From Microglena sp. YARC (Eukaryota > Chlorophyta > Chlorophyceae > Chlamydomonadales > Chlamydomonadaceae), in contig CM039462.1 in the NCBI GenBank assembly GCA_022414725.1, positions 41,505,622-41,569,621 on the forward strand: a stretch of DNA of 64,000 nt. Reading direction: 5' to 3'. This document shows positions 1-64,000 of the stretch, in pieces. Position numbers and translations under genes: made by a program. Position 1 is the stretch's first letter. Each line of letters begins with the position of its first letter. The notes beneath the pieces were generated by a model. It saw only the letters and a list, made by a program, of their open reading frames with translations. It had not been told where the DNA came from and ran no database searches.

Positions 1-603
1 TTTGGCCGTGCTGCCGCAGCCACAGCAGTTTCACTCCTAGTATGGTCGAACCTACACGCGTACCTCCCTTCCTTCTTAATAGCGTTCGCTTCTCAATTGC
101 CACTACTGTTTTACTCACACACAAAGCCGCTGTCCGAATGTCGCAGGTAGCTAGTGCGCAGATTTGAATGTCGAAGGTTTGAACGTCGCAAGGCTGAATC
201 TCGCTGGTGATCTTTTCTTGCCTGATTTCCTTGCGATCGTTTTCTGATGCGTAAACAATCATGCAAACGACTCGATCCAACTCACAACCACCAGAGTGTT
301 TGCTCATGATGTCCATACACGGTGCCTCCCTGCCTCCCTGTTTGACAAATGCTAGCCTGCATGCCTGCCTGCATGCTTGCCCGCTTACGTACCTGCCTGC
401 CAGCTTGAAACCTCACTGCCTGCCTCACTGCCTGCGTACACCTGCCTGCCTCGCCGCTTCAGGGTTAGAGGCCTTGCTTCTGCTGAGAAGACTGCCTAAA
501 TACTGATGCTAATTCATGATAATTGCTGGCATGTGAAGGACATGAGTGCACTTCACTTGTCATCAACACCTAGTTGACCGTGTTCCTTTTTGTGCTGCTG
601 CAG
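1..603. other. No gene seen; low-complexity leader
   Basis: No convincing coding region is visible. The stretch 325-460 is a degenerate CCTGCCTG-type simple repeat, so the short open frame across it is low-complexity and not a gene. Positions 559-603 look like an intron end (pyrimidine-rich tract, TGCTGCTGCAG) and are nearly repeated at 3014-3053. Confidence 0.6.
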
Positions 604-738
604 ATGGAGCGTCTTGTTAATGCCACCTAGCTCTGGAGAAGGAGCTACTGCTTTCAGGGCTCAGTTGATGGCCAAGATCAATACATGTTCCTTGATCTGG
701 ATGCACAATGGAACACAATCAGTGCTGAAACTGTCGAA
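604..738 (+). other. Possible isolated exon between splice-like sites
   Basis: A 135-base segment lies between an acceptor-like TGCTGCTGCAG ending at 603 and a consensus donor GTAAGT at 739. Its length is a multiple of three and one frame is open through it (reads WSVLLMPPSSGEG at the start). A second frame has one stop but also reads like protein (ends DAQWNTISAETVE). No partner exon was found upstream, and downstream lies a satellite array. It may be an exon of a degenerate gene whose next intron contains the array. I do not recognise the peptide. Confidence 0.25.
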
Positions 739-775
739 GTAAGTTCTCATGCTATTTCATGATAATTCCTTGTAA

Positions 776-2880
776 GTGATACGACGCTGTAACTACCCTT
801 GCCCTTGTTTCTTTCTAATTCCCTGCCCATGTCTTTGCCTTTGTCTCTTCCTCTGTCACTTGCTCTGTATCTGCGTTACTGCCTTTGTCTACATCACAGT
901 CACTGCAGCTGTCTATTTCTCAACCACTATCTCTGCTTCTGTCTCTGTCTGCCATGTCAGTGCCCTCCCTTTGTCTATGTCTCGGCCTCTATTACCGCCT
1001 ATGTCTCTGTCTGCCACTTCCCTTGTCTCTGTCACTGCCCTTGCCTTTGTCTATTTTTCTGTATATGTTCACGTCTCCGTCTTTGACCCTGCATCTGATT
1101 CTGTCAGTACCTCTGTCTGTCTTTTCCTTCGTCTCTACCTTTGCCTCTTTATATTTCTTTGTCTATGCCTATCTGTCTATGTCAGCTTCTGTCACTTGCT
1201 CTGTATCTGTCTTCCTTCCTCTGCCTGTGTCTACGTCACTGTCACTACCGCTTTCTATTTCTGTACCTCCATCAGTGCTTCTGTCTCTGTCTGCCATGTC
1301 AGTGCCCTAACCTCTGTCTATGTCTCTGCCTTTGTAACCGCCTCTGTGTCTGTCTGCCGCTTCCCTTGTCTCTGTCACTGCCCTTGCCTTTGTCTATTTT
1401 TCTGTATATGTTCACGCCTCTGTCTCTGACCCTGCCACTTATTCTATCAGTACCTCAGTCACTGCCTTTGTCTCTGCCTTTGTCTCTTAATGTTTATTTT
1501 GTCTATGCCTATCTGTCTATGCTAGCTTTTGTCACTTGCTCCGTATCTGTGTTACTTCCTCTGTCTGTGTCTACGTCACTGTCACTACCGCTGTCTATTT
1601 CTGTACCTCTATCATTGCTTCTGTCTCTGTCTGCCATGTCATTGCCCTAAACTCTGTCTATGTCTCTGCCTCTGCTACCGCCTGTGTCTCTGTCTGCCGC
1701 TTCCCTTGTCTCTGTCACTGCCCTTGCCTTTGTCTATTTTTCTGTATATGTTCACGCGTCCGTCTCTGACCCTGCCACTGATTCTGTTACTACCTCTGTC
1801 ACTGCCTTTGTCTCTGCCTTTGTCTCTTCATATTTATATGTCAAGGTCTACGTATCTGTCTCTGTCTACCTATGTCACTTGCTTTGTTTTTGTGGTACTG
1901 TCTCTTTCTGTGTCTATGTCACTGTCACTATCGCTGTCTATTTCTGTACCTCTATCAGTGCTTATGTCTCTGTCTGCCATGTCATTGGCCTAAACTCTGT
2001 CTATGTCTCTACCTCTGCTACCGCCTGTGTCTCTGTCTGCCGCTTCCCTTGTCTCTGTCTCGCCCTTGCCTTTGTCTATTTTCTGTATATGTTCACGCCT
2101 CCGTCTCTGACCGTGCATCTGATTATATCAGTACCTTTGTCTATGTCTTTGCCTTTGTCTCTGCCTTTGTCTCTTAATATTTATTTGTCTTTGCCTATCT
2201 GTCTTTGTCAGCCTCTGTCAGTTGTTCTGTATCTGTGTTACTTCCTCTGCCTGTGTCCATGTCACTGTCACTACCGCTGTCTATTTCTGTACCTCTATCA
2301 TTGCTTCTGTCTCTGTCTGCCATGTCATTGCCCTAACCTCTGTCTATGTCTCTGCCTTTGTTACCGCCTGTGTCTCTGTCTGCCGCTTCCCTTGTTTCTG
2401 TCACTGCCCTTGCCTTTGTCTATTTTTCTGTATATGTTCACGCCTCTGTCTCTGACCCTGCATCTGACTCTGTCAGTACCTTTGTCTATGTCTTTGCCTT
2501 TGTCTCTGCCTTTGTCTCTTAATATTTATTTGTCTTTGCCTATCTGTCTATTTCAGCCTCTATCACTTGCTCTGTATCTGTGTTACTTCCTCTGCCTGTG
2601 TCCATGTCACTGTCACTACCGCTGTCTATTTCTGTACCTCTATCAGTGCTTCTGTCTCTGTCTGCCATGTCATTGCCCTAACCTCTGTCTATGTCTCTGC
2701 CTTTGTTACCGCCTCTGTCTCTGTCTGCCGCTTCCCTTGTCTCTGTCACTGCCCTTGCATTTTTCTGTATATGTTCACATCTCTGTCTCTGACCCTGCCA
2801 CTGATCTGTCATTACATATGTCTCTACCTTTGCCTCTTACGTACTCCACCAAGGTTTAGGTCTATGTTATTGTCTAGCTT
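776..2880. repeat. Tandem array, ~341-bp unit, pyrimidine-rich
   Basis: About six units of roughly 340 bp. The landmark GTATATGTTCAC recurs near 1061, 1404, 1744, 2085, 2430 and 2767, giving spacings of 343, 340, 341, 345 and 337. Inside each unit are short TCTGTCTCTG / CTTTGTCTATG motifs, so the array has both short and long periodicity. Open frames of up to 399 codons run through it in several frames because the short motifs lack stops. Their peptides are Leu/Cys/Ser-rich and should not be called genes. Confidence 0.9.
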
Positions 2881-3088
2881 CTGTCACTTGCTCTGTATCT
2901 GTGTTACTTCCTCTGTCTCTGTCTATGTCACTGTCACTACTGCTGTCTATTTCTCTACCCCTATCACTGCCTCTGTCTCTGTCTGCCACTGTCACTGCCC
3001 TTGCATTTGTCTATCATCGACACTAATTTGTGTTCCTTTTTGTGCTGCTGCAGATGGAGTGCTGGCATGCTGCACATGGAGTGCCGGG

Positions 3089-3805
3089 TGTCATCACTAG
3101 TGTCATGGGGTGCTGGGGGTTTATGTCGTCACTATTTTCATGGGGTGATGGGGGTCTATGTTAACACTAGTGTCATGGGGTGTTGGGGGTCTATGTCATC
3201 ACTAGAGTCATGGGATGCTGGGGGTTTATGTTATCACTAGTGTCATGGGGTGTTGGGGGTCTATGTCCTCACTAGTGTCATGGGGTGTTGGGGGTCTATG
3301 TCATCACTAGTGTCATGGGGTGTTGGGGGCTTATGTCATCACTAGTGTCATGGGGTGTTGGGGGTCTATGTCATCACTAGTGTCATTGGGTGTTGGGGTT
3401 TGTGACATCACTAGTGACATTGGGTGTTAGGGGTTTATGTCATCAATAGTGACATGGGGTGTTGGGGGTTTATGTCATCACTAGTGTCATGGGGTATTAG
3501 GGGTTTATGTCATCACTAGTGACATGGGGTGTTGGGGGTCTATGTTATCACTAGTGACATGGGGTATTGGGTGTCTATGTCATCACTACAGTCATGGGGT
3601 GTTGGGGGTTTATGTCATCACTAGTGGCATGAAAGTGTTGGGGGTATATGTCATCACTAGTGTCATTGGGTGCTGGGGGTTTATGTCATCACTAGTGACA
3701 TGGGGTATTGGGGGTCTATGTCATCACTACAGTCATGGGGTGTTGGGGGCCTATGTCATCACTAGTTTCATGGGGTGTTGGGGATCTATGTCATCACTAG
3801 TTTGA
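3089..3805. repeat. 35-bp minisatellite, about 20 copies
   Basis: The consensus is roughly GTCATGGGGTGTTGGGGGTC followed by TATGTCATCACTAGT, 35 bp, visible for example from 3240 to 3344. Variants differ by single bases (TGTCAT/GACAT, TCTATG/TTTATG). GGGGTGTTGGGGG gives a G-rich strand. No gene is supported; the short open frames across it are repeat-derived. Confidence 0.9.
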
Positions 3806-3907
3806 AGTAATCGATTATTACAATCCTCTTCAATTTAAGGATCATCCATTGCCATCCTATTATGTAACATAGATGTTCCATGCCATGTTCCCCCACGAGC
3901 CTACCTA

Positions 3908-3948
<41 letters not shown>

Positions 3949-4470
3949 TCTATTATTTATGTATATTATTATATATTATTTAAATATATCTACAGTGCAA
4001 GCACTGCTCCTACCAGGCCATCCGGGGAGGTACGATTTCCCAAAACCCAAAATTATAGCCGAATTCTACCCGACCCCATGAATTGTACCCGGATTATAGT
4101 AAGATTCCTGCCCCAGGAATATACCCTGAATCGAAGAATTCCCCAAAATTTGCCCCCAAATTCAAATTCACCAGAATCCCCCCAAATTTGCCCAATTTAT
4201 TCCCCCAGAATCCCCCCAAATTTGCCCGATTTATTCCCCCGGAATCCCCCTGAATTTCCCCCCAAATTCACCAGAATCCCCAAATTTGCCCAATTTATTC
4301 CCCGAGAATTCTCCTGAATTCTTACCCCAGAATTCTACCCGAATTGTAGTATAATTCTTACCCCATAATTCTACCCGGATTCTAGTATAATTATTCCCCC
4401 ATAATTCTACACGGATTCTTGTAGAATTCTTACACCGGAATCTACTAGGTAACGAATCTACTGGGGTATT
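3806..4470. repeat. (TA)n microsatellite and degenerate CCCCxAATTxxCC repeats
   Basis: Positions 3909-3946 are a (TG)n(TA)n run inside AT-rich DNA that continues to about 3990. From about 4040 to 4450 there are imperfect repeats of the type CCCCAGAATCCCCCCAAATT and CCCGAATTCTACCCGG with units of about 25-45 bp. The open frame across them (3880-4317) is repeat-derived. Confidence 0.7.
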
Positions 4471-4991
4471 ATACTAGGGCTAGTATATTGGGTTAGTACA
4501 AATTTGACGGTTTACGACACCATCTGATGGTTTACTACCCCTATCGTATTAAATTTACTACCCCTATCGTATAAAAAAATACGACCGTTTGCAACACAAA
4601 CAACCATGGGGTCGTAATAAATAAATACTAGTCAAAATGGGGTATAGTAGAATCGAGTTTAATTCATAGTGCTGGGGTCACTAGAAGATAAGATTAATGA
4701 ACTAAGTGACGTTGATGGCGGAGTATTATCAAATCAGGTTATGCAGTTATGAAGCGGAGTAAGATGATAGTGCAAAGGTAACGAACGCGGACGAGGGAAG
4801 TATTATGGACGTCGAAGATTGCGGGTTGTGTTTGTGTATGTGATGTTCTAAGGTCACGCATGCGAGAAGTACAGCAGTACGATGAGATTAAGAGTGACCA
4901 TACGCCACGACTCCCAGCACCAAGTGTTGTCCTTCGCTTGCCTTATTCGAACTTGTTTGCTCAGTAGTTAACTGACACCTCACTGTACACA
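4471..4991. other. Intergenic, upstream of the five-exon gene
   Basis: No coding region or clear repeat is seen here. This is the probable promoter and 5'UTR region of the gene starting at 4992, but I see no TATA box at a convincing distance. Confidence 0.5.
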
Positions 4992-7406
4992 ATGAGAACA
5001 AATGCTGGTCGTCAGACTAGGTCGTTAAAGCTTTCAAAAGCATCCTCTGGCAATGGGAGGTCAGGATCTGATTTGACCAAGCAGAAGGTTGGAGCGTATG
5101 TTGATCAGCGTCATGAAGGGCGGCGAGGTGGTGCTTATCAGAAGAACGCTAGCCTTAGCGAAGGCAAGTGATGTTGTGAGGAAGCATATATGTTGTTTCC
5201 AGATCTACATGTAATTCGAAAAATCAATGGCGAACTGCGATTTTTCATGCAGAACAAAACAGTGCCGGCGGTGATGAAGCATACAACCAGGAGGAAGAGC
5301 ACGAGGACGACGAGGAGGACATCGAGCGTGGACTTGAGGACAGCAGCGAAGGTGAGGGCAATGGACTTCACTCTGAGGATGGCGAGCTGAGAAGTCCCGA
5401 ACAGAAAAGGCAACGCTTGGCCAAGACGGGAGCGCGGGCATTGCAGCCCATAGGAAATCGAGCTGATTGGGATGACTCGCCCTTGCATCTTCAGAACAGG
5501 CCTCAATATAGTGCAGGTATGGGGGCAGATGATGATGATGGTGAGGCTATGCCCTCTCAAGAAGAAGAAGCTGCCAATCAACTAGGCAGCCTCAACCTGA
5601 CGGGAGTTGGCAAGGTTTATGATATGAAGCACATCATGGACCTTTCTGTCCCTTCACCCAACACACTGAACAAGTATGACCCCAACATGCAAGACAGGAT
5701 CGTGGGCTTGTATGAGAAGAGGATGGAAGCCGTTCACATGTGCCTCACAATAGGGACCGGCAATAGAGGATCTGAAAGGGATGTTGTGAGACCGCTCGAA
5801 TATGGGGGAGGCAACAATTCCGGCAATCAAGGAAGCAACTCCGAGCCGTCCAACAAAACAGCCCTGCCCTTCGAGGTCAATCCTTACATGTCCAACCTAC
5901 ACAACAGCAACATCACCGTAAGTACGTACCATGCAACCATTTCATGTTGAGTATTATAGTGTTAATGCATCCTAATGTTTGGAATTTGTGGTTTGCTTGA
6001 CATGAATTTAATAGGACCCCAATTCTGGTATATAAAGCTTGATGAAATGAATGCATGCAGAAATGGATAGGCGAGTCCGTATCCGACATGATAAACAACA
6101 AGGAGAAGCCCTTCCTGCTGGAGAAAGATGATTACAAGGCCCTTGTCATGGACCATCCCCGGATGAAGGACTTCAGCAGGGTCTATGACTCTGATGGCAG
6201 TATGTTCGATACATATTGGGTGTTCACTGAGTCCACACATGGACGCCCAGGAGGGATGAAGCTCACGGGAGGGTACAACATCTTCAAGAAGAAGCTGACA
6301 GACCAGCTAGGTCGTTGGTCATCAGACGTGGTAATTAAACAATCTTCGTGTATTCGTGAATTAACCTTACATACTAGACGTATACATGATAGCAATTGAT
6401 AGCTCGATGCAGAGGGTACACAAGCAACGTGCGTGACAAGGATATTAACATCAAGTGATAATGTATGTGAGTGACTGTAATGATATTGTTTTGATTCCAT
6501 TCACTATACCCCATCACGGTCTAACTGTATATGTACTTCCTTTTGCACACACACAGTGGACTCACTACCAAGCCGTCACGAGGGCCCCTGTCAAGATGAG
6601 CGCAAGAGGAAAGCTTGACACAGCCAGTTTTCAAAGAGCCAAGGACTTTTGCGAGCACATGTTGCTGAACGACAACTGGAGGGCTACAGCGGACGACCCA
6701 TACGGGCAAGTGGAGTTTGTAGCCGCTGTTGCCAGTGTGTTCGGAACAACGGACAACAGGACCCTGGAGGCTTCGGTGCCACCACGACTGTCAGTGGAGC
6801 AACTCGCCTTCATCAGCTACAGGGTGAGTACATCCATCCAACCATCATTCCATCCATCCATCCATCAATCACTCAATTTATCCGATACAGTAGATTGATT
6901 GGGTGATGGATGTATGGATCTATGGCGGGAGTGAGGGAGGGAGTGAGTCACTCCTTCCCTCACTCCCGCCATACATCCATACATCCATCACTCAATCAAT
7001 CTACTCATCCATCCATCCATCAATGCATCACTCCATCCATCCTTCCATCACTACATCCCTCCCTCCCTCCCTCCCTCCCTTAAACCCTCCCTCCCTTTGT
7101 CCCTACATGACTCCATCACTCCATCCATCAATCAATCAATCCATCAAACACTCCCTCCCTCCCTCCATCTATCACAAAAACCCTCCATCCATCCATCCAT
7201 CTTGATAAATGCCTATCTTTGAAACCATTAAAATAACACTATCACACCCTTGTAAAATAAATCTGCAGATGAAGTGCAGGCTGAAGGACCCTTTCTCCAA
7301 GAACAAACTGTTCAATGAGCAGGCTACCAAGATGGCTATCGACGAGGAGTGCACCTACATTAGGAGCTCAAGGGATAGCATCAAGGCCATCTGCCTGAAC
7401 AACTAA
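4992..7406 (+). CDS. Five-exon gene, 503-residue protein of unknown function
   Basis: Exons are 4992-5163, 5253-5917, 6061-6330, 6557-6823 and 7269-7406. They join in one frame to 1,512 bases with a TAA stop. Splice sites are GC-AG for intron 1 (GCAAGT donor) and GTAAGT, GTAATT and GTGAGT for introns 2-4, each ending in CAG. The ATG at 4992 is the first in-frame start. The N-terminal third is basic, then strongly acidic (runs such as EEEHEDDEEDIE near residues 75-90). The C-terminal half looks globular, with motifs such as KWIGESVSDMINNKEKPFLL, DTYWVFTES and WTHYQAVTRAP. I do not recognise a family. It could be a host gene or the accessory gene of a mobile element. The next gene, on the same strand about 0.7 kb downstream, may be related by context. 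The fourth intron is packed with CATC repeats and a hairpin. Confidence 0.75.
6833..7203. repeat. (CATC)n / CCCT simple repeat in intron 4
   Basis: Most of intron 4 is CATCCATC and CTCCCTCCCT simple sequence, interrupted by the hairpin at 6891-7003. Open frames here (for example 6903-7205, Ser/Pro/His-rich) are repeat-derived. Confidence 0.85.
6891..7003. repeat. Near-perfect inverted repeat, 56-bp arms, 1-base spacer
   Basis: Arm 6891-6946 and arm 6948-7003 are reverse complements with only three mismatches of 56, around the single base 6947. The core contains TATGGCGGGAGTGAGGGA. Transcribed with the intron it would fold into a 113-nt hairpin, like a small-RNA precursor. Alternatives are a folded-back microsatellite or a replication-derived palindrome. 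Confidence 0.9.
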
Positions 7407-7768
7407 TTGTTTAATTGTTCAGGCAGATTGGTTGAACTTGGGTTGGGTTTGCATTGGGGTCGGTGTGTTTGCCCTATGAGGTTGGCTTGAAGTTGGGTTG
7501 GGTTTTTATGCAGTTGGGTTGGGTTTGGCTTAGGAGGTTGTTTTATGAAGTTGGGTTAGGTTATTAGGAAGTTGGGTTATGTTTGGATGAGGGTCGGTGG
7601 GTTTGTCTTCTTAGGAGGTTAGGTTGAAGTTGGGTTTGGTTATTAGGAAGTTGGGTTTGGATGGGTTTGGGTTTATTTGGCTGCTGAGTCCGCGACATCA
7701 CTTTGCTACTGGTTAGTTAAATGTAAAAATAAAACTGCCTTCCAAACCCTATACGTCCCCCCCTAGAG
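7407..7768. repeat. GTTGGGTT-rich degenerate repeats, 3' flank
   Basis: From the stop codon to about 7690 the sequence is repeats of GAAGTTGGGTTGGGTTTGG type interrupted by AGGAGGTT, on a loose 40-60 bp period. A short inverted repeat sits right after the gene: 7386-7400 GCCATCTGCCTGAAC and 7416-7427 GTTCAGGCAGAT. It could act as a 3'-end stem. No gene is seen. Confidence 0.65.
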
Positions 7769-8090
7769 CAAGTCATCCTGAATCAATGGACACAAAAGTC
7801 ACCCTCTTGGTTCCCCACTTAAATAAGAACGGTTCAAGCAAGCTGCTTTCAAGCAAAATGCCTCTTGGCGCTCGGATTATTTAAGAGCAGCAAGTAATCT
7901 TGATTAAAGACACATACAAGGCAACCTATTGATTCTACACTAAAACAAGAATTCAACAAGTGACCTTGAATCAATAGACGTACAAGACACCTCTTGAATA
8001 ACCTCTTAAATAAGAGGGATTCAAGAGGGCATTTTTCAAGCAAATTGCCTCTTGGCGCTCGGACTACTTAAGAGGGGTGAATCAAGAGGT
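7769..8090. repeat. Two tandem copies of a ~187-bp unit
   Basis: GCCTCTTGGCGCTCGGA occurs at 7860 and 8047, 187 bp apart. The preceding CAAGTnAnCnTGAATCAATnGAC is repeated with the same spacing. The second unit ends just before the first recognisable exon of the methyltransferase-like gene. Confidence 0.7.
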
Positions 8091-8122
8091 TTTCCTCTTG
8101 AAACAAGAATGGTTCAGTACAG

Positions 8123-11100
8123 CAAAACTTACCGACGCCAGCCTATCTGGTGGAGCTGTCGGAGCTATATCTGACGATATGGCCAAGTTCCTCCAAGCAG
8201 TGAGGGTACTGCTCCTTGCCTATCCCATTGCCGCTCGCAGTCCCGTGAGCAGTGCGTTGCATACCATCAAGAAAGCGGTGGAGTTCCTTGTCCTCGACTT
8301 GTCAAGGAACGACGTAGGTCTTGTAGCTTCGGGCTACTCACCGGAGCAAAGCCAACACAATGCTGATATGGGGGAGATCAGGCGCACCTTCGGCGACGTC
8401 AAGGATGTGTGGAAGAAGGGAAAACCTAGTCCTCTCTTCTTCGACCATCTAGAGGGCGGTACATTTGCGATGAAATATCTGCTCGTCACAGCGACAACAG
8501 TGTTCCTTGACCTGGACCACCCGCTTGTACCTGCTGGCCAGCTCCTCCGGAAGGAGACCGCTAAGGTAGCACCTGTACAACGTGCATCCAAAGACTTTTC
8601 TATGTGACGACCTCATCAAGGTGCGCTTGGCTATTCTTGTATTGTTTGGTGCATGAGCATTGCTCCCCTTCCTGTAAGGGAAGGTGGTGTACTTATTCAG
8701 TGCATGTGTGTTCTTCGTTTTCCTACGCAAAGGTTTAAGGTCGGTATGTATGGTAGGTTGGCCTTTTGAAATTGGGATGTGTGTTCATTGCTCCCCTTTG
8801 CAAAGGGTATGGTTGGTTGGTCGTCCTACCACTAACGTATTAATTTATACTATTTTCTACTATCACGCAGGTGCCTGCCAAATTGGTCGACTTGGTCATC
8901 CTCGACCCGAGCTTGGGTGATGACACTGGACCGCTTTGGGACATTGGTGAGAAGGCTTGGACGGGCGTTGATGCCTCAGACACTCTGCGAACCTTGATGG
9001 TCCAAAACAGGAAGTTTGCCGGGGTGTTGAAGGTGGTTATCAGCATGAATAGCGGTGCTCTCGCTTGTTTTATGTCTTGGTGACTCCTTGTGTACTCCCT
9101 TAGAACTATCGGTCCTGACAGTACTATGTCAGCTTCCTGTTGACTGCGTCATCGGTTCTTCTGACACGCGCTGTCTAGCATGTACCATGATCAGGTTCCA
9201 GGCTACCGCCCCCTTTCCTCCACTGGTGCCCCTTAATGGGTCTCCTGTGCTTGTAACTTATTCTCGTCTCCGCATTTATAGATTGGCGTGCTGCACACAC
9301 AAAGTCCACTCTCCGGAGTGTTATCCAAGCTGATAGGTTATACGGCCCTTCATTTACTACCACTGCTTTGCGATGCAACTTACGCGAGGACCTCCCGTCA
9401 TTTTGAGAAACTCCATGACATGGATGGTCTTTCCTGGACGCGCGGGATACGCAGTATCATTCTCAGCGATGGCTGCGACCAATCCTTCCAACGGAGGAAC
9501 GGCTCCTCTTGATGATTGGCTAGACGTTTGTGCACCAGCTGCCTCTGCTAGCGGTCATGAGAGTCCTTCCGCCATCGTGGAAGTAACCCCCCCCGGTCAT
9601 TCCTCCATCTTCTCTTCTTTTTCCTCCCCTGCCGTCTGTCGCCTCCTCCCGTCTGTCGTAGATGACTGTGACGTGCAGACTCAAGTCGGCGACTAGCCTG
9701 GACATCGGTGGAGATACCCCGTCTTCGTCTGCTCGCGTCCTTGACGTCGCTAACCTTTCTCCGGTGTTTGAGGCTCTGCCTGCATACCGGAGGTTGCCAA
9801 GCTGACCAAGCTCCCTGCTGATGTCTACGTCGTCTTTGCCCCCTTTGCTCTGCCCAGCCGACGGTCGGCTCCTAACATGAGCTTGCGCTTTAGTGGCTCT
9901 GTGCTACCTTCTGGAGAAATTTTTCGATCAAACTGGCGGATCGCCGGCACTGCCGTAGGATTCGCCAGAGGAGGACGACCTACGCGTCTGGACCTGGAGA
10001 TTCTGGAGGTGGTAGGAAGCAGGGGGGTATGGTCAGCACCACTACGGGTGCTGCTCCCTCTACCCCCCAACCGGGTGAGTCGAGCGATAGAGGGGGGGAC
10101 TTGAGATTGACTGATCATCGACGGCGGGATATTAGGACCTTTACATGCCTCGGCTCTGCTCTTCGCATCCTAGCAATAAATGTTCGAATTCTGCCCTTGC
10201 GATTTGCGATTTTCTGCCATTGGTGCGATTTTCTGCACCAGGTGTGACTTGCTGCACTGTCATTCTCGTCTCCTTTTTCCCATACCTCAAATCTCGACTT
10301 CGACCTAACGCTTCCCCACCTTCTGTGATCCCAGGTCTCGCAGCGCCGGACTTCGCCCGTGCTACAGGCCGCAGTGGACGCCGTCCTGGCCCTAGTCCAG
10401 CGGCCGTGGAGGATCTTTGGCATGATATCTTGGTGGATATTTTTCTCTCTTAGGCTCCTTGTGACCCCTGGGTGCGTTCCGTGGTTTGACAGAGGTTACT
10501 ACTTTGTCTTCCCGTGCCCCTGGTTCCCCCCTTAGGTGTATGCCTTAGCTACGTGAGTTTGGGTTCAAGTGTTTGAGTTCTGATAGGGCTTAGGATTTTT
10601 TAGTTAAGTGGTATAGAGGCATGGTTGATCTCGATTAGTTGGGGCATGCATGAGTTGTTGATGATGACACTGCTCAGCATGGTGCTAGTGTGTTATCTTT
10701 GCAATCGCGTGTTCATCTAGGGAGACAAGACTCCTTCGGAGCTTTTCTTTGGGGTTGCACCTGATGTGTCGTTGTTGCGTTTGTTTGGTTGCCCTTGCTA
10801 TGTAATCTTAGTATTGGGCAATCACGCAACAAGCTAGTTAAAAAGACATTATTTGGTAGACTGGTTGGGTATTCCCTGGTGAGTAAGGGTTATTATATTT
10901 GGGTTTCCAATGTTGCGCCAGTTAGTAGTGAGTAGTGATGTACTCTCTATCTCCAGTTCAGTTCTAAACTGTCTTTCTGGGTTCTCCCATTAGTATGGGT
11001 CCCCGTGCCCGCTTGCATCCCTCCTGTCATCAAACGGTGATATGTTATGTGTTACCGGTAATTCCCTACGCCCTTTAACAACCCCAATTGTTGTTGGCTG

Positions 11101-13316
11101 GCCTGGCTGGGATGTATCATTGTTGCATTCTAGACCAGGGCCTGATCTTGCTGTATTGTGTGTGAAGTTTTAGGGCGGGTGGGAGTTGGATATCCAACTA
11201 TAATCTTAGCCGAATCTCAGGGGGTCGCCAGGCCCTCCTCTGTGCCACGTTTTAGCGGTGAAGCTTTAGGATTTAGACAGCCTTCGATCATAGTGGTACC
11301 TGGATCAGGTCCATTGACTAATAGTCGCCAACCTCCGACCACCTCGGATGGCTCGCGGGTGTCGATAATTCCGACGCCTCCTGTCGTCCCTGGTGGATTA
11401 CTCGGGTCAAGCCCATGTGATGATGTAGCCGTTGCCGAATGGGTAAGTGATGATCTTGAACACTGGTCTAGCTTGATACTGCGTATGGCTGGGGTGTTAC
11501 AGTCAACCCAGGATTCATTGTTTTAGGTGCTGCTGGTTCTCATACGTAGGTTAACATGGCCCTATGTGTGAGTGCCTATTCCTCAGCACCTCCTAGACTG
11601 ACTTATAGGGTAGTCTAGATTGGTGGAGCGTTACGACGCTTTGTTTAGGCAGCTTCCTTTCAGCTGTCTTTCTTGGTTTTGGTGGAAGGTGGTACTTAAT
11701 TCAGACCACCGTTATAGCGTCTTGATGGTTTCTGACTCTTAGTTCCATAGGCAGATGGTTCGTTCGGTGGAGCTCATCATAGATTAGCTATTTCTTTTTA
11801 CTCCACACTGTTTTTAGATCACCAGCCCCTCATGTGATTGGAACTTTTTGTGGAGTGTAGTAGTTATTTCCCTTTGGATTTTACTGTAATTTGGTGGGCT
11901 GGGTCATCTTGCAGTTGTACTTGCAGATGTCCCTGCAGTTGTACTTGCAGATGTACCGCCGCTCACCTCTTTCTTGTTCTTCCGAGTGTATTTCAAGCGC
12001 CCTTTCATTCCTTCCTTTGCAGTAAATTCTTTGAAGTCCTTTTTTCTGCGTTTCCTATTTTTCAGGTGGACAATAGGTTTTATGTACTATGGTTGTACAT
12101 CTACCCTTCTATTGTTCATTGAACTGTGTTTCCTTTGTTGGTTACAAGTTTCTTGAAAATTTTAACTTCGCATCCTTTGGATTTTTTCAGTTACTGCAGG
12201 TTTGGTTTGCTTGTGGTTAGGCGCTTGGTGTGTCTTGAGTGCATGAGTTCTTTGCGGTGCGATACCCACCTCTTAGAATGTTTTCGTTAGTGCAGTAGCT
12301 TGGGATTTATGATAATTAACTTTCATAAATCTTCTTACTTCCATCTTTGAGTGAGAAACCAGTTCATCATGGTTTTTTCATCCCAACCTAGTCATGAATT
12401 CTATGCTAAGAATAGTTTTTAAGGTAGTGGATTTTCCCATCGACTTTTTTTGTACAGCAACATGGAGCAAGTGAGTACCTTCACTAGGGCTTTCGTTGAT
12501 GCCACCGCTAAGGACGTGCATCATGTCCCCATTACGCGGATTGGGCCTGACTTCAAACCAGCTTCCAACACATTGGCCATAGTCGGGACTTTCTCCACAG
12601 TGACTACTCGTGGCACGTCCGTGACAGCTTTGCGTGGTATGACGCCAAGTAACGGCCTGAAGGTATATCTCCCACCAGGTGATGCTGACAAGAGCGTGTT
12701 TGGGCGCCACGATATTAGCGGCTGCTCCATCGGTCCCCGGCAGGTTGGGTACAGCAGGAGATGTGTCGACGAATACCGATACCTCGTGCGAGAGTACAGC
12801 AACAAAGGAAACTGGGTGATGTGCTTGCACACTGTAGATGGCTCAGGCATGCTGGCGGCATTGCTAGAGGGTAGGAGCGTCGTCGGTTTGGAGTCAGTCC
12901 CACAGAGGCTTGGGGTCGCTACATGGCGTTTGAAGAAGTTTCATGCCACGGAGAAAGTCTTGCTCAAACATCACGCCGCCATGCAAGAGGCTGGTGATGA
13001 CGCCAGAGCTAAGAATCGGGTGCACAAGCTCGTTGAAGATGACATGGAAGAGCTGTGTAGCCTCATGCCTGCAAAGCCTAGTGATGACATGCTGGGCCGA
13101 GTGTGGGACGAGCTGAAAGGCTTGCGTAAAGATCACAGCGGATCAAAGCTCTTTCCAACTATGACAGATGAGGAATTCAAGACCATTGGGGGCAGGATAG
13201 TTGAGAGGTGCACCGACATCGCCACAGCACAGGCATTCATCGACAAACCATCGGCCCTCTTGATAACCATTGGAAACATGATGAAGCAGATGAAGAGCAT
13301 GGCTGAGGGGGAATGA
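8123..13316 (+). CDS. Methyltransferase-like gene, split, beta-class motif order, degenerate
   Basis: Exon a (about 8123-8565) joins in phase to exon b (8871 to about 9083) across an intron with GTAGC donor and CGCAG acceptor. A last exon c starts after TGTACAG at 12458 (internal ATG at 12462) and ends with TGA at 13314-13316. Exon b reads AKLVDLVILDPSLGDD, resembling catalytic motif IV (D/N-PP-Y/F) of amino-methyltransferases but with DPSL. Exon c reads NWVMCLHTVDGSGMLAALLE, then GRSVVGLES, resembling AdoMet motif I (DxFxGSGTT...A...GR..iGiE). Motif IV before motif I is the order of beta-class N4/N6 DNA methylases. Both motifs are altered, so activity is doubtful. The join b-c is not demonstrated: about 3.4 kb containing a copia relic separates them. 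The true start is unknown. Confidence 0.5.
9084..12457 (+). other. Interruption of the methyltransferase-like gene; decayed retroelement DNA
   Basis: No intact gene lies here. Short open frames (for example 9373-9696, 11158-11526, 11838-12122) have no recognisable product. A copia-like segment is readable at 10721-10911. The stretch is best explained as a long intron, or an insertion, filled with decayed retrotransposon sequence. Confidence 0.5.
10721..10911 (+). pseudogene. Ty1/copia pol fragment (post-integrase region), frameshifted
   Basis: The first frame reads GDKTPSELFFGVAPDVSLLR, then LFGCPCYV. After a frameshift near 10817 it reads RNKLVKKTLFGRLVGYS, then LVSKGYYIWV. This is the conserved copia block of the type TPxELxxGxxPxxxxLRxFGCxxYV...KLxxxxxxxxFxGYSxxxKGYR, found downstream of the integrase core. 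The frameshift and the stops around it mark it as a relic. It is on the same strand as the flanking gene. Confidence 0.6.
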
Positions 13317-13859
13317 GGTTGTAAAGCGGGCACGTGAATAATGGGATTATGACGTTGTGAGGTTAGGAAGTAGGGTGATGGGTTCATGTGCTAGGATAAT
13401 GTTTTGTGGTGGTGTTGTAGTGCGGGGAGGTCTTGTAGAGTGATGTAGCACCAATGTGGACCTACCCAAATGTTTGTACTCAACCGCCACCTTGAATGGG
13501 CATTGCGAGGTTATGAGTTACTAGTTATGAGTTACTAGTTATGAGTTACAAGGTAATGAGTTATGAGGTTATGAGGTACGAGTTCAGAGATTGCAAGGTT
13601 ATTAGTTACGATTTATGAGTTATGGGGTTATGAGGTTTGAGTTATGTAACAAGATTCAAAGATAGTGAAGGAATTGTCTCTTTGTCAAAAAACTAGAAAA
13701 CAATCTTATGTTCAAAAACATAAGACGATTCGAAGAAATCTAGCAAAAACTCAAAAATCAAGAGATTTGCCTAAACGGTCTTTTGATTTGAATCATAAGA
13801 TTCCACAAATTCAGAAGCATCCACAAAATCGGCCGGGAAGCAGGAACGCCCATTGTACT
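13317..13859. repeat. 3' flank with GAGTTATGAGTTACTA repeats
   Basis: Between about 13507 and 13640 a 13-16 bp motif of the form GTTATGAGTTACTA / GGTTATGAGGTTATGAG recurs about ten times. The rest holds no recognisable gene; the open frame at 13665-13886 is Lys/Gln-rich without a known motif. Confidence 0.6.
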
Positions 13860-14060
13860 TCAAAGCGCGCGCTTTTGCGCTTTTGAGCGCTGACTTTTTC
13901 ACACCCTTGCGCGCTATAGCGCAGATTTTTGCAACCCCTGTGCGCTTAGCGCGCTGTCTTTTTGAACACCAGTGCGCTTTCCTCTTTTCAGTCTCTCACA
14001 GAAAGCGCTGAAACCGCAGTCCCCCTGTGCGCTTTCTCAAATTTTTGAGTGACAGTCACT
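13860..14060. repeat. Cluster of GCGC-palindrome motifs
   Basis: Many GCGC/AGCGCT words occur in a short span, including GCGCGCTATAGCGC, TGCGCTTAGCGCGC and AGCGCT. A second cluster lies at 15240-15365. The words are separated by T-rich spacers and are mostly self-complementary. Confidence 0.7.
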
Positions 14061-14741
14061 GACTCATTGAGTGACTGACTGAGTGACTCAAGGGGTGGGA
14101 TTCAAATAGTGTGACAGGCAGCCATCCTGACTAGGTAGCACTGTAGCAGCACGCGGCGAGCCGTCGATCGTGCAATGTGAACGCTAACGGAAACAACCGT
14201 ATTCTGGACTGTTAAATCCAACACCGGGCAGAGTGCTGTTACGTCAAAATCCTATTTCTGGGCTTATTCAACGCTTCCGTTCCTCGCCCCTGCTCATCTG
14301 CTGCTCATCTGTTGCAATTTCGTCACAGCTAACTCCTCAAGTCTGATAGGCTCCTTCTAACCCACCACACGTAAGTTCGATTGCGTCTGAATCGACGAGT
14401 CGAGGACTCTTTCAGCTTGTTGAGTTGTGACCTGCCGAATTCCTGGAAACGCGCTGACATCAAGTGTCTAAACTTTTCCTTTCCCCCTTAAGGGGGAAAA
14501 ACAAGCTTGTGCAGTCCTTGTCCTCGACTCCTCGTCCCCCAGTCGCCAAGTCGGAGTCCTCGCTCCTCACTTCTCCTCCGCCACCTCCTTTTCACTCTCC
14601 TCCTCCTGCTCCTCCTCTCTCTCTTCCTTTCCGCCTCCTCCTTCCTGCTCTACTCGCCTGTCGCCTCTGCTGCTCGCCTCTGCTCGCCTCTGCTGCTCTC
14701 CTAGTCACCCCTACCGCTCTCCTAGTCGCCCCTACTGCTGC
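14061..14741. other. No gene recognised; pyrimidine-rich stretch before a small ORF
   Basis: Positions 14045-14095 hold short GAGTGACTGA repeats, and 14515-14735 is CTCCTCCT-rich. The open frames through the latter are low-complexity. It may be the promoter/5'UTR of the short candidate at 14742. Confidence 0.4.
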
Positions 14742-15131
14742 GATGGGCAAGCAGGATAACCCGACGAATGAAGAAGGCCAAGACCGCTGGGGTCCTGACA
14801 GCGAAGACCAAGAACTACTGGGCCACGAGTAAGTTTGATTGCTTGGGTACATAATTTGATCGAGCTTAATCTGTGTGTGTTTGCTTATCGAGCTGCGACC
14901 TACGTCCTGGAATCTGCTGGATGCCATCATATCTTCTTGGCTAAATCAACTCCTTCCACTTTGTGCAGCCGGATTCGTTGCCGTTTCTGCGTCCCCGACG
15001 AAGCGGAAGGGAACCATTGCGGCTGCACTGGATGCTTCAGCCGGTCCTTCGGCCTTGCGGTGTTCTGTCCCTGCTCCACGAGACACTCCCACTCCATCCG
15101 TGCATGCTCCAACCGGTCCTTCAATTTGTAA
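14742..15131 (+). CDS. Candidate two-exon small gene, unknown
   Basis: ATG at 14742 opens a peptide starting MGKQDNPTNEEGQDRWGPDS and running to a good donor (GTAAGT near 14830). An acceptor TTTGTGCAG ends near 14969. The second segment is open in two frames: one is Ala/Pro/Ser-rich, the other Cys-rich (CRFCVPDEAEGNHCGCTGC) and stops at 15131. The donor phase fits the Cys-rich frame. I do not recognise either. It is a weak call; the acidic start may be the first exon of a longer protein. Confidence 0.3.
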
Positions 15132-15364
15132 CAGGTTTCCACCTCCAATTTGTAACAGGTTTCCACCTCCCCCCCCCACACACACCCCACACTCACAAGA
15201 GTTTCTCTGGCACCCCACCAGTTCACCAGCAGCACAAGAAAAGCGCTGGAAAAAAATGGTTGCGCGCTTAAGCCTCTTTTTTGAGGCTTTTGGAAAGCGC
15301 TGCGTTTTTTTGCCACTGCGCTTATAGCGCAGATTGTTTTTTCTCCAGTGCGCTATAGCGCTGG
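15132..15364. repeat. Second GCGC-palindrome cluster
   Basis: From 15240 to 15363 the words AGCGCT, GCGCGC, TGCGCTTATAGCGCAG and TGCGCTATAGCGCTGG recur, as in the cluster at 13860-14060. GCCTCTTTTTTGAGGC at 15272-15287 is a further short hairpin. Before it, TTTGTAACAGGTTTCCACCTCC is tandemly duplicated at 15124-15168. Confidence 0.7.
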
Positions 15365-16141
15365 TCAAATTGGCCAATTGAAGTACCCTGCTCCGGTGAT
15401 GTTAAATTTTCTTTGAACCGCCTTAATGGCTTTAATATAATCACAATCTGACGTCTCTTGGATAGGACTTGCTTGCTCCCCACCTTTCTCCGGTGTTCCT
15501 ACCGGCCTCCGGTGTTGTTGTTCTCGGATCTGTTTGGATTTGTTTTTCCTGCTGGGTGCCCCAATTGGAATTGGTTGAAATAACGAACTGTATTTTCTCA
15601 GTAATTTTTTAATTTCTTTGCCATGACCTTCTTTTTCAGTCCTCATTTTTCTCAAGCTTTTTCTCCTTTCAGTGAGATTTGCCGTGTTATGTGTAGTAAT
15701 CTTGGTTATCTCATGCCGTATTTTATCAACTTGTCCCGCTTGTTTTATTGATTTATTCTTTTTTCGTTTCCGACGGAGTTCCATTTCCAGAATGCCTCCG
15801 GATGGATCACTTACCCAATTTTCTTCCGGTGATATATATCTCTTTAGCGTGTTGTATTTCGGTTTTATCTCAGCTTTCTTTTGTCCTTTCTCGATAACTA
15901 TTTCCTCCGGTTGTAGCGGTTTCTCCGAACCGGAGGTTGATTCTCCGGAGCTTGATGTCTCCGATCTGGATTCCTCCGAGTTAATTTGTACCGTTCTTTC
16001 TTTGTTTATTTTTAATTTATTCCGCCTTTGCTCCTTACTTTTGTCTGTTCCGTAATTTTCTGACTCCGGTGTAGGATATTCGTAATTTGTCAAATCAATT
16101 ATTTCTCGCATCTTTAAGTGGTATGCGTATTGTATCTGCAA
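15365..16141 (-). CDS. Lys/Glu-rich retroelement-like ORF, unknown
   Basis: The open frame codes for about 258 residues, highly charged (Lys, Glu, Ser, Thr). It includes KKLLRKYSSLFQPIPIGAP, which resembles the segment just before the palm of Ty3-type reverse transcriptases (xxLLxxYxDxF...). Nothing of the catalytic palm follows on this strand. It may be the end of a Gag/Pol region truncated here. The region uses many CCGGAG words, giving repeated PE and TGE dipeptides and tripeptides. Confidence that it is a real protein is moderate to low. Confidence 0.35.
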   Translation of the reverse strand: MQIQYAYHLKMREIIDLTNYEYPTPESENYGTDKSKEQRRNKLKINKERTVQINSEESRSETSSSGESTSGSEKPLQPEEIVIEKGQKKAEIKPKYNTLKRYISPEENWVSDPSGGILEMELRRKRKKNKSIKQAGQVDKIRHEITKITTHNTANLTERRKSLRKMRTEKEGHGKEIKKLLRKYSSLFQPIPIGAPSRKNKSKQIREQQHRRPVGTPEKGGEQASPIQETSDCDYIKAIKAVQRKFNITGAGYFNWPI

Positions 16142-18932
16142 TTCTTAATGGTAGGCGGTTCTCCAAAATGTAATCTCGTTGTCTCCTTGGTGAACGGAAT
16201 ATCACAACTACCTTTTGTTGCGCCGGCTCCTTACTCTGGTTTTACATCCCTTCCGCCACTTCCGGTAACTCAATTAACCATTTCGGCTGTCAACACGCTT
16301 GTATCCTGTTTTCTTGTTTATTTGTCTCTTCCCCCCAAAATAATTTATGCATGTTATATGCTCAATTCTTCTTTTGAGTATTTCCTCGTTGTTTATAGCA
16401 TTTTATAGCATTTCTCCGCTTGTAATCTGCAGTTATAGTCACTTTAATCGGCATTGAGCGCCGTATTCGGTATTTGGTATCCTGCTCTTTTCTCTGTCCC
16501 TTTCTTCGTTATGACCCGGTATTCGCTCCGCTTATTCATGTAGTCGGAGGTAATTTAAGCGCTCCTCTTCCATTTATTTTCGTACATTCTTTTAGCTCTA
16601 TTCTCCTTGCTCCCGGTATTTTATTTTATTTTTGCACTTCTCTGTAGCTTTTCTGGTTCGTTAGTTTGTCATCAGAGTAGAGTTACGGACTCCTTCCTCA
16701 GGGTGTTTTTTCTTACCGGACTCGTAGCCCATTTATTCCCGGATGTGCCAGATCCTCTTTTTCCTCCTGTTTTCCGGGAAGTATAATCGGTTTCTCTTCT
16801 GGCAACTCAACCATTTCCCCTTCCTGTTTCGTATGTACCCGCCTTTTATTTATTTTGCTTAGATCCGCCGGGACTCTTTATTTTCTTCCGATTTTTCCTG
16901 AAGGATACTAATTCCGGTATTTGTGAATAGTATTGAGCTCTGTTTTCCATAAGTTCGTCTGTTCAATTATTCCCTGGCCTCCTCTGCGTACTCTTCTTCG
17001 TATTTATTTAGCTGTTTTGTCATCGTATACGTTTGTTTTTTGTAATTTCTCCGGTTATTTTCTTTGTTTTTACTCCGTAGATTGATTTCCGGACGTGTCG
17101 AAAACTCAGTTTAGGCGCTTGGACCCATTGTTCCTTCTCCGGTGACTTATTCATACATTGTCCGGCGACATTCTGTCTTCTCCTCCGGTTACTTCCTTAA
17201 ACTTATCGTAGCACTTAGCATAAGGTATGATTACTGCTACAACTTGTTTTTCTCCGGTCTCCCTGTTTTTCTTCCGGTAATTGTCTGCGTTTAATCCCTT
17301 AGTCCTCTTTGACTGCAGATCTGCCTTAGCTTTTAGGCACATGTTTTTGTTAGTTTGTTGTAGTTTTCCTTTGCCCCGGAGCTCTTCTGCCTCCGTTACT
17401 TCACCACTTCGGAGCTTGTGGGAGCACTTGCTGCAGCATTTTTCCTTCTTTCCTCATCGGGCATCTGGCCGGAAATTTTCTCTTGGAGTCATAGTGCATG
17501 TCGTAGCACCAGATACATAGTCGGTGTTGTACACACCAGTTAGCTTGCCTGCAGCTCAGTTTTCTGTTATTGGGGCACGGTAATTCGGGGTCATTGCCTG
17601 CCATGAAGTCCGGCCCCGCATCGGAGTACCGGTTGACATTGATGAATCTGCCGGTGTTTCCAGACGGTGGTTGTCGCTCCTTTGTCTGCTTCGCCGTTCC
17701 TCTTCCGTATCCACCTCTTCTCCACCACCACGCACAGATCTTCTGCCACTTCCGCCACCCTTGTATAGCGCCGCTTTATACGGCGTCGTCTTCTCCGCTT
17801 CTGTCCATCCCTCTTCATCGCTTGGAAAGTCTACCTGTAATCAGAGGGTCGTTGATATGTAATGACTATATAGTCTTGTTAATTTTGTAGTTCTTAGTCA
17901 TTGCTGTACTCCGGATATCTGTACGGCCGTGTATTTGCTGTATCCATTTTGCCATACTTTATCCTGCCAAGTTTTTGTATTGTTTTGCCTCCCTTGTATT
18001 AGTACGTCTGTTTCTTGTCGGTGTATCAGTTTTTTCCGGCGACTTCTCCGGTGTAATATTTTCTTCTTTTTCTAACTTCACCGGTATCCATTCCAGTTTA
18101 ACATTCAATCCAATATCTCCGTTGTTTTGCTCTACTCCTCGGTGTTCGCCGCTATTATTATCCATTATTTTTATGTTTTCGTCTTCTTTTTTCATTTCGA
18201 GAAAATATTTTTCTTTCCTATTATTATCCCGCTGCTTTCTTCTTTTCCTTTTGCCTTTTCTCTCTTGTCCGTTAACAATTTTCGGTAATTTTCTGTCCGG
18301 ATATCTCCGGAATTTCGTGATGCTTCTCGGTGTCCGCTTTCAAAAATAATTCATGATTTTTGATCTAGTCTGGTCGTTCCACGCCTTTCTTCTTCTCATG
18401 GTATTTTCGCGTGTCACTGGAATTAAAGGTAACCCTTTAACCAGTAACCACTTTTTTCTGTCATAATCTTGTGACAATTGCCGTTAGGATTGATGGCATA
18501 TTTTCTCCGAACATTTCATCTCCGGATTTTTCTTTATGGCTTTTTAGCTTTTCTCCTGTAATTTATTTAACCTTTTACGCATTAATTTCCTTGTATTGTT
18601 GTATTTTCGTTTTAATTTCCGTAACGCTTTTAAGCATAATTCTTCCGAAAATCCCATAACCCGACTTACTGACATTTGGGATGTCTCCGGCAATAGGGCT
18701 TCCGCTAGCTCCCATACTTCATCAAACGTTTTGGGGCATTTGAGCGCCCAATCACCCCCCTCTTGTGTGCATTATTGCCTCTTGAGCCTGACTATCATGT
18801 GTCTCAACTTATCCGGAGTTTCTGCCATCTCCTCATCGCTGAAGTCTTCGAATCAGGTTCGTAGGCCTTCCACTACCGTCTCCGTTATTAGTTCCGCTGT
18901 TCCGAATTGGCAGTACACATGATCCTCCTCAT
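16142..18932 (-). pseudogene. Broken continuation of a minus-strand retroelement, zinc-knuckle-like piece
   Basis: Only short minus-strand frames are open. 17401-17604 encodes HRLCIWCYDMHYDSKRKF followed by PARCP, a CxxC...H...C arrangement like a Gag zinc knuckle. 17151-17342 and 17959-18195 encode charged peptides with PEKSPEKTDTP and ETGEKQ-type motifs. They share the composition of the flanking ORFs and lie in the same orientation, consistent with one decayed Gag-like gene. I see no reverse transcriptase, protease or integrase motifs. Confidence 0.35.
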
Positions 18933-19517
18933 TCATGAGTACCGGTTCCGTTGCCTTTCTTTTCTCATCTTCCTACGACTTCTTTCTCGCTTCCTCATCC
19001 TCCGCTGCCTACTTGAGCTTCTTTTTGTCCTATCCTGCTTGTATTTCTCCACCGCTGACATTGGTTTGTCCGTCAAAATTGGAGCTTCCGCTCGGTCAAC
19101 TTCCATGGCCATATCCTCCGGTGTTGGGGCGTTTGAGCCTCCCGCTTGGCTCTTGTCTACTATCGCCACTTCTTCCATTGCCTTGGCCACTTGTACTTCC
19201 TCCTGTTGCATGATGTCTTTCTCCGTTGCTGTTTCCTCTTCCTCCGGGCCAGCTGGTGACTCTGCTTGTCCCTTTTCCTCTTGAGAGGCCAGAATTTTCT
19301 TCTGCATCTCGTCGACAATAGTCGTTAGCCTCTCCGTTGTAGTCGTGATAATCACGTACTTGTCCTGGAGCGCCACTAGTTTCGCTGCGCTTTTAGCGGC
19401 CTTCCTTAAGCCTGCATCTCTGGATGCGATAAGCTTCGTTTGTTCATCCAAAAACGCCACCAATGCTGCCGATAATCCTACGTTTTTGGCGTAGTTTCCC
19501 GCTATCTGCACTGCCAT
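18933..19517 (-). CDS. Coiled-coil Gag-like ORF
   Basis: About 194 residues starting MAVQIAGNYAKNVGLSAALV. A long helical segment (residues about 20-85, with KSAAKLVALQDKYVIITTTT) is followed by an acidic Glu-rich stretch (PAGPEEEETATEKD) and a basic tail rich in Arg/Ser (RQRRMRKRERSRRKMRKERQ). Such an architecture fits retroelement Gag proteins or RS-like nuclear proteins. Position and strand suggest it heads the decayed unit that continues to 15.4 kb. Confidence 0.4.
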   Translation of the reverse strand: MAVQIAGNYAKNVGLSAALVAFLDEQTKLIASRDAGLRKAAKSAAKLVALQDKYVIITTTTERLTTIVDEMQKKILASQEEKGQAESPAGPEEEETATEKDIMQQEEVQVAKAMEEVAIVDKSQAGGSNAPTPEDMAMEVDRAEAPILTDKPMSAVEKYKQDRTKRSSSRQRRMRKRERSRRKMRKERQRNRYS

Positions 19518-20598
19518 TCTTGCATTGCTTGTCTTGTAGTAATCCAGGATGGCCTCCGGGTTGGTATCCGGTTATGCAACATTGGGTTGTGACATAATTT
19601 TAGTATAGTCTATCTCCGTAATTTTGTCATCTTTTTCTTGTTGTCTTCTTGATCCGGTGTCTTTCCATTTTATTTTCTCTGACCATTCCTCCGGATTATA
19701 TCCGGAGGTAGTAATTTCCTTATCCATGTGTATAGAGTTTTCTCTCTGTTTACCTTTATCCTCCGGAGCTTTGCCAAGCCTTTGGGCTTACAGCTTCCAG
19801 TTGGCTTCCCTCGGACTTTTACCTCGGATCTGGGGATTTTTGAATCCTCAGACTGCCCGGTTTTTTCCCGTAACAGTTCGGTTATAGTTTCCTCGGCAGC
19901 AACTCCTGCACTCTTAGATTCAACCGATCACACCTTTGCATGTGCTCCTTCCGATACTCGCAACCCTGTCAGATCCTTGGAAATTCGCACCTGGACCTTG
20001 CTGCTTCGTCGTTTACGACGCATGGATCGATAGCACCTCTTTCTAAAGCTAGGTTCTTTGTACTATTAACTCGACTTCCCCTTCTTTACTTACCCTTGGC
20101 CTGCTCGGCTGCTTTTGCCAGCTCGAACCTCTCCTTCGCTCCCAGCTGCTACTGCGCCATTCTTTCTAGCTGCCCGTACCCTGATTTCGTTTAATCAGAC
20201 GCTTACAGCTCTGCAAACCAGTGTTAGGTGAGAACTTAGTTAGTTCCCTAATCCCAAAGGGTCACAGATAGATCTAGATAAGTTATGGGTTAGATAGGGA
20301 TGTCAGGTGCGGGAGCTTAGTTCGATACATATGGAGTATCGTCATGGAGGCCCACACCATTCTATATAGCTGATGCTAGTCAGCAGTACAGACGTGGCAG
20401 TAATATATGGAAGTACTGCCTATGTCTAACGGTATGCCTAATGCATAACCAACTCTGAGACTCACCGAACCTTGTTCCGGATGAATAGTTCCGCTCCTCT
20501 TCCGGGACATTACTCCGCTCTGGAACGTCAGTGACTTCCGCCGGTCAGGACCATCACTCCGGACCAGTAAGGCTCTGACCCGTAGCTCCGGTACACTT
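19518..20598. other. No intact gene; TCCGG-rich flank
   Basis: Short frames only. TCCGG/CCGGA words remain frequent, for example clustered between 20477 and 20605. Near 20380-20425 there are GTACTGC/GCAGTA words resembling those in the untranslated parts of the elements at 21-22 kb and 35 kb. Confidence 0.4.
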
Positions 20599-21111
20599 GT
20601 GTTCCGGCGAACGAACCTGCAATGGGAGTTCTCCCGTTACAACACCTATGCTAATCAAACCACTGGTGCAGCGCCTTCCCCATCAAATACACTTACTATT
20701 GATGGGGACGACACTTGTGACAACCCAAGTAATTCATCTGCCCACTCTGTCCCTACATCCACCACAGCATTCTGCACTGTTCTTGGTGGGGAAGACTATC
20801 TTGCTGAAGCTCACTTGCATGGGGGGGACCTTAGTACCTATGCAAGTACATTCAGTACACGTGATGGGGACACATCCACCTCACACACATCAGACACATC
20901 CACCTCATACACATCATACCCTGAGGATAACACATCCACATCCACTCAGCGTGTTACCACGCCTCCCACTCCCATTGATGCCCTGATTGATGTCATCATC
21001 ATCAACCACTCCTACATCATCTCTGCCTTCCATAGCATCTTCCCCATGCCCTGGCCCCACTGCCATAATAGGACACCCAAGGCGCCATACAACATTGTGG
21101 GCATAGGATAG
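20599..21111 (+). CDS. Thr/Ser-rich ORF of unknown function
   Basis: The open frame covers 170 codons. The peptide is rich in Thr, Ser and Asp with imperfect internal repeats (DTSTSHTSDTSTSYTS) and ends in TPPTPIDALIDVIIINHSYI and a short tail. A second frame overlaps it (20597-20986), Pro/His/Leu-rich. The Thr/Ser repeat is partly low-complexity, so the assignment is weak. It could be the end of a plus-strand retroelement, since LTR-like repeats with G-rich starts follow at 21177 and 21478. Confidence 0.25.
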   Translation: MFRRTNLQWEFSRYNTYANQTTGAAPSPSNTLTIDGDDTCDNPSNSSAHSVPTSTTAFCTVLGGEDYLAEAHLHGGDLSTYASTFSTRDGDTSTSHTSDTSTSYTSYPEDNTSTSTQRVTTPPTPIDALIDVIIINHSYIISAFHSIFPMPWPHCHNRTPKAPYNIVGIG

Positions 21112-21122
21112 ATGAAAACTTG

Positions 21123-21526
21123 TGAGTGAGCGATACCCTCGCTGAACAATGGGATGTAAATAGATGAACAGTGCACGGGGGGAATGCACTGATCTGATAA
21201 TCTCATGCTGCACTGATCTGAGTATATGTACTGATGTTTGTATATGCACTGATGCACAAATGTACTGACGTGCAGATGTACAATTGTGCATACCACTCAC
21301 TGACATATGTGCCAAGATGTACTGCAATGCATTAGTGTATTGCCCATGCTGTGAGTGAGCGATACCCTCGCTGTACAGATGTACAATTGTGCATACCACT
21401 CAATGACATGTGCACCAATGTACTGCAATGCATTAGTGTACTGCCCATGCTGTGAGTGAGCGATACCCTCGCTGAACGGGGGGAATGCATTGATCTGATA
21501 ATCTCATGCTGCGCTGATCTAAGTAT
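21123..21526. repeat. Direct repeats with small stem-loop
   Basis: TGAGTGAGCGATACCCTCGCTG occurs three times, near 21123, 21352 and 21453. Its core AGCGATACCCTCGCT is a 5-bp stem with a 5-base loop. A segment starting GGGGGGAATGCANTGATCTG occurs near 21177 and 21478, 301 bp apart and about 49 bp long with few differences. TGTACAATTGTGCATACCAC is also repeated. The pattern resembles repeated LTR/UTR modules. Confidence 0.75.
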
Positions 21527-22296
21527 TATGATCTGATCTGCACACTGACCTGCATAAATCGCAGTATCGCTGTTCTATGTTTCGCTTTCCGGAGTGTTAT
21601 ATCGTGAGTACTGACACAGGGAAGGTACTGGGGCAATGATGCTTACATGCGTGATGCCATGTCAGGCGACAAGGCAGGTATAAAAAGAGAAAGGCGACAG
21701 TACTTTAGGGTACTGCCGCCGCTGGGTGCCGGCCCTATCTGGCAGAGGCACTACAGCGGAAGCTACCAGGCGGGAAGCCTGGCGCACTATATCACTCTAG
21801 CGGGACCGGGAGAACCGGTCTATAACATCCCCCCCAATTCCTGGTATTCTTCATTCAGAAGAATCCCTGGAATTAGGAGGTATAAAAGAAAAGGGAAGCT
21901 AGAGAGAAAATAAATAGCTGGGGCAATAGGAAGCATAGTGGCACAGGGTCCGGCTGGCACGTGCTCATCAAGGAATGGTGCTTGTCTACTTGGGGACATG
22001 TGCAAGTACATTCAGGGAGAGACAACGGGCAAGAGCAGTACAATATGGCTATCATCTATTATCTAGATAAGACTGGATTCCAGCTGTGAAGCTGCTAGGA
22101 AGGTGTAGACAGGTCAGATCAGATCAGATCTCACATGAAGGCTAAGGGGATATATGGATCAATGTTCTGTGTATCTGTGTATCAGCTTAGTAAGATAGGA
22201 GCACAAGTCAGGAGATCCCCCCCTATGATGAGATATTATCATAATGGAAATCTTGTGCTGGTGGTGAAGGTGAGAGGCAGATAGCATCCAAATTCA
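21527..22296. other. 3' flank of the minus-strand zinc-knuckle element; possible LTR region
   Basis: No gene is seen. On the minus strand two purine tracts, near 22212 (TAGGGGGGGATC) and near 21832 (TTGGGGGGGATG), resemble the polypurine tract that precedes a 3' LTR. CATGTGCAAGTACATTCAG near 22000 recalls words in the 35-kb element. Terminal repeats cannot be matched because the 5' end is not identified. Confidence 0.35.
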
Positions 22297-24474
22297 CTAG
22301 GCAGGATCTGCAGGGTCTTCTGCAGAATATTGGACTTGGTAGAATCCATCCCTCCTGAGCCGCTTGGAGATGCACTTGAGTAAGTCATCCCATAGGTGGG
22401 GTGTTGGGTCAGGGTGGAACTCAGGTGGAAATGAGTTGAGGATGAAATAGTCTTGGTGATCCCATGGGAGGATGATCTCATCAATGTAGATGAGGAACGG
22501 GCTGGGTTCGTTTTCACATCTGATCTGGTGGGATTGCATGAGGGTGCCAGGCTGTCTGTGAGTGGCAATGGAGTATGCATTGAATAGGGCAGCCTGCAGG
22601 CAGATGGTCCATTTGAGCTGATCCTTGGTGTGTGGTGAACATGTGTCGTACTGGTACACCAGTGTTACTAAGCTACTTGTGTGGACATGAAGTGGTGTGA
22701 TGATGTGTGCTAAATGTGTGGGCATGTCATCCCAGAAGGACTTGAGGTGTGTGTACAGGCCAAAGAAGGTAGTGATGAGGGTGTACATAGGAACTCTGGA
22801 CATGTTGATTAAGAGTTGGGGGGGGAGGGTTGGTGATTGGCAGATTTGTTCTAGGATGTGCATGAGTTCACCTAGGGGATATTGGCCTTCCTGGGTTCCT
22901 ACTAGGTTCTGGAAGCTGATCCTGCATGTAGCACTGTTGTTAGTGACATCATCTTGTTCGAAATCTGAGGAGTGTGATGATGAGGGCGGGGAGAAGTCTG
23001 TGATTCCAACAGGTCTGTTACTGCCTGGTGGGTGGGTGTCAAACAGGTTTGGTTGTGGGGTGGGGGTTTGTAGTGCAGTGGATGCTGCTAAGTGGGCAAC
23101 ACTTGTATGTAAGGCAACAGTGACACGTTGATACATGTCAGTCAGAGTGGTTTGCATGCTGGTCGGGTTGTTGATAATTCCTATGGCTTGTGCAGCCCGT
23201 GACCTAGTGACTGATCTAGTTGTTCTGGCATTGGGATTTATTTGGGGTGTATGCACTGGGGGTGGTGTGAATCCAGCTGCAATGCAGCATTCTGCCCATG
23301 TGGATGGCAGATCTTGGACTAGAGGCCAATCCAGGGGTGTTGATGGGAATCCTTGAGGGGGTCGTAGATGGGTATGAGTTGCAGTTGTTAGGGGAGAAGT
23401 GGCATGGGGGGATGCAGCATTCGTGGGCCTGATCTGTCCTGGGGGTCTGTGAGCAAGGTGGGTGTCAGCACTAGTGCATTGTATTGAACTATGACCATAG
23501 CCACCACAGTTCCAGCATGTCATTTCTTGAGAAAGCACTCTGTCCTTTCTTGGTCTAGTGTTGGTAGGTTGAGGGGCAGGTGGAACAGGTGGTGGAGGTG
23601 GGGAAGGAGGAGAATCAGGGTAAGGAGGAGGAGAGTTAGAGGGAGGGGGAGGGGGAGGAGGAGAAGGAGAGGGAGGAGGAGGGGGAGGAGGAGGGGGAAG
23701 AGGAGGGGGAGGGTGAGGGGGAATCAGTGAGAAGCGTTGTATCCATGTAGACATGCCCAAGTGTCCAAGGTGGTGGACCATTGTGTCTGGCTGGAGGTAC
23801 CGTGGGTCACCCGGGGCATCATTGTCCGGATGGTCAGTGGGGGAAGGGTGGTACTGCCTGGTGATGTACAATCCATCTGGCGCGGCTGCACATTCAAATC
23901 CAGTTGAGTATCCAACCAGACCTTCTCCATGGAGGCCATGGTATGGCAGCTTAATCTGTGCAATATGACAGTCAATATGGATGCGTATGTCACCGTCATA
24001 TGCGAGGATAGCTTGAGCACTGATGGAGTTGCATGTGATGGGGACAGGTACAACTAGCACATTGAGGAGAGTCACAACCAGTCATTTTCTTTGTAGCACA
24101 GCTGTGCCATTGTGGTAGTACAGCACTGGTGAGGAGTAGCCAGGTGGGGTAATGGACACTGGTGGGTTAAGCTGTGTTACTCTGATGAAGGATTCAACAT
24201 TGGAGGTGATGTGCCATGTGGAATCAGTGTTGAGGCACCAGTGGTCATGAGAAATGGATAAGGAACTGACGGAAGTCTCATGAGTGGTGGGGATAGGTCC
24301 TATCTCAGAGTCAGTGTTATCATTGAACTCACCAGTGTCTGTGTCATCTCCAGTGTCATTGTCATCCTCAGAAGCTGGGGGAGTGGAGTCTGGGTCATCT
24401 GGGGATCTGCATGGGTTGGGACAAGCGGATGTGTGGTGGTTGTATCCACCACATCTTGCACAGTAGAGCAGCAT
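22297..24474 (-). CDS. Retroelement polyprotein: degenerate copia-like protease, zinc knuckle, terminal domain
   Basis: One frame runs from about 24474 to 22297, interrupted by a single in-frame TGA at 24082-24084. Order: zinc knuckle CARCGGYNHHTSAC; WCLNTDSTWHITSN, which resembles the copia protease core WxxDSGxxxHxT but lacks the DSG; after the TGA, TLLNVLVVPVPITCNSISAQ, which resembles the following LxNVLYVP block. A long proline-rich stretch, zinc knuckle CWNCGGYGHSSIQC and a C-terminal region follow. The last ~124 residues (LVYQYD ... QAALFNAY ... EPSPFLIYIDEIILPWD ... RRDGFYQV) align with the terminal ORF of the 35-kb and 53-kb elements. No reverse transcriptase or integrase is present, so the element may be non-autonomous or deleted. 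Confidence 0.6.
23577..23726. repeat. GGA-rich purine tract coding polyproline
   Basis: The plus strand is almost pure purine (GGAGGAGGGGGAGG-type) for about 150 bases. The minus strand codes the polyproline linker of the retroelement protein. It may fold as G-quadruplex or triplex DNA. Confidence 0.85.
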
Positions 24475-24824
24475 TGTCTACCAAAATGCCCTTTCCCATA
24501 ACAGTTGCCACAGATCTCCTGCGTCTTGCAGGGAAGGGGATTAACTGCAGGGTTGGAGTGGACTGGGTCACTGGGGTCCCACTCTGGCAGCATAATGCTT
24601 GTGCACTGTGCCACATGGTGGCCTGGGCCTCCACAGTTGGAGCAGATGTCATTGACCGATGCGTAGGGGGATGAGTTGGGGCAAAGACTTGTCTTGTGTC
24701 CAAAGCCTGTGCAAAGGCGGCAGCGATCACAATGGGGTGGCCATCTGCCTGGCATGGTGTTCAATGCCGCAGAGTGTGATGGGGGCATCACTGGGGGGAC
24801 AAAGTTGATGTGAATCCCCCACAT
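24300..24824 (-). CDS. Gag-like segment with three CCHC zinc knuckles
   Basis: The frame encodes CRLCTGFGHKTSLC, CSNCGGPGHHVAQC and CGNCYGKGHFGRQC: three CxxCxxxGHxxxxC knuckles in about 100 residues, typical of retroelement Gag nucleic-acid binding. It overlaps the next frame near 24470, where a one-base register change would join it to the knuckle CARCGGYNHHTSAC of the downstream polyprotein. That makes five knuckles in the element. The register change may be a sequencing error, decay or a frameshift site. Confidence 0.6.
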   Translation of the reverse strand: MWGIHINFVPPVMPPSHSAALNTMPGRWPPHCDRCRLCTGFGHKTSLCPNSSPYASVNDICSNCGGPGHHVAQCTSIMLPEWDPSDPVHSNPAVNPLPCKTQEICGNCYGKGHFGRQCCSTVQDVVDTTTTHPLVPTHADPQMTQTPLPQLLRMTMTLEMTQTLVSSMITLTLR

Positions 24825-25548
24825 GTTGAGCGCCGGAATAGCGTCACGTTGGCGATCGTTGTCTGCTGCGTCGGCAATCGCTTGGAGGAAGGCAGGATGG
24901 GAGTTGGAGCATCTTGAGGTGGAGACGAGGATTCAGGGCTCTCAGACTGTAAAGCGGGAGCCTCATGGGTAGGCGTCGATGGAGCATCGTCCTGGGGGAC
25001 AACTGTGGAGCGATGTGTGGATAAGGAAGGAGGAGTAAGATCTGTGTAGGAATCGTAGAAAGCGTTGGAACCTCGTACGAAACTGGGAAAGAGTCTGAAC
25101 CCGTGTCCATAATGAGAGCAGAGGTAGCGAAGTGCGCAAGCCGCATTGTTAGTGTGGCATTCAATAGTCTTGGCAAGGGATGGAGCGCAATTGTGAAGGA
25201 TATGATCGAAAGCCATGTAGTTGGATAGGGGTGTTATCCTACTATCTCTCGGGTAGTGAAAACCTTTGGATGGTTTGTCTACGGCTGCAGTCATAAGATC
25301 ACCATCTACGATTGAAAACACTGAGGTGCCTTGCAACAAAGGGGCAACGAGTTCTGCAGATCATTGCGCAAAGACATCATATCCCCCCTTACCATAGTAC
25401 TCGGATTCCTTGTATCCTGGCATGGCGAGTTGAAGAAGTCGGCTGATGAGATGGTAGAGGAGAGAGAAATGGATGCAGTTGGCGATCTTGGATTGATAAT
25501 GTTAGTGGGGTTTCTACGTGGAGTAGATAACCGATCGGCGGGGGGGGG

Positions 25549-25583
<35 letters not shown>

Positions 25584-25734
25584 CTTGCAAAGCCGGTGGG
25601 GTATAGGACACGGTGGGAGGGGAGGTGTGGGGAACTAATGGGTAGGCGCAGGGATTTGGGGTCGAAGAGTGCCTGAGCGATGACAAGTTTTCTGGGCTTG
25701 TGATCCTCTTCTTTTGGAGTTGCGGGGGCAACAA
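24788..25734 (-). CDS. N-terminal Gag-like region of the zinc-knuckle element
   Basis: Two overlapping frames (25306-25734 and 24788-25339) precede the knuckle segment. The first is Pro/Ser-rich with a polyproline run. The second holds FDHILHNCAPSLAKTIECHT, then NNAACALRYLCSHYGHG, similar in pattern to the helical core of copia-type Gag (ahIlxslspslaxxixxcxtAxxawxxLxxxyg). The frame junction falls close to the poly-G/poly-Pro run, where length errors are likely. Confidence 0.4.
25540..25583. repeat. Poly-G run of over 40 bases
   Basis: A nearly pure G tract with one A encodes polyproline on the minus strand. Runs this long are unstable and hard to sequence, so the length, and hence the frame of the surrounding ORFs, is unreliable. 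Confidence 0.9.
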
Positions 25735-25867
25735 TCAAAAGTACTGCGTATACCGGGGCACTCGGGATCTACGGGTAAGGACGACAGATGTTGATGCAGC
25801 TCAAATCTGATGTAGTGGAAGACGCGACGGCGGGGTTGGGCGATGAGCAATGGCGGGGTTGGGCGAT

Positions 25868-26095
25868 GAGCATCGCATTTCAAGAAAAGGAGCTAAGGTT
25901 TGTGCTTTTTGGGCCAAAAGCGACAATTATTGGGTAACATATGTTATCATTTCAAATTCGCACCATCCAATCATGTGCACATACATAGGTTTGGGTATGG
26001 AATTGTCGTCAAAAAATCGAGGTGAAACATGCAAGCATCACAATGGACGAAACATTCCTCTAGGGCACTTGAGCTATTACTAGCACGGACTTGAC
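25868..26095. repeat. Interspersed repeat, divergent copy 1
   Basis: The segment shares blocks with 32858-33090 and its duplicate at 51240-51470: GAGCATCGCA, AAAAGGAGCT, CATACATAGGTTTGG, GAATTGTCGTCAAAA and AAGCATCACAATGGACGAAA, then ATTCCnCTAGGGCACTT. Homology fades after GCACGGACTT. It is a dispersed repeat family whose ends I could not define. Confidence 0.8.
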
Positions 26096-26213
26096 CTACA
26101 ACGCACCCGCAGGGCCGTGCGTGGGGTGGGACGGGTGCGGCGTGGGTTGGGCCTACGGATATGTACTGTGTACTTTTAATTCACGTAATGGTCATGGTTT
26201 CCAGCCTTGCTAA

Positions 26214-27221
26214 GGGCGTGTTTCCACAGACGAGTTTAGGCCTTCCCCTGATTGGGGTTCGGGGATCTACCTGGCAGCGAATTTTCATCTACGTGGATTC
26301 CCCGGAATCGTTGGGGTGAACAGCTGGGCATTCCCCGGGGCATTCTGGTGCCACGCTGCCCTACGCTGTCTGCTACGGCAAGGCAGGCCACGTCCACGCC
26401 CTTTTTTGTTCCCACTGGTCATTTCGCTACTGGATCAGGCCGTCTTTCGTTTGTTTTAAGCAGTCTCCATCCGTCTCCATCCCCACGCCGCAGTGCGTTC
26501 CTTCCCTTCCTTCCTTCCTTCCTTCCCTCCTTATTTTCTTCCTTCCTCCCTCCCTTCCGTCCTTCCTTCCTTCCGTCCTTCCTTCCTCCCTTCCGTCCTT
26601 CCTTCCTTCCGTCCTTCCTTCCTCCCTTCCTTCGTTACGCCCAATCCGCCGAAAGGCATCAACGCTCTGGGCACACCAGACGCTACTGCACCAACGGAGG
26701 TAGACTTCCCTGGATCGGCATGTAGCTGTGCATCACTTGCTCCCCCGACGATGGAGGCAGACTTCCCTATATCTCGGTTTTGCCCCAAATCGGGGAGATC
26801 AGCAGACGTCTCCATGCTACAAATAATAGTTGCAGCGAAACAAAGACAATCTTGGTGTGGAAGCAATAGAAGTCTCACAACGCAGAGATTGTACGTGCTG
26901 TTGTATTTTTGTGGATTTTGGGGGAATTGCTGGTGTGTCACCCGGAAAGCGACCCGGGGTCGACCCCCATCTGGAAGTCTTCGCAGCAATACCTGTTTTT
27001 CGCTCGTTTCTGCCTTGAAACCGTCGCTTTTTCAAATAATACGAAATATTTAAATAAATCCCCGGGATGACAAATCGCCGACCTGTCGCCTACCTGGATT
27101 GCCGGAAAGACCCCCGAGGAGACCCCGAATACCCCTGTGGAAACAAAAATGCTGACCTGGCCCCCCTTAGGGTTAACTTGGGAGTTCGCGGCAAGGGAAA
27201 AGTCTCTGTGGAAACACGCCC
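26214..27221. mobile_element. Non-autonomous TIR transposon, PIF/Harbinger-like
   Basis: Terminal repeats are GGGCGTGTTTCCACAGA at 26214-26230 and its exact reverse complement at 27205-27221. TAA on both sides (26211-26213 and 27222-27224) forms a 3-bp target-site duplication. Length is 1,008 bp. Three-base TAA/TTA duplications are typical of PIF/Harbinger-type elements. No transposase is encoded. The interior includes a CCTT microsatellite (26500-26632) and GC-rich blocks with CCCCGG palindromes. The small open frames inside are not genes. The right end of the element reappears, with errors, at 45284-45640. Confidence 0.85.
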
Positions 27222-27224
27222 TAA

Positions 27225-27880
27225 CTTGCACAATGAACAATTCTATGGGTAACGATTACATATCCATCTCACGCACTTGCTGGTCTTGGAATTAAGCACT
27301 GCCGACCTTCGTGTTGCAAATTACGTGGTACATTTCGCCTCGCAGCAATACAGATAAGGCGGCTTGGCCCGTCCCTCCTCGCCAGGGACCCGCTCTTCTT
27401 TTTCCTTTTTCGCCCATTCTCGCAGGCTTATTCAGTTGAAGTTTCTCAATTATTAGCTTTCGACACGCGCTTAGGACTTGTCTTTGAACCAATTCCTCGC
27501 AATTCTTGATGCCCCCTCAGTTCAACTCTGAAAGTCGCCCATCGTCTCATTAAGCGCGCGCGGTTCCCTGATTCGCATGCAGCTGAGGCAACATGGGAAG
27601 GTTCCATGCTGCCACCCCTTGCTCTACTTGCATGGTATATTGGTATGCTAAGGCATGGTGCAGAATAGCATGACATTGAATGGTTTATACCTACATGCAT
27701 GGTACAATGGTAGATTTGTATGGTATGGCCTCGTGCAGCATAGCACTGCATGTTATGGTTTATACCAACATGCATGGTACAATGGTATAATAGTGGGGCA
27801 TGGCATGTTGTAGCATAGCATTGTATGATGTGTACCTAAATACATGGTATATTGGTTTAGTATGGAGTGATGGTTGTGAA
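27225..27880. repeat. ATGCATGGTACAATGGTA-type tandem repeats
   Basis: Between about 27625 and 27860 a unit of roughly 70-95 bp recurs about three times, with words CATGGTAnAnTGGTA, AGCATAGCA(C/T)TG and TGGTTTATACC. No gene is seen in this stretch. Confidence 0.65.
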
Positions 27881-28039
27881 ATAGATGATTATAAACGTGG
27901 GAGTGATGATGATGGTCATGGTGAGATTGGTAGTACTGATGGTGTTAATGAGAAGATGATTGCGATCGTGTTATGTGGTGTTGTAGTGCCTGCTTCAGAA
28001 GTTGTGTGTGGGTTGTGCTGCAGTTGGATAGCCAGTTAT

Positions 28040-31000
28040 GTGTGTGTGCAAGGTGTGCCTGAGTGTGTTTGTGTGTGTGCATGGGGTAGTGCATGGATAG
28101 CCTGTGTGTGTGTGCATGGTGTAGTGCATGGATAGCTAGTGTGTGTGTGGGTGAGTGCCTGAGTGTGTTGTTTGTGTCGATGGGATTGTCTTGTAGTGCA
28201 TGGGGATGGCCAGGTGTGTGTGTATGTAAGTAGGGCCGTGTGGCAGTGCATGCGTAGTCCCTTGTGTGTGCGTGTGTGAGTGTCTGGGTACGTGTGAATG
28301 TGTGCATGGGGTTGTCTTGTAGTGCATGGATGGCCTGGTGTGGGTGCGTGATTGTCTGATTGGGTTGTGTTTGTCCATGGGATTGTCTTGTAGTGCATGG
28401 ATGACCAGGTGTGTGTATCTGTGTACGGAAACAGATCTGTGTGGCAGTGCATGTGTAGCCAGATGTGTGTGCATGTGCCTGGGGTTGTCTTATAGTTCAT
28501 GGATGGCCAGGTGTGTATTTGGTATGAACAGTGCTGTTTGGCAGTGTATGTGCAACCGGTTGTTCGTTTGTGTGTTTGCATGCGTGAGTGTCTGGGTGTG
28601 TTTGTGTGTGCATTGATTTGTCTTGTATTGCATGGATAGCCAGATTTGTGCGTATGTGCGTGCACAGTGCTGTGTGGCGGTGCATGTATAGCCAGATGTG
28701 TAATTTTTGCATGCACAGTGCTGTGTTGCAGTGCATGGTTAGCCAGATGTGTGTGTATGTGCGTGCACAGTGCTGTGTGGCAGTACATAAGCATGGATAG
28801 CCAGATGTGTGTGTATGTGCGTGCACAGTGATGTGTGGAAGTGCATGGATATTAATTTGTATTGTGCTTGCATATCCGTGTATTTGAGTGTGTTTGTGTT
28901 TGCATGGGGTCATCTTGTAGTGCATGGACAGCCATATGTGTGTGTATGTACTAGCACATACCTGTGCGACAGTGTATGTGTAGCCATTTGTTTTGTGTGT
29001 GCATGCTTGATTGGCTGAATGTGTTTGTGTTTGCATGTGGTTGTCTTGTGGTGCATGCATAGCCAGAGGTGTGTGTATGTGCGTGCACAGTGCTGTGTTG
29101 CAGTGCATGGATAGCCAGTTGTGTGTGTATGGGCGTGCACAGTGCTGTGTGGCAGTGCATGGACGGCAATTTATTTTGTGCGTGCATACGTGTGTATTTG
29201 AGTGTGTTTGTGTTTGCATGGGGTTGTCTTGTAGTGCATACATGGATAGCCAGATGTGTGCGTATGTACTAGCACATGGCTGTGCGACAGTGTTTGTGAA
29301 GCCAGTTGATATGTGTGTGCATGCTTGATTGGCTGAATTTGTTTGTGTTTGCAAGTGGTTGTCTTGCAGTGCATGGTTTGCCAGATGTGTGTGTATGTGC
29401 GTGCACAGTGCTGTGTGGCAATGCATGGATAGCCAGATGTGTGTGTAAGTACTTACGCAGTGCTGTGTGGCAGTGCATGTATAGCCACATGTGTGTGCAT
29501 GTGCATGCACAGTGCTGTGTTGCAGTGCATGGATAGCCAAATGTGTGTGTATGTGCGTGCACAGTGCTGTTTGGTAGTGCATGGATAGCCACATGAGTGT
29601 GTATTTGCATGCACAGTGCTGTGTGGTAGTGCATGGATAGCCAGCTATGTGTGTATATGTGCGTGCACATTGTTGTGTGGCAGTGCATGGATAGCCACAT
29701 GTGTGTGTATGTGCGTGCACATACAGTGCTGTGTGGCAGTGCATGGATAGCAAATTGTTTTGTGCGTGCATGTGTTTGTATTTGAGTGTGTTCATGCTTG
29801 CATGGGGTTGTCTTGTAGCGCATGGATAGCCAGATGTGTGTGTATGTACTAGCACATGGCTGTGCGACAAAGTATGTGTAGCCAGTTGTTTTGTGTGTGC
29901 ATGCTTGAGTGGCTGAATGTGTTTGCGTTTGCATGTGGTTGTCTTCTGGTACATGGATAGCCAGATGTGTGTGTGTGTGCGTGCATAGTGCTGTGTGGCA
30001 GTGCATGTATAGCCACATGTGTGTGCATGTGCATGCACAGTGCTGTGTTGCAGTGCATGGATAGCCAAATGTGTGTGTATGTGCGTGCACAGTGCTGTTT
30101 GGTAGTGCATGGATAGCCACATGAGTGTGTATTTGCATGCACAGTGCTGTGTGGTAGTGCATGGATAGCCAGTTATGTGTGTATATGTGCGTGCACATTG
30201 TTGTGTGGCAGTGCACGGATAGCCACATGTGTGTGTATGTGCGTGCACATACAGTGCTGTGTGGCAGTGCATGGATAGCAAAATTGTTTGTGCGTGCATG
30301 TGTTTTGTATTTGAGTGTGTTCATGCTTGCATGGGGTTGTCTTGTAGCGCATGGATAGCCAGATGTGTGTGTATGTACTAGCACATGGCTGTGCGACAAA
30401 GTATGTGTAGCCAGTTGTTTTGTGTGTGCATGCTTGAGTGGCTGAATGTGTTTGCGTTTGCATGTGGTTGTCTTCTGGTACATGGATAGCCAGATGTGTG
30501 TGTGTGTGCGTGCATAGTGCTGTGTTACAGTCCATGGATAGCTAGATGTGTGTGTATGTGCGTGCACAGTGCTGTGTTGCAGTGCATGGATAGCCTGATG
30601 TGTGAGTATGTGCGTGCACAGTGCTGTGTTGTAGTGCATGGATGGCAATTTGTTTTGTGCGTGCATGCGTGTGTGTATTTGAGTGTGTTTGTGTTTGCAT
30701 GGGGTTCTCTTGTAGTGCATGGATAGCCAAATGTGTGTGTATGTGCGTGCACAGTGTTGTGTGGCAGTGCATGGAAAGCCACATGTGTGTGTATGTGCAT
30801 GCACAGTGCTGTGTGGTAGTGCATGGGTAGCCAGATGTGTGTGTATGTGCGTGCACAGTGATGTGTGGAAGTGCATGGATAGCAAATTTTTTTGTGCGTG
30901 CATGTGTTTGTATTTGAGTGTGTTCATGTTTGCATGGAGTTGTCTTGCAGTGCATGGATAGCCAGATGTGTGTGTATGTACTAGCACATGGCTGTGCGAC

Positions 31001-31480
31001 AATGTATGTGTAGCCAGTTGTTTTGTGTGTGCATGCTTGATTGGCTGAATGTGTTTGTGTTTGCATGTGGTTATCCTGTAGTGCTTGGATAGCCAGATGT
31101 GTGTGAGTGTCCGTGCACAGTGCTGTGATGTAGTGCATGGATGGCCAGATTTGTGTGTATGTGCGTGCACAGTGCTGTGTGGTAATGCACGAATAGCCAG
31201 ATGTGTGTGTATGTGCGTGCGCAGTGCTGTGTGGCAGTGCATGGATAGCCACATGTGTGTGTATGTGCATGCACAGTGCTGTGTGGCAGTGCATGGATAG
31301 CCGGCTGTGTGTGTATGTGCGTGCGCAGTGCTGTGTGGCAGTGCATGGATAGCCACATATGTGTGTAAGTGCGTGCACAGTGTTGTTTGGCAGTGCATGG
31401 ATAGCCATATGTGTGTGAATGTGTGTGCGCAGTGCTGTGTGGCTGTGCATGGATAGCCACATGTGTGTGTATGTGCGGTG
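28040..31480. repeat. 52-bp minisatellite with higher-order repeats
   Basis: The basic unit reads CAGTGCTGTGTGGCAGTGCA then TGGATAGCCACATGTGTGTG and TATGTGCATGCA, 52 bp, clear at 31222-31326. A higher-order copy exists: the block around 29473 recurs almost unchanged near 30001, 528 bp away. The first part (28040-28640) is more divergent and CGTG/TGTG-rich. 52 is not a multiple of three, so each frame is cycled; absence of stops in one unit leaves frames of 600-700 codons open on the minus strand. These are not genes. Confidence 0.9.
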
Positions 31481-31489
31481 TGGTATAGA

Positions 31490-32270
31490 GTATGTATGCT
31501 TTAGGCCTCTGATGACCCCCCTGGGTTCCACCTGTCTCTTTGTACATTAGTTTGTCTCTCTCCATCTGTGCTGCTGATACCGGCAAACTCTGCACCCAAA
31601 CATTTGGCTCGTAGTTGGAGTGCGCTTGACTAAAGATATCAGCTTTGCAGCGGTCATGATCCCTCTCAATAGTTGTCAAATGTTTTGTAGCATATTCTGC
31701 TATGAGTACCTACTTACTCCATTACTTCTGAAACTCCCAGCCTCCCTCCTCTCACTTTCTCGCATTCTGCATATCAACTATTTCTCGACTATTTGCCCCA
31801 TTTCCTGCCCGTGACTTCTAATGTGTTCAGGGTTTAGTTGCTTAGTGGTTTGAATGCCTGCGGTTGACCATAATTCAGATGCTACGTGTCCAGGCTGTCG
31901 AGACTATGTGTTCAATACCACGCACGCCAGGGACACGTCAAGCCGACTCTACAACCTCATTGGCAAAACACGAGTCAGAATGCATATCACACTGCGATCT
32001 CGTAATACGATATTGTATTTGGCAACAAGCGGTGTCCTGGGGGTCCCGAATTAATTGCCATAAATGTGGGGAATGAGGCCACATCAAGCTTGTATGCGGC
32101 TGACCAAACAAATTCAACCATACCTCTGATTGGTTACATTTCGTGTGCATCAACTGCTTGCAAATAAATCCATCTACAAGACAGTCCAGGCACGTTTTTA
32201 ATACTGCTTCAAATTTAACAACCCTACAAAATGTCAATTGTCGTTACTTTGTAGTAAACAAAGCTTACAT
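31490..32270. other. No gene recognised
   Basis: Unique-looking sequence with a short plus-strand frame (31854-32054, starts MPAVDHNSDATCPGC) that has no known family. The same frame recurs at 50242-50442 because of the duplication, so its conservation is not evidence of function. Confidence 0.5.
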
Positions 32271-32650
32271 ACATCGATTCAATTAAATTCAATCCAAGTA
32301 TATTGAATTCAAATGCATACAATGCAAATCAATTAAATGCAATAAATTCAAGTCTATACAACACACTTTTGATTATATCAAATTAATTAAATACAGTTGT
32401 ATTAATTAATTAATTAATCAATACAATTAAATTAATTAAATTGATAATTTATTTAATATAATTTAATTAATTATGTTATTGATTAATTAATTAGTTAATA
32501 CTTTTAAATTAACCAATCAATTTATCATGATTTGATTCATTCAGTTTAATCATATAATCTATTAATTAATACAATTTATTCAATTAATTATACAATTATA
32601 CAATAATAAAATTATACAATTAAATTTCTAATTGAAGTCATATTATTTTA
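32271..32650. repeat. AT-rich TTAATTAA simple-sequence block
   Basis: About 380 bases dominated by ATTAATTAATT and CAATTAAAT words, with sharp edges to GC-richer sequence at 32663 (GGGACGCGCCTCC). It may serve as a matrix-attachment-like or low-complexity spacer. The duplicate is at 50660-51040. Confidence 0.85.
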
Positions 32651-32857
32651 AACATTCTCATTCGGGACGCGCCTCCAGGCGCCCTTTATTTGAAAAGGGA
32701 TTAGCCCCATTAAAATGTCCGTTAGTTCGTTCGTCCGTGTGTCACAAACCAAATTTTCAGGTTTCATGAAAAACATCAAAAAGTTGAACATTCTATATTT
32801 TTGATGAATTATAAGATTTATTTATACCGGGAAAATTCTCAGCAGAGCACATATGAG

Positions 32858-33090
32858 CATCGCACGAAAGCACGAAAAGGAGCTCAGTTTGGGCCAAATC
32901 AACGGTTCACAATTTGATTTCAGGGTGTTTTTAGCTAACATTTCAAACAAGAACCACTTAAACATGTGCGCATACATAGGTTTGGAAACAGAATTGTCGT
33001 CAAAATTTTGAGGCGAAACATGTAAGCATCACAATGGACGAAACATTCCCCTAGGGCACTTCAGCTATAATTAGCCCACGGACCTAGTGT
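32858..33090. repeat. Interspersed repeat, copy 2
   Basis: Shares ordered sequence blocks with 25868-26095 (see that entry), ending near TAGCCCACGGACCTAG. The similarity begins around GAGCATCGCACGAAAGCACG. It is found again at 51240-51470 as part of the large duplication. Confidence 0.75.
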
Positions 33091-35353
33091 GACAGCAGTT
33101 CGGGACAGCTGACTTTGTCAGCTTCGAGGTGCACTAGGTTGCGCTAGGTTAGACTGCATAGGCAGTCAGGGGAGCTCCTAAGAAGCTATAGCTCCTACAT
33201 GGAAAGAAAAGCTATGGTATGTAATCAGGTTACTGAGTTTCTTAAGGGGTTCATATGGTTCTGACAAAAAATAGGAGAGTTACATAACTGCACGTAAATA
33301 TGATGTGCCATTTGTGGAGACCGAAAAGAAGAGCTGTGACGAGCAGCCCGCTGATGAAGGATGAGGCCATGTGGTCCGCAGGTCCGGTTCCAAAATTCCT
33401 AGTGTATCATTTCAATACAATACAGGAGATATACATACATCCAAATGTATGACACGGCTAGATGGGTGTTAAGGGTGCATTAGCTGTTACCACTCAGTAC
33501 CGGCCCCCTGGCTGGCGTCTGCGGTGGCTCATGTCACGTGTCTCACCGTTTGGTTGGGCGTTAAATGTTCTTGGACGTGGGAGTCCGGAGAAGCAGTAGG
33601 GCAGAGACGACAGCGGCCAAAGTGGTGTCTGGAGCTCCTTGACGACAGCGGGGGTCGGACGCAGAGGGGGTTACTTCCCGGGAGGGTTTGAGAGACAAAA
33701 GACGAGTGAGTGTTACATAATAGTGTAGATATAATAATTAATTGAAGGCCGCAGTTGGTTATTGACTGGCCGCAGGCCTAGCTCTCAAATAAGTAAATAG
33801 CGGGCTTCAACAGGGCAAGAAGAAAGTCGGCTGGAGGTGGCTGCACGACTGATCAATGGCAAGGGAAGTTCGATCGGCTTACTAAAGGGTTACTAGCTAT
33901 TAGTACAAGTCAACCAGGGGGCGGCTTAGCAAGCTATCGAGTCAAGAGCACGGATGGGCTCTGTTTGGCTGCTGGAGGCTGGAATGGTTACATGTTATCA
34001 ATACCCATCAGCCAAGGGCAGCTTTACTAGTAACCGAGCAAAGGGCACGGGTGCATTGGCTGCTGGAGGGTGAAATGGTTACGTGTTATCAATACCCATC
34101 AGCCAAGGGCAGCTTTGCTAGTAACCGAGCAAAGGGCACGGATGGGATCGGCCGGCTCACAATAGGCTGAATGGGCAATCAAGATGAGGTCTGTCAACAG
34201 GCAGCATCATCATCACGACTCGGTAATACTAACTGAACGCACCTGAGAGAGAAAAGACGAGTGAGGGTTGTGTTCAGCTCGCTGCTCTCTTTTATTGTGG
34301 CGGGGAACTTATTCATGGCTAAGGGCTTAAGGAATTGGGATGTGAAATGATGCTGTCCTGGCCGGCATCTGATGCCAACCGGTTGCAATTGGATATGGGA
34401 ATATATTGCGCGCAGCTGCGGGGTAGCTGCGCTTGGCACGTGGTGTGGCACGTGGTGTTCGCTTGCGACAGCGTGTACTGACAGTTGGCGTGTTACATAC
34501 GCAGTGTTTTGAGCACGCGTTCGCGCGTGACAGCTGACGCGGCTAGATGGGTGTTAAGGGTGCATTAGATGTTACCACTGAGATTCCCCCCTTCACTATT
34601 GGTAATAGTGAAAAATGAGAAGTGGTAACGAAGAGAGTGGTATAAGAAATTTTGAAGGACTGGAAAAAAAAATTCTCAGTCTCTCCTTCTTGTCTCTAGC
34701 TATAGGCTAGCATGTGTGGGTTTGGTTATTGATTTAAAGTATTTATTGTGATTGTAACAATTTCCCCCCCCCCTGCAGTTGGTTTGCTGGGTAGGTGTGA
34801 GGGTAGGGTAGGTATCGTTCCTTCATGGGTGTTTGTGCAAAGATATAGTCCCTCCCCCCTGCAGTAAGTGCGATGGGTAGGTGTGAGGGTAGGTATGTGG
34901 AAGTCTATTACATCTCACCACACGTATTCCCCCCCCCTATTCACGGAGTTAAATAGATGAAAAAGGTGGTGGTTGTGAGAGTAAACAGAGAATAGAAGCT
35001 GAAATAGAAGTGAAACCGCATGGTAAAAATCGTCGCTGTAGATACTAGGCTAGTCTAGTATCCTGAAAGGCTATGATGAAAAACCCATGTGTAGCCGTCT
35101 CTTGACGCATATCCACTAGCTACGTAAGTAAGGAGTGGAACAAAAAGTTCATGGTGTATGGCAGTACGTATGGGAGTACTGTGCGCAGTACATGTGCAAG
35201 TACATGGGGCAGTACATGTGCAAGTACAATGTTAATGCACTGAAATAAATAAGGCAGGTATGTCTGGGTTATGAGTGCAGTTGATTGCTATACTGCCATC
35301 ATAACCATCCAGACGGTATCCAAGGTAAGGCTGTCTGAAGAAGTCTGCGAGGC
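33091..35353 (-). other. 3' untranslated / LTR-like region of the Ty3 element
   Basis: No gene is seen. Direct repeats of 49 bases (core GGCTAGATGGGTGTTAAGGG then TGCATTAG) lie at 33450-33498 and 34535-34583, about 1,085 bp apart. Each is followed within a few bases by a C-rich run on the plus strand, which is a polypurine tract on the minus strand. GAGAGA(C)AAAAGACGAGTGAG occurs at 33691 and 34249. A 91-bp unit is tandemly duplicated at 33967-34148. Further purine tracts on the minus strand lie near 34762, 34850 and 34927. The pattern fits 3' LTR material, possibly nested, but the partner LTR is outside the window. Confidence 0.45.
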
Positions 35354-36124
35354 TTAGTTGCCTAGGTGAGCAGTGTCCCCAAATACTGCCTGGATATCCT
35401 GGGCTGCTGTGCGCTGTGGGGTGCCGGGGGTCACCCTGTCAGGTCCAAAACCATCCTGCTGTAACATGGTGAGGATATGTTGTCTGAAGAAGGGAAAGTT
35501 CAGGAGTGGAGTGAACGACCCTGGGAAAGGCAGTCGCAGGAGCGCTAAGTCCAGTGCGTCAAAGGGCACTGAGATGTCATCTGTGTATAGGCGCAGGTCT
35601 GATGCGGGCTCAGCTGGGAGTCTGGCAGTCAAGAACATGGCTGGATTCAAAGTCAGTGCGGTGGCGTGGGCATCCACGAGTGCGGACTGGAAGCGAATGA
35701 CTTTCCATACGGTGAGAGTGTTGACTTGTGTGTTGTCGTATGCCCAAATCAAGTTTGCTAGCCTGCGGATGTGGTGGAACAGACGCTGTGTCACTTGAAA
35801 TGGCTTGCTGGGGAGGTCATGTCCTATGAGGGGACTGGGCCTGGGCAGCGCTGAGTAGACCTGGGAACAGCATGCTGAAGCTGCGGTGTTATGTGTAAGA
35901 AGGCTGGCCTGGCAATTGGCTGTGAGATCTGAGTGGGGTCTCCTCGAGCCAATCGCTGGCAAAGACCTGCTAAAAGCTGTATGGTAGGTTAGGTACCCAG
36001 TACCAAGTACTCTGATACGTGGGTGGAGTGGGCAAGAGGAGGCAGTGCTCGTTTCATGGCTTGAGGACGATCCATCATTATTTGCTGTGGCACATGTGCA
36101 CGCAGGGGTGGGTGCGCTGCTCAT
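35354..36124 (-). CDS. Terminal ORF domain of the Ty3 element (copy A)
   Basis: 256 codons starting MSSAPTPACTCATANN. Residues about 122-226 (LANLIWAYD ... FQSALVDAHATAL ... EPASDLRLYTDDISVPFDAL ... MLQQDGFGPD) align with the C-terminus of the zinc-knuckle element at 22297-24474. Conserved features are LxxLxxxYD, QxAL(x)xAxxxA, EPxxxLxxYxDxIxxPxD and LxxDGF. I know of no named family. It lies downstream of integrase and PHD at the 3' end of the element. It may be the end of the polyprotein or a separate ORF. Confidence 0.6.
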   Translation of the reverse strand: MSSAPTPACTCATANNDGSSSSHETSTASSCPLHPRIRVLGTGYLTYHTAFSRSLPAIGSRRPHSDLTANCQASLLTHNTAASACCSQVYSALPRPSPLIGHDLPSKPFQVTQRLFHHIRRLANLIWAYDNTQVNTLTVWKVIRFQSALVDAHATALTLNPAMFLTARLPAEPASDLRLYTDDISVPFDALDLALLRLPFPGSFTPLLNFPFFRQHILTMLQQDGFGPDRVTPGTPQRTAAQDIQAVFGDTAHLGN

Positions 36125-36875
36125 GCCTGTAAATGGGGAAACACTGGTATGAAGGGGATGTACGATCCCTATGGGATGGTGTAGTTAAGAGGTCGCCCAA
36201 AGATGTGACGTAGTTACAGAAAGCTGGGATATGTGTAGTTTACATGACAGGGGGGTGCTTGAATGTAGTCCAGGAAAAGGGCAGTGGGGTAGTCCCCATA
36301 GCGTCCAAACTTAGGGAGGCGTCCACACGTCTGGATGCTGGGCCTCGTATCAGGGGGCATACACGTCAGAGGTGTTTGCAGCGTCCCAGGCTGGTCCTGG
36401 GAGACGGCGAGGGTGGTTGGGCTGGAAGGGGTGTGGAAAGCTTAGGACCAGTGGCTGAGCATCCTCCCACTTTAGCAAGGTCTGGAACAGCATGCCTTGC
36501 TGGAAAAGCCAGGCAGCATGTAGGAAAAGAATGCGGTCGTCGTATGCAATTACTGTTTCTGAAGGGAGCTGGAGGACTTCTCTCTGAGCTGCTGTTGGTC
36601 TGTCACCGTAGAAGCAGGGGCCGAAACAGAGGTTGTTTTCGGCCTACGACAGGATATCCCGTGTAGGGTGGTGATTGGTGTGATATGAAGGCTGAGGCAC
36701 TTGCTGTCTTGTGGAGGCAGGAGTAGATCCCGGCCCGGAACTGATGGGTCCATATATAGATGGTGGGGAAGTCTGAAGAAGGCATGTTCTCAGCCATGGC
36801 GGACTGTGACGTGGGGTGACGGCTTGCAGGATATATTTCCTGTGGTAGTGCAGAATACAACTTTAAAGGTTGTAG
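36125..36875 (-). pseudogene. Linker region between PHD and terminal ORF (copy A)
   Basis: Minus-strand frames at 36550-36753 and 36603-36860 correspond to the 204-codon frame at 54623-55237 in copy B, which has the sequence VVGRKHLCFGPCFYGD and VIAYDDRILFLHAAWLFQQG. I do not recognise a domain. Breaks here are due to single-base differences from copy B. Confidence 0.4.
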
Positions 36876-37550
36876 CTAGATACTGCAAGAAGGGTTGTGC
36901 TCAGCGATGAGGATGCCATGAGTGGGATGTTGGATGAGGGTTGATGCATGCCAACACTGGGGTGGTAAGAGTAGGCTTGATAGTTCCTGTGGGGAGGGGG
37001 TTGAGTTTACGGAGGCCAGCTGTAGTCTGACGGACGACCTGGCCGTCATCGTAGGTGATGTTGAAGTACCTATGGGTCTAGCCAAGGCACCAAGTACGTG
37101 GCGATGCCCCAGACCTCTTTGTATAGGCTGCCACGAACTTTTGATGTGCTTGATGACCACCATCTTGTCGCATGCTTTGGCAGCAAGGTCTCTAGAGCGG
37201 GTCTGGGGGGTTGGGAACAGGTTGGACTCCTTGGGAGCGCGTTCAGGTGCCGTGGGGCGATCCAGAGGGACGGCTGTAATGCCGTTGGCAGTACAGTGAG
37301 GGCAGAACCAGTCACCTGCTGGGACTGCTGGTAGTGGGGGGCTGAGACAGTGTGTGTGAAATGGTGCGCCACAGGAGTCGCACAAGAGCATGCAAGCATC
37401 GTTGACTGGGAAGTTGCAGACGCTGCAGGCCAAGTCAATGGTGGCACTGCCAGATCTGGCCTGATGGTGCCATCCATGTTGGGCAAGTGGCAAGGGACAG
37501 GTTGCGGGCGTGGTTGGTGACAGTGCAGCCGCAACGGCCTTGTAGGACAA
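36876..37550 (-). CDS. PHD finger segment downstream of integrase (copy A)
   Basis: Residues 42-86 (37293-37427) form a complete C4HC3 PHD finger: CSVC, then CDSC, FHTHC, LSPPLPAVPAGDWFCPHC. All eight ligands are present, as is the Trp of the GDWFCPxC core. In PHD fingers this fold usually reads the histone H3 tail. After it comes a basic segment (RTRSRDLA-like, KMVVIKHIK). In copy B the continuation reads LYKEVWGIATYLG, then WYFNITYDDGQVV, a Tudor/SH3-like pattern (YxDGxxE/V). Copy A loses that frame through an indel. The segment lies directly after the integrase C-terminal region, where chromoviruses carry a chromodomain. Confidence 0.8.
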   Translation of the reverse strand: MSYKAVAAALSPTTPATCPLPLAQHGWHHQARSGSATIDLACSVCNFPVNDACMLLCDSCGAPFHTHCLSPPLPAVPAGDWFCPHCTANGITAVPLDRPTAPERAPKESNLFPTPQTRSRDLAAKACDKMVVIKHIKSSWQPIQRGLGHRHVLGALARPIGTSTSPTMTARSSVRLQLASVNSTPSPQELSSLLLPPQCWHASTLIQHPTHGILIAEHNPSCSI

Positions 37551-38700
37551 CCACTATGTGTCCTTGATGGCCTTGATCCGAAGATCATCCCCTGTGCTGC
37601 CATTTTGGAGAGTGTTGCGCACGTTGGGTCTACGGATGTAGGACGAAGTCACCCACTTGAAATTTGTGAAGACGGGGGTGGGTAAGCTCCCCCCCTGATC
37701 TTAGCATAACGCAGAGAGTTCCTGTGGTGGGCAATTGCGATGTGGTTTGCTATAGTGGGGGTGACGCGCTTGATCCCACTCAGTTCGCTCGAGCAGGGTG
37801 CTGACCAGGGCTTGAGTTTTGCTGGATGTCTGTTAAGTCAGGGAGAACTGTAGTCATGGCGAGCTCTGCGTGGGGGTCGTTCATGACTGGAGCTCTGGCG
37901 TACAGCAGGGTGAAGCCGTGAAGGGAGCCGCACTTGGTGGTCTCCTGAGGGCTGCAGTTGTAGGCCATCACCACCTTGGCGATGTCAATATCCCAAGTGT
38001 CTGTGGAGAGGTGTTCTGAGCAGATTTTGGTCAGAAGCTGCCTTGATGGTGCCTCGACGCTTCTTTCCACGAAACCGTTGCCCACTGAGGGTGGTTAGGG
38101 TTGTGTTGGTCCTGTGGTCGATGAAGTTGTGCATCATGTGTTCTTTGAAACTTGCCGAGGAACTCAGGACCATTGTCAGTTAAGGCGACGGCGTGGGTAC
38201 CTAATTAGAGCGAGCACCACCGTGGGCGTGTGCGTACATGGTGTGTTGCAGCCTCCTTGGCTGGAGAATGGGGACGACTACCAGGACTGCGCTGAAATAT
38301 TCGATGGCGTGCAATGAGGTAAGTGTTACCCCGAGCTGTCTTGATGTAGGGGCCTTGAGAGGTCGATGCCCCACGCAAAGAACAGGGCCGTGGATGGGGT
38401 GGGACTGCAAGGTGGCTGTGGGCTGGTTGAAGTAGGCCAGGGCCTGGTCACAGACCTTTTGCAATTTTTGTACGAAGGCTTTGACCTGCTTGACCACACC
38501 ACTGCACCAGAAAGAGCTGACGACAAGGTAGGCTGTACGACGAGCTCCGAAGTGCCCGCTTGGCTTCATGGGCTCGCTGGCATGATGGTTGCTCGGCTCG
38601 CTGGGGGCTGGGCACGATGGGCTCCATAGTGTTGGCCAAGATACGAATGTCTTCTCTGCCCCCGTAGTGAGAAATCCGAGCTTTTGTATATACTTTCTGG
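37551..38700 (-). pseudogene. Integrase, copy A (indel-broken)
   Basis: Pieces matching the intact integrase of copy B are spread over three frames: MAYNCSPQETTKCGSLHGFT (37780-38085 frame), HNFIDHRTN (37985-38173), and FWCSGVVKQVKAFV with LQSHPIHGPVL (38201-38569). Inserted bases relative to copy B explain the frame changes. Read copy B for the protein. Confidence 0.75.
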
Positions 38701-40300
38701 CCGTCCGGCTAACACTCTGCGGGTGCGTGTTGCCACGGACCAGTTGGTGCCCAGCACCAATCCTGGGAGTACTTCCAGGGACGAACTAAGATATAAGACG
38801 TCCATGGATTCAGGGGTCAGATCCTGGCCAGTGTCTGCTAGCCGGATGTCTGCGTCCAACTGCTTGCCTGGTGCAAGGGTTGGAATCAGGGAGCTCGCTG
38901 GAGGCGCTGAAGGGGGTTGGAAGCTGGCTGAATGGCCTAGGTTCGCGCTAGCATTTCCTTGTAACTGCCAGCATGCAGGCTAGCTCGGTGCCATAGAATT
39001 GACGGCTGTGAGAAGGCATTGTCAGCTGAGGGAGCGGGACTGCTGTGGGGAAGCGGGGCACAGTGGTGAGAAAAAGACTGGAGTGGAAGCGGGCAGAAGC
39101 TGTGGTCTGATGGGTGGCTGGTAGGCCAGCAGAGCTGTCAGACGGGGAGGGGCTGCAAGCTCCACGAGGTCCGAATGATGGCCACTAGGCCCTCTACGCT
39201 GATCCATGCAGTTGCCCGTCAGAACGTGCCGTTGTAGTGCTGTGAGGCCTGGAGCAGCTGTGGCACCGGTGTAGTAAGCCAAGCATGCCCCGCTCGCGCT
39301 CGTCTGGGCGGGCTCGGGACCATGCTCCACCCTGTAGTGAGTAGATGCTGCCGGGTTTTGTCTGGGAGAAGCTCTGGACAAGGGATAGGGCAACCAACGG
39401 CGGGCAACGGCGGTGCGAGCTGGCCTATCTTGTTTGGCCAAGCAGAAGGAGGAGCGTCTGACTGTAGACACGCGTGGTGCTGCGCGCCCCGGGTCTAAGA
39501 AGGTGTTGGCAGAAATGTTTGCCAGTCCGCCGGACTGTGTTTGAGCTCCTCGTTGGAGTTCAAATGGGTCAACAAGGTTCTGCCATTTATTGCGCAGTCT
39601 GTGGTGCACCTGAGTTGAAGGTGGCAGCGTCCACACAGATGGGCTGCCCAATGGTCATGATTGACTGCTGTGAAGTCCTCGTTTGCAATAGCTGGTGCAT
39701 TCTCGAAGTTGTGCTGCATGGTGCAGCGTTCTCTATGATGTAGAGTGGTTGAGCAGGGTGCTGTAGCTGATTGGACGTACCCAATGACTGGTGGTACACG
39801 CCGCAGGAGCTGCTGCTCGGGGTCCTCTAAGACCTCTATTGCTGCCCGCTGGGCTGAAGTCTTGACACTAACAGGACCAGTTGATGATCAACCATGGGGT
39901 TTGGTCGTTAACTGCTGCATCCATGAGGTGCTGGGGTCTATAAAGATCGGCTTTGACGTCCTGCGGCAGTGTTTAGCTGAAAGCGCCATCCGCCCATGCA
40001 TAGCGGCTGCAGCACACGTGGGGATAGAGCCTTGTAACAGGGCTTGCAGTGCCCGAAGGTGCCACTGTCAGTGCCGCTGCTGGCTGTGTCGCTGTAGAGG
40101 TAGCGGTTGACTCTAATGCCGTGCGCAATGTGGCTCGAGGCCGGCACACAGGCCTCCACTACATCTCGTAGAGAGTCACTCCGCTTTGAACCATTTTTGA
40201 GCAACATACTCAGCAGAGGTAGGGGGTTTGGTGCATATGGAGAGGACTTCACGCACCCTTGCAGGACTGCACATCCACTGTACATCCCAAGGTCAGAGTC
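38701..40300 (-). pseudogene. C5 methyltransferase domain, copy A (indel-broken)
   Basis: Frame 39022-39651 holds the C-terminal half with LTALQRHVLTGNCMDQR and DPGRAAPRVSTVRRS. The catalytic block around 39870-39880 carries an extra insertion compared with copy B. The frame at 39938-40285 preserves RVNRYLYSDTASSGTDSG. The domain is the same as in copy B, with noise. Confidence 0.7.
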
Positions 40301-42405
40301 CAGGCCTTGTAGGTGAATGTAAGGGACTGCAGGGAAAGCGCATAGAGGTCAGCGTCCATGTCGATGCGGGCCCCTGTGTTGTCTTCCTGTCATTAAGGGT
40401 TGGAAAGCGGAGCAGAGAGCATCAAGCATTACCATGCTACTGGCACCAAGGTCTGTGCATGATGTCGAAGTCGATGACTGCATCAAATGCACGCCCATCG
40501 TTCGCAATGGCTGCCATGTGACGTTGGAGTTGAGAATCATCCAGAGCAGCTGGCTGGTGTCAGTGACGAGGGTGGGAAAGATGGAGTCCTAAGACGTAGA
40601 GACCTCGAAGATCTTGCCAGCAGCGGCCAGAACAAACTGCAGCAGTTTGCCCCTTTCCGAAGCTGCACCAGTAAAGAAACTCTGCTTCATGTTTGTTGAG
40701 GCTGGCCGACTGGCGCAAGCTACGAGGTACTCACAAACCACTGCGTCCAGCTGGCCGAGTACTGCTCCAGTTCCCATGCTTGCTCCCACAATGGAGAGAG
40801 TCGTGCTTCGACGTTGAATCTGCTGCGCAAGACCTTGCACTGGTGGTGCTGATGAGCCCCGGCGGATCTGGCGTCAGGATCCATAGCGGCTGCCTGCCTC
40901 TAGGCCCCGTCCCATTGACGTCCAGCCTTTGTAAGGTCATTCAGGGTCTGGCGATGCAGAAAATGTTCCATCACAGAAGCTAGCCGTAGTAGCGCAGCTT
41001 ACCAAACGACCTGTTTTAAGTCTTTCAGGTTGGGCTGGGTATGGCAGGTCCTTAATAGCCTGCACCTGGCCTGCTGGGGTGAGACCGTGAGACGTCAAGC
41101 GTTGACTGTCCTAAAGCCTCCGGAAGTCCACGGCGTCCAGCGCACCAGCAGGATTTATCAGGGTGGATGCGGAGACCACCAACCTCGATAAGGCACTGAG
41201 AGCACGGCTTCCACGTGCCGAATTGCTCTGCAAAAGGTAGCGCTATGGATGCAGGATTCATCGGATGAAACACCTTGCAGAATTTTAATAGGCCCCGTTT
41301 GCCCAGTTCAGTCTCATGACCTTCGGAAGTAAAAACGGGGGCCTGCTTGAGGCCGAATGGGGACGCGCTTAAAAAGCGGTAATAGCTGCTGTGTCCCACC
41401 AGAAGGCTGAAAAATCCTGGGGGTGCCTCTGCAGATGGACTTGGTAGAAGCCAGATCGTAGGTCGACCCCGTGTGAACCACTGTTTGCGTCTCCTAGATC
41501 TTGAAACAACTCCTCTGCGACTGGGTCAACCAGTATGCATTCCTTGGTCAGGAGGTTGATGGCTTTGTAGTTGTTAGCACACAGACCCTATTCGCGGGTG
41601 TACTGGCCATCAGGTCCTTCTTCAAGGCGCGACCACTGCGTTGGCTGCGTGTGGTGCAGAAGGGCTGGCTCAATGAAGTGCAGCATCTGCAGTTCTGCTA
41701 TGACAGACTTTGTCTTGGGCGAGCTTCTCTATGGGAGGCTTGCGGTAGGGGCTGGTGAAGGCTGCTGTCATTGTCCTTCTTGATATCTAGGGGGGTACAC
41801 AAGCCTTTGTACCCCTCACGTAGATCCCCAAATAGTGCGTGCCACCAGCTGGCGGTATATCACTTTTAAGCATGCGGCCATTTTCAGAGCGCTCACCTTC
41901 TGTGCCATCTCTGTGGTGTCCGATGAATGAGGTCACAGTCCGGATGGATGGCGCCTCGGTCGGGTTGGGGTGTTGACTACCCCCGTCTGGCAATGCTGTG
42001 ATCTGTGATACCTCCTTCTTGCAGGAAGTTGGGGTCCATATGATTTAAACAGCTGGCCAGGCTTTGCAAGACGGCCTGGAAGAAGCCGATGTCTGCCGGT
42101 GGTAGTCCCACCCGACAGGGGTGCTTCTACCTTGAGGATCCCCGGATTGGGCAAGACCAAGCAGCGTGCGGCAGCATAAGTTAAACCCTGACTCTCAAGA
42201 AGTCATCTACCTGGTCTCCAGTCAACTCGTCAAATTCCGGTTGGTGAAGAAGTCTTGGATCTCGGCTGGCCTGAGAGATCAGGCTGTCTACGCAGTGGTC
42301 CTGTTTTGGAGTGGCAGAATGCCACATCATCATTTTGACGGGGATGGTGTCATTTTGTGATTGGGCTGAATTTGTCAATGCGTGTGCCTTGCATGAGGAA
42401 GGCAA
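40301..42405 (-). pseudogene. Reverse transcriptase and RNase H, copy A (indel-broken)
   Basis: Fragments align in order with the 892-codon frame of copy B: FGLKQAPVFTSEGHETELGK and RGLLKFCKVF (41052-41399) and AVLGQLDAVVCEYLVACASR (40589-40840). The breaks are 1-4 base insertions relative to copy B. Confidence 0.75.
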
Positions 42406-44283
42406 CCGTCTTCTGCTTCATCGGTGTCTGTTTGTCTCAGTTTCCGGCTGACCTCACTCGTCTGAGAGTTGTTGTTGTTGCCCGCCAATCATCTGGTATT
42501 GGGGCTGGATATCAGGAGGGCTGGGTGTAGGGCACTTGGGGTGATGATACAAAGATAGAGGATGGTGTGATGCTGATATCAGGTGTGCCACATAGCCGTG
42601 TGTGTGCATCTGGTTTTTGTTGCAGCACCGCTCTTCTTCTTTCCACAGTGAAGAATCTTGTCAGAGGGTTCAAAGCCTAAGAGGTGGCCGAGTGGGGTGA
42701 GTCTCTGCATTCAATGGGCTCTGGCATGGGGGAGGAGTCATAGACGTTGACTGGTTGAACGTCTTCGCCGTAGAGTGTTCCTGGGTCAGCTGTTGCGTGG
42801 CTTGCAGGGTTCTGGTGGTACCTTAGCATATCCTGTCGGCTGCTAGGAGGTGGATCTCTTCTTGAGCCCTTGCTGGAGGGTTAACTCTGATGGGTGTGGG
42901 AGAGACACGCGCTACGTCCGGTGCAAAGGTACATGGCCCCCGGGCGACAGTCAGGTCGTAGTGCGTCTAGGTGGAGTGACGGGCATGTCCTGGGGCATGC
43001 AATGCGGTGCAATCAAGGTCCCCAGGCTTTTGTTTGTGATGGAGATCATGATGGGCCAGACCTTGTTCCTTGCCCCAGGTGTGGATGGAAGTCCAGTTTC
43101 AAACACGCGTCGAGTTCTCTGAGAGGGTGTTCTGCCAGCCGGAGTACAGTGAACCGTCCGCTGTGATCTCGTAATTTTGTACTCCGTCCAGCGCTGAAGC
43201 CCGTGCCAATCATGTTCATGACGCCAGGATCACATAGGACGTACGCTCCATTGGTAATGGGAGAACCTGCATGTGAACATAGCAAATTGACGGAGTTTCA
43301 TCACTGGCGCAGGTGATGGGAAATACGCGTAGCAGACCATCATGAGTCGAATGGGGCGTTGGGGGGGTTTGGGGAAACAAACGCTTTGGGATCCCATTGG
43401 GGACGTGAGGTGGGGATTGCTGTTTGGGGCACTCGTTGTAAATGGGGGTGCGGGTACCAAGTCCATGGTAGAAGTGTTTCACCGTTCTCTCAGCGCTCTG
43501 TGGGCATGCCTCAGACATGGGGTGAAAGTATCCGACCTAGATCGGAGACTGCAGCTCGCAGCGTTGAATGCAAAGGTGCTGAAGTCACGTGTGAAGTGAT
43601 ACGACCGAACGTCTGAGATAACCTGCAACAGAGGCTCTGTTTCCAGCCAAATGCCTTGAGTGGCATGATGCTCTGCATGTTCACTGATGGCTTAACGTGA
43701 GAGTTGTGAGCATACTCTCACTGTACTCCGCACAGAGGGTTCTTGATCTATTTTTCGCCCTTGTTGTCGGTAGACGTAGGGCGGGCTACTGGTAAATCTG
43801 GGCGGGTGCATATGCCACCCAATGCTGCTAGTGTGTGCTGCTGTCTGCAGGAAGCTGGCAGAAGGCCTGGGATGTGATCGACGGCCCTGGCTGGTTGCCT
43901 GCCATCCAATAGGATGTCAGGTTTGTTGTCCAGCAGGTAGTTACGGTTGAGGCGAGTAAGGCCCCTCCCGCTCATGACCTTGTGGATGGCGTTTGCCTCC
44001 GTTGACGGTGTAATTGAGTGTTAGTATTTCTATCCAACCTCCAAGCGGCGGTATCCGCCTGGGAATGTGTGGGCCTATACAACGAGCACTGCCGCTGGTG
44101 CCGTTGGTCCATTAAAAAGGTAAGTCGAACCCATATGGAGCGAGGCAAGAAAAAGGTCTCCCTCTGAAGACTGGACTGGAAAAGCGGTTACCGGCTATGT
44201 GGCCAGCGCCAAAGTTCATCAGATGGCGTCGGCAGCGCTGGTGCATAATGAGGACGGATCTGCGAACCATGAACGAGATGCCA
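42406..44283 (-). pseudogene. Accessory region upstream of reverse transcriptase, copy A (indel-broken)
   Basis: Matches 60.5-62.35 kb of copy B but with dense indels. The last 150 bases before the gap still align with 62197-62345. No reliable frame can be read here. Confidence 0.7.
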
Positions 44284-45283
44284 NNNNNNNNNNNNNNNNN
44301 NNNNNNNNNNNNNNNNNNNNNNNNNNNNNNNNNNNNNNNNNNNNNNNNNNNNNNNNNNNNNNNNNNNNNNNNNNNNNNNNNNNNNNNNNNNNNNNNNNNN
44401 NNNNNNNNNNNNNNNNNNNNNNNNNNNNNNNNNNNNNNNNNNNNNNNNNNNNNNNNNNNNNNNNNNNNNNNNNNNNNNNNNNNNNNNNNNNNNNNNNNNN
44501 NNNNNNNNNNNNNNNNNNNNNNNNNNNNNNNNNNNNNNNNNNNNNNNNNNNNNNNNNNNNNNNNNNNNNNNNNNNNNNNNNNNNNNNNNNNNNNNNNNNN
44601 NNNNNNNNNNNNNNNNNNNNNNNNNNNNNNNNNNNNNNNNNNNNNNNNNNNNNNNNNNNNNNNNNNNNNNNNNNNNNNNNNNNNNNNNNNNNNNNNNNNN
44701 NNNNNNNNNNNNNNNNNNNNNNNNNNNNNNNNNNNNNNNNNNNNNNNNNNNNNNNNNNNNNNNNNNNNNNNNNNNNNNNNNNNNNNNNNNNNNNNNNNNN
44801 NNNNNNNNNNNNNNNNNNNNNNNNNNNNNNNNNNNNNNNNNNNNNNNNNNNNNNNNNNNNNNNNNNNNNNNNNNNNNNNNNNNNNNNNNNNNNNNNNNNN
44901 NNNNNNNNNNNNNNNNNNNNNNNNNNNNNNNNNNNNNNNNNNNNNNNNNNNNNNNNNNNNNNNNNNNNNNNNNNNNNNNNNNNNNNNNNNNNNNNNNNNN
45001 NNNNNNNNNNNNNNNNNNNNNNNNNNNNNNNNNNNNNNNNNNNNNNNNNNNNNNNNNNNNNNNNNNNNNNNNNNNNNNNNNNNNNNNNNNNNNNNNNNNN
45101 NNNNNNNNNNNNNNNNNNNNNNNNNNNNNNNNNNNNNNNNNNNNNNNNNNNNNNNNNNNNNNNNNNNNNNNNNNNNNNNNNNNNNNNNNNNNNNNNNNNN
45201 NNNNNNNNNNNNNNNNNNNNNNNNNNNNNNNNNNNNNNNNNNNNNNNNNNNNNNNNNNNNNNNNNNNNNNNNNNNNNNNNNNN
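44284..45283. other. Assembly gap, exactly 1,000 N
   Basis: The run of N is exactly 1,000 long, a conventional placeholder for unknown size. Open frames spanning it are artefacts. The sequences on either side are the two ends of the duplicated 17-kb block. Confidence 1.
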
Positions 45284-45650
45284 AACGCAGGATTGTAGGA
45301 CTTGTAGTGATTTTTGGTGATTTTGATGGTGGGAATTTGCATGGTGTGTCACCACGAAAAGCGACGCATAACGAGGAAAGCGGTGACCTCACCACTGAAG
45401 TTCTCGCAGCAAATACGTATCGTTTTCCGCTCGTTTCTCTTCTGCTTTTGAAACCGCGATTTTTCAAATATAACAATATTTAAAATAATTCCGTTACAAA
45501 GCCGACATTTCCGCCTCCAGGATTGCAGAAGGAACGCGAGGAGACCCAGAATACACTGTGGAAACAAAAATTGGTGACCTGGCTCCTAGGGTTAAACATT
45601 TGGGGAGTTCGCGGCAAGAAAGTCTCTGTGAACCACAGAGCCCCTAACTT
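45284..45650. mobile_element. Right part of the TIR transposon, error-rich copy
   Basis: Matches 26880-27230. The terminal repeat is damaged (GTCTCTGTGAACCACAGAGCCCCTAAC, compared with the clean TIR at 27205-27221). The left part is missing because the contig starts inside the element. Confidence 0.8.
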
Positions 45651-46379
45651 GGCACAATAACATTATAACGGGTAAAGATTACATATCCATCTCACAGCAA
45701 CCTTGCTGGCTGGAATTAGCACTGCCGAATTCGGTTGCAATAACGTGGTACAATTATCGCCCTCGCAGCAATACAAATAGCGCTGACCGTGTCATCGCGC
45801 AGGGACGGCCGCTCTTCTTTTCCTTTCGCCCATTCTCGAGCTTATTAGTTGAAGTTCTCAATAATAGCATTTACGACACGCGCCTAGGACTGCTCTTTGA
45901 GAACCAATTCCATCGCAATTCTGATGCCCCCTCATTCAACTCTGAATTCGCGCCCATCGTCTCATTAGCCGCGCGGTCCCTATAACGCACACTCGAGGCA
46001 ACTGGACCATGCGCCCTTCACGCCTCTTATGGTATTAGATTGGTATGCTAAGGCAGTGAAATAGCATGACATTGAATGGTTTATACTAATGCGTACAATA
46101 TGTAGAATTGTAGTGGCCTCGAGCAGCCATTAGCATAGCAGTATCTATAACCACCTGCAACATGGAAACCAAACATGAAACTAGTGGGAAGACATCAGCA
46201 GGCTAGTACACATAGCATTGTCCGAGCGTACATAAAATAAACAATGATATATTGGTTAGTATGGATATGGTTTGAATTGATATTAATACAACGGGGAGTG
46301 ATGATGATGGTCATGGTGAGATGTAGTCTGAGATGGTGTTAATGAGAGATGCTGCGGATCGTGTATTTGTGTTTAGTGC

Positions 46380-49300
46380 CCTGCTAAAGTGTGTGTGGGT
46401 GGTGCTGCAGTTGATAACAATTATGTGTGTGTGCAAGGTGTGCCTGAGTGTGTTTTGTGTGTCCATGGGGTAAGGCATGGATAGCCTGTGTGTGTGTGCA
46501 TGGTGTAGTGCAATGGATAGCTAGTGTGTGTGTGGTGAGTGCCGATGTGTGTTGTGTGATGGATTGTCTTTGTAGGCATGGGGATGCAGGTGTTGTGATG
46601 GTAGGGCCGGTGGCAGTGCATGCGTAGTCCTTGTGTGTGCGTGTGTGAGTGTGGGGTACGTGGATGTGGTGCATGGTTGTCTTGATTGTAGGCGATGGAT
46701 GGCCTGGTGTGGGATGCGTGATTGTGCGATTAGGTGTGATTGTCCATGGATGTCGTTGTAGGAATGATGAACCAGGTGTGTGAATGTGTATAACGGACAG
46801 ATCTGTGGGCAGTGCAGTGTACCAATATGGTGTGCAATGGGTGTTTCTGTATGGATCAGTGTGATTGGGTAAATGCGTTAGGCAGTGTATGTGCAACCGA
46901 TTGTGCTTTGTGGTTTTGTCATGCGTGAGGTCCGTTGTTTTGTGTTGCATTGATTGTCTTGTATCGCATGGATCCAGATTGTGCGTATGTGCTGCACATG
47001 CGTGTGCGGTGCATGATTAGCCAGATGCTTTTTGCATCACAGTGGTGTTGCAGGCATGGTTCGCCAGATGTTGTGTATGTGCGTGCACAGGTTGTGGAGT
47101 ACAAGCAGGATAGCCAAGATGTTGTTTGTATGTGCGTGCACGGATGTGGGAATGATTGGTATTAATTTGTATTGTGCTTGCATATCGTGTATTTGAGGTG
47201 TTTGTGTTGCATGGGGTATTTGTAGTGCTGAACAGCCATATGTGTTTATGTACAGCACATACTGTGCGACATTGATGTGAGCCATTTGTTTTGTGGCATG
47301 GATTGATTGGCTGAATGGTGTGTTTGCATGTGTTGTCCTAGTGTCTGTTGCATGCAATAGCCAGAAAGTGTGGATGTGCGGTGCACAGTGCTGTGTTGCA
47401 GTGCATGGATAGCCAGTTGTGTGTGTATGGGCGTGCACAGTCTGTGTGGCAGTGCATGGACGGCAAATTTATTTTGTCGCGTTGCATTGGACGTGGTACT
47501 TGAGTGTGTTTTGTTTTGCATGGGGTGGTCTTGTAGGCATACAGGTAGCAGATGTGTGCGTATGTACTAGCACATGGCTGTGCGACAGTGTTTTGTGAAG
47601 CCAGTTGAATATGTGTGCATGCTTGATTGGCTTGAATGATGTTGTGTTTTGCAAGTGGTTGCTTGCAGTGCATGTTTGCCAGATGTGTGTGTATGTGCGT
47701 GCCAGTGCTGTGTGGCAATGCATGGATAGCCAGAGTGTGTGTAATACTTACGCAGTCTGTGTGGCAGTGCATGTATAGCACATTTGTGCATGTGCATGCA
47801 CAGTGCTGTGTTGCAGTGCATGGATAGCCAAATGTGTGTGTATGTGCGTGCACAGTGCTGTTGGTAGGCATGGATAGCCACATTGCAGTGTGTATTTGCA
47901 TGCACAGTGCTGTGTGGTAGTGCATGGATGCCAATGCTATGTGTGTATATGTGCGTGCACATTGTTGTGACACCGTGGCAGTGCATGGATAGCCCACAGT
48001 TGTGTATGTGCGTGCACATAACGTGAGCTGTGTTGCAGTGCATGATAGCAATATGTTTTGTGCGTGCATGTGTTTGTATTTGAGTGTGTGTCATGCTTGC
48101 GCAGGGTTGTCTAGGCGATGACAGCAATAGCGCATGGATAGCTCAGTATGTGTGTATGTACTAGCACATGGCTGTGCGACAAGTATGTGTAGCAATTGTT
48201 TTGTGTGTGCATGCTTGAAATATGTGGCTGAATGTGTTTGCGTTTGCATGTGGTTGTGTCTTCTGTACACTGGATATGCCAGATGTGGTGTGTTGTGTGC
48301 GTGCATAGGCTGGTGTGGCCAGTGCATGTATAGCCACATGTCCATCCTGTTGTGCATGCATGCACAGCTGCTTGTGTTGCAGTGCATGGATAGCCAAATG
48401 TGTGTGTTGTGCGTGCACAGTGCTGTTTGGTAGTGCATGGATAGCCACATGAGTGTTATTGCATGCACATGCTGTGTGGTAGTGCATGGATAGCCAGTTA
48501 TGTGTGTATATGTGCGTCCGCACACTTGTTGTGTGGCAGTGCACGGATAGCCACATGTGTGTATGTGCGTGCACATACAGTGCTGTGTGGCAGTGCATGG
48601 ATAGCAATTGTTTTGTGCGTGCACAGAGCCTGTGTTTTGTATTTGAGTGTGTTTCATGCTTGCAATGGGGTTGTCTTGTAGCGCATGGAAGTAGCCAGAT
48701 GTGTGTGTGTATGTTACTAGCACATGGCTGTGCGACAAAGGTATGTGTAGCCAGTTGTTTTGGTGTGTGCATGCTTGAGTGCTGGGCTGAATGTGTTTAT
48801 GCGATTGATCTGTGGTTGTACTTCTGGTACAAATGGATAGCCAGATGTGGTGTGTGTGCGTGCATAGTGCTGTGTTACAGTCCATGGATAGCTAGATGAT
48901 GTGTGTATGTGCTATCGTGCACAGTGCTGTGTTGCAGTGCATGGATAGCCTGATGTGTTGAGTATAGTGCGTGCACAGTGCTGTGTTGTAGTGCATGGAT
49001 GGCAATTTGTTTTGTGCGTGCATGCGTACCTGTGTGTATTTGAGTGTGTTTTGTGTTTGCATGGGGTCTCTTGTTAGTGCATGGATAGCCAAATGTGTGT
49101 GTTTCTGGAATGGTGCAAATGTGTTGTGCGGTGTGGCAGTGTGTGTGTGCAGTGAGCATGGAAAGCCACATGTTGTGTATGTGCATGCCACAGTGCTGTG
49201 TGTAGTGCATGGGTAGCCAGATGTGATGTGTATGTGCGTGCACAAGCCGCTGATTGTGTGGAAGTGCATGGATAGCAAATTTTTTTGTGCGTGCATGTGT

Positions 49301-49870
49301 TGTATTGAGTGTGTTCATGTTGCATGGAGTTCTTGCAGTGCATGGATAGCCAGATGTGTGTGTATGTACTAGCACATGGCTGTGCCGAAATGTATGTGTA
49401 AGCCAGTTTTTGTGTGTGCATGCTTGATTGGCTGAATGTGTTTGTGTTTGCATGTGGTTATCCTGTAGTGCTTGGATAGCCAGATGTGTGTGAGTGTCCG
49501 TGCACAGTGCTGTGATGTAGTGCATGATGGCCAGATTTGTTGTGTGTGCGTGCACAGTGCTGTGCTGGTAATGCGGACGAATAGCCAGATGGTGTGTTAG
49601 TGCGTGTGCGCAGTGCTGTGTGGCAGTGCATGATAGCCACATGTGTGTGTATGTGCAATGCACAGTGCTGTGTGCAGTGCATGGATAAGCCGGCTGTGTG
49701 TGTATGTGCGTGCGCAGTGCTGTGTGGCAGTGCATGGATAGCCACATATGTGTGTAAGTGCGTGCACAGTGTTGTTTGGCAGTGCATGGATAGCCATATG
49801 TGTGTGAATGTGTGTGCGCAGTGCTGTGTGGCTGTGCATGGATAGCCACATGTGTGTGTATGTGCGGTGT
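46380..49870. repeat. 52-bp minisatellite, error-rich copy
   Basis: Same array as 28040-31480, with many indels that shorten the open frames on the minus strand. The CGTG-rich start, the higher-order blocks and the final units near 49690-49850 line up with copy A. Confidence 0.9.
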
Positions 49871-51040
49871 GTATAGAGTATGTATGCTTTAGGCCTCTGA
49901 TGACCCCCTGGGTTCCACCTGTCTCTTTGTACATTAGTTTGTCTCTCTCATCTGTGCTGCTGATACCGGCAAACTCTGCACCCAAACATTTGGCTCGTAG
50001 TTGGAGTGCGCTTGACTAAAGATATCAGCTTTGCAGCGGTCATGATCCCTCTCAATTAGTTGTCAAATGTTTTGTAGCATATTCTGCTATGAGTACCTAC
50101 TTACTCCATTACTTCTGAAACTCCAGCCTCCCTCCTCTCACTTTCTCGCATTCTGCATATCAACTATTTCTCGACTATTTGCCCCATTTCCTGCCCGTGA
50201 CTTCTAATGTGTTTCAGGGTTTAGTTTGCTTAGTGGTTTGAATGCCTGCGGTTGACCATAATTCAGATGCTACGTGTCCAGGCTGTCGAGACTATGTGTT
50301 CAATACCACGCACGCCAGGGACACGTCAAGCCGACTCTACAACCTCATTGGCAAAACACGAGTCAGAATGCATATCACACTGCGATCTCGTAATACGATA
50401 TTGTATTTGGCAACAAGCGGTGTCCTGGGGGTCCCGAATTAATTGCCATAAATGTGGGGAATGAGGCCACATCAAGCTTGTATGCGGCTGACCAAACAAA
50501 TTCAACCATACCTCTGATTGGTTACATTTCGTGTGCATCAACTGCTTGCAAATAAATCCCATCTACAAGACAGTCCAGGCACGTTTAATACTGCTTCAAA
50601 TTTAACAACCCTACAAAATGTCAATTGTCGTTACTTTGTAGTAAACAAAGCTACATACATCGATTCAATTAAATTCAATCCAAGTATATTGAATTCAAAT
50701 GCATACAATGCAAATCAATTAAATGCAATAAATTCAAGTCTATACAACACACTTTTGATTATATCAAATTAATTAAATACAGTTGTATTAATTAATTAAT
50801 TATCAATCACAATTAAATTAATTAAATTGATAATTTATTTAATATAATTTAATTAATTATGTTATTGATTAATTAATTAGTTAAATACTTTTAAATTAAC
50901 CAATCAATTTATCATGATTTGATTCATTCAGTTTAATCATATAATCTATTAATTAATACAATTTATTCAATAATTATACAATTATACAATAATAAAATTA
51001 TACAATTAAATTTCTAATTGAAGTCATATTATTTTAAACA
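49871..51040. other. Non-coding copy of 31490-32650
   Basis: Unique-looking segment and AT-rich TTAATTAA block, nearly identical to copy A except for single-base indels. No gene is seen. Confidence 0.7.
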
Positions 51041-53748
51041 TTCTCATTCGGGACGCGCCTCCAGGCGCCCTTTATTTGAAAAGGGATTAGCCCATTAAAA
51101 ATGTCCGTTAGTTCGTTCGTCCGTGTGTCACAAACCAAATTTTCAGGTTTCATGAAAAACATCAAAAAGTTGAACATTCTATATTTTTGATGAATTATAA
51201 GATTTATTTATACCGGGAAAATTCTCAGCAGAGCACATATGAGCATCGCACGAAAGCACGAAAAGGAGCTCAGTTTGGGCCAAATCAACGGTTCACAATT
51301 TGATTTCAGGGTGTTTTTAGCTAACATTTCAAACAAGAACCACTTAAACATGTGCGCATACATAGGTTTGGAAACAGAATTGTCGTCAAAATTTTGAGGC
51401 GAAACATGTAAGCATCACAATGGACGAAACATTCCCCTAGGGCACTTCAGCTATAATTAGCCCACGGACCTAGTGTGACAGCAGTTCGGGACAGCTGACT
51501 TTTGTCAGCTTCGAGGTGCACTAGGTTGCGCTAGGTTAGACTGCATAGGCAGTCAGGGGACTCCTAAGAAGCTATAGCTCCTACATGGAAAGAAAGCTAT
51601 GGTATGTAATCAGGTTACTGAGTTTCTTAAAGGGGTTCATATGGTTCTGACAAAAAATAGGAGAGTTACATAACTGCACGTAAATATGATGTGCCATTTG
51701 TGGAGACCGAAAAGAAGAGCTGTGACGAGCAGCCCGCTGATGAAGGATGAGGCCATGTGGTCCGCAGGTCCGGTTCCAAAATTCCTAGTGTATCATTTCA
51801 ATACAATACAGGAGATATACATACATCCAAATGTATGACACGGCTAGATGGGTGTTAAGGGTGCATTAGCTGTTACCACTCAGTTACCGGCCCCTGGCTG
51901 GCGTCTGCGGTGGCTCATGTCACGTGTCTCACCGTTTGGTTGGGCGTTAAATGTTCTTGGACGTGGGAGTCCGGAGAAGCAGTAGGGCAGAGACGACAGC
52001 GGCCAAAGTGGTGTCTGGAGCTCCTTGACGACAGCGGGGGTCGGACGCAGAGGGGGTTACTTCCCGGGAGGGTTCTGAGAGACAAAAGACGAGTGAGTGT
52101 TACATAATAAGTGTAGATAATAATTAATTGAAGGCCGCAGTTGGTTATTGACTGGCCGCAGGCCTAGCTCTCAAATAAGTAAATAGCGGGCTTCAACAGG
52201 GCAAGAAGAAAGTCGGCTGGAGGTGGCTGCACGACTGATCAATGGCAAGGGAAGTTCGATCGGCTTACTAAAGGGTTACTAGCTATTAGTACAAGTCAAC
52301 CAGGGGCGGCTTAGCAAGCTATCGAGTCAAGAGCACGGATGGGCTCTGTTGGCTGCTGGAGGCTGGAATGGTTACATGTTATCAATACCCATCAGCCAAG
52401 GGCAGCTTTACTAGTAACCGAGCAAAGGGCACGGGTGCATTGGCTGCTGGAGGGTGAAATGGTTACGTGTTATCAATACCCATCAGCCAAGGGCAGCTTT
52501 GCTAGTAACCGAGCAAAGGGCACGGATGGGATCGGCCGGCTCACAATAGGCTGAATGGGCAATCAAGATGAGGTCTGTCAACAGGCAGCATCATCATCAC
52601 GACTCGGTAATACTAACTGAACGCACCTGAGAGAGAAAAGACGAGTGAGGGTTGTGTTCAGCTCGCTGCTCTCTTTATTGTGGCGGGAACTTATTCATGG
52701 CTAAGGGCTTAAGGAATTGGGATGTGAAATGATGCTGTCCTGGCCGGCATCTGATGCCAACCGGGTTGCAATTGGATATGGGAATATATTGCCGCAGCTG
52801 CGGGGTAGCTGCGCTTGGCACGTGGTGTGGCACGTGGTGTTCGCTTGCGACAGCGTGTACTGACAGGTTGGCGTGTTACATACGCAGTGTTTGAGCACGC
52901 GTTCGCGCGTGACAGCTGACGCGGCTAGATGGGTGTTAAGGGTGCATTAGATGTTACCACTGAGATTCCCCCCCTTCACTATTGGTAGATAGTGAAAAAT
53001 GAGAAGTGGTAACGAAGAGAGTGGTATAAGAAATTTTGAAGGACTGGAAAAAAAATTCTCAGTCTCTCCTTCTTGTCTCTAGCTATAGGCTAGCATGTGT
53101 GGGTTTGGTTATGTGATTTAAAGTATTTATTGTGATTGTAACAATTTCCCCCCCCCCCTGCAGTTTGGTTTGCTGGGTAGGTGTGAGGGTAGGGTAGGTA
53201 TCGTTCCTTCACTGGGTGTTTGTGCAAAGATATAGTCCCTCCCCCCCTGCAGTAAGTGCGATGGGTAGGTGTGAGGGTAGGTATGTGGAAGTCTATTACA
53301 TCTCACCACACGTATTCCCCCCCCCTATTCACGGAGTTAAATAGATGAAAAAGGTGGTGGTTGTGAGAGTAAACAGAGAATAGAAGCTGAAATAGAAGTG
53401 AAACCGCATGGTAAAAATCGTCGCTGTAGATACTAGGCTAGTCTAGTATCCCTGAAAGGCTATGATGAAAAACCCATGTGTAGCCGGTCTCTTGACGCAT
53501 ATCCACTAGCTACGTAAGTAAGGAGTGGAACAAAAAGTTCATGGTGTATGGCAGTACGTATGGGAGTACTGTGCGCAGTACATGTGCAAGTACATGGGGC
53601 AGTACATGTGCAAGTACAATGTTAATGCACTGAAATAAATAAGGCAGGTATGTCTGGGTTATGAGTGCAGTTGATTGCTATACTGCCATAACCATCCAGA
53701 CGGTATCCAAGGTAAGGCTGTCTGAAGAAGTCTGCGAGGCTTAGTTGC
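51041..53748 (-). other. Interspersed repeat and LTR-like 3' region, copy B
   Basis: Copy of 32651-35353. The 49-base direct repeats lie at about 51838-51886 and 52917-52966. The tandem 91-bp unit lies at about 52345-52530. No gene is seen. Confidence 0.5.
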
Positions 53749-54711
53749 CTAGGTGAGCAGTGTCCCCAAATACTGCCTGGATATCCTGGGCTGCTGTGCG
53801 CTGTGGGGTGCCGGGGTCACCCTGTCAGGTCCAAAACCATCCTGCTGTAACATGGTGAGGATATGTTGTCTGAAGAAGGGAAAGTTCAGGAGTGGAGTGA
53901 ACGACCCTGGGAAAGGCAGTCGCAGGAGCGCTAAGTCCAGTGCGTCAAAGGGCACTGAGATGTCATCTGTGTATAGGCGCAGGTCTGATGCGGGCTCAGC
54001 TGGGAGTCTGGCAGTCAAGAACATGGCTGGATTCAAAGTCAGTGCGGTGGCGTGGGCATCCACGAGTGCGGACTGGAAGCGAATGACTTTCCATACGGTG
54101 AGAGTGTTGACTTGTGTGTTGTCGTATGCCCAAATCAAGTTTGCTAGCCTGCGGATGTGGTGGAACAGACGCTGTGTCACTTGAAATGGCTTGCTGGGGA
54201 GGTCAGTCCTATGAGGGGACTGGGCCTGGGCAGCGCTGAGTAGACCTGGGAACAGCATGCTGAAGCTGCGGTGTATGTGTAAGAAGGCTGGCCTGGCAAT
54301 TGGCTGTGAGATCTGAGTGGGGTCTCCTCGAGCCAATCGCTGCAAAGACCTGCTAAAAGCTGTATGGTAGGTTAGGTACCCAGTACCAAGTACTCTGATA
54401 CGTGGGTGGAGTGGGCAAGAGGAGGCAGTGCTCGTTTCATGGCTTGAGGACGATCCATCATTATTTGCTGTGGCACATGTGCACGCAGGGGTGGGTGCGC
54501 TGCTCATGCCTGTAAATGGGGAAACACTGGTATGAGGGGATGTACGATCCCTATGGGATGGTGTAGTTAAGAGGGTCGCCCAAAGATGTGACGTAGTTAC
54601 AGAAAGCTGGGATATGTGTAGTTTACATGACAGGGGGGGGTGCTTGAATGTAGTCCAGGAAAAGGGCAGTGGGGTAGTCCCCATAGCGTCCAAACTTAGG
54701 GAGGCGTCCAC
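53749..54711 (-). CDS. Terminal ORF domain of the Ty3 element (copy B)
   Basis: 320 codons. The C-terminal part is the same conserved domain as at 35354-36124 (LANLIWAYD to MLQQDGFGPD). The N-terminal extension comes from a frame that is closed in copy A, so the true start is uncertain. A Ser/Thr-rich segment (SSAPTPACTCATANNDGSSS) precedes the domain. Function unknown. Confidence 0.6.
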   Translation of the reverse strand: MDASLSLDAMGTTPLPFSWTTFKHPPLSCKLHISQLSVTTSHLWATLLTTPSHRDRTSPHTSVSPFTGMSSAPTPACTCATANNDGSSSSHETSTASSCPLHPRIRVLGTGYLTYHTAFSRSLQRLARGDPTQISQPIARPAFLHIHRSFSMLFPGLLSAAQAQSPHRTDLPSKPFQVTQRLFHHIRRLANLIWAYDNTQVNTLTVWKVIRFQSALVDAHATALTLNPAMFLTARLPAEPASDLRLYTDDISVPFDALDLALLRLPFPGSFTPLLNFPFFRQHILTMLQQDGFGPDRVTPAPHSAQQPRISRQYLGTLLT

Positions 54712-55237
54712 ACGTCTGGATGCTGGGCCTCGTATCAGGGGGCATACACGTCAGAGGTGTTGCAGCGTCCCAGGCTGGTCCTGGGAGACGGCGAGGGTGG
54801 TTGGGCTGGAAGGGGTGTGGAAGCTTAGGACCAGTGGGCTGAGCATCCTCCCACTTTAGCAAGGTCTGGAACAGCATGCCTTGCTGGAAAAGCCAGGCAG
54901 CATGTAGGAAAAGAATGCGGTCGTCGTATGCAATTACTGTTTCTGAAGGGAGCTGGAGGACTTCTCCTGAGCTGCTGTTGGTGTCACCGTAGAAGCAGGG
55001 GCCGAAACAGAGGTGTTTTCGGCCTACGACAGGATATCCCGTGTAGGGTGGTGATTGGTGTGATATGAAGGCTGAGGCACTGCTGTCTTGTGGGAGGCAG
55101 GAGTAGATCCCGGCCCGGACTGATGGGTCCATATAGATGGTGGGGAAGTCTGAAGAAGGCATGTTCTCAGCCATGGCGACTGTGACGTGGGGGTGACGGC
55201 TTGCAGGATATATTTCCTGTGGTAGTGCAGAATACAA
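54623..55237 (-). CDS. Unknown segment between PHD and terminal domain
   Basis: 204 codons with YTGYPVVGRKHLCFGPCFYG, VIAYDDRILFLHAAWLFQ and a Pro-rich tail ending YIQAPPPVM. I do not recognise it. It is in the same frame class as the PHD frame and probably belongs to the same polyprotein. Confidence 0.45.
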   Translation of the reverse strand: MYSALPQEIYPASRHPHVTVAMAENMPSSDFPTIYMDPSVRAGIYSCLPQDSSASAFISHQSPPYTGYPVVGRKHLCFGPCFYGDTNSSSGEVLQLPSETVIAYDDRILFLHAAWLFQQGMLFQTLLKWEDAQPTGPKLPHPFQPNHPRRLPGPAWDAATPLTCMPPDTRPSIQTCGRLPKFGRYGDYPTALFLDYIQAPPPVM

Positions 55238-55239
55238 CT

Positions 55240-55930
55240 TTAAAGGTTGTAGCTAGATACTGCAAGAAGGGTTGTGCTCAGCGATGAGGATGCCATGAGT
55301 GGGGTGTTGGCATGAGGGGTTGATGCATGCCAACACTGGGGTGGTAAGAGTAGGCTTGATAGTTCCTGTGGGGAGGGGGTTGAGTTTACGGAGGCCAGCT
55401 GTAGTCTGACGGACGACCTGGCCGTCATCGTAGGTGATGTTGAAGTACCATGGTCTAGCCAAGGCACCCAAGTACGTGGCGATGCCCCAGACCTCTTTGT
55501 ATAGGCTGCCACGAACTTTGATGTGCTTGATGACCACCATCTTGTCGCATGCTTTGGCAGCAAGGTCTCTAGAGCGGGTCTGGGGGGTTGGGAACAGGTT
55601 GGACTCCTTGGGAGCGCGTTCAGGTGCCGTGGGGCGATCCAGAGGGACAGGCTGTAATGCCGTTGGCAGTACAGTGAGGGCAGAACCAGTCACCGCTGGG
55701 ACTGGTAGTGGGGGGCTGAGACAGTGTGTGTGAAACGGTGCGCCACAGGAGTCGCACAAGAGCATGCAAGCATCGTTGACTGGGAAGTTGCAGACGCTGC
55801 AGGCCAAGTCAAGTGGTGGCACTGCCAGATCTGGCCTGATGGTGCCATCCATGTTGGGCAAGTGGCAAGGGGACAGGTTGCGGGCGTGGTTGGTGACAGT
55901 GCAGCCGCAACGGCCTTGTAGGACAACCAC
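55240..55930 (-). CDS. PHD finger and Tudor-like segment (copy B)
   Basis: The frame 55253-55930 starts from the integrase tail (RNLSPCHLPNMDGTIRPDLA), then the PHD finger CSVCNFPVND...LLCDSCGAPFHTHC. It then loses the last CxxC pair to a small deletion near 55695-55705 that copy A does not have. It regains sense with KVRGSLYKEVWGIATYLG and WYFNITYDDGQVV, a Tudor/SH3-like pattern. Together with copy A the full arrangement is PHD followed by a Tudor-like module. This suggests chromatin-guided integration. Confidence 0.7.
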
Positions 55931-56305
55931 CTATGTGTCCTTGATGGCCTTGATCCGAAGGATCATCCCCTGTGCTGCCATTTGGAGAGTGTTGCGCACG
56001 TTGGGTCTACGGATGTAGACGAAGTCACCCACTTGAAATTTGTGAAGACGGGGGTGGTAAGCTCCCCCCCTGATCTTAGCATAACGCAGAGAGTTCCTGT
56101 GGTGGGCAATTGCGATGTGGTTTGCTATAGTGGGGGTGACGCGCTTGATCCACTCAGTTCGCTCGAGCAGGGTGCTGACCAGGGCTTGAGTTTGCTGGAT
56201 GTCTGTTAAGTCAGGGAGAACTGTAGTCATGGCGAGCTCTGCGTGGGGGTCGTTCATGACTGGAGCTCTGGCGTACAGCAGGGTGAAGCCGTGAAGGGAG
56301 CGCAC
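55931..56305 (-). CDS. Integrase C-terminal region
   Basis: 124 codons. AIAHHRNSLRYAKIRGGAYH, then HKFQVGDFVYIRR and AAQGMILRIKAIK match the pattern of the Ty3 integrase C-terminal domain (GDxVxLR...). It continues the integrase core of the overlapping frame 56254-57765 after a register change near 56290. It binds DNA in the family. Confidence 0.7.
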   Translation of the reverse strand: MRSLHGFTLLYARAPVMNDPHAELAMTTVLPDLTDIQQTQALVSTLLERTEWIKRVTPTIANHIAIAHHRNSLRYAKIRGGAYHPRLHKFQVGDFVYIRRPNVRNTLQMAAQGMILRIKAIKDT

Positions 56306-57765
56306 TTGGTGGTCTCCTGAGGGCTGCAGTTGTAGGCCATCACCACCTTGGCGATGTCAATATCCCAAGTGTCTGTGGAGAGGTGTTCTGAGCAGATTTT
56401 GGTCAGAGCTGCCTTGATGGTGCCGACGCTTCTTTCCACGAAACCGTTGCCCTGAGGGTGGTTAGGGTGTGTGGTCCTGTGGTCGATGAAGTTGTGCATC
56501 ATGTGTTCTTTGAACTTGCCGAGGAACTCAGGACCATTGTCAGTAATGGCGACGGCGTGGGTACCATAATGAGCGAGCACACCGTGGGCGTGTGCGTACA
56601 TGGTGTGTGCAGCCTCCTTGGCTGGAATGGGGACGACTACCAGGACTGCGCTGAAATATTCGATGGCGTGCATGAGGTAAGTGTTACCCCGAGCTGTCTT
56701 GATGTAGGGGCCTGAGAGGTCGATGCCCCACGCAAAGAACAGGCCGTGGATGGGGTGGGACTGCAAGGTGGCTGTGGGCTGGTTGAAGTAGGCCAGGGCC
56801 TGGTCACAGACCTTGCAATTTTTGACGAGGGCTTTGACCTGCTTGACCACACCCTGCCACCAGAAAGAGCTGACGACAAGGTAGGCTGTACGACGAGCTC
56901 CGAAGTGCCCGCTGGCTTCATGGGCTCGCTGGATGATGGTTGCTCGCTCGCTGGGGGCTGGGACGATGGGCTCCATAGTGTTGGCCAAGATACGAATGAT
57001 CTTCTCTGCCCCCGTAGGTGAGAATCCGAGCTTATACTTTCTGGAGCGGGCTAACACTCTGCGGGTGCGTGCCACGGACCAGTTGGTGCCCAGCACCATC
57101 CTGGGGAGGTACTCCAGGACGAACTGATCGTCATGGATGTCAAGGGGTTCAGATTCCTTGGCCATGTCTGCTAGCCGGATGTCTGCGTCCAACTGCTTGC
57201 CTGGTGCAAGGGTTGGAATCAGGGGAGTCGCTGGAGGCGCTGAAGGGGGTGGGGAAGCTGGCTGAATGGGCCTAGGTGCGCTAGCATTCCTTGTAACTGC
57301 CAGCATGCAGGCTAGCTCGGTGCCATAGAATTGACGGCTGTGAGAAGGCATGTCATCTGAGGGAGCGGGACTGCTGTGGGGGAAGCGGGGCACAGTGGTG
57401 AGAAAAAGGACTGGAGTGGAAGCGGGCAGAAGCTGTGGTCTGATGGGTGGCTGGTAGGCCAGCAGAGCTGTCAGACGGGGAGGGGCTGCAAGCTCCACGG
57501 AGGTCCGAATGATGGCCACTAGGGCCCGCTGATCCATGCAGTTGCCCGTCAGAACGTGCCGTTGTAGTGCTGTGAGGCCTGGAGCAGCTGTGGCACCGGT
57601 GTAGTAGCCAAGCATGCGCTCGCGCTCGTCTGGGCGGGGCTCGGACCATGCTCCACCCTGTAGTGAGTAGATGCTGCCGGGTTTGTCTGGGAGGAATGCT
57701 CTGGACAAGGGATAGGCAACCAAGGCGGGCAAGGCGGTGCGAGGCTGGCCTATCTTGTTTGCCAA
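56254..57765 (-). CDS. Methyltransferase C-terminus fused to zinc-binding DDE integrase
   Basis: 503 codons. Residues 1-90 complete the methyltransferase: GQPRTALPALVAYPLSRAF resembles motif IX and LTGNCMDQRALVAIIR resembles motif X. A Pro/Ser linker (about 165-190) follows. The HHCC zinc site is H282, H287, C317, C320 (HEASGH ... CKVC). The catalytic triad is D349 (GIDLSGP), D409 (TDNGPEF), E444 (GNGFVER), with 34 residues between the second Asp and the Glu. All key residues are present. In the cell it would insert element DNA into chromosomes. The frame starts after a register change relative to the upstream reverse-transcriptase frame. Confidence 0.9.
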   Translation of the reverse strand: MANKIGQPRTALPALVAYPLSRAFLPDKPGSIYSLQGGAWSEPRPDERERMLGYYTGATAAPGLTALQRHVLTGNCMDQRALVAIIRTSVELAAPPRLTALLAYQPPIRPQLLPASTPVLFLTTVPRFPHSSPAPSDDMPSHSRQFYGTELACMLAVTRNASAPRPIQPASPPPSAPPATPLIPTLAPGKQLDADIRLADMAKESEPLDIHDDQFVLEYLPRMVLGTNWSVARTRRVLARSRKYKLGFSPTGAEKIIRILANTMEPIVPAPSERATIIQRAHEASGHFGARRTAYLVVSSFWWQGVVKQVKALVKNCKVCDQALAYFNQPTATLQSHPIHGLFFAWGIDLSGPYIKTARGNTYLMHAIEYFSAVLVVVPIPAKEAAHTMYAHAHGVLAHYGTHAVAITDNGPEFLGKFKEHMMHNFIDHRTTHPNHPQGNGFVERSVGTIKAALTKICSEHLSTDTWDIDIAKVVMAYNCSPQETTKCAPFTASPCCTPELQS

Positions 57766-58475
57766 GCAGAAGGGAGGAGCGTCTGATCTGTAGACACGCG
57801 TGGTGCTGCGCCCAGGGTCTAAGAAGGTGTTGGCAGAAATGTTTGCAGTCCGCCGGACTGTGTTGAGCTCTCTCGTTGGAGTTCAAATGGGTCAACAAGG
57901 TTCTGCCATTTATTGCGCAGTCTGTGGGCACCTGAGTTGAAGGTGGCAGCGTCCACACAGATGGGCTGCCCAATGGTCATGTTGACTGCTGTGAAGTCCT
58001 CGTTTGCAATAGCTGGTGATCGGAAGTTGTGCTGCATGGCAGCGTTCTCTATGATGTAGAGTGGTTGAGCAGGGTGCTGTAGCTGCTGGACGTACCCAAT
58101 GACGGTGGTACACGCCTGCAGGACTGCTGCTCGGGGTCCTCTAAGACCTCTATTGCTGCCCGCTGGGCTGAAGTCTTGACACTCAGGACCAGTGATGATC
58201 AACCATTGGGTTTGGTCGTTAACTGCTGCATCCATGAGGTGCTGGGGGGTGATGGCTTTGACGTCCTGCGGCAGTGTAGTGAAAGCGCCATCGCATGCAT
58301 AGGGCTGCAGCAAGTGGGGATAGAGCTTTAACAGGGCTTGAGTGCGGAAGCGGGCCACTGTCAGTGCTGCTGGGGCTGTGTCGCTGTAGAGGTAGCGGTT
58401 GACTCTAATGCCGTTGCGCAATGTGGCCTCGAGGCCGGCACACAGGCCTCCACACATCTCGTAGAGAGTCACTCC
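57496..58475 (-). other. C5-cytosine DNA methyltransferase domain, DNMT3-like
   Basis: Spans residues 675-875 of the upstream frame and 1-90 of the next. Motif I: VTLYEMCGGLCAGLE, followed by GIRVNRYLYSD, close to the DNMT3 pattern (FDGIATGL...GIxVxRYxxSE). Motif IV: GPECQDFS with catalytic Cys773 (58179-58181). Motif VI: IENA at 816-819. Motif VIII: CVDAATFNSGAHRLR, close to the DNMT3 AHRAR block. Motifs IX and X lie in the next frame. The substitutions PPC to PEC and ENV to ENA are unusual. A two-base excess near 57,870 separates the frames. The domain sits between RNase H and integrase. Confidence 0.85.
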
Positions 58476-60497
58476 GCTTTGAACCATTTTTGCAACAGCA
58501 GAGGGTAGGGGTTTGGTGCATATGGAGAGGACTTCACGCACTTGGAGGACTGCATCCACTGTACATCCCAAGGTCAGAGTCAGAGGGTTGTAGGTGATGT
58601 AAGGGACTGCAGGGAAAGCGGCATAGAGGTCAGCGTCCATGTCGATGCGGGCCCCTGTGTTGTCTTCCTGTCTTGGGGTTGGAAAGCGGGAGAGAGCATC
58701 AGCATTACCATGCTGGGCACCAGGTCTGTGCATGATGTCGAAGTCGAATGACTGCATCATGCACGCCCATCGTGCAATGGTGCCTGTGACGTTGGAGTTG
58801 GAGAACATCCAGAGCAGTGGCTGGTGGTCAGTGACGAGGGTAAAATGGAGTCCTAAGACGTAGACTCTGAAGATCTTGCAGGCCCAGCAGGCTGCAAGCA
58901 TTTCCCCTTTGAAGCTGCTGTACTCTGCTTCATGTTTGTTGAGGCTGCGACTGGCGCAAGCTACGAGGTACTCCAAACCTTCTGCGTCCAGCTGGCCGAG
59001 TACTGCTCCCAGTCCATGCTTGCTCCAGTCACAATGGATGAGAGTGCGTGCTTCGACGTTGAATCTGCGCAAGACCTTGCCTGGTGTGCTGATGAGCCCG
59101 CGGATCTTGTCCATAGCGGCTGCCTGCTCAGGCCCCCAAGTCCATTTGACGTCAGCCTTTGTAAGGTCATTCAGGGGTCTGGCGATGGCAGAAATGTTTT
59201 CACAGAAGCAGCCGTAGTAGCGCAGCTTACCAAGGACTGTTTTTAAGTCTTTCAGGTTGGCTGGGTATGGCAGGTCCTTGATAGCCTGCACCTTGGCCTG
59301 CTGGGGGGTGAGACCGTGGTTGCTGACGTCAAAGCCTAGGAAGTCCACGGCGTCCAGCGCACAGCAGGATTTATCAGGGTGGATGCGGAGACCAACCTCG
59401 ATAAGGCACTGGAGCACGGCTTCCACGTGCCGAATGTGCTCTGCAAAGGTAGCGCTATGGATGAGGATGTCATCGATGAACACCTTGCAGAATTTTAATA
59501 GGCCCCGTTTGCCCAGTTCAGTCTCCATGACCTTCTGGAAGTATGCGGGGGCCTGCTTGAGGCCGAATGGGACGCGCTTAAAGCGGTATAGCTGCTTGTC
59601 CCACCAGAAGGCTGAAAAATCCTGGGATGCCTCTGCAAGATGGACTTGGTAGAAGCCAGATCGTAGGTCGACCCGTGTGAACCACTGTGCGTCTCCTAGA
59701 TCTTGAAACAACTCCTCTGCGACTGGGTAACCAGTATGCATGTCCTTGGTCAGGAGGTTGATGGCTTTGTAGTTGTAGCACACCCTATTCGCGGTGTACT
59801 GGCCATCAGGTCCTTTCTTCAAGGCGACCACTGCGTTGGCTGCGTGTGGTGCAGAAGGGGCTGGCTCAATGAAGTGCAGCATCTGCAGTTCTGCACAGAC
59901 TTTGTCTTGGGCGAGCTTCTCTATGGGAGGCTTGCGGTAGGGGCTGGTGAAGGCTTGCTTGTCATTGTCCTTCTTGATATCTAGGGGGGGTACACAGCCT
60001 TTGTACCCCTCACGTAGATCCTCCATAGTGCGTGCCACCGCTGCGGTATACTTATTAAGCATGGCGGCCATTTCAGAGCGCTCAGCTTCTGTGCCATCTC
60101 TGTGGTGTCCGATGAAGAGGTCACAGTCCGGATGGATGGCGCCTCGGTCGGGGTTGGGTGTGACTACCCCGTCTGGCATGCTGTTGTTGATACCTCCTTC
60201 TTGCAGGAAGTTGGGGTCCATATGATTTAAACAGCTGGCCAGGCTTTGCAGACGGCCTGGAAGAAGCGATGCTGCCGGTGGTAGTCCGACAGGGGTGCTT
60301 CTACCTTGAGGATCCCCGATTGGCAAGACGCAAGCAGGTGCGGCAGCATAAGTTAAAACCTGACTCTCAAAGAAGTCATTACCTGGTCTCCAGTCAACGT
60401 CGTCAAACCGGTTGGTGAAGAAGTCTTGGATCTCGGCTGGCTGAGGATCACTGTCTACGCAGTGGTCTGTTTTGGATGGCAGAATGCCCATCATCAT
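57819..60497 (-). CDS. Reverse transcriptase, RNase H and N-terminal methyltransferase, 892 codons
   Basis: The longest clean frame of the window. Reverse transcriptase: FTRVDLRSGFYQVHL with Asp277 and FIDDILIHS with Asp342-Asp343, flanked by VPFGLKQAPAYFQ and HPDKSCCALDAVDFLGF; the order and spacing are those of Ty3/gypsy. RNase H acidic residues are Asp490 (HCDWS), Glu532 (KGEML), Asp557 (TDHQP) and Asp600 (GNADALSRFP). Methyltransferase motifs I-VIII follow from residue 675. It copies element RNA into DNA in virus-like particles. Upstream, the same frame is open to 61076 except for one TGA. The frame ends shortly after motif VIII by a register change. Confidence 0.95.
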   Translation of the reverse strand: MMMGILPSKTDHCVDSDPQPAEIQDFFTNRFDDVDWRPGNDFFESQVLTYAAAPACVLPIGDPQGRSTPVGLPPAASLLPGRLQSLASCLNHMDPNFLQEGGINNSMPDGVVTPNPDRGAIHPDCDLFIGHHRDGTEAERSEMAAMLNKYTAAVARTMEDLREGYKGCVPPLDIKKDNDKQAFTSPYRKPPIEKLAQDKVCAELQMLHFIEPAPSAPHAANAVVALKKGPDGQYTANRVCYNYKAINLLTKDMHTGYPVAEELFQDLGDAQWFTRVDLRSGFYQVHLAEASQDFSAFWWDKQLYRFKRVPFGLKQAPAYFQKVMETELGKRGLLKFCKVFIDDILIHSATFAEHIRHVEAVLQCLIEVGLRIHPDKSCCALDAVDFLGFDVSNHGLTPQQAKVQAIKDLPYPANLKDLKTVLGKLRYYGCFCENISAIARPLNDLTKADVKWTWGPEQAAAMDKIRGLISTPGKVLRRFNVEARTLIHCDWSKHGLGAVLGQLDAEGLEYLVACASRSLNKHEAEYSSFKGEMLAACWACKIFRVYVLGLHFTLVTDHQPLLWMFSNSNVTGTIARWACMMQSFDFDIMHRPGAQHGNADALSRFPTPRQEDNTGARIDMDADLYAAFPAVPYITYNPLTLTLGCTVDAVLQVREVLSICTKPLPSAVAKMVQSGVTLYEMCGGLCAGLEATLRNGIRVNRYLYSDTAPAALTVARFRTQALLKLYPHLLQPYACDGAFTTLPQDVKAITPQHLMDAAVNDQTQWLIITGPECQDFSPAGSNRGLRGPRAAVLQACTTVIGYVQQLQHPAQPLYIIENAAMQHNFRSPAIANEDFTAVNMTIGQPICVDAATFNSGAHRLRNKWQNLVDPFELQRESSTQSGGLQTFLPTPS

Positions 60498-60530
60498 GAC
60501 GGGGATGGTGTCAGGTGATGGGCTGATTTG

Positions 60531-61076
60531 TCATGCGTGTGCTTGCATGAGGAAGGCACCGTCTTCTGCTTCATCGGTGTCTGTTGTCTCAGGTTCCGTG
60601 CTGACCTCCTCGTCTGAGTTGTTGTTGTTGCCCCAATCATCTGGGTATTGGGGCTGGATATCAGGGAGGGCTTGGTGTAGGGCACTTGGGGTGATGACAA
60701 AGATAGAGGATGGGTGGATGCTGATATCAGGGGTGCCACATAGCCGTGTGCATCTGGTTTGGTTGCAGCACCGCTCTTCTTCTTCCACAGTGAAGAATCT
60801 GTCAGAGGGTTCAAAGCTAAGAGGTGGCCGAGTGGGGTGAGTCTCTGCATTCAATGGCTCTGGCATTGGGAGGAGGTCATAGACGTTGACTGGGTTGACG
60901 TCTTCGCCGTAGAGTGTTCCTGGGGTCAGCTGTTGCTGTGGCTTGGCAGGGTTCTGGTGGTACCTAGCCATATCCCTGTCGGCTGCTAGGAGGTGGATCT
61001 CTTCTTGAGCCCTTGCTGGAGGGTTAACTCTGATGGTTGGGAGAACACGCAGGCTAGCGTCCGGTGCAAGGTACAT
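60531..61076 (-). CDS. Accessory segment just upstream of reverse transcriptase
   Basis: 181 codons in the same frame as the 892-codon frame, separated by one TGA at 60531-60533. It has an acidic C-terminal part (SDEEVSTEPETTDTDEAEDG) and a Cys-containing stretch (ERCCNQTRCTRLCG). No family is recognised. The same TGA is visible in copy A (near 42390) despite noise there. Confidence 0.5.
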   Translation of the reverse strand: MYLAPDASLRVLPTIRVNPPARAQEEIHLLAADRDMARYHQNPAKPQQQLTPGTLYGEDVNPVNVYDLLPMPEPLNAETHPTRPPLSFEPSDRFFTVEEEERCCNQTRCTRLCGTPDISIHPSSIFVITPSALHQALPDIQPQYPDDWGNNNNSDEEVSTEPETTDTDEAEDGAFLMQAHA

Positions 61077-61990
61077 GGCCCCCCTGGGGACAGTCAGGTA
61101 CGTAGTGCGTCAGGTGGAGTGACGGGATGTCCTGGGGGCATGCAGTGGGTGCAATCAAGGTCCCAGGCTTTTGTTTGCTGATGGAGACTCTGATGGGCAG
61201 ACCTTGTTCCTTGCCCCAGGTGTGGATGGAAGTCCAGTTTTCAACACCGTCGAGTTCTCTGTAGAGGGTGTCTGCACAGCCGGAGTACAGTGAACCGTCC
61301 CTGTTGACTTCGTATTTGTACTCGTCCAGGCTGAAGCCGTGCTCAATCATGTTCATGAGCAGGATCACATAGACGTACGCCCAGTTGGTATGGGAGAACC
61401 TGATGGCTGACATAGCAAATGGACGGAGTTTCACGGCGCAGGTGAGGGAAATAGCGTAGCAGATCCATCATGAAGTCGATGGGGGCTGTGAACGCTTTGG
61501 GATCCCATGTGGGGCGGGAGGTGGGATGTGTTGGGCACCCTTTGTATGGGGTGCCTACCAATCCATGGTAGAAGAATGTTTCACCGTTCTCAGCTGCTGT
61601 GGCTGCCTCAGACATGGGGTTGAGTATCCAGACTCTAGAGTCGGAGACTGCATCGCAGGCGTTGGATGCAAAGTGTGAGTCACGTGTGAAGTGATACGAC
61701 AGACGTCTGAGATAAACCTGCAAAAGAGGCTCTGTTTCCAGCCAAATGCTGAGTGGCATGATGCTCTGCATGTACACTGATGGCCTTACGTGGAGAGTTG
61801 TGAGCATACTCTCACGTACTCCGCACAGAGGGTGTCTTGATCTAGTGTTTCGCCTGTTGTCGGTAGACGGTAGGTACTGGTAATCTGGGCGGGTGCATAT
61901 GCACCCATGCTGCTAGGGTGGTTGCTGCTGTCTGCAGGAGAGCTAGGCAGAAGGCTGGATGTGGATCGCGGCCTGGCTGGTTGCCTGCCA
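61054..61990 (-). CDS. Accessory region, two frame pieces, no known domain
   Basis: Frame 61343-61807 (SIWLETEPLLQVYLRRLSYH ... FFYHGLVGTPYKG) and frame 61054-61434 (FSHTNWAYVYVILLMNMIEH ... SLYSGCADTLYRELDGVENW) read as protein and overlap at their ends, so a register change joins them. The region lies between protease and reverse transcriptase, where Ty3 elements normally have nothing this long. Confidence 0.45.
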
Positions 61991-63067
61991 TCATAGGATG
62001 GTCAGGGTTGTTGTCCAGCAGGTAGTGGACGGTTGAGGCGAGTAGGTCCCTCCTCTGCATGACCTGGTGGAGGGCGGTTGCTCCGTTGACGGTGTATGGA
62101 GTGTTAGTTTCATCCAACTCTCCATAGCGGCGGTATCCGCCTGGGAATGTGTTGGGGCTATACACGAGCACTGCCGCTTGGTGCCTTGGTCCATATGGAT
62201 CAAGTGATTCATATAGTCAGCAAGAAGAGGTCTCCCTCTGAAGACTGGACTGGAGCGGCGGCTATGTGGCCAGGCAAAGTTCTCGATGGCGTCGGCAGAC
62301 GCTGGTGTCATAATGAGGACGGATCTGCGAACCATACGAGATGCCACGGCGAGCTGGTACGCGTCAAGTACTGTTCGCAAGTCCCAGTCTCGGTTGAGGA
62401 CGGACTGGGCGACGATGTTTTGCTCTCTCATGAGGGCTGCGAGCTCTGGCGCGAACAGCAGGAAGAATCGGACCGCCAGGGTCTCATCTACCACTGATGA
62501 GTTTGCGAAGTAGAATGCTTTAACGGAGCAGGACTGCCGTTGTACTTGGTGTGCACTGTCAAAGTGGACCCACACTGGGTTGTCGAACTCTGTAGTTGAC
62601 TTGAGGCGGGGGCCTGGGATACCTCCCCGTCTGGGGTGGAGGAGCCTGTGTATCACGGCGCTGGAGGGGTGGTCAGGGATGGCGACTCGGGCGTTGTGCC
62701 ATGCCCTAGGATTGTCAGGTGCTCGTATGTGAGTACGAGTTTGGGGTTCCTCGGGAGGCACGCCAGAGAGGGTCCACGTGAGTGTTGCCTCGTCGTATAC
62801 TGGTATGGGCTGGATGTCGTCATGAGCATGGACTTCCTGGACTGGGGCTATCAACCACTGGCCGTCCTGCGGGAGTAGGTGCGTAGCGTACACGCCCAAT
62901 TGGCTCCAGTTTCCCTCTCCTTCTTCGTCAAATGAGGAGTCGACCAGCTGTTCAACGACGAAAGTGGGGACAGGAGCCAGACCATCACCGTCTGGGCCAT
63001 GTCGTCTTATGAGAACCGCGGGCGGTCCAGCAGCTTGTACTTGTGGCAGTTGTGCCATCTCTGGCAC
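61842..63067 (-). CDS. Accessory region with ankyrin-like repeat
   Basis: Frame 61991-63067 starts MPEMAQLPQVQAAGPPAVLI and codes a globular-looking region (VKAFYFANSSVVDETLAVRF ... RSVLIMTPASADAIENFAWP). It ends past 62.1 kb in out-of-frame sequence. The overlapping frame 61842-62171 carries NGATALHQVMQRRDLLA, then VHYLLDNNPD, matching an ankyrin repeat (G-T-ALH...LL..NPD). Only one repeat is clear. Ankyrin repeats bind proteins; a role here is unknown. Confidence 0.5.
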
Positions 63068-63079
63068 GAGACTTAGTAC

Positions 63080-63697
63080 CTAGCACGGTACGCTCTGCCT
63101 TGAGCTGTGAATGGGTTTAAAGGGTAAGTCCACGGTGAGATTGTGAAACTCATCAGTGGATAATGCACTCGGTAAATGGAGATTAGGCCTGAGTGTAAGT
63201 TTTTGTTGTGATAGGTCTGGTAGGGCAGAAATGCCTGGCAGAGACAACAGTGGTGTACCCAATAGCACGTCGAAGATGCAGTTGTCTGGGGCGATGACGA
63301 AGGTCGCCCAGACGGTGATTTATTGTGGAGTAGTGCTGCAGAAGACGACCGGCACGCTGACTTCTTGAGTCAGGGAGTTTTTCTGGTCGTTGAAGGCCAC
63401 CGTCCTGTGGTTGCAAGCTGTTGTTGCATAGCCCAGGGAATCGGCGGTGGACTGAGACAGAAAATTTAGGCCGCTACCTGTGTCGACTAAGATCATCAGC
63501 AGATTCCAGCGGAGGAGGCCAGCCGCAGACCTGATGGAGAGGCTTGTCTGTTGGGACAGGTTGGCCAGGTATGGTACCCCGTAGGTAGGTTCTGTGCCTT
63601 GTAACAGGGTTGCGGTTGCTTGGCTCAAGTGGCCTGAGCGAGTGTAATCATGGACAAATGTTTGCAATGGGTCTGTGGACACAGACCGTGCATGCAC
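63080..63697 (-). CDS. Retropepsin-like aspartic protease, one in-frame TAA
   Basis: MILVDTGSGLNFLSQSTAD carries the DTGS active-site motif of retroviral-type proteases. After an in-frame TAA near 63320, the same frame reads TFVIAPDNCIFDVLLGTPLL, the C-terminal flap-side block with DVLLG, as in retropepsins. The protease cleaves the polyprotein. The TAA may be a mutation or an error; it is not repeated elsewhere in the window because copy A ends before this point. The protease precedes the accessory region in the element. Confidence 0.75.
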
Positions 63698-63998
63698 GTT
63701 GTGCGGTCTCCATGGCTGTAGCCCTAACTTGCAGAGCTCGATTGAACTCGTGCAGGTTTTGTATTTCTCGGAGGACCAGCTCCATGTCCTTTTTCAGGAC
63801 GGTTATCTCGTCCATGAGGAGAGTTGTCGTAGCTTGATGCTGGGCCCTTGTGACAGTCTTGTTGTGCTGTTGGGCGCCAGGCAAAGGGATGGCGGTTGTG
63901 CTGCCGGGTCCCGAGGTGGCAGGATTGTAGGTTGGCGTATACATAGCCTGTGATTGGGCTTTCGTCAGGGTCCCTGGGGCCTGTGCAAAGCTAACCAC
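63648..63998 (-). CDS. C-terminal Gag-like coiled coil, partial
   Basis: 116 codons, cut by the window end. TLLMDEITVLKKDMELVLRE, then IQNLHEFNRALQVRATAMET shows a heptad pattern of a coiled coil. It overlaps the protease frame by about 50 bases in another register. Most Gag sequence lies beyond 64000. Confidence 0.5.
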   Translation of the reverse strand: MVSFAQAPGTLTKAQSQAMYTPTYNPATSGPGSTTAIPLPGAQQHNKTVTRAQHQATTTLLMDEITVLKKDMELVLREIQNLHEFNRALQVRATAMETAQRACTVCVHRPIANICP

Positions 63999-64000
63999 CA

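Follow-up and report, generated by a model that had tools for sequence, protein, structure and literature searches.

A Ty3/gypsy-type retrotransposon of Microglena sp. YARC with a probable DNMT3-like methyltransferase domain in pol and a PHD finger after the integrase

We found that a minus-strand element near the right end of the window (the whole 64,000-nucleotide stretch of contig CM039462.1 analyzed here) is very probably a Ty3/gypsy-type LTR retrotransposon, present as one locus, and that its pol almost certainly includes a DNMT3-like C5-cytosine methyltransferase. Read along the minus strand, on which all features of the element lie, the order is protease, reverse transcriptase (RT), RNase H, C5-methyltransferase, integrase and PHD finger. 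A sequence-only reading of this DNA had proposed a DNMT3-like methyltransferase between the RNase H and the integrase of a Ty3/gypsy polyprotein, and pairwise similarity, profile searches and the predicted fold agreed in supporting it.

The protease, RT, RNase H and integrase expected of a Ty3/gypsy pol were found in that order on a single strand, with the protease match below cut-off, and the integrase combined an H2C2 zinc finger with a DDE triad recognized by eye. The aspartic protease core, with its DTG motif, lies at 63401-63496 (Pfam Asp_protease_2, E = 0.0023, 19 bits, cut-off 24.3), the match covering residues 100-131 of an ORF at 63323-63793. Between the protease and the RT is a 362-aa ORF (61991-63079) with zero matches at E ≤ 1 in Pfam and NCBIfam searches. 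The pol frame itself, 903 codons from stop to stop (57819-60530), holds the RT (59328-59777; Pfam RVT_1, 86 bits, residues 252-401, with an FIDD active site by eye), an RNase H of the RT_RNaseH type (58746-59054; Pfam RT_RNaseH, 97.6 bits, residues 493-595) and methyltransferase motifs I-VIII. The zinc-binding domain of the integrase (56800-56955; Pfam Integrase_H2C2, 52.2 bits) and its catalytic core (56455-56730; Pfam rve, 30.3 bits, cut-off 32.6) both fall within the ORF at 56254-57882, and a C-terminal integrase part whose translation looked GPY/F-like by eye follows at 55931-56356 (Pfam MLVIN_C, E = 0.25). We found no close relatives of the RT frame or the integrase frame among viral contigs.

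The element apparently continues past 64000, the edge of the window, and its gag and 5′ LTR would lie beyond that edge; among repeat families of at least 25 bases in 48000-64000, none had a copy past 54 kb, the 5′ end of the element being outside the window. Downstream of the PHD finger is a 333-aa ORF (53749-54750), for which a match to BIV_Env (E = 0.034) was below cut-off and was taken as chance. Beyond the last ORF of the element, the range 51836-52974 carries a 58-base direct repeat in two copies (88%) spaced 1081 bases apart, together with a tandem pair of 89 bases; these are possibly LTR or DIRS-like repeat parts.

Self-BLAST and alignment revealed the same element, reread in an error-rich form on the minus strand, at the end of the neighboring contig (35357-44283). 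A 1000-N scaffold gap (44284-45283) separates the two contigs, and the ranges 26879-44283 and 45284-62346 align contig end to contig end around it at 91.6% identity, with 754 gap openings and 354 mismatches. Over the roughly 5 kb from 50 to 55 kb we counted 3 mismatches, and disagreements become more frequent toward each contig's own end; even this best part shows about 10 indel differences per kb. The two ranges are apparently an unmerged overlap of contig ends with consensus indel errors, and we rejected a second insertion as the origin of the left copy, which is the same locus across the gap. The overlap would double any copy count in the scaffold, and the repeated reading is no evidence of spread. 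Indels in this consensus cannot be trusted, and for that reason the frame breaks of the element cannot be read as decay and may be consensus errors. The junction with RNase H lies within one open frame, and both methyltransferase junctions were found in both contigs. Diverged units of some 52-57 bases with a CATGGATAGCC core form a long array adjoining the element in each contig (28000-31500 and 47000-49870); a frame of 743 aa stays open in it in one contig, and the other has shorter frames only.

The DNMT3-like half of the methyltransferase, with motifs I-VIII (209 aa, 57879-58505), shares one open frame with the RT and RNase H. We compared this piece with DNMT3A, DNMT1, DNMT2 and HhaI, using reference sequences checked against PDB chains and 2000 shuffles each. 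Against DNMT3A it scored 90 (z = 14.6), a score reached by none of the 2000 shuffles, with 30% identity across 148 aligned residues. Scores with HhaI (43, z = 3.1, 19 of 2000 shuffles), DNMT2 (40, z = 1.8, 123 of 2000) and DNMT1 (40, z = 1.5, 172 of 2000) were far lower. In the rearranged DRM methyltransferases, motifs VI-X precede I-V; a DRM identity was rejected on the order found here, I, IV, VI, VIII.

A scan of viral contigs with an alignment of the piece and DNMT3A returned 53 loci (best tblastn E = 8e-12 among candidate stretches). From 49 of these we built a phage DNMT3-like profile, leaving out the window, DNMT3A, three DNMT1/HhaI-type loci and one fragment. The profile gave the 209-aa piece 30.7 bits, compared with 0.7 for the best of 500 shuffles, and since its loci had been found partly via the window sequence, the sets are not wholly independent; a profile of DNMT1/DNMT2/HhaI type gave 17.9 bits. 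The sequence-only reading had staked its claim on profile searching, and a profile indeed recognizes the region as a C5 methyltransferase. By sequence similarity the piece is closer to DNMT3 than to the DNMT1, DNMT2 and HhaI references, yet DNMT3-like profiles rate HhaI above the window: the phage profile is not DNMT3-specific, giving HhaI 111.6 bits and DNMT1 33.1, and a profile from DNMT3A only gave HhaI 17.5 bits and the window 13.1. Its residues are likewise DNMT3-like overall, although at 6 of 28 diagnostic columns the window carries a residue of the other group. Single-sequence E-values for a methyltransferase were marginal in Pfam, NCBIfam and the PDB, and curated libraries see the domain weakly.

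The best PDB matches to the predicted fold of the piece were DNMT3-type, with HhaI 1.7 Z behind, a result that is partly circular in that 36 of the 39 sequences given to the fold model were DNMT3-like. AlphaFold2 run with the single 209-aa sequence was useless (pLDDT 29.5). In a viral fold library, phage and giant-virus cytosine methyltransferases were among the best named matches, none with an E-value better than those of the DNMT3 matches. The maximum-likelihood tree placed the piece next to DNMT3A (support 86.2/92) on a long branch (2.8), and the AU test rejected no placement tried (DNMT3A, p = 0.39; DNMT1/DNMT2/HhaI, p = 0.55; phage group, p = 0.17); the tree leaves clade membership open. 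No close relatives of the piece were found in viral contigs or in the bacterial/archaeal contig set. Uncultured viral contigs (L001-L053) carry C5-methyltransferase ORFs that are mostly DNMT3-like; their motif IV S-P-C has S in 37 and P in all 39 of the 39 aligned, and the W of motif VIII R-x-R-x-x-W is present in 36 of 39.

Motif IV (ITGPECQDFS, 58167-58196) has the catalytic Cys, motif VI reads IIENAAM (58035-58055) and motif VIII reads AHRLRNKWQNL (57897-57929), so that the nucleophile, the Glu-Asn of motif VI and both Arg of the motif VIII Arg-x-Arg are retained. Three other residues depart from all 39 of 39 homologues: Glu stands before the catalytic Cys in place of Pro, Cys replaces the motif I Phe, and the residue after Glu-Asn in motif VI is Ala in place of Val. 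Because motif IV lacks its Pro, we call the domain DNMT3-like and do not file it as DNMT3. The sequence at the motif IV site differs between the two contigs, and the changed motif residues could be adaptations, loss of function or, at a single site, a consensus error. Past a change of frame, where two frames overlap (57819-57882) and the contigs differ by 3 indels, a C-terminal piece in the next frame (57478-57867) holds weak motif IX/X-like stretches by eye (DERERMLGY and RHVLTGNCMD). The claim that motifs I, IV, VI, VIII, IX and X are readable in order held for the first four and is weakly supported for IX and X, for which 24 of 2000 shuffles reached the tail profile score. The best pairwise score of this C-terminal piece was with DNMT2 and was still weak (z = 3.3, 20 of 2000 shuffles).

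Following the integrase, at 55703-55801, we identified a PHD finger (Pfam PHD, 30.2 bits, cut-off 24, profile positions 1-33 of 47), whose best PDB match was KMT2D (9.1e-8), followed by the KDM5-type proteins Lid and KDM5A. Its ORF (55253-55930) and the ORF of the integrase C-terminal part share a frame and are separated by a single stop codon (55931-55933), which may be an error or may be read through. Chromoviruses are Ty3/gypsy elements with a chromodomain after the integrase, and by analogy with them the PHD finger here occupies the chromodomain position.

Codon usage of the methyltransferase piece correlated with that of the RT-RNase H segment at 0.74 (all segment pairs, 0.64-0.86), a weak test given that shifted frames of the piece still gave 0.65 and 0.36. 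CpG (observed/expected) and TpG+CpA came to 0.57 and 1.38 for the element, 0.61 and 1.20 for its left flank, 0.72 and 1.20 for its 3′ flank, 0.91 and 1.02 for 15-21 kb, and 0.35 and 1.44 for another retroelement-like stretch. The element is mildly CpG-poor and TpG/CpA-rich compared with its flanks, and the other retroelement-like stretch is poorer still in CpG, with coding bias uncontrolled in these values. The pattern would fit a degree of methylation in the element, yet it shows no specific self-methylation trace.

Elsewhere in the window, the minus-strand stretch at 22300-25734 (CpG o/e 0.35) includes ORFs in which several CCHC zinc knuckles were recognized by eye, one of them also by Pfam just below cut-off, and is probably the gag of another retroelement. 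A 288-aa plus-strand ORF (12450-13313) weakly matched the phage methyltransferase family phrog_18293 (E = 2.9e-4, residues 104-167) and had zero matches at E ≤ 1 in Pfam, NCBIfam and PDB searches. No tRNA, and no Rfam family at gathering score, was found that gave a clue to the host.

We propose, with about an even chance of being right, that a gypsy pol took up a DNMT3-like domain and a PHD finger and that cDNA or insertion-site methylation is the outcome. The methyltransferase has equal prospects of being active or inactive on DNA, and we hold a role in cDNA or self-methylation to be slightly less probable than that; the replacement of Pro by Glu in motif IV and of Phe by Cys in motif I is a reason to be cautious about self-methylation. 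Under this proposal, the methyltransferase would be made as part of Gag-Pol and packed into the particle, where its target would be the new double-stranded cDNA of the element, or else the DNA around the point of insertion. The methylated sites would most likely be CG, and each new copy would then arrive with its methyl mark already on. The PHD finger might steer the integrase according to the state of the histone H3 tail. A more ambitious version, which we consider unlikely, is that the DNMT3-like writer before the integrase and the PHD reader after it rebuild the ADD-plus-catalytic logic of DNMT3 and couple site choice to copy methylation; the changed motifs I and IV may then mean altered catalysis.

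It is possible, if doubtful, that the domain is instead catalytically weak or dead and acts as a DNMT3L-like cofactor or as a structural DNA/SAM-binding module of the polyprotein. The replacements in motifs IV and I, each unlike 39 of 39 homologues, point that way, as do the tree branch of 2.8 and the barely recognizable C-terminal half. DNMT3L, however, has lost its catalytic Cys, and such a loss is not seen here, where Cys, Glu-Asn and Arg-x-Arg are all kept; at a single site the replacement may also be a consensus error. That the domain and the pol around it are pseudogenic, passengers in an old and decayed insertion, strikes us as improbable. Such decay would account for the frame changes at 57819-57882 and 56254-56356 and for the stop at 55931-55933, but the frame from the RT to motif VIII is open, and two contigs of the same locus disagree by about 10 indels per kb. 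All five of the five break stretches checked hold at least one contig difference, a coincidence that is expected at the 28-59 differences per kb seen at 56-58 kb and is no proof that the breaks are errors.

DNMT2-type enzymes act on tRNA and DNMT3-type enzymes on DNA, and the C-terminal piece has its best, weak score with DNMT2; the N-terminal piece, however, is unlike DNMT2 (z = 1.8) and resembles the DNA-acting type, which makes it very improbable that the substrate is RNA of the element or tRNA, a role that has been proposed for SymbioLINE (PMC5890265). There is next to no likelihood that a chance stretch of sequence or an assembly join was misread as a methyltransferase. The marginal single-sequence E-values from Pfam, NCBIfam and the PDB would fit such a misreading, but the shuffle and profile tests in the main refute it, the fold also speaks against it, and the RNase H junction is in one open frame with both junctions present in both contigs.

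DNA methylation normally silences retrotransposons, so it is puzzling that some of them encode a methyltransferase. With a histone reader in the same pol, this additional case would provide another setting for asking whether elements of this kind methylate their own cDNA, and whether new copies are thereby protected or silenced.

The statement in the sequence-only reading that retrotransposon-borne DNMTs are known from charophytes and dinoflagellates was right (PMC5890265). A 2025 survey mentions that DNMT3s have been reported in LTR Copia and DIRS elements of streptophytes and dinoflagellates (PMC12344493), and a 2019 opinion paper states, without details, that Ty3/Gypsy and DIRS elements encoding DAM or DCM are also present in green algae, among other groups (PMC6338049), a mention that counts against novelty. 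An exact-name literature search for DNMT-bearing gypsy elements returned PMC5890265 alone. In a broader search, covering titles, abstract openings and passages of published and for the most part open papers, we met no report of DNMT3 and PHD together in one gypsy element. The class is already published, and what may be new is the PHD finger in the chromodomain position together with the altered motifs.

The nearest published case is KnitGypsy-Dnmt3 of Klebsormidium nitens, an LTR Gypsy element whose Pol ORF contains a Dnmt3-type domain that is divergent and unrearranged (PMC5890265). Having such a domain in a gypsy Pol is what it shares with the element described here, and the order RNase H, DNMT, integrase may be shared as well. 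KnitGypsy-Dnmt3 has its key residues conserved and a DIRS-like repeat order, whereas the Microglena element has Glu for Pro in motif IV, and a term search found no "PHD" in the main text of the paper that describes it (PMC5890265). In yeast KnitGypsy-Dnmt3 gave no methylation, which its authors regard as inconclusive, and two related retrotransposon Dnmt3 domains from Symbiodinium (SymbioDIRS-Dnmt3) methylated CG (PMC5890265). The SymbioDIRS-Dnmt3 domains also lie in a Pol polyprotein, but that of a DIRS element with a tyrosine recombinase, where the Microglena element has a DDE integrase (PMC5890265).

Orchid Ty3/Gypsy elements with an m6A demethylase have likewise gained a nucleic-acid modification enzyme, in their case an RNA demethylase in a separate additional ORF, unlike the domain within pol here (PMC9289625). 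The catalytic domains of human DNMT3A/3B, the best PDB fold matches, have motifs I-VIII in the same order as the piece, which differs from them in that no ADD or PWWP was seen beside it, motifs I and IV are altered and IX/X are hardly recognizable. Chromoviruses share with the Microglena element a domain of histone-reader type C-terminal of the integrase; theirs is a chromodomain, whereas the Microglena element has a PHD finger there and a DNMT3-like domain in pol.
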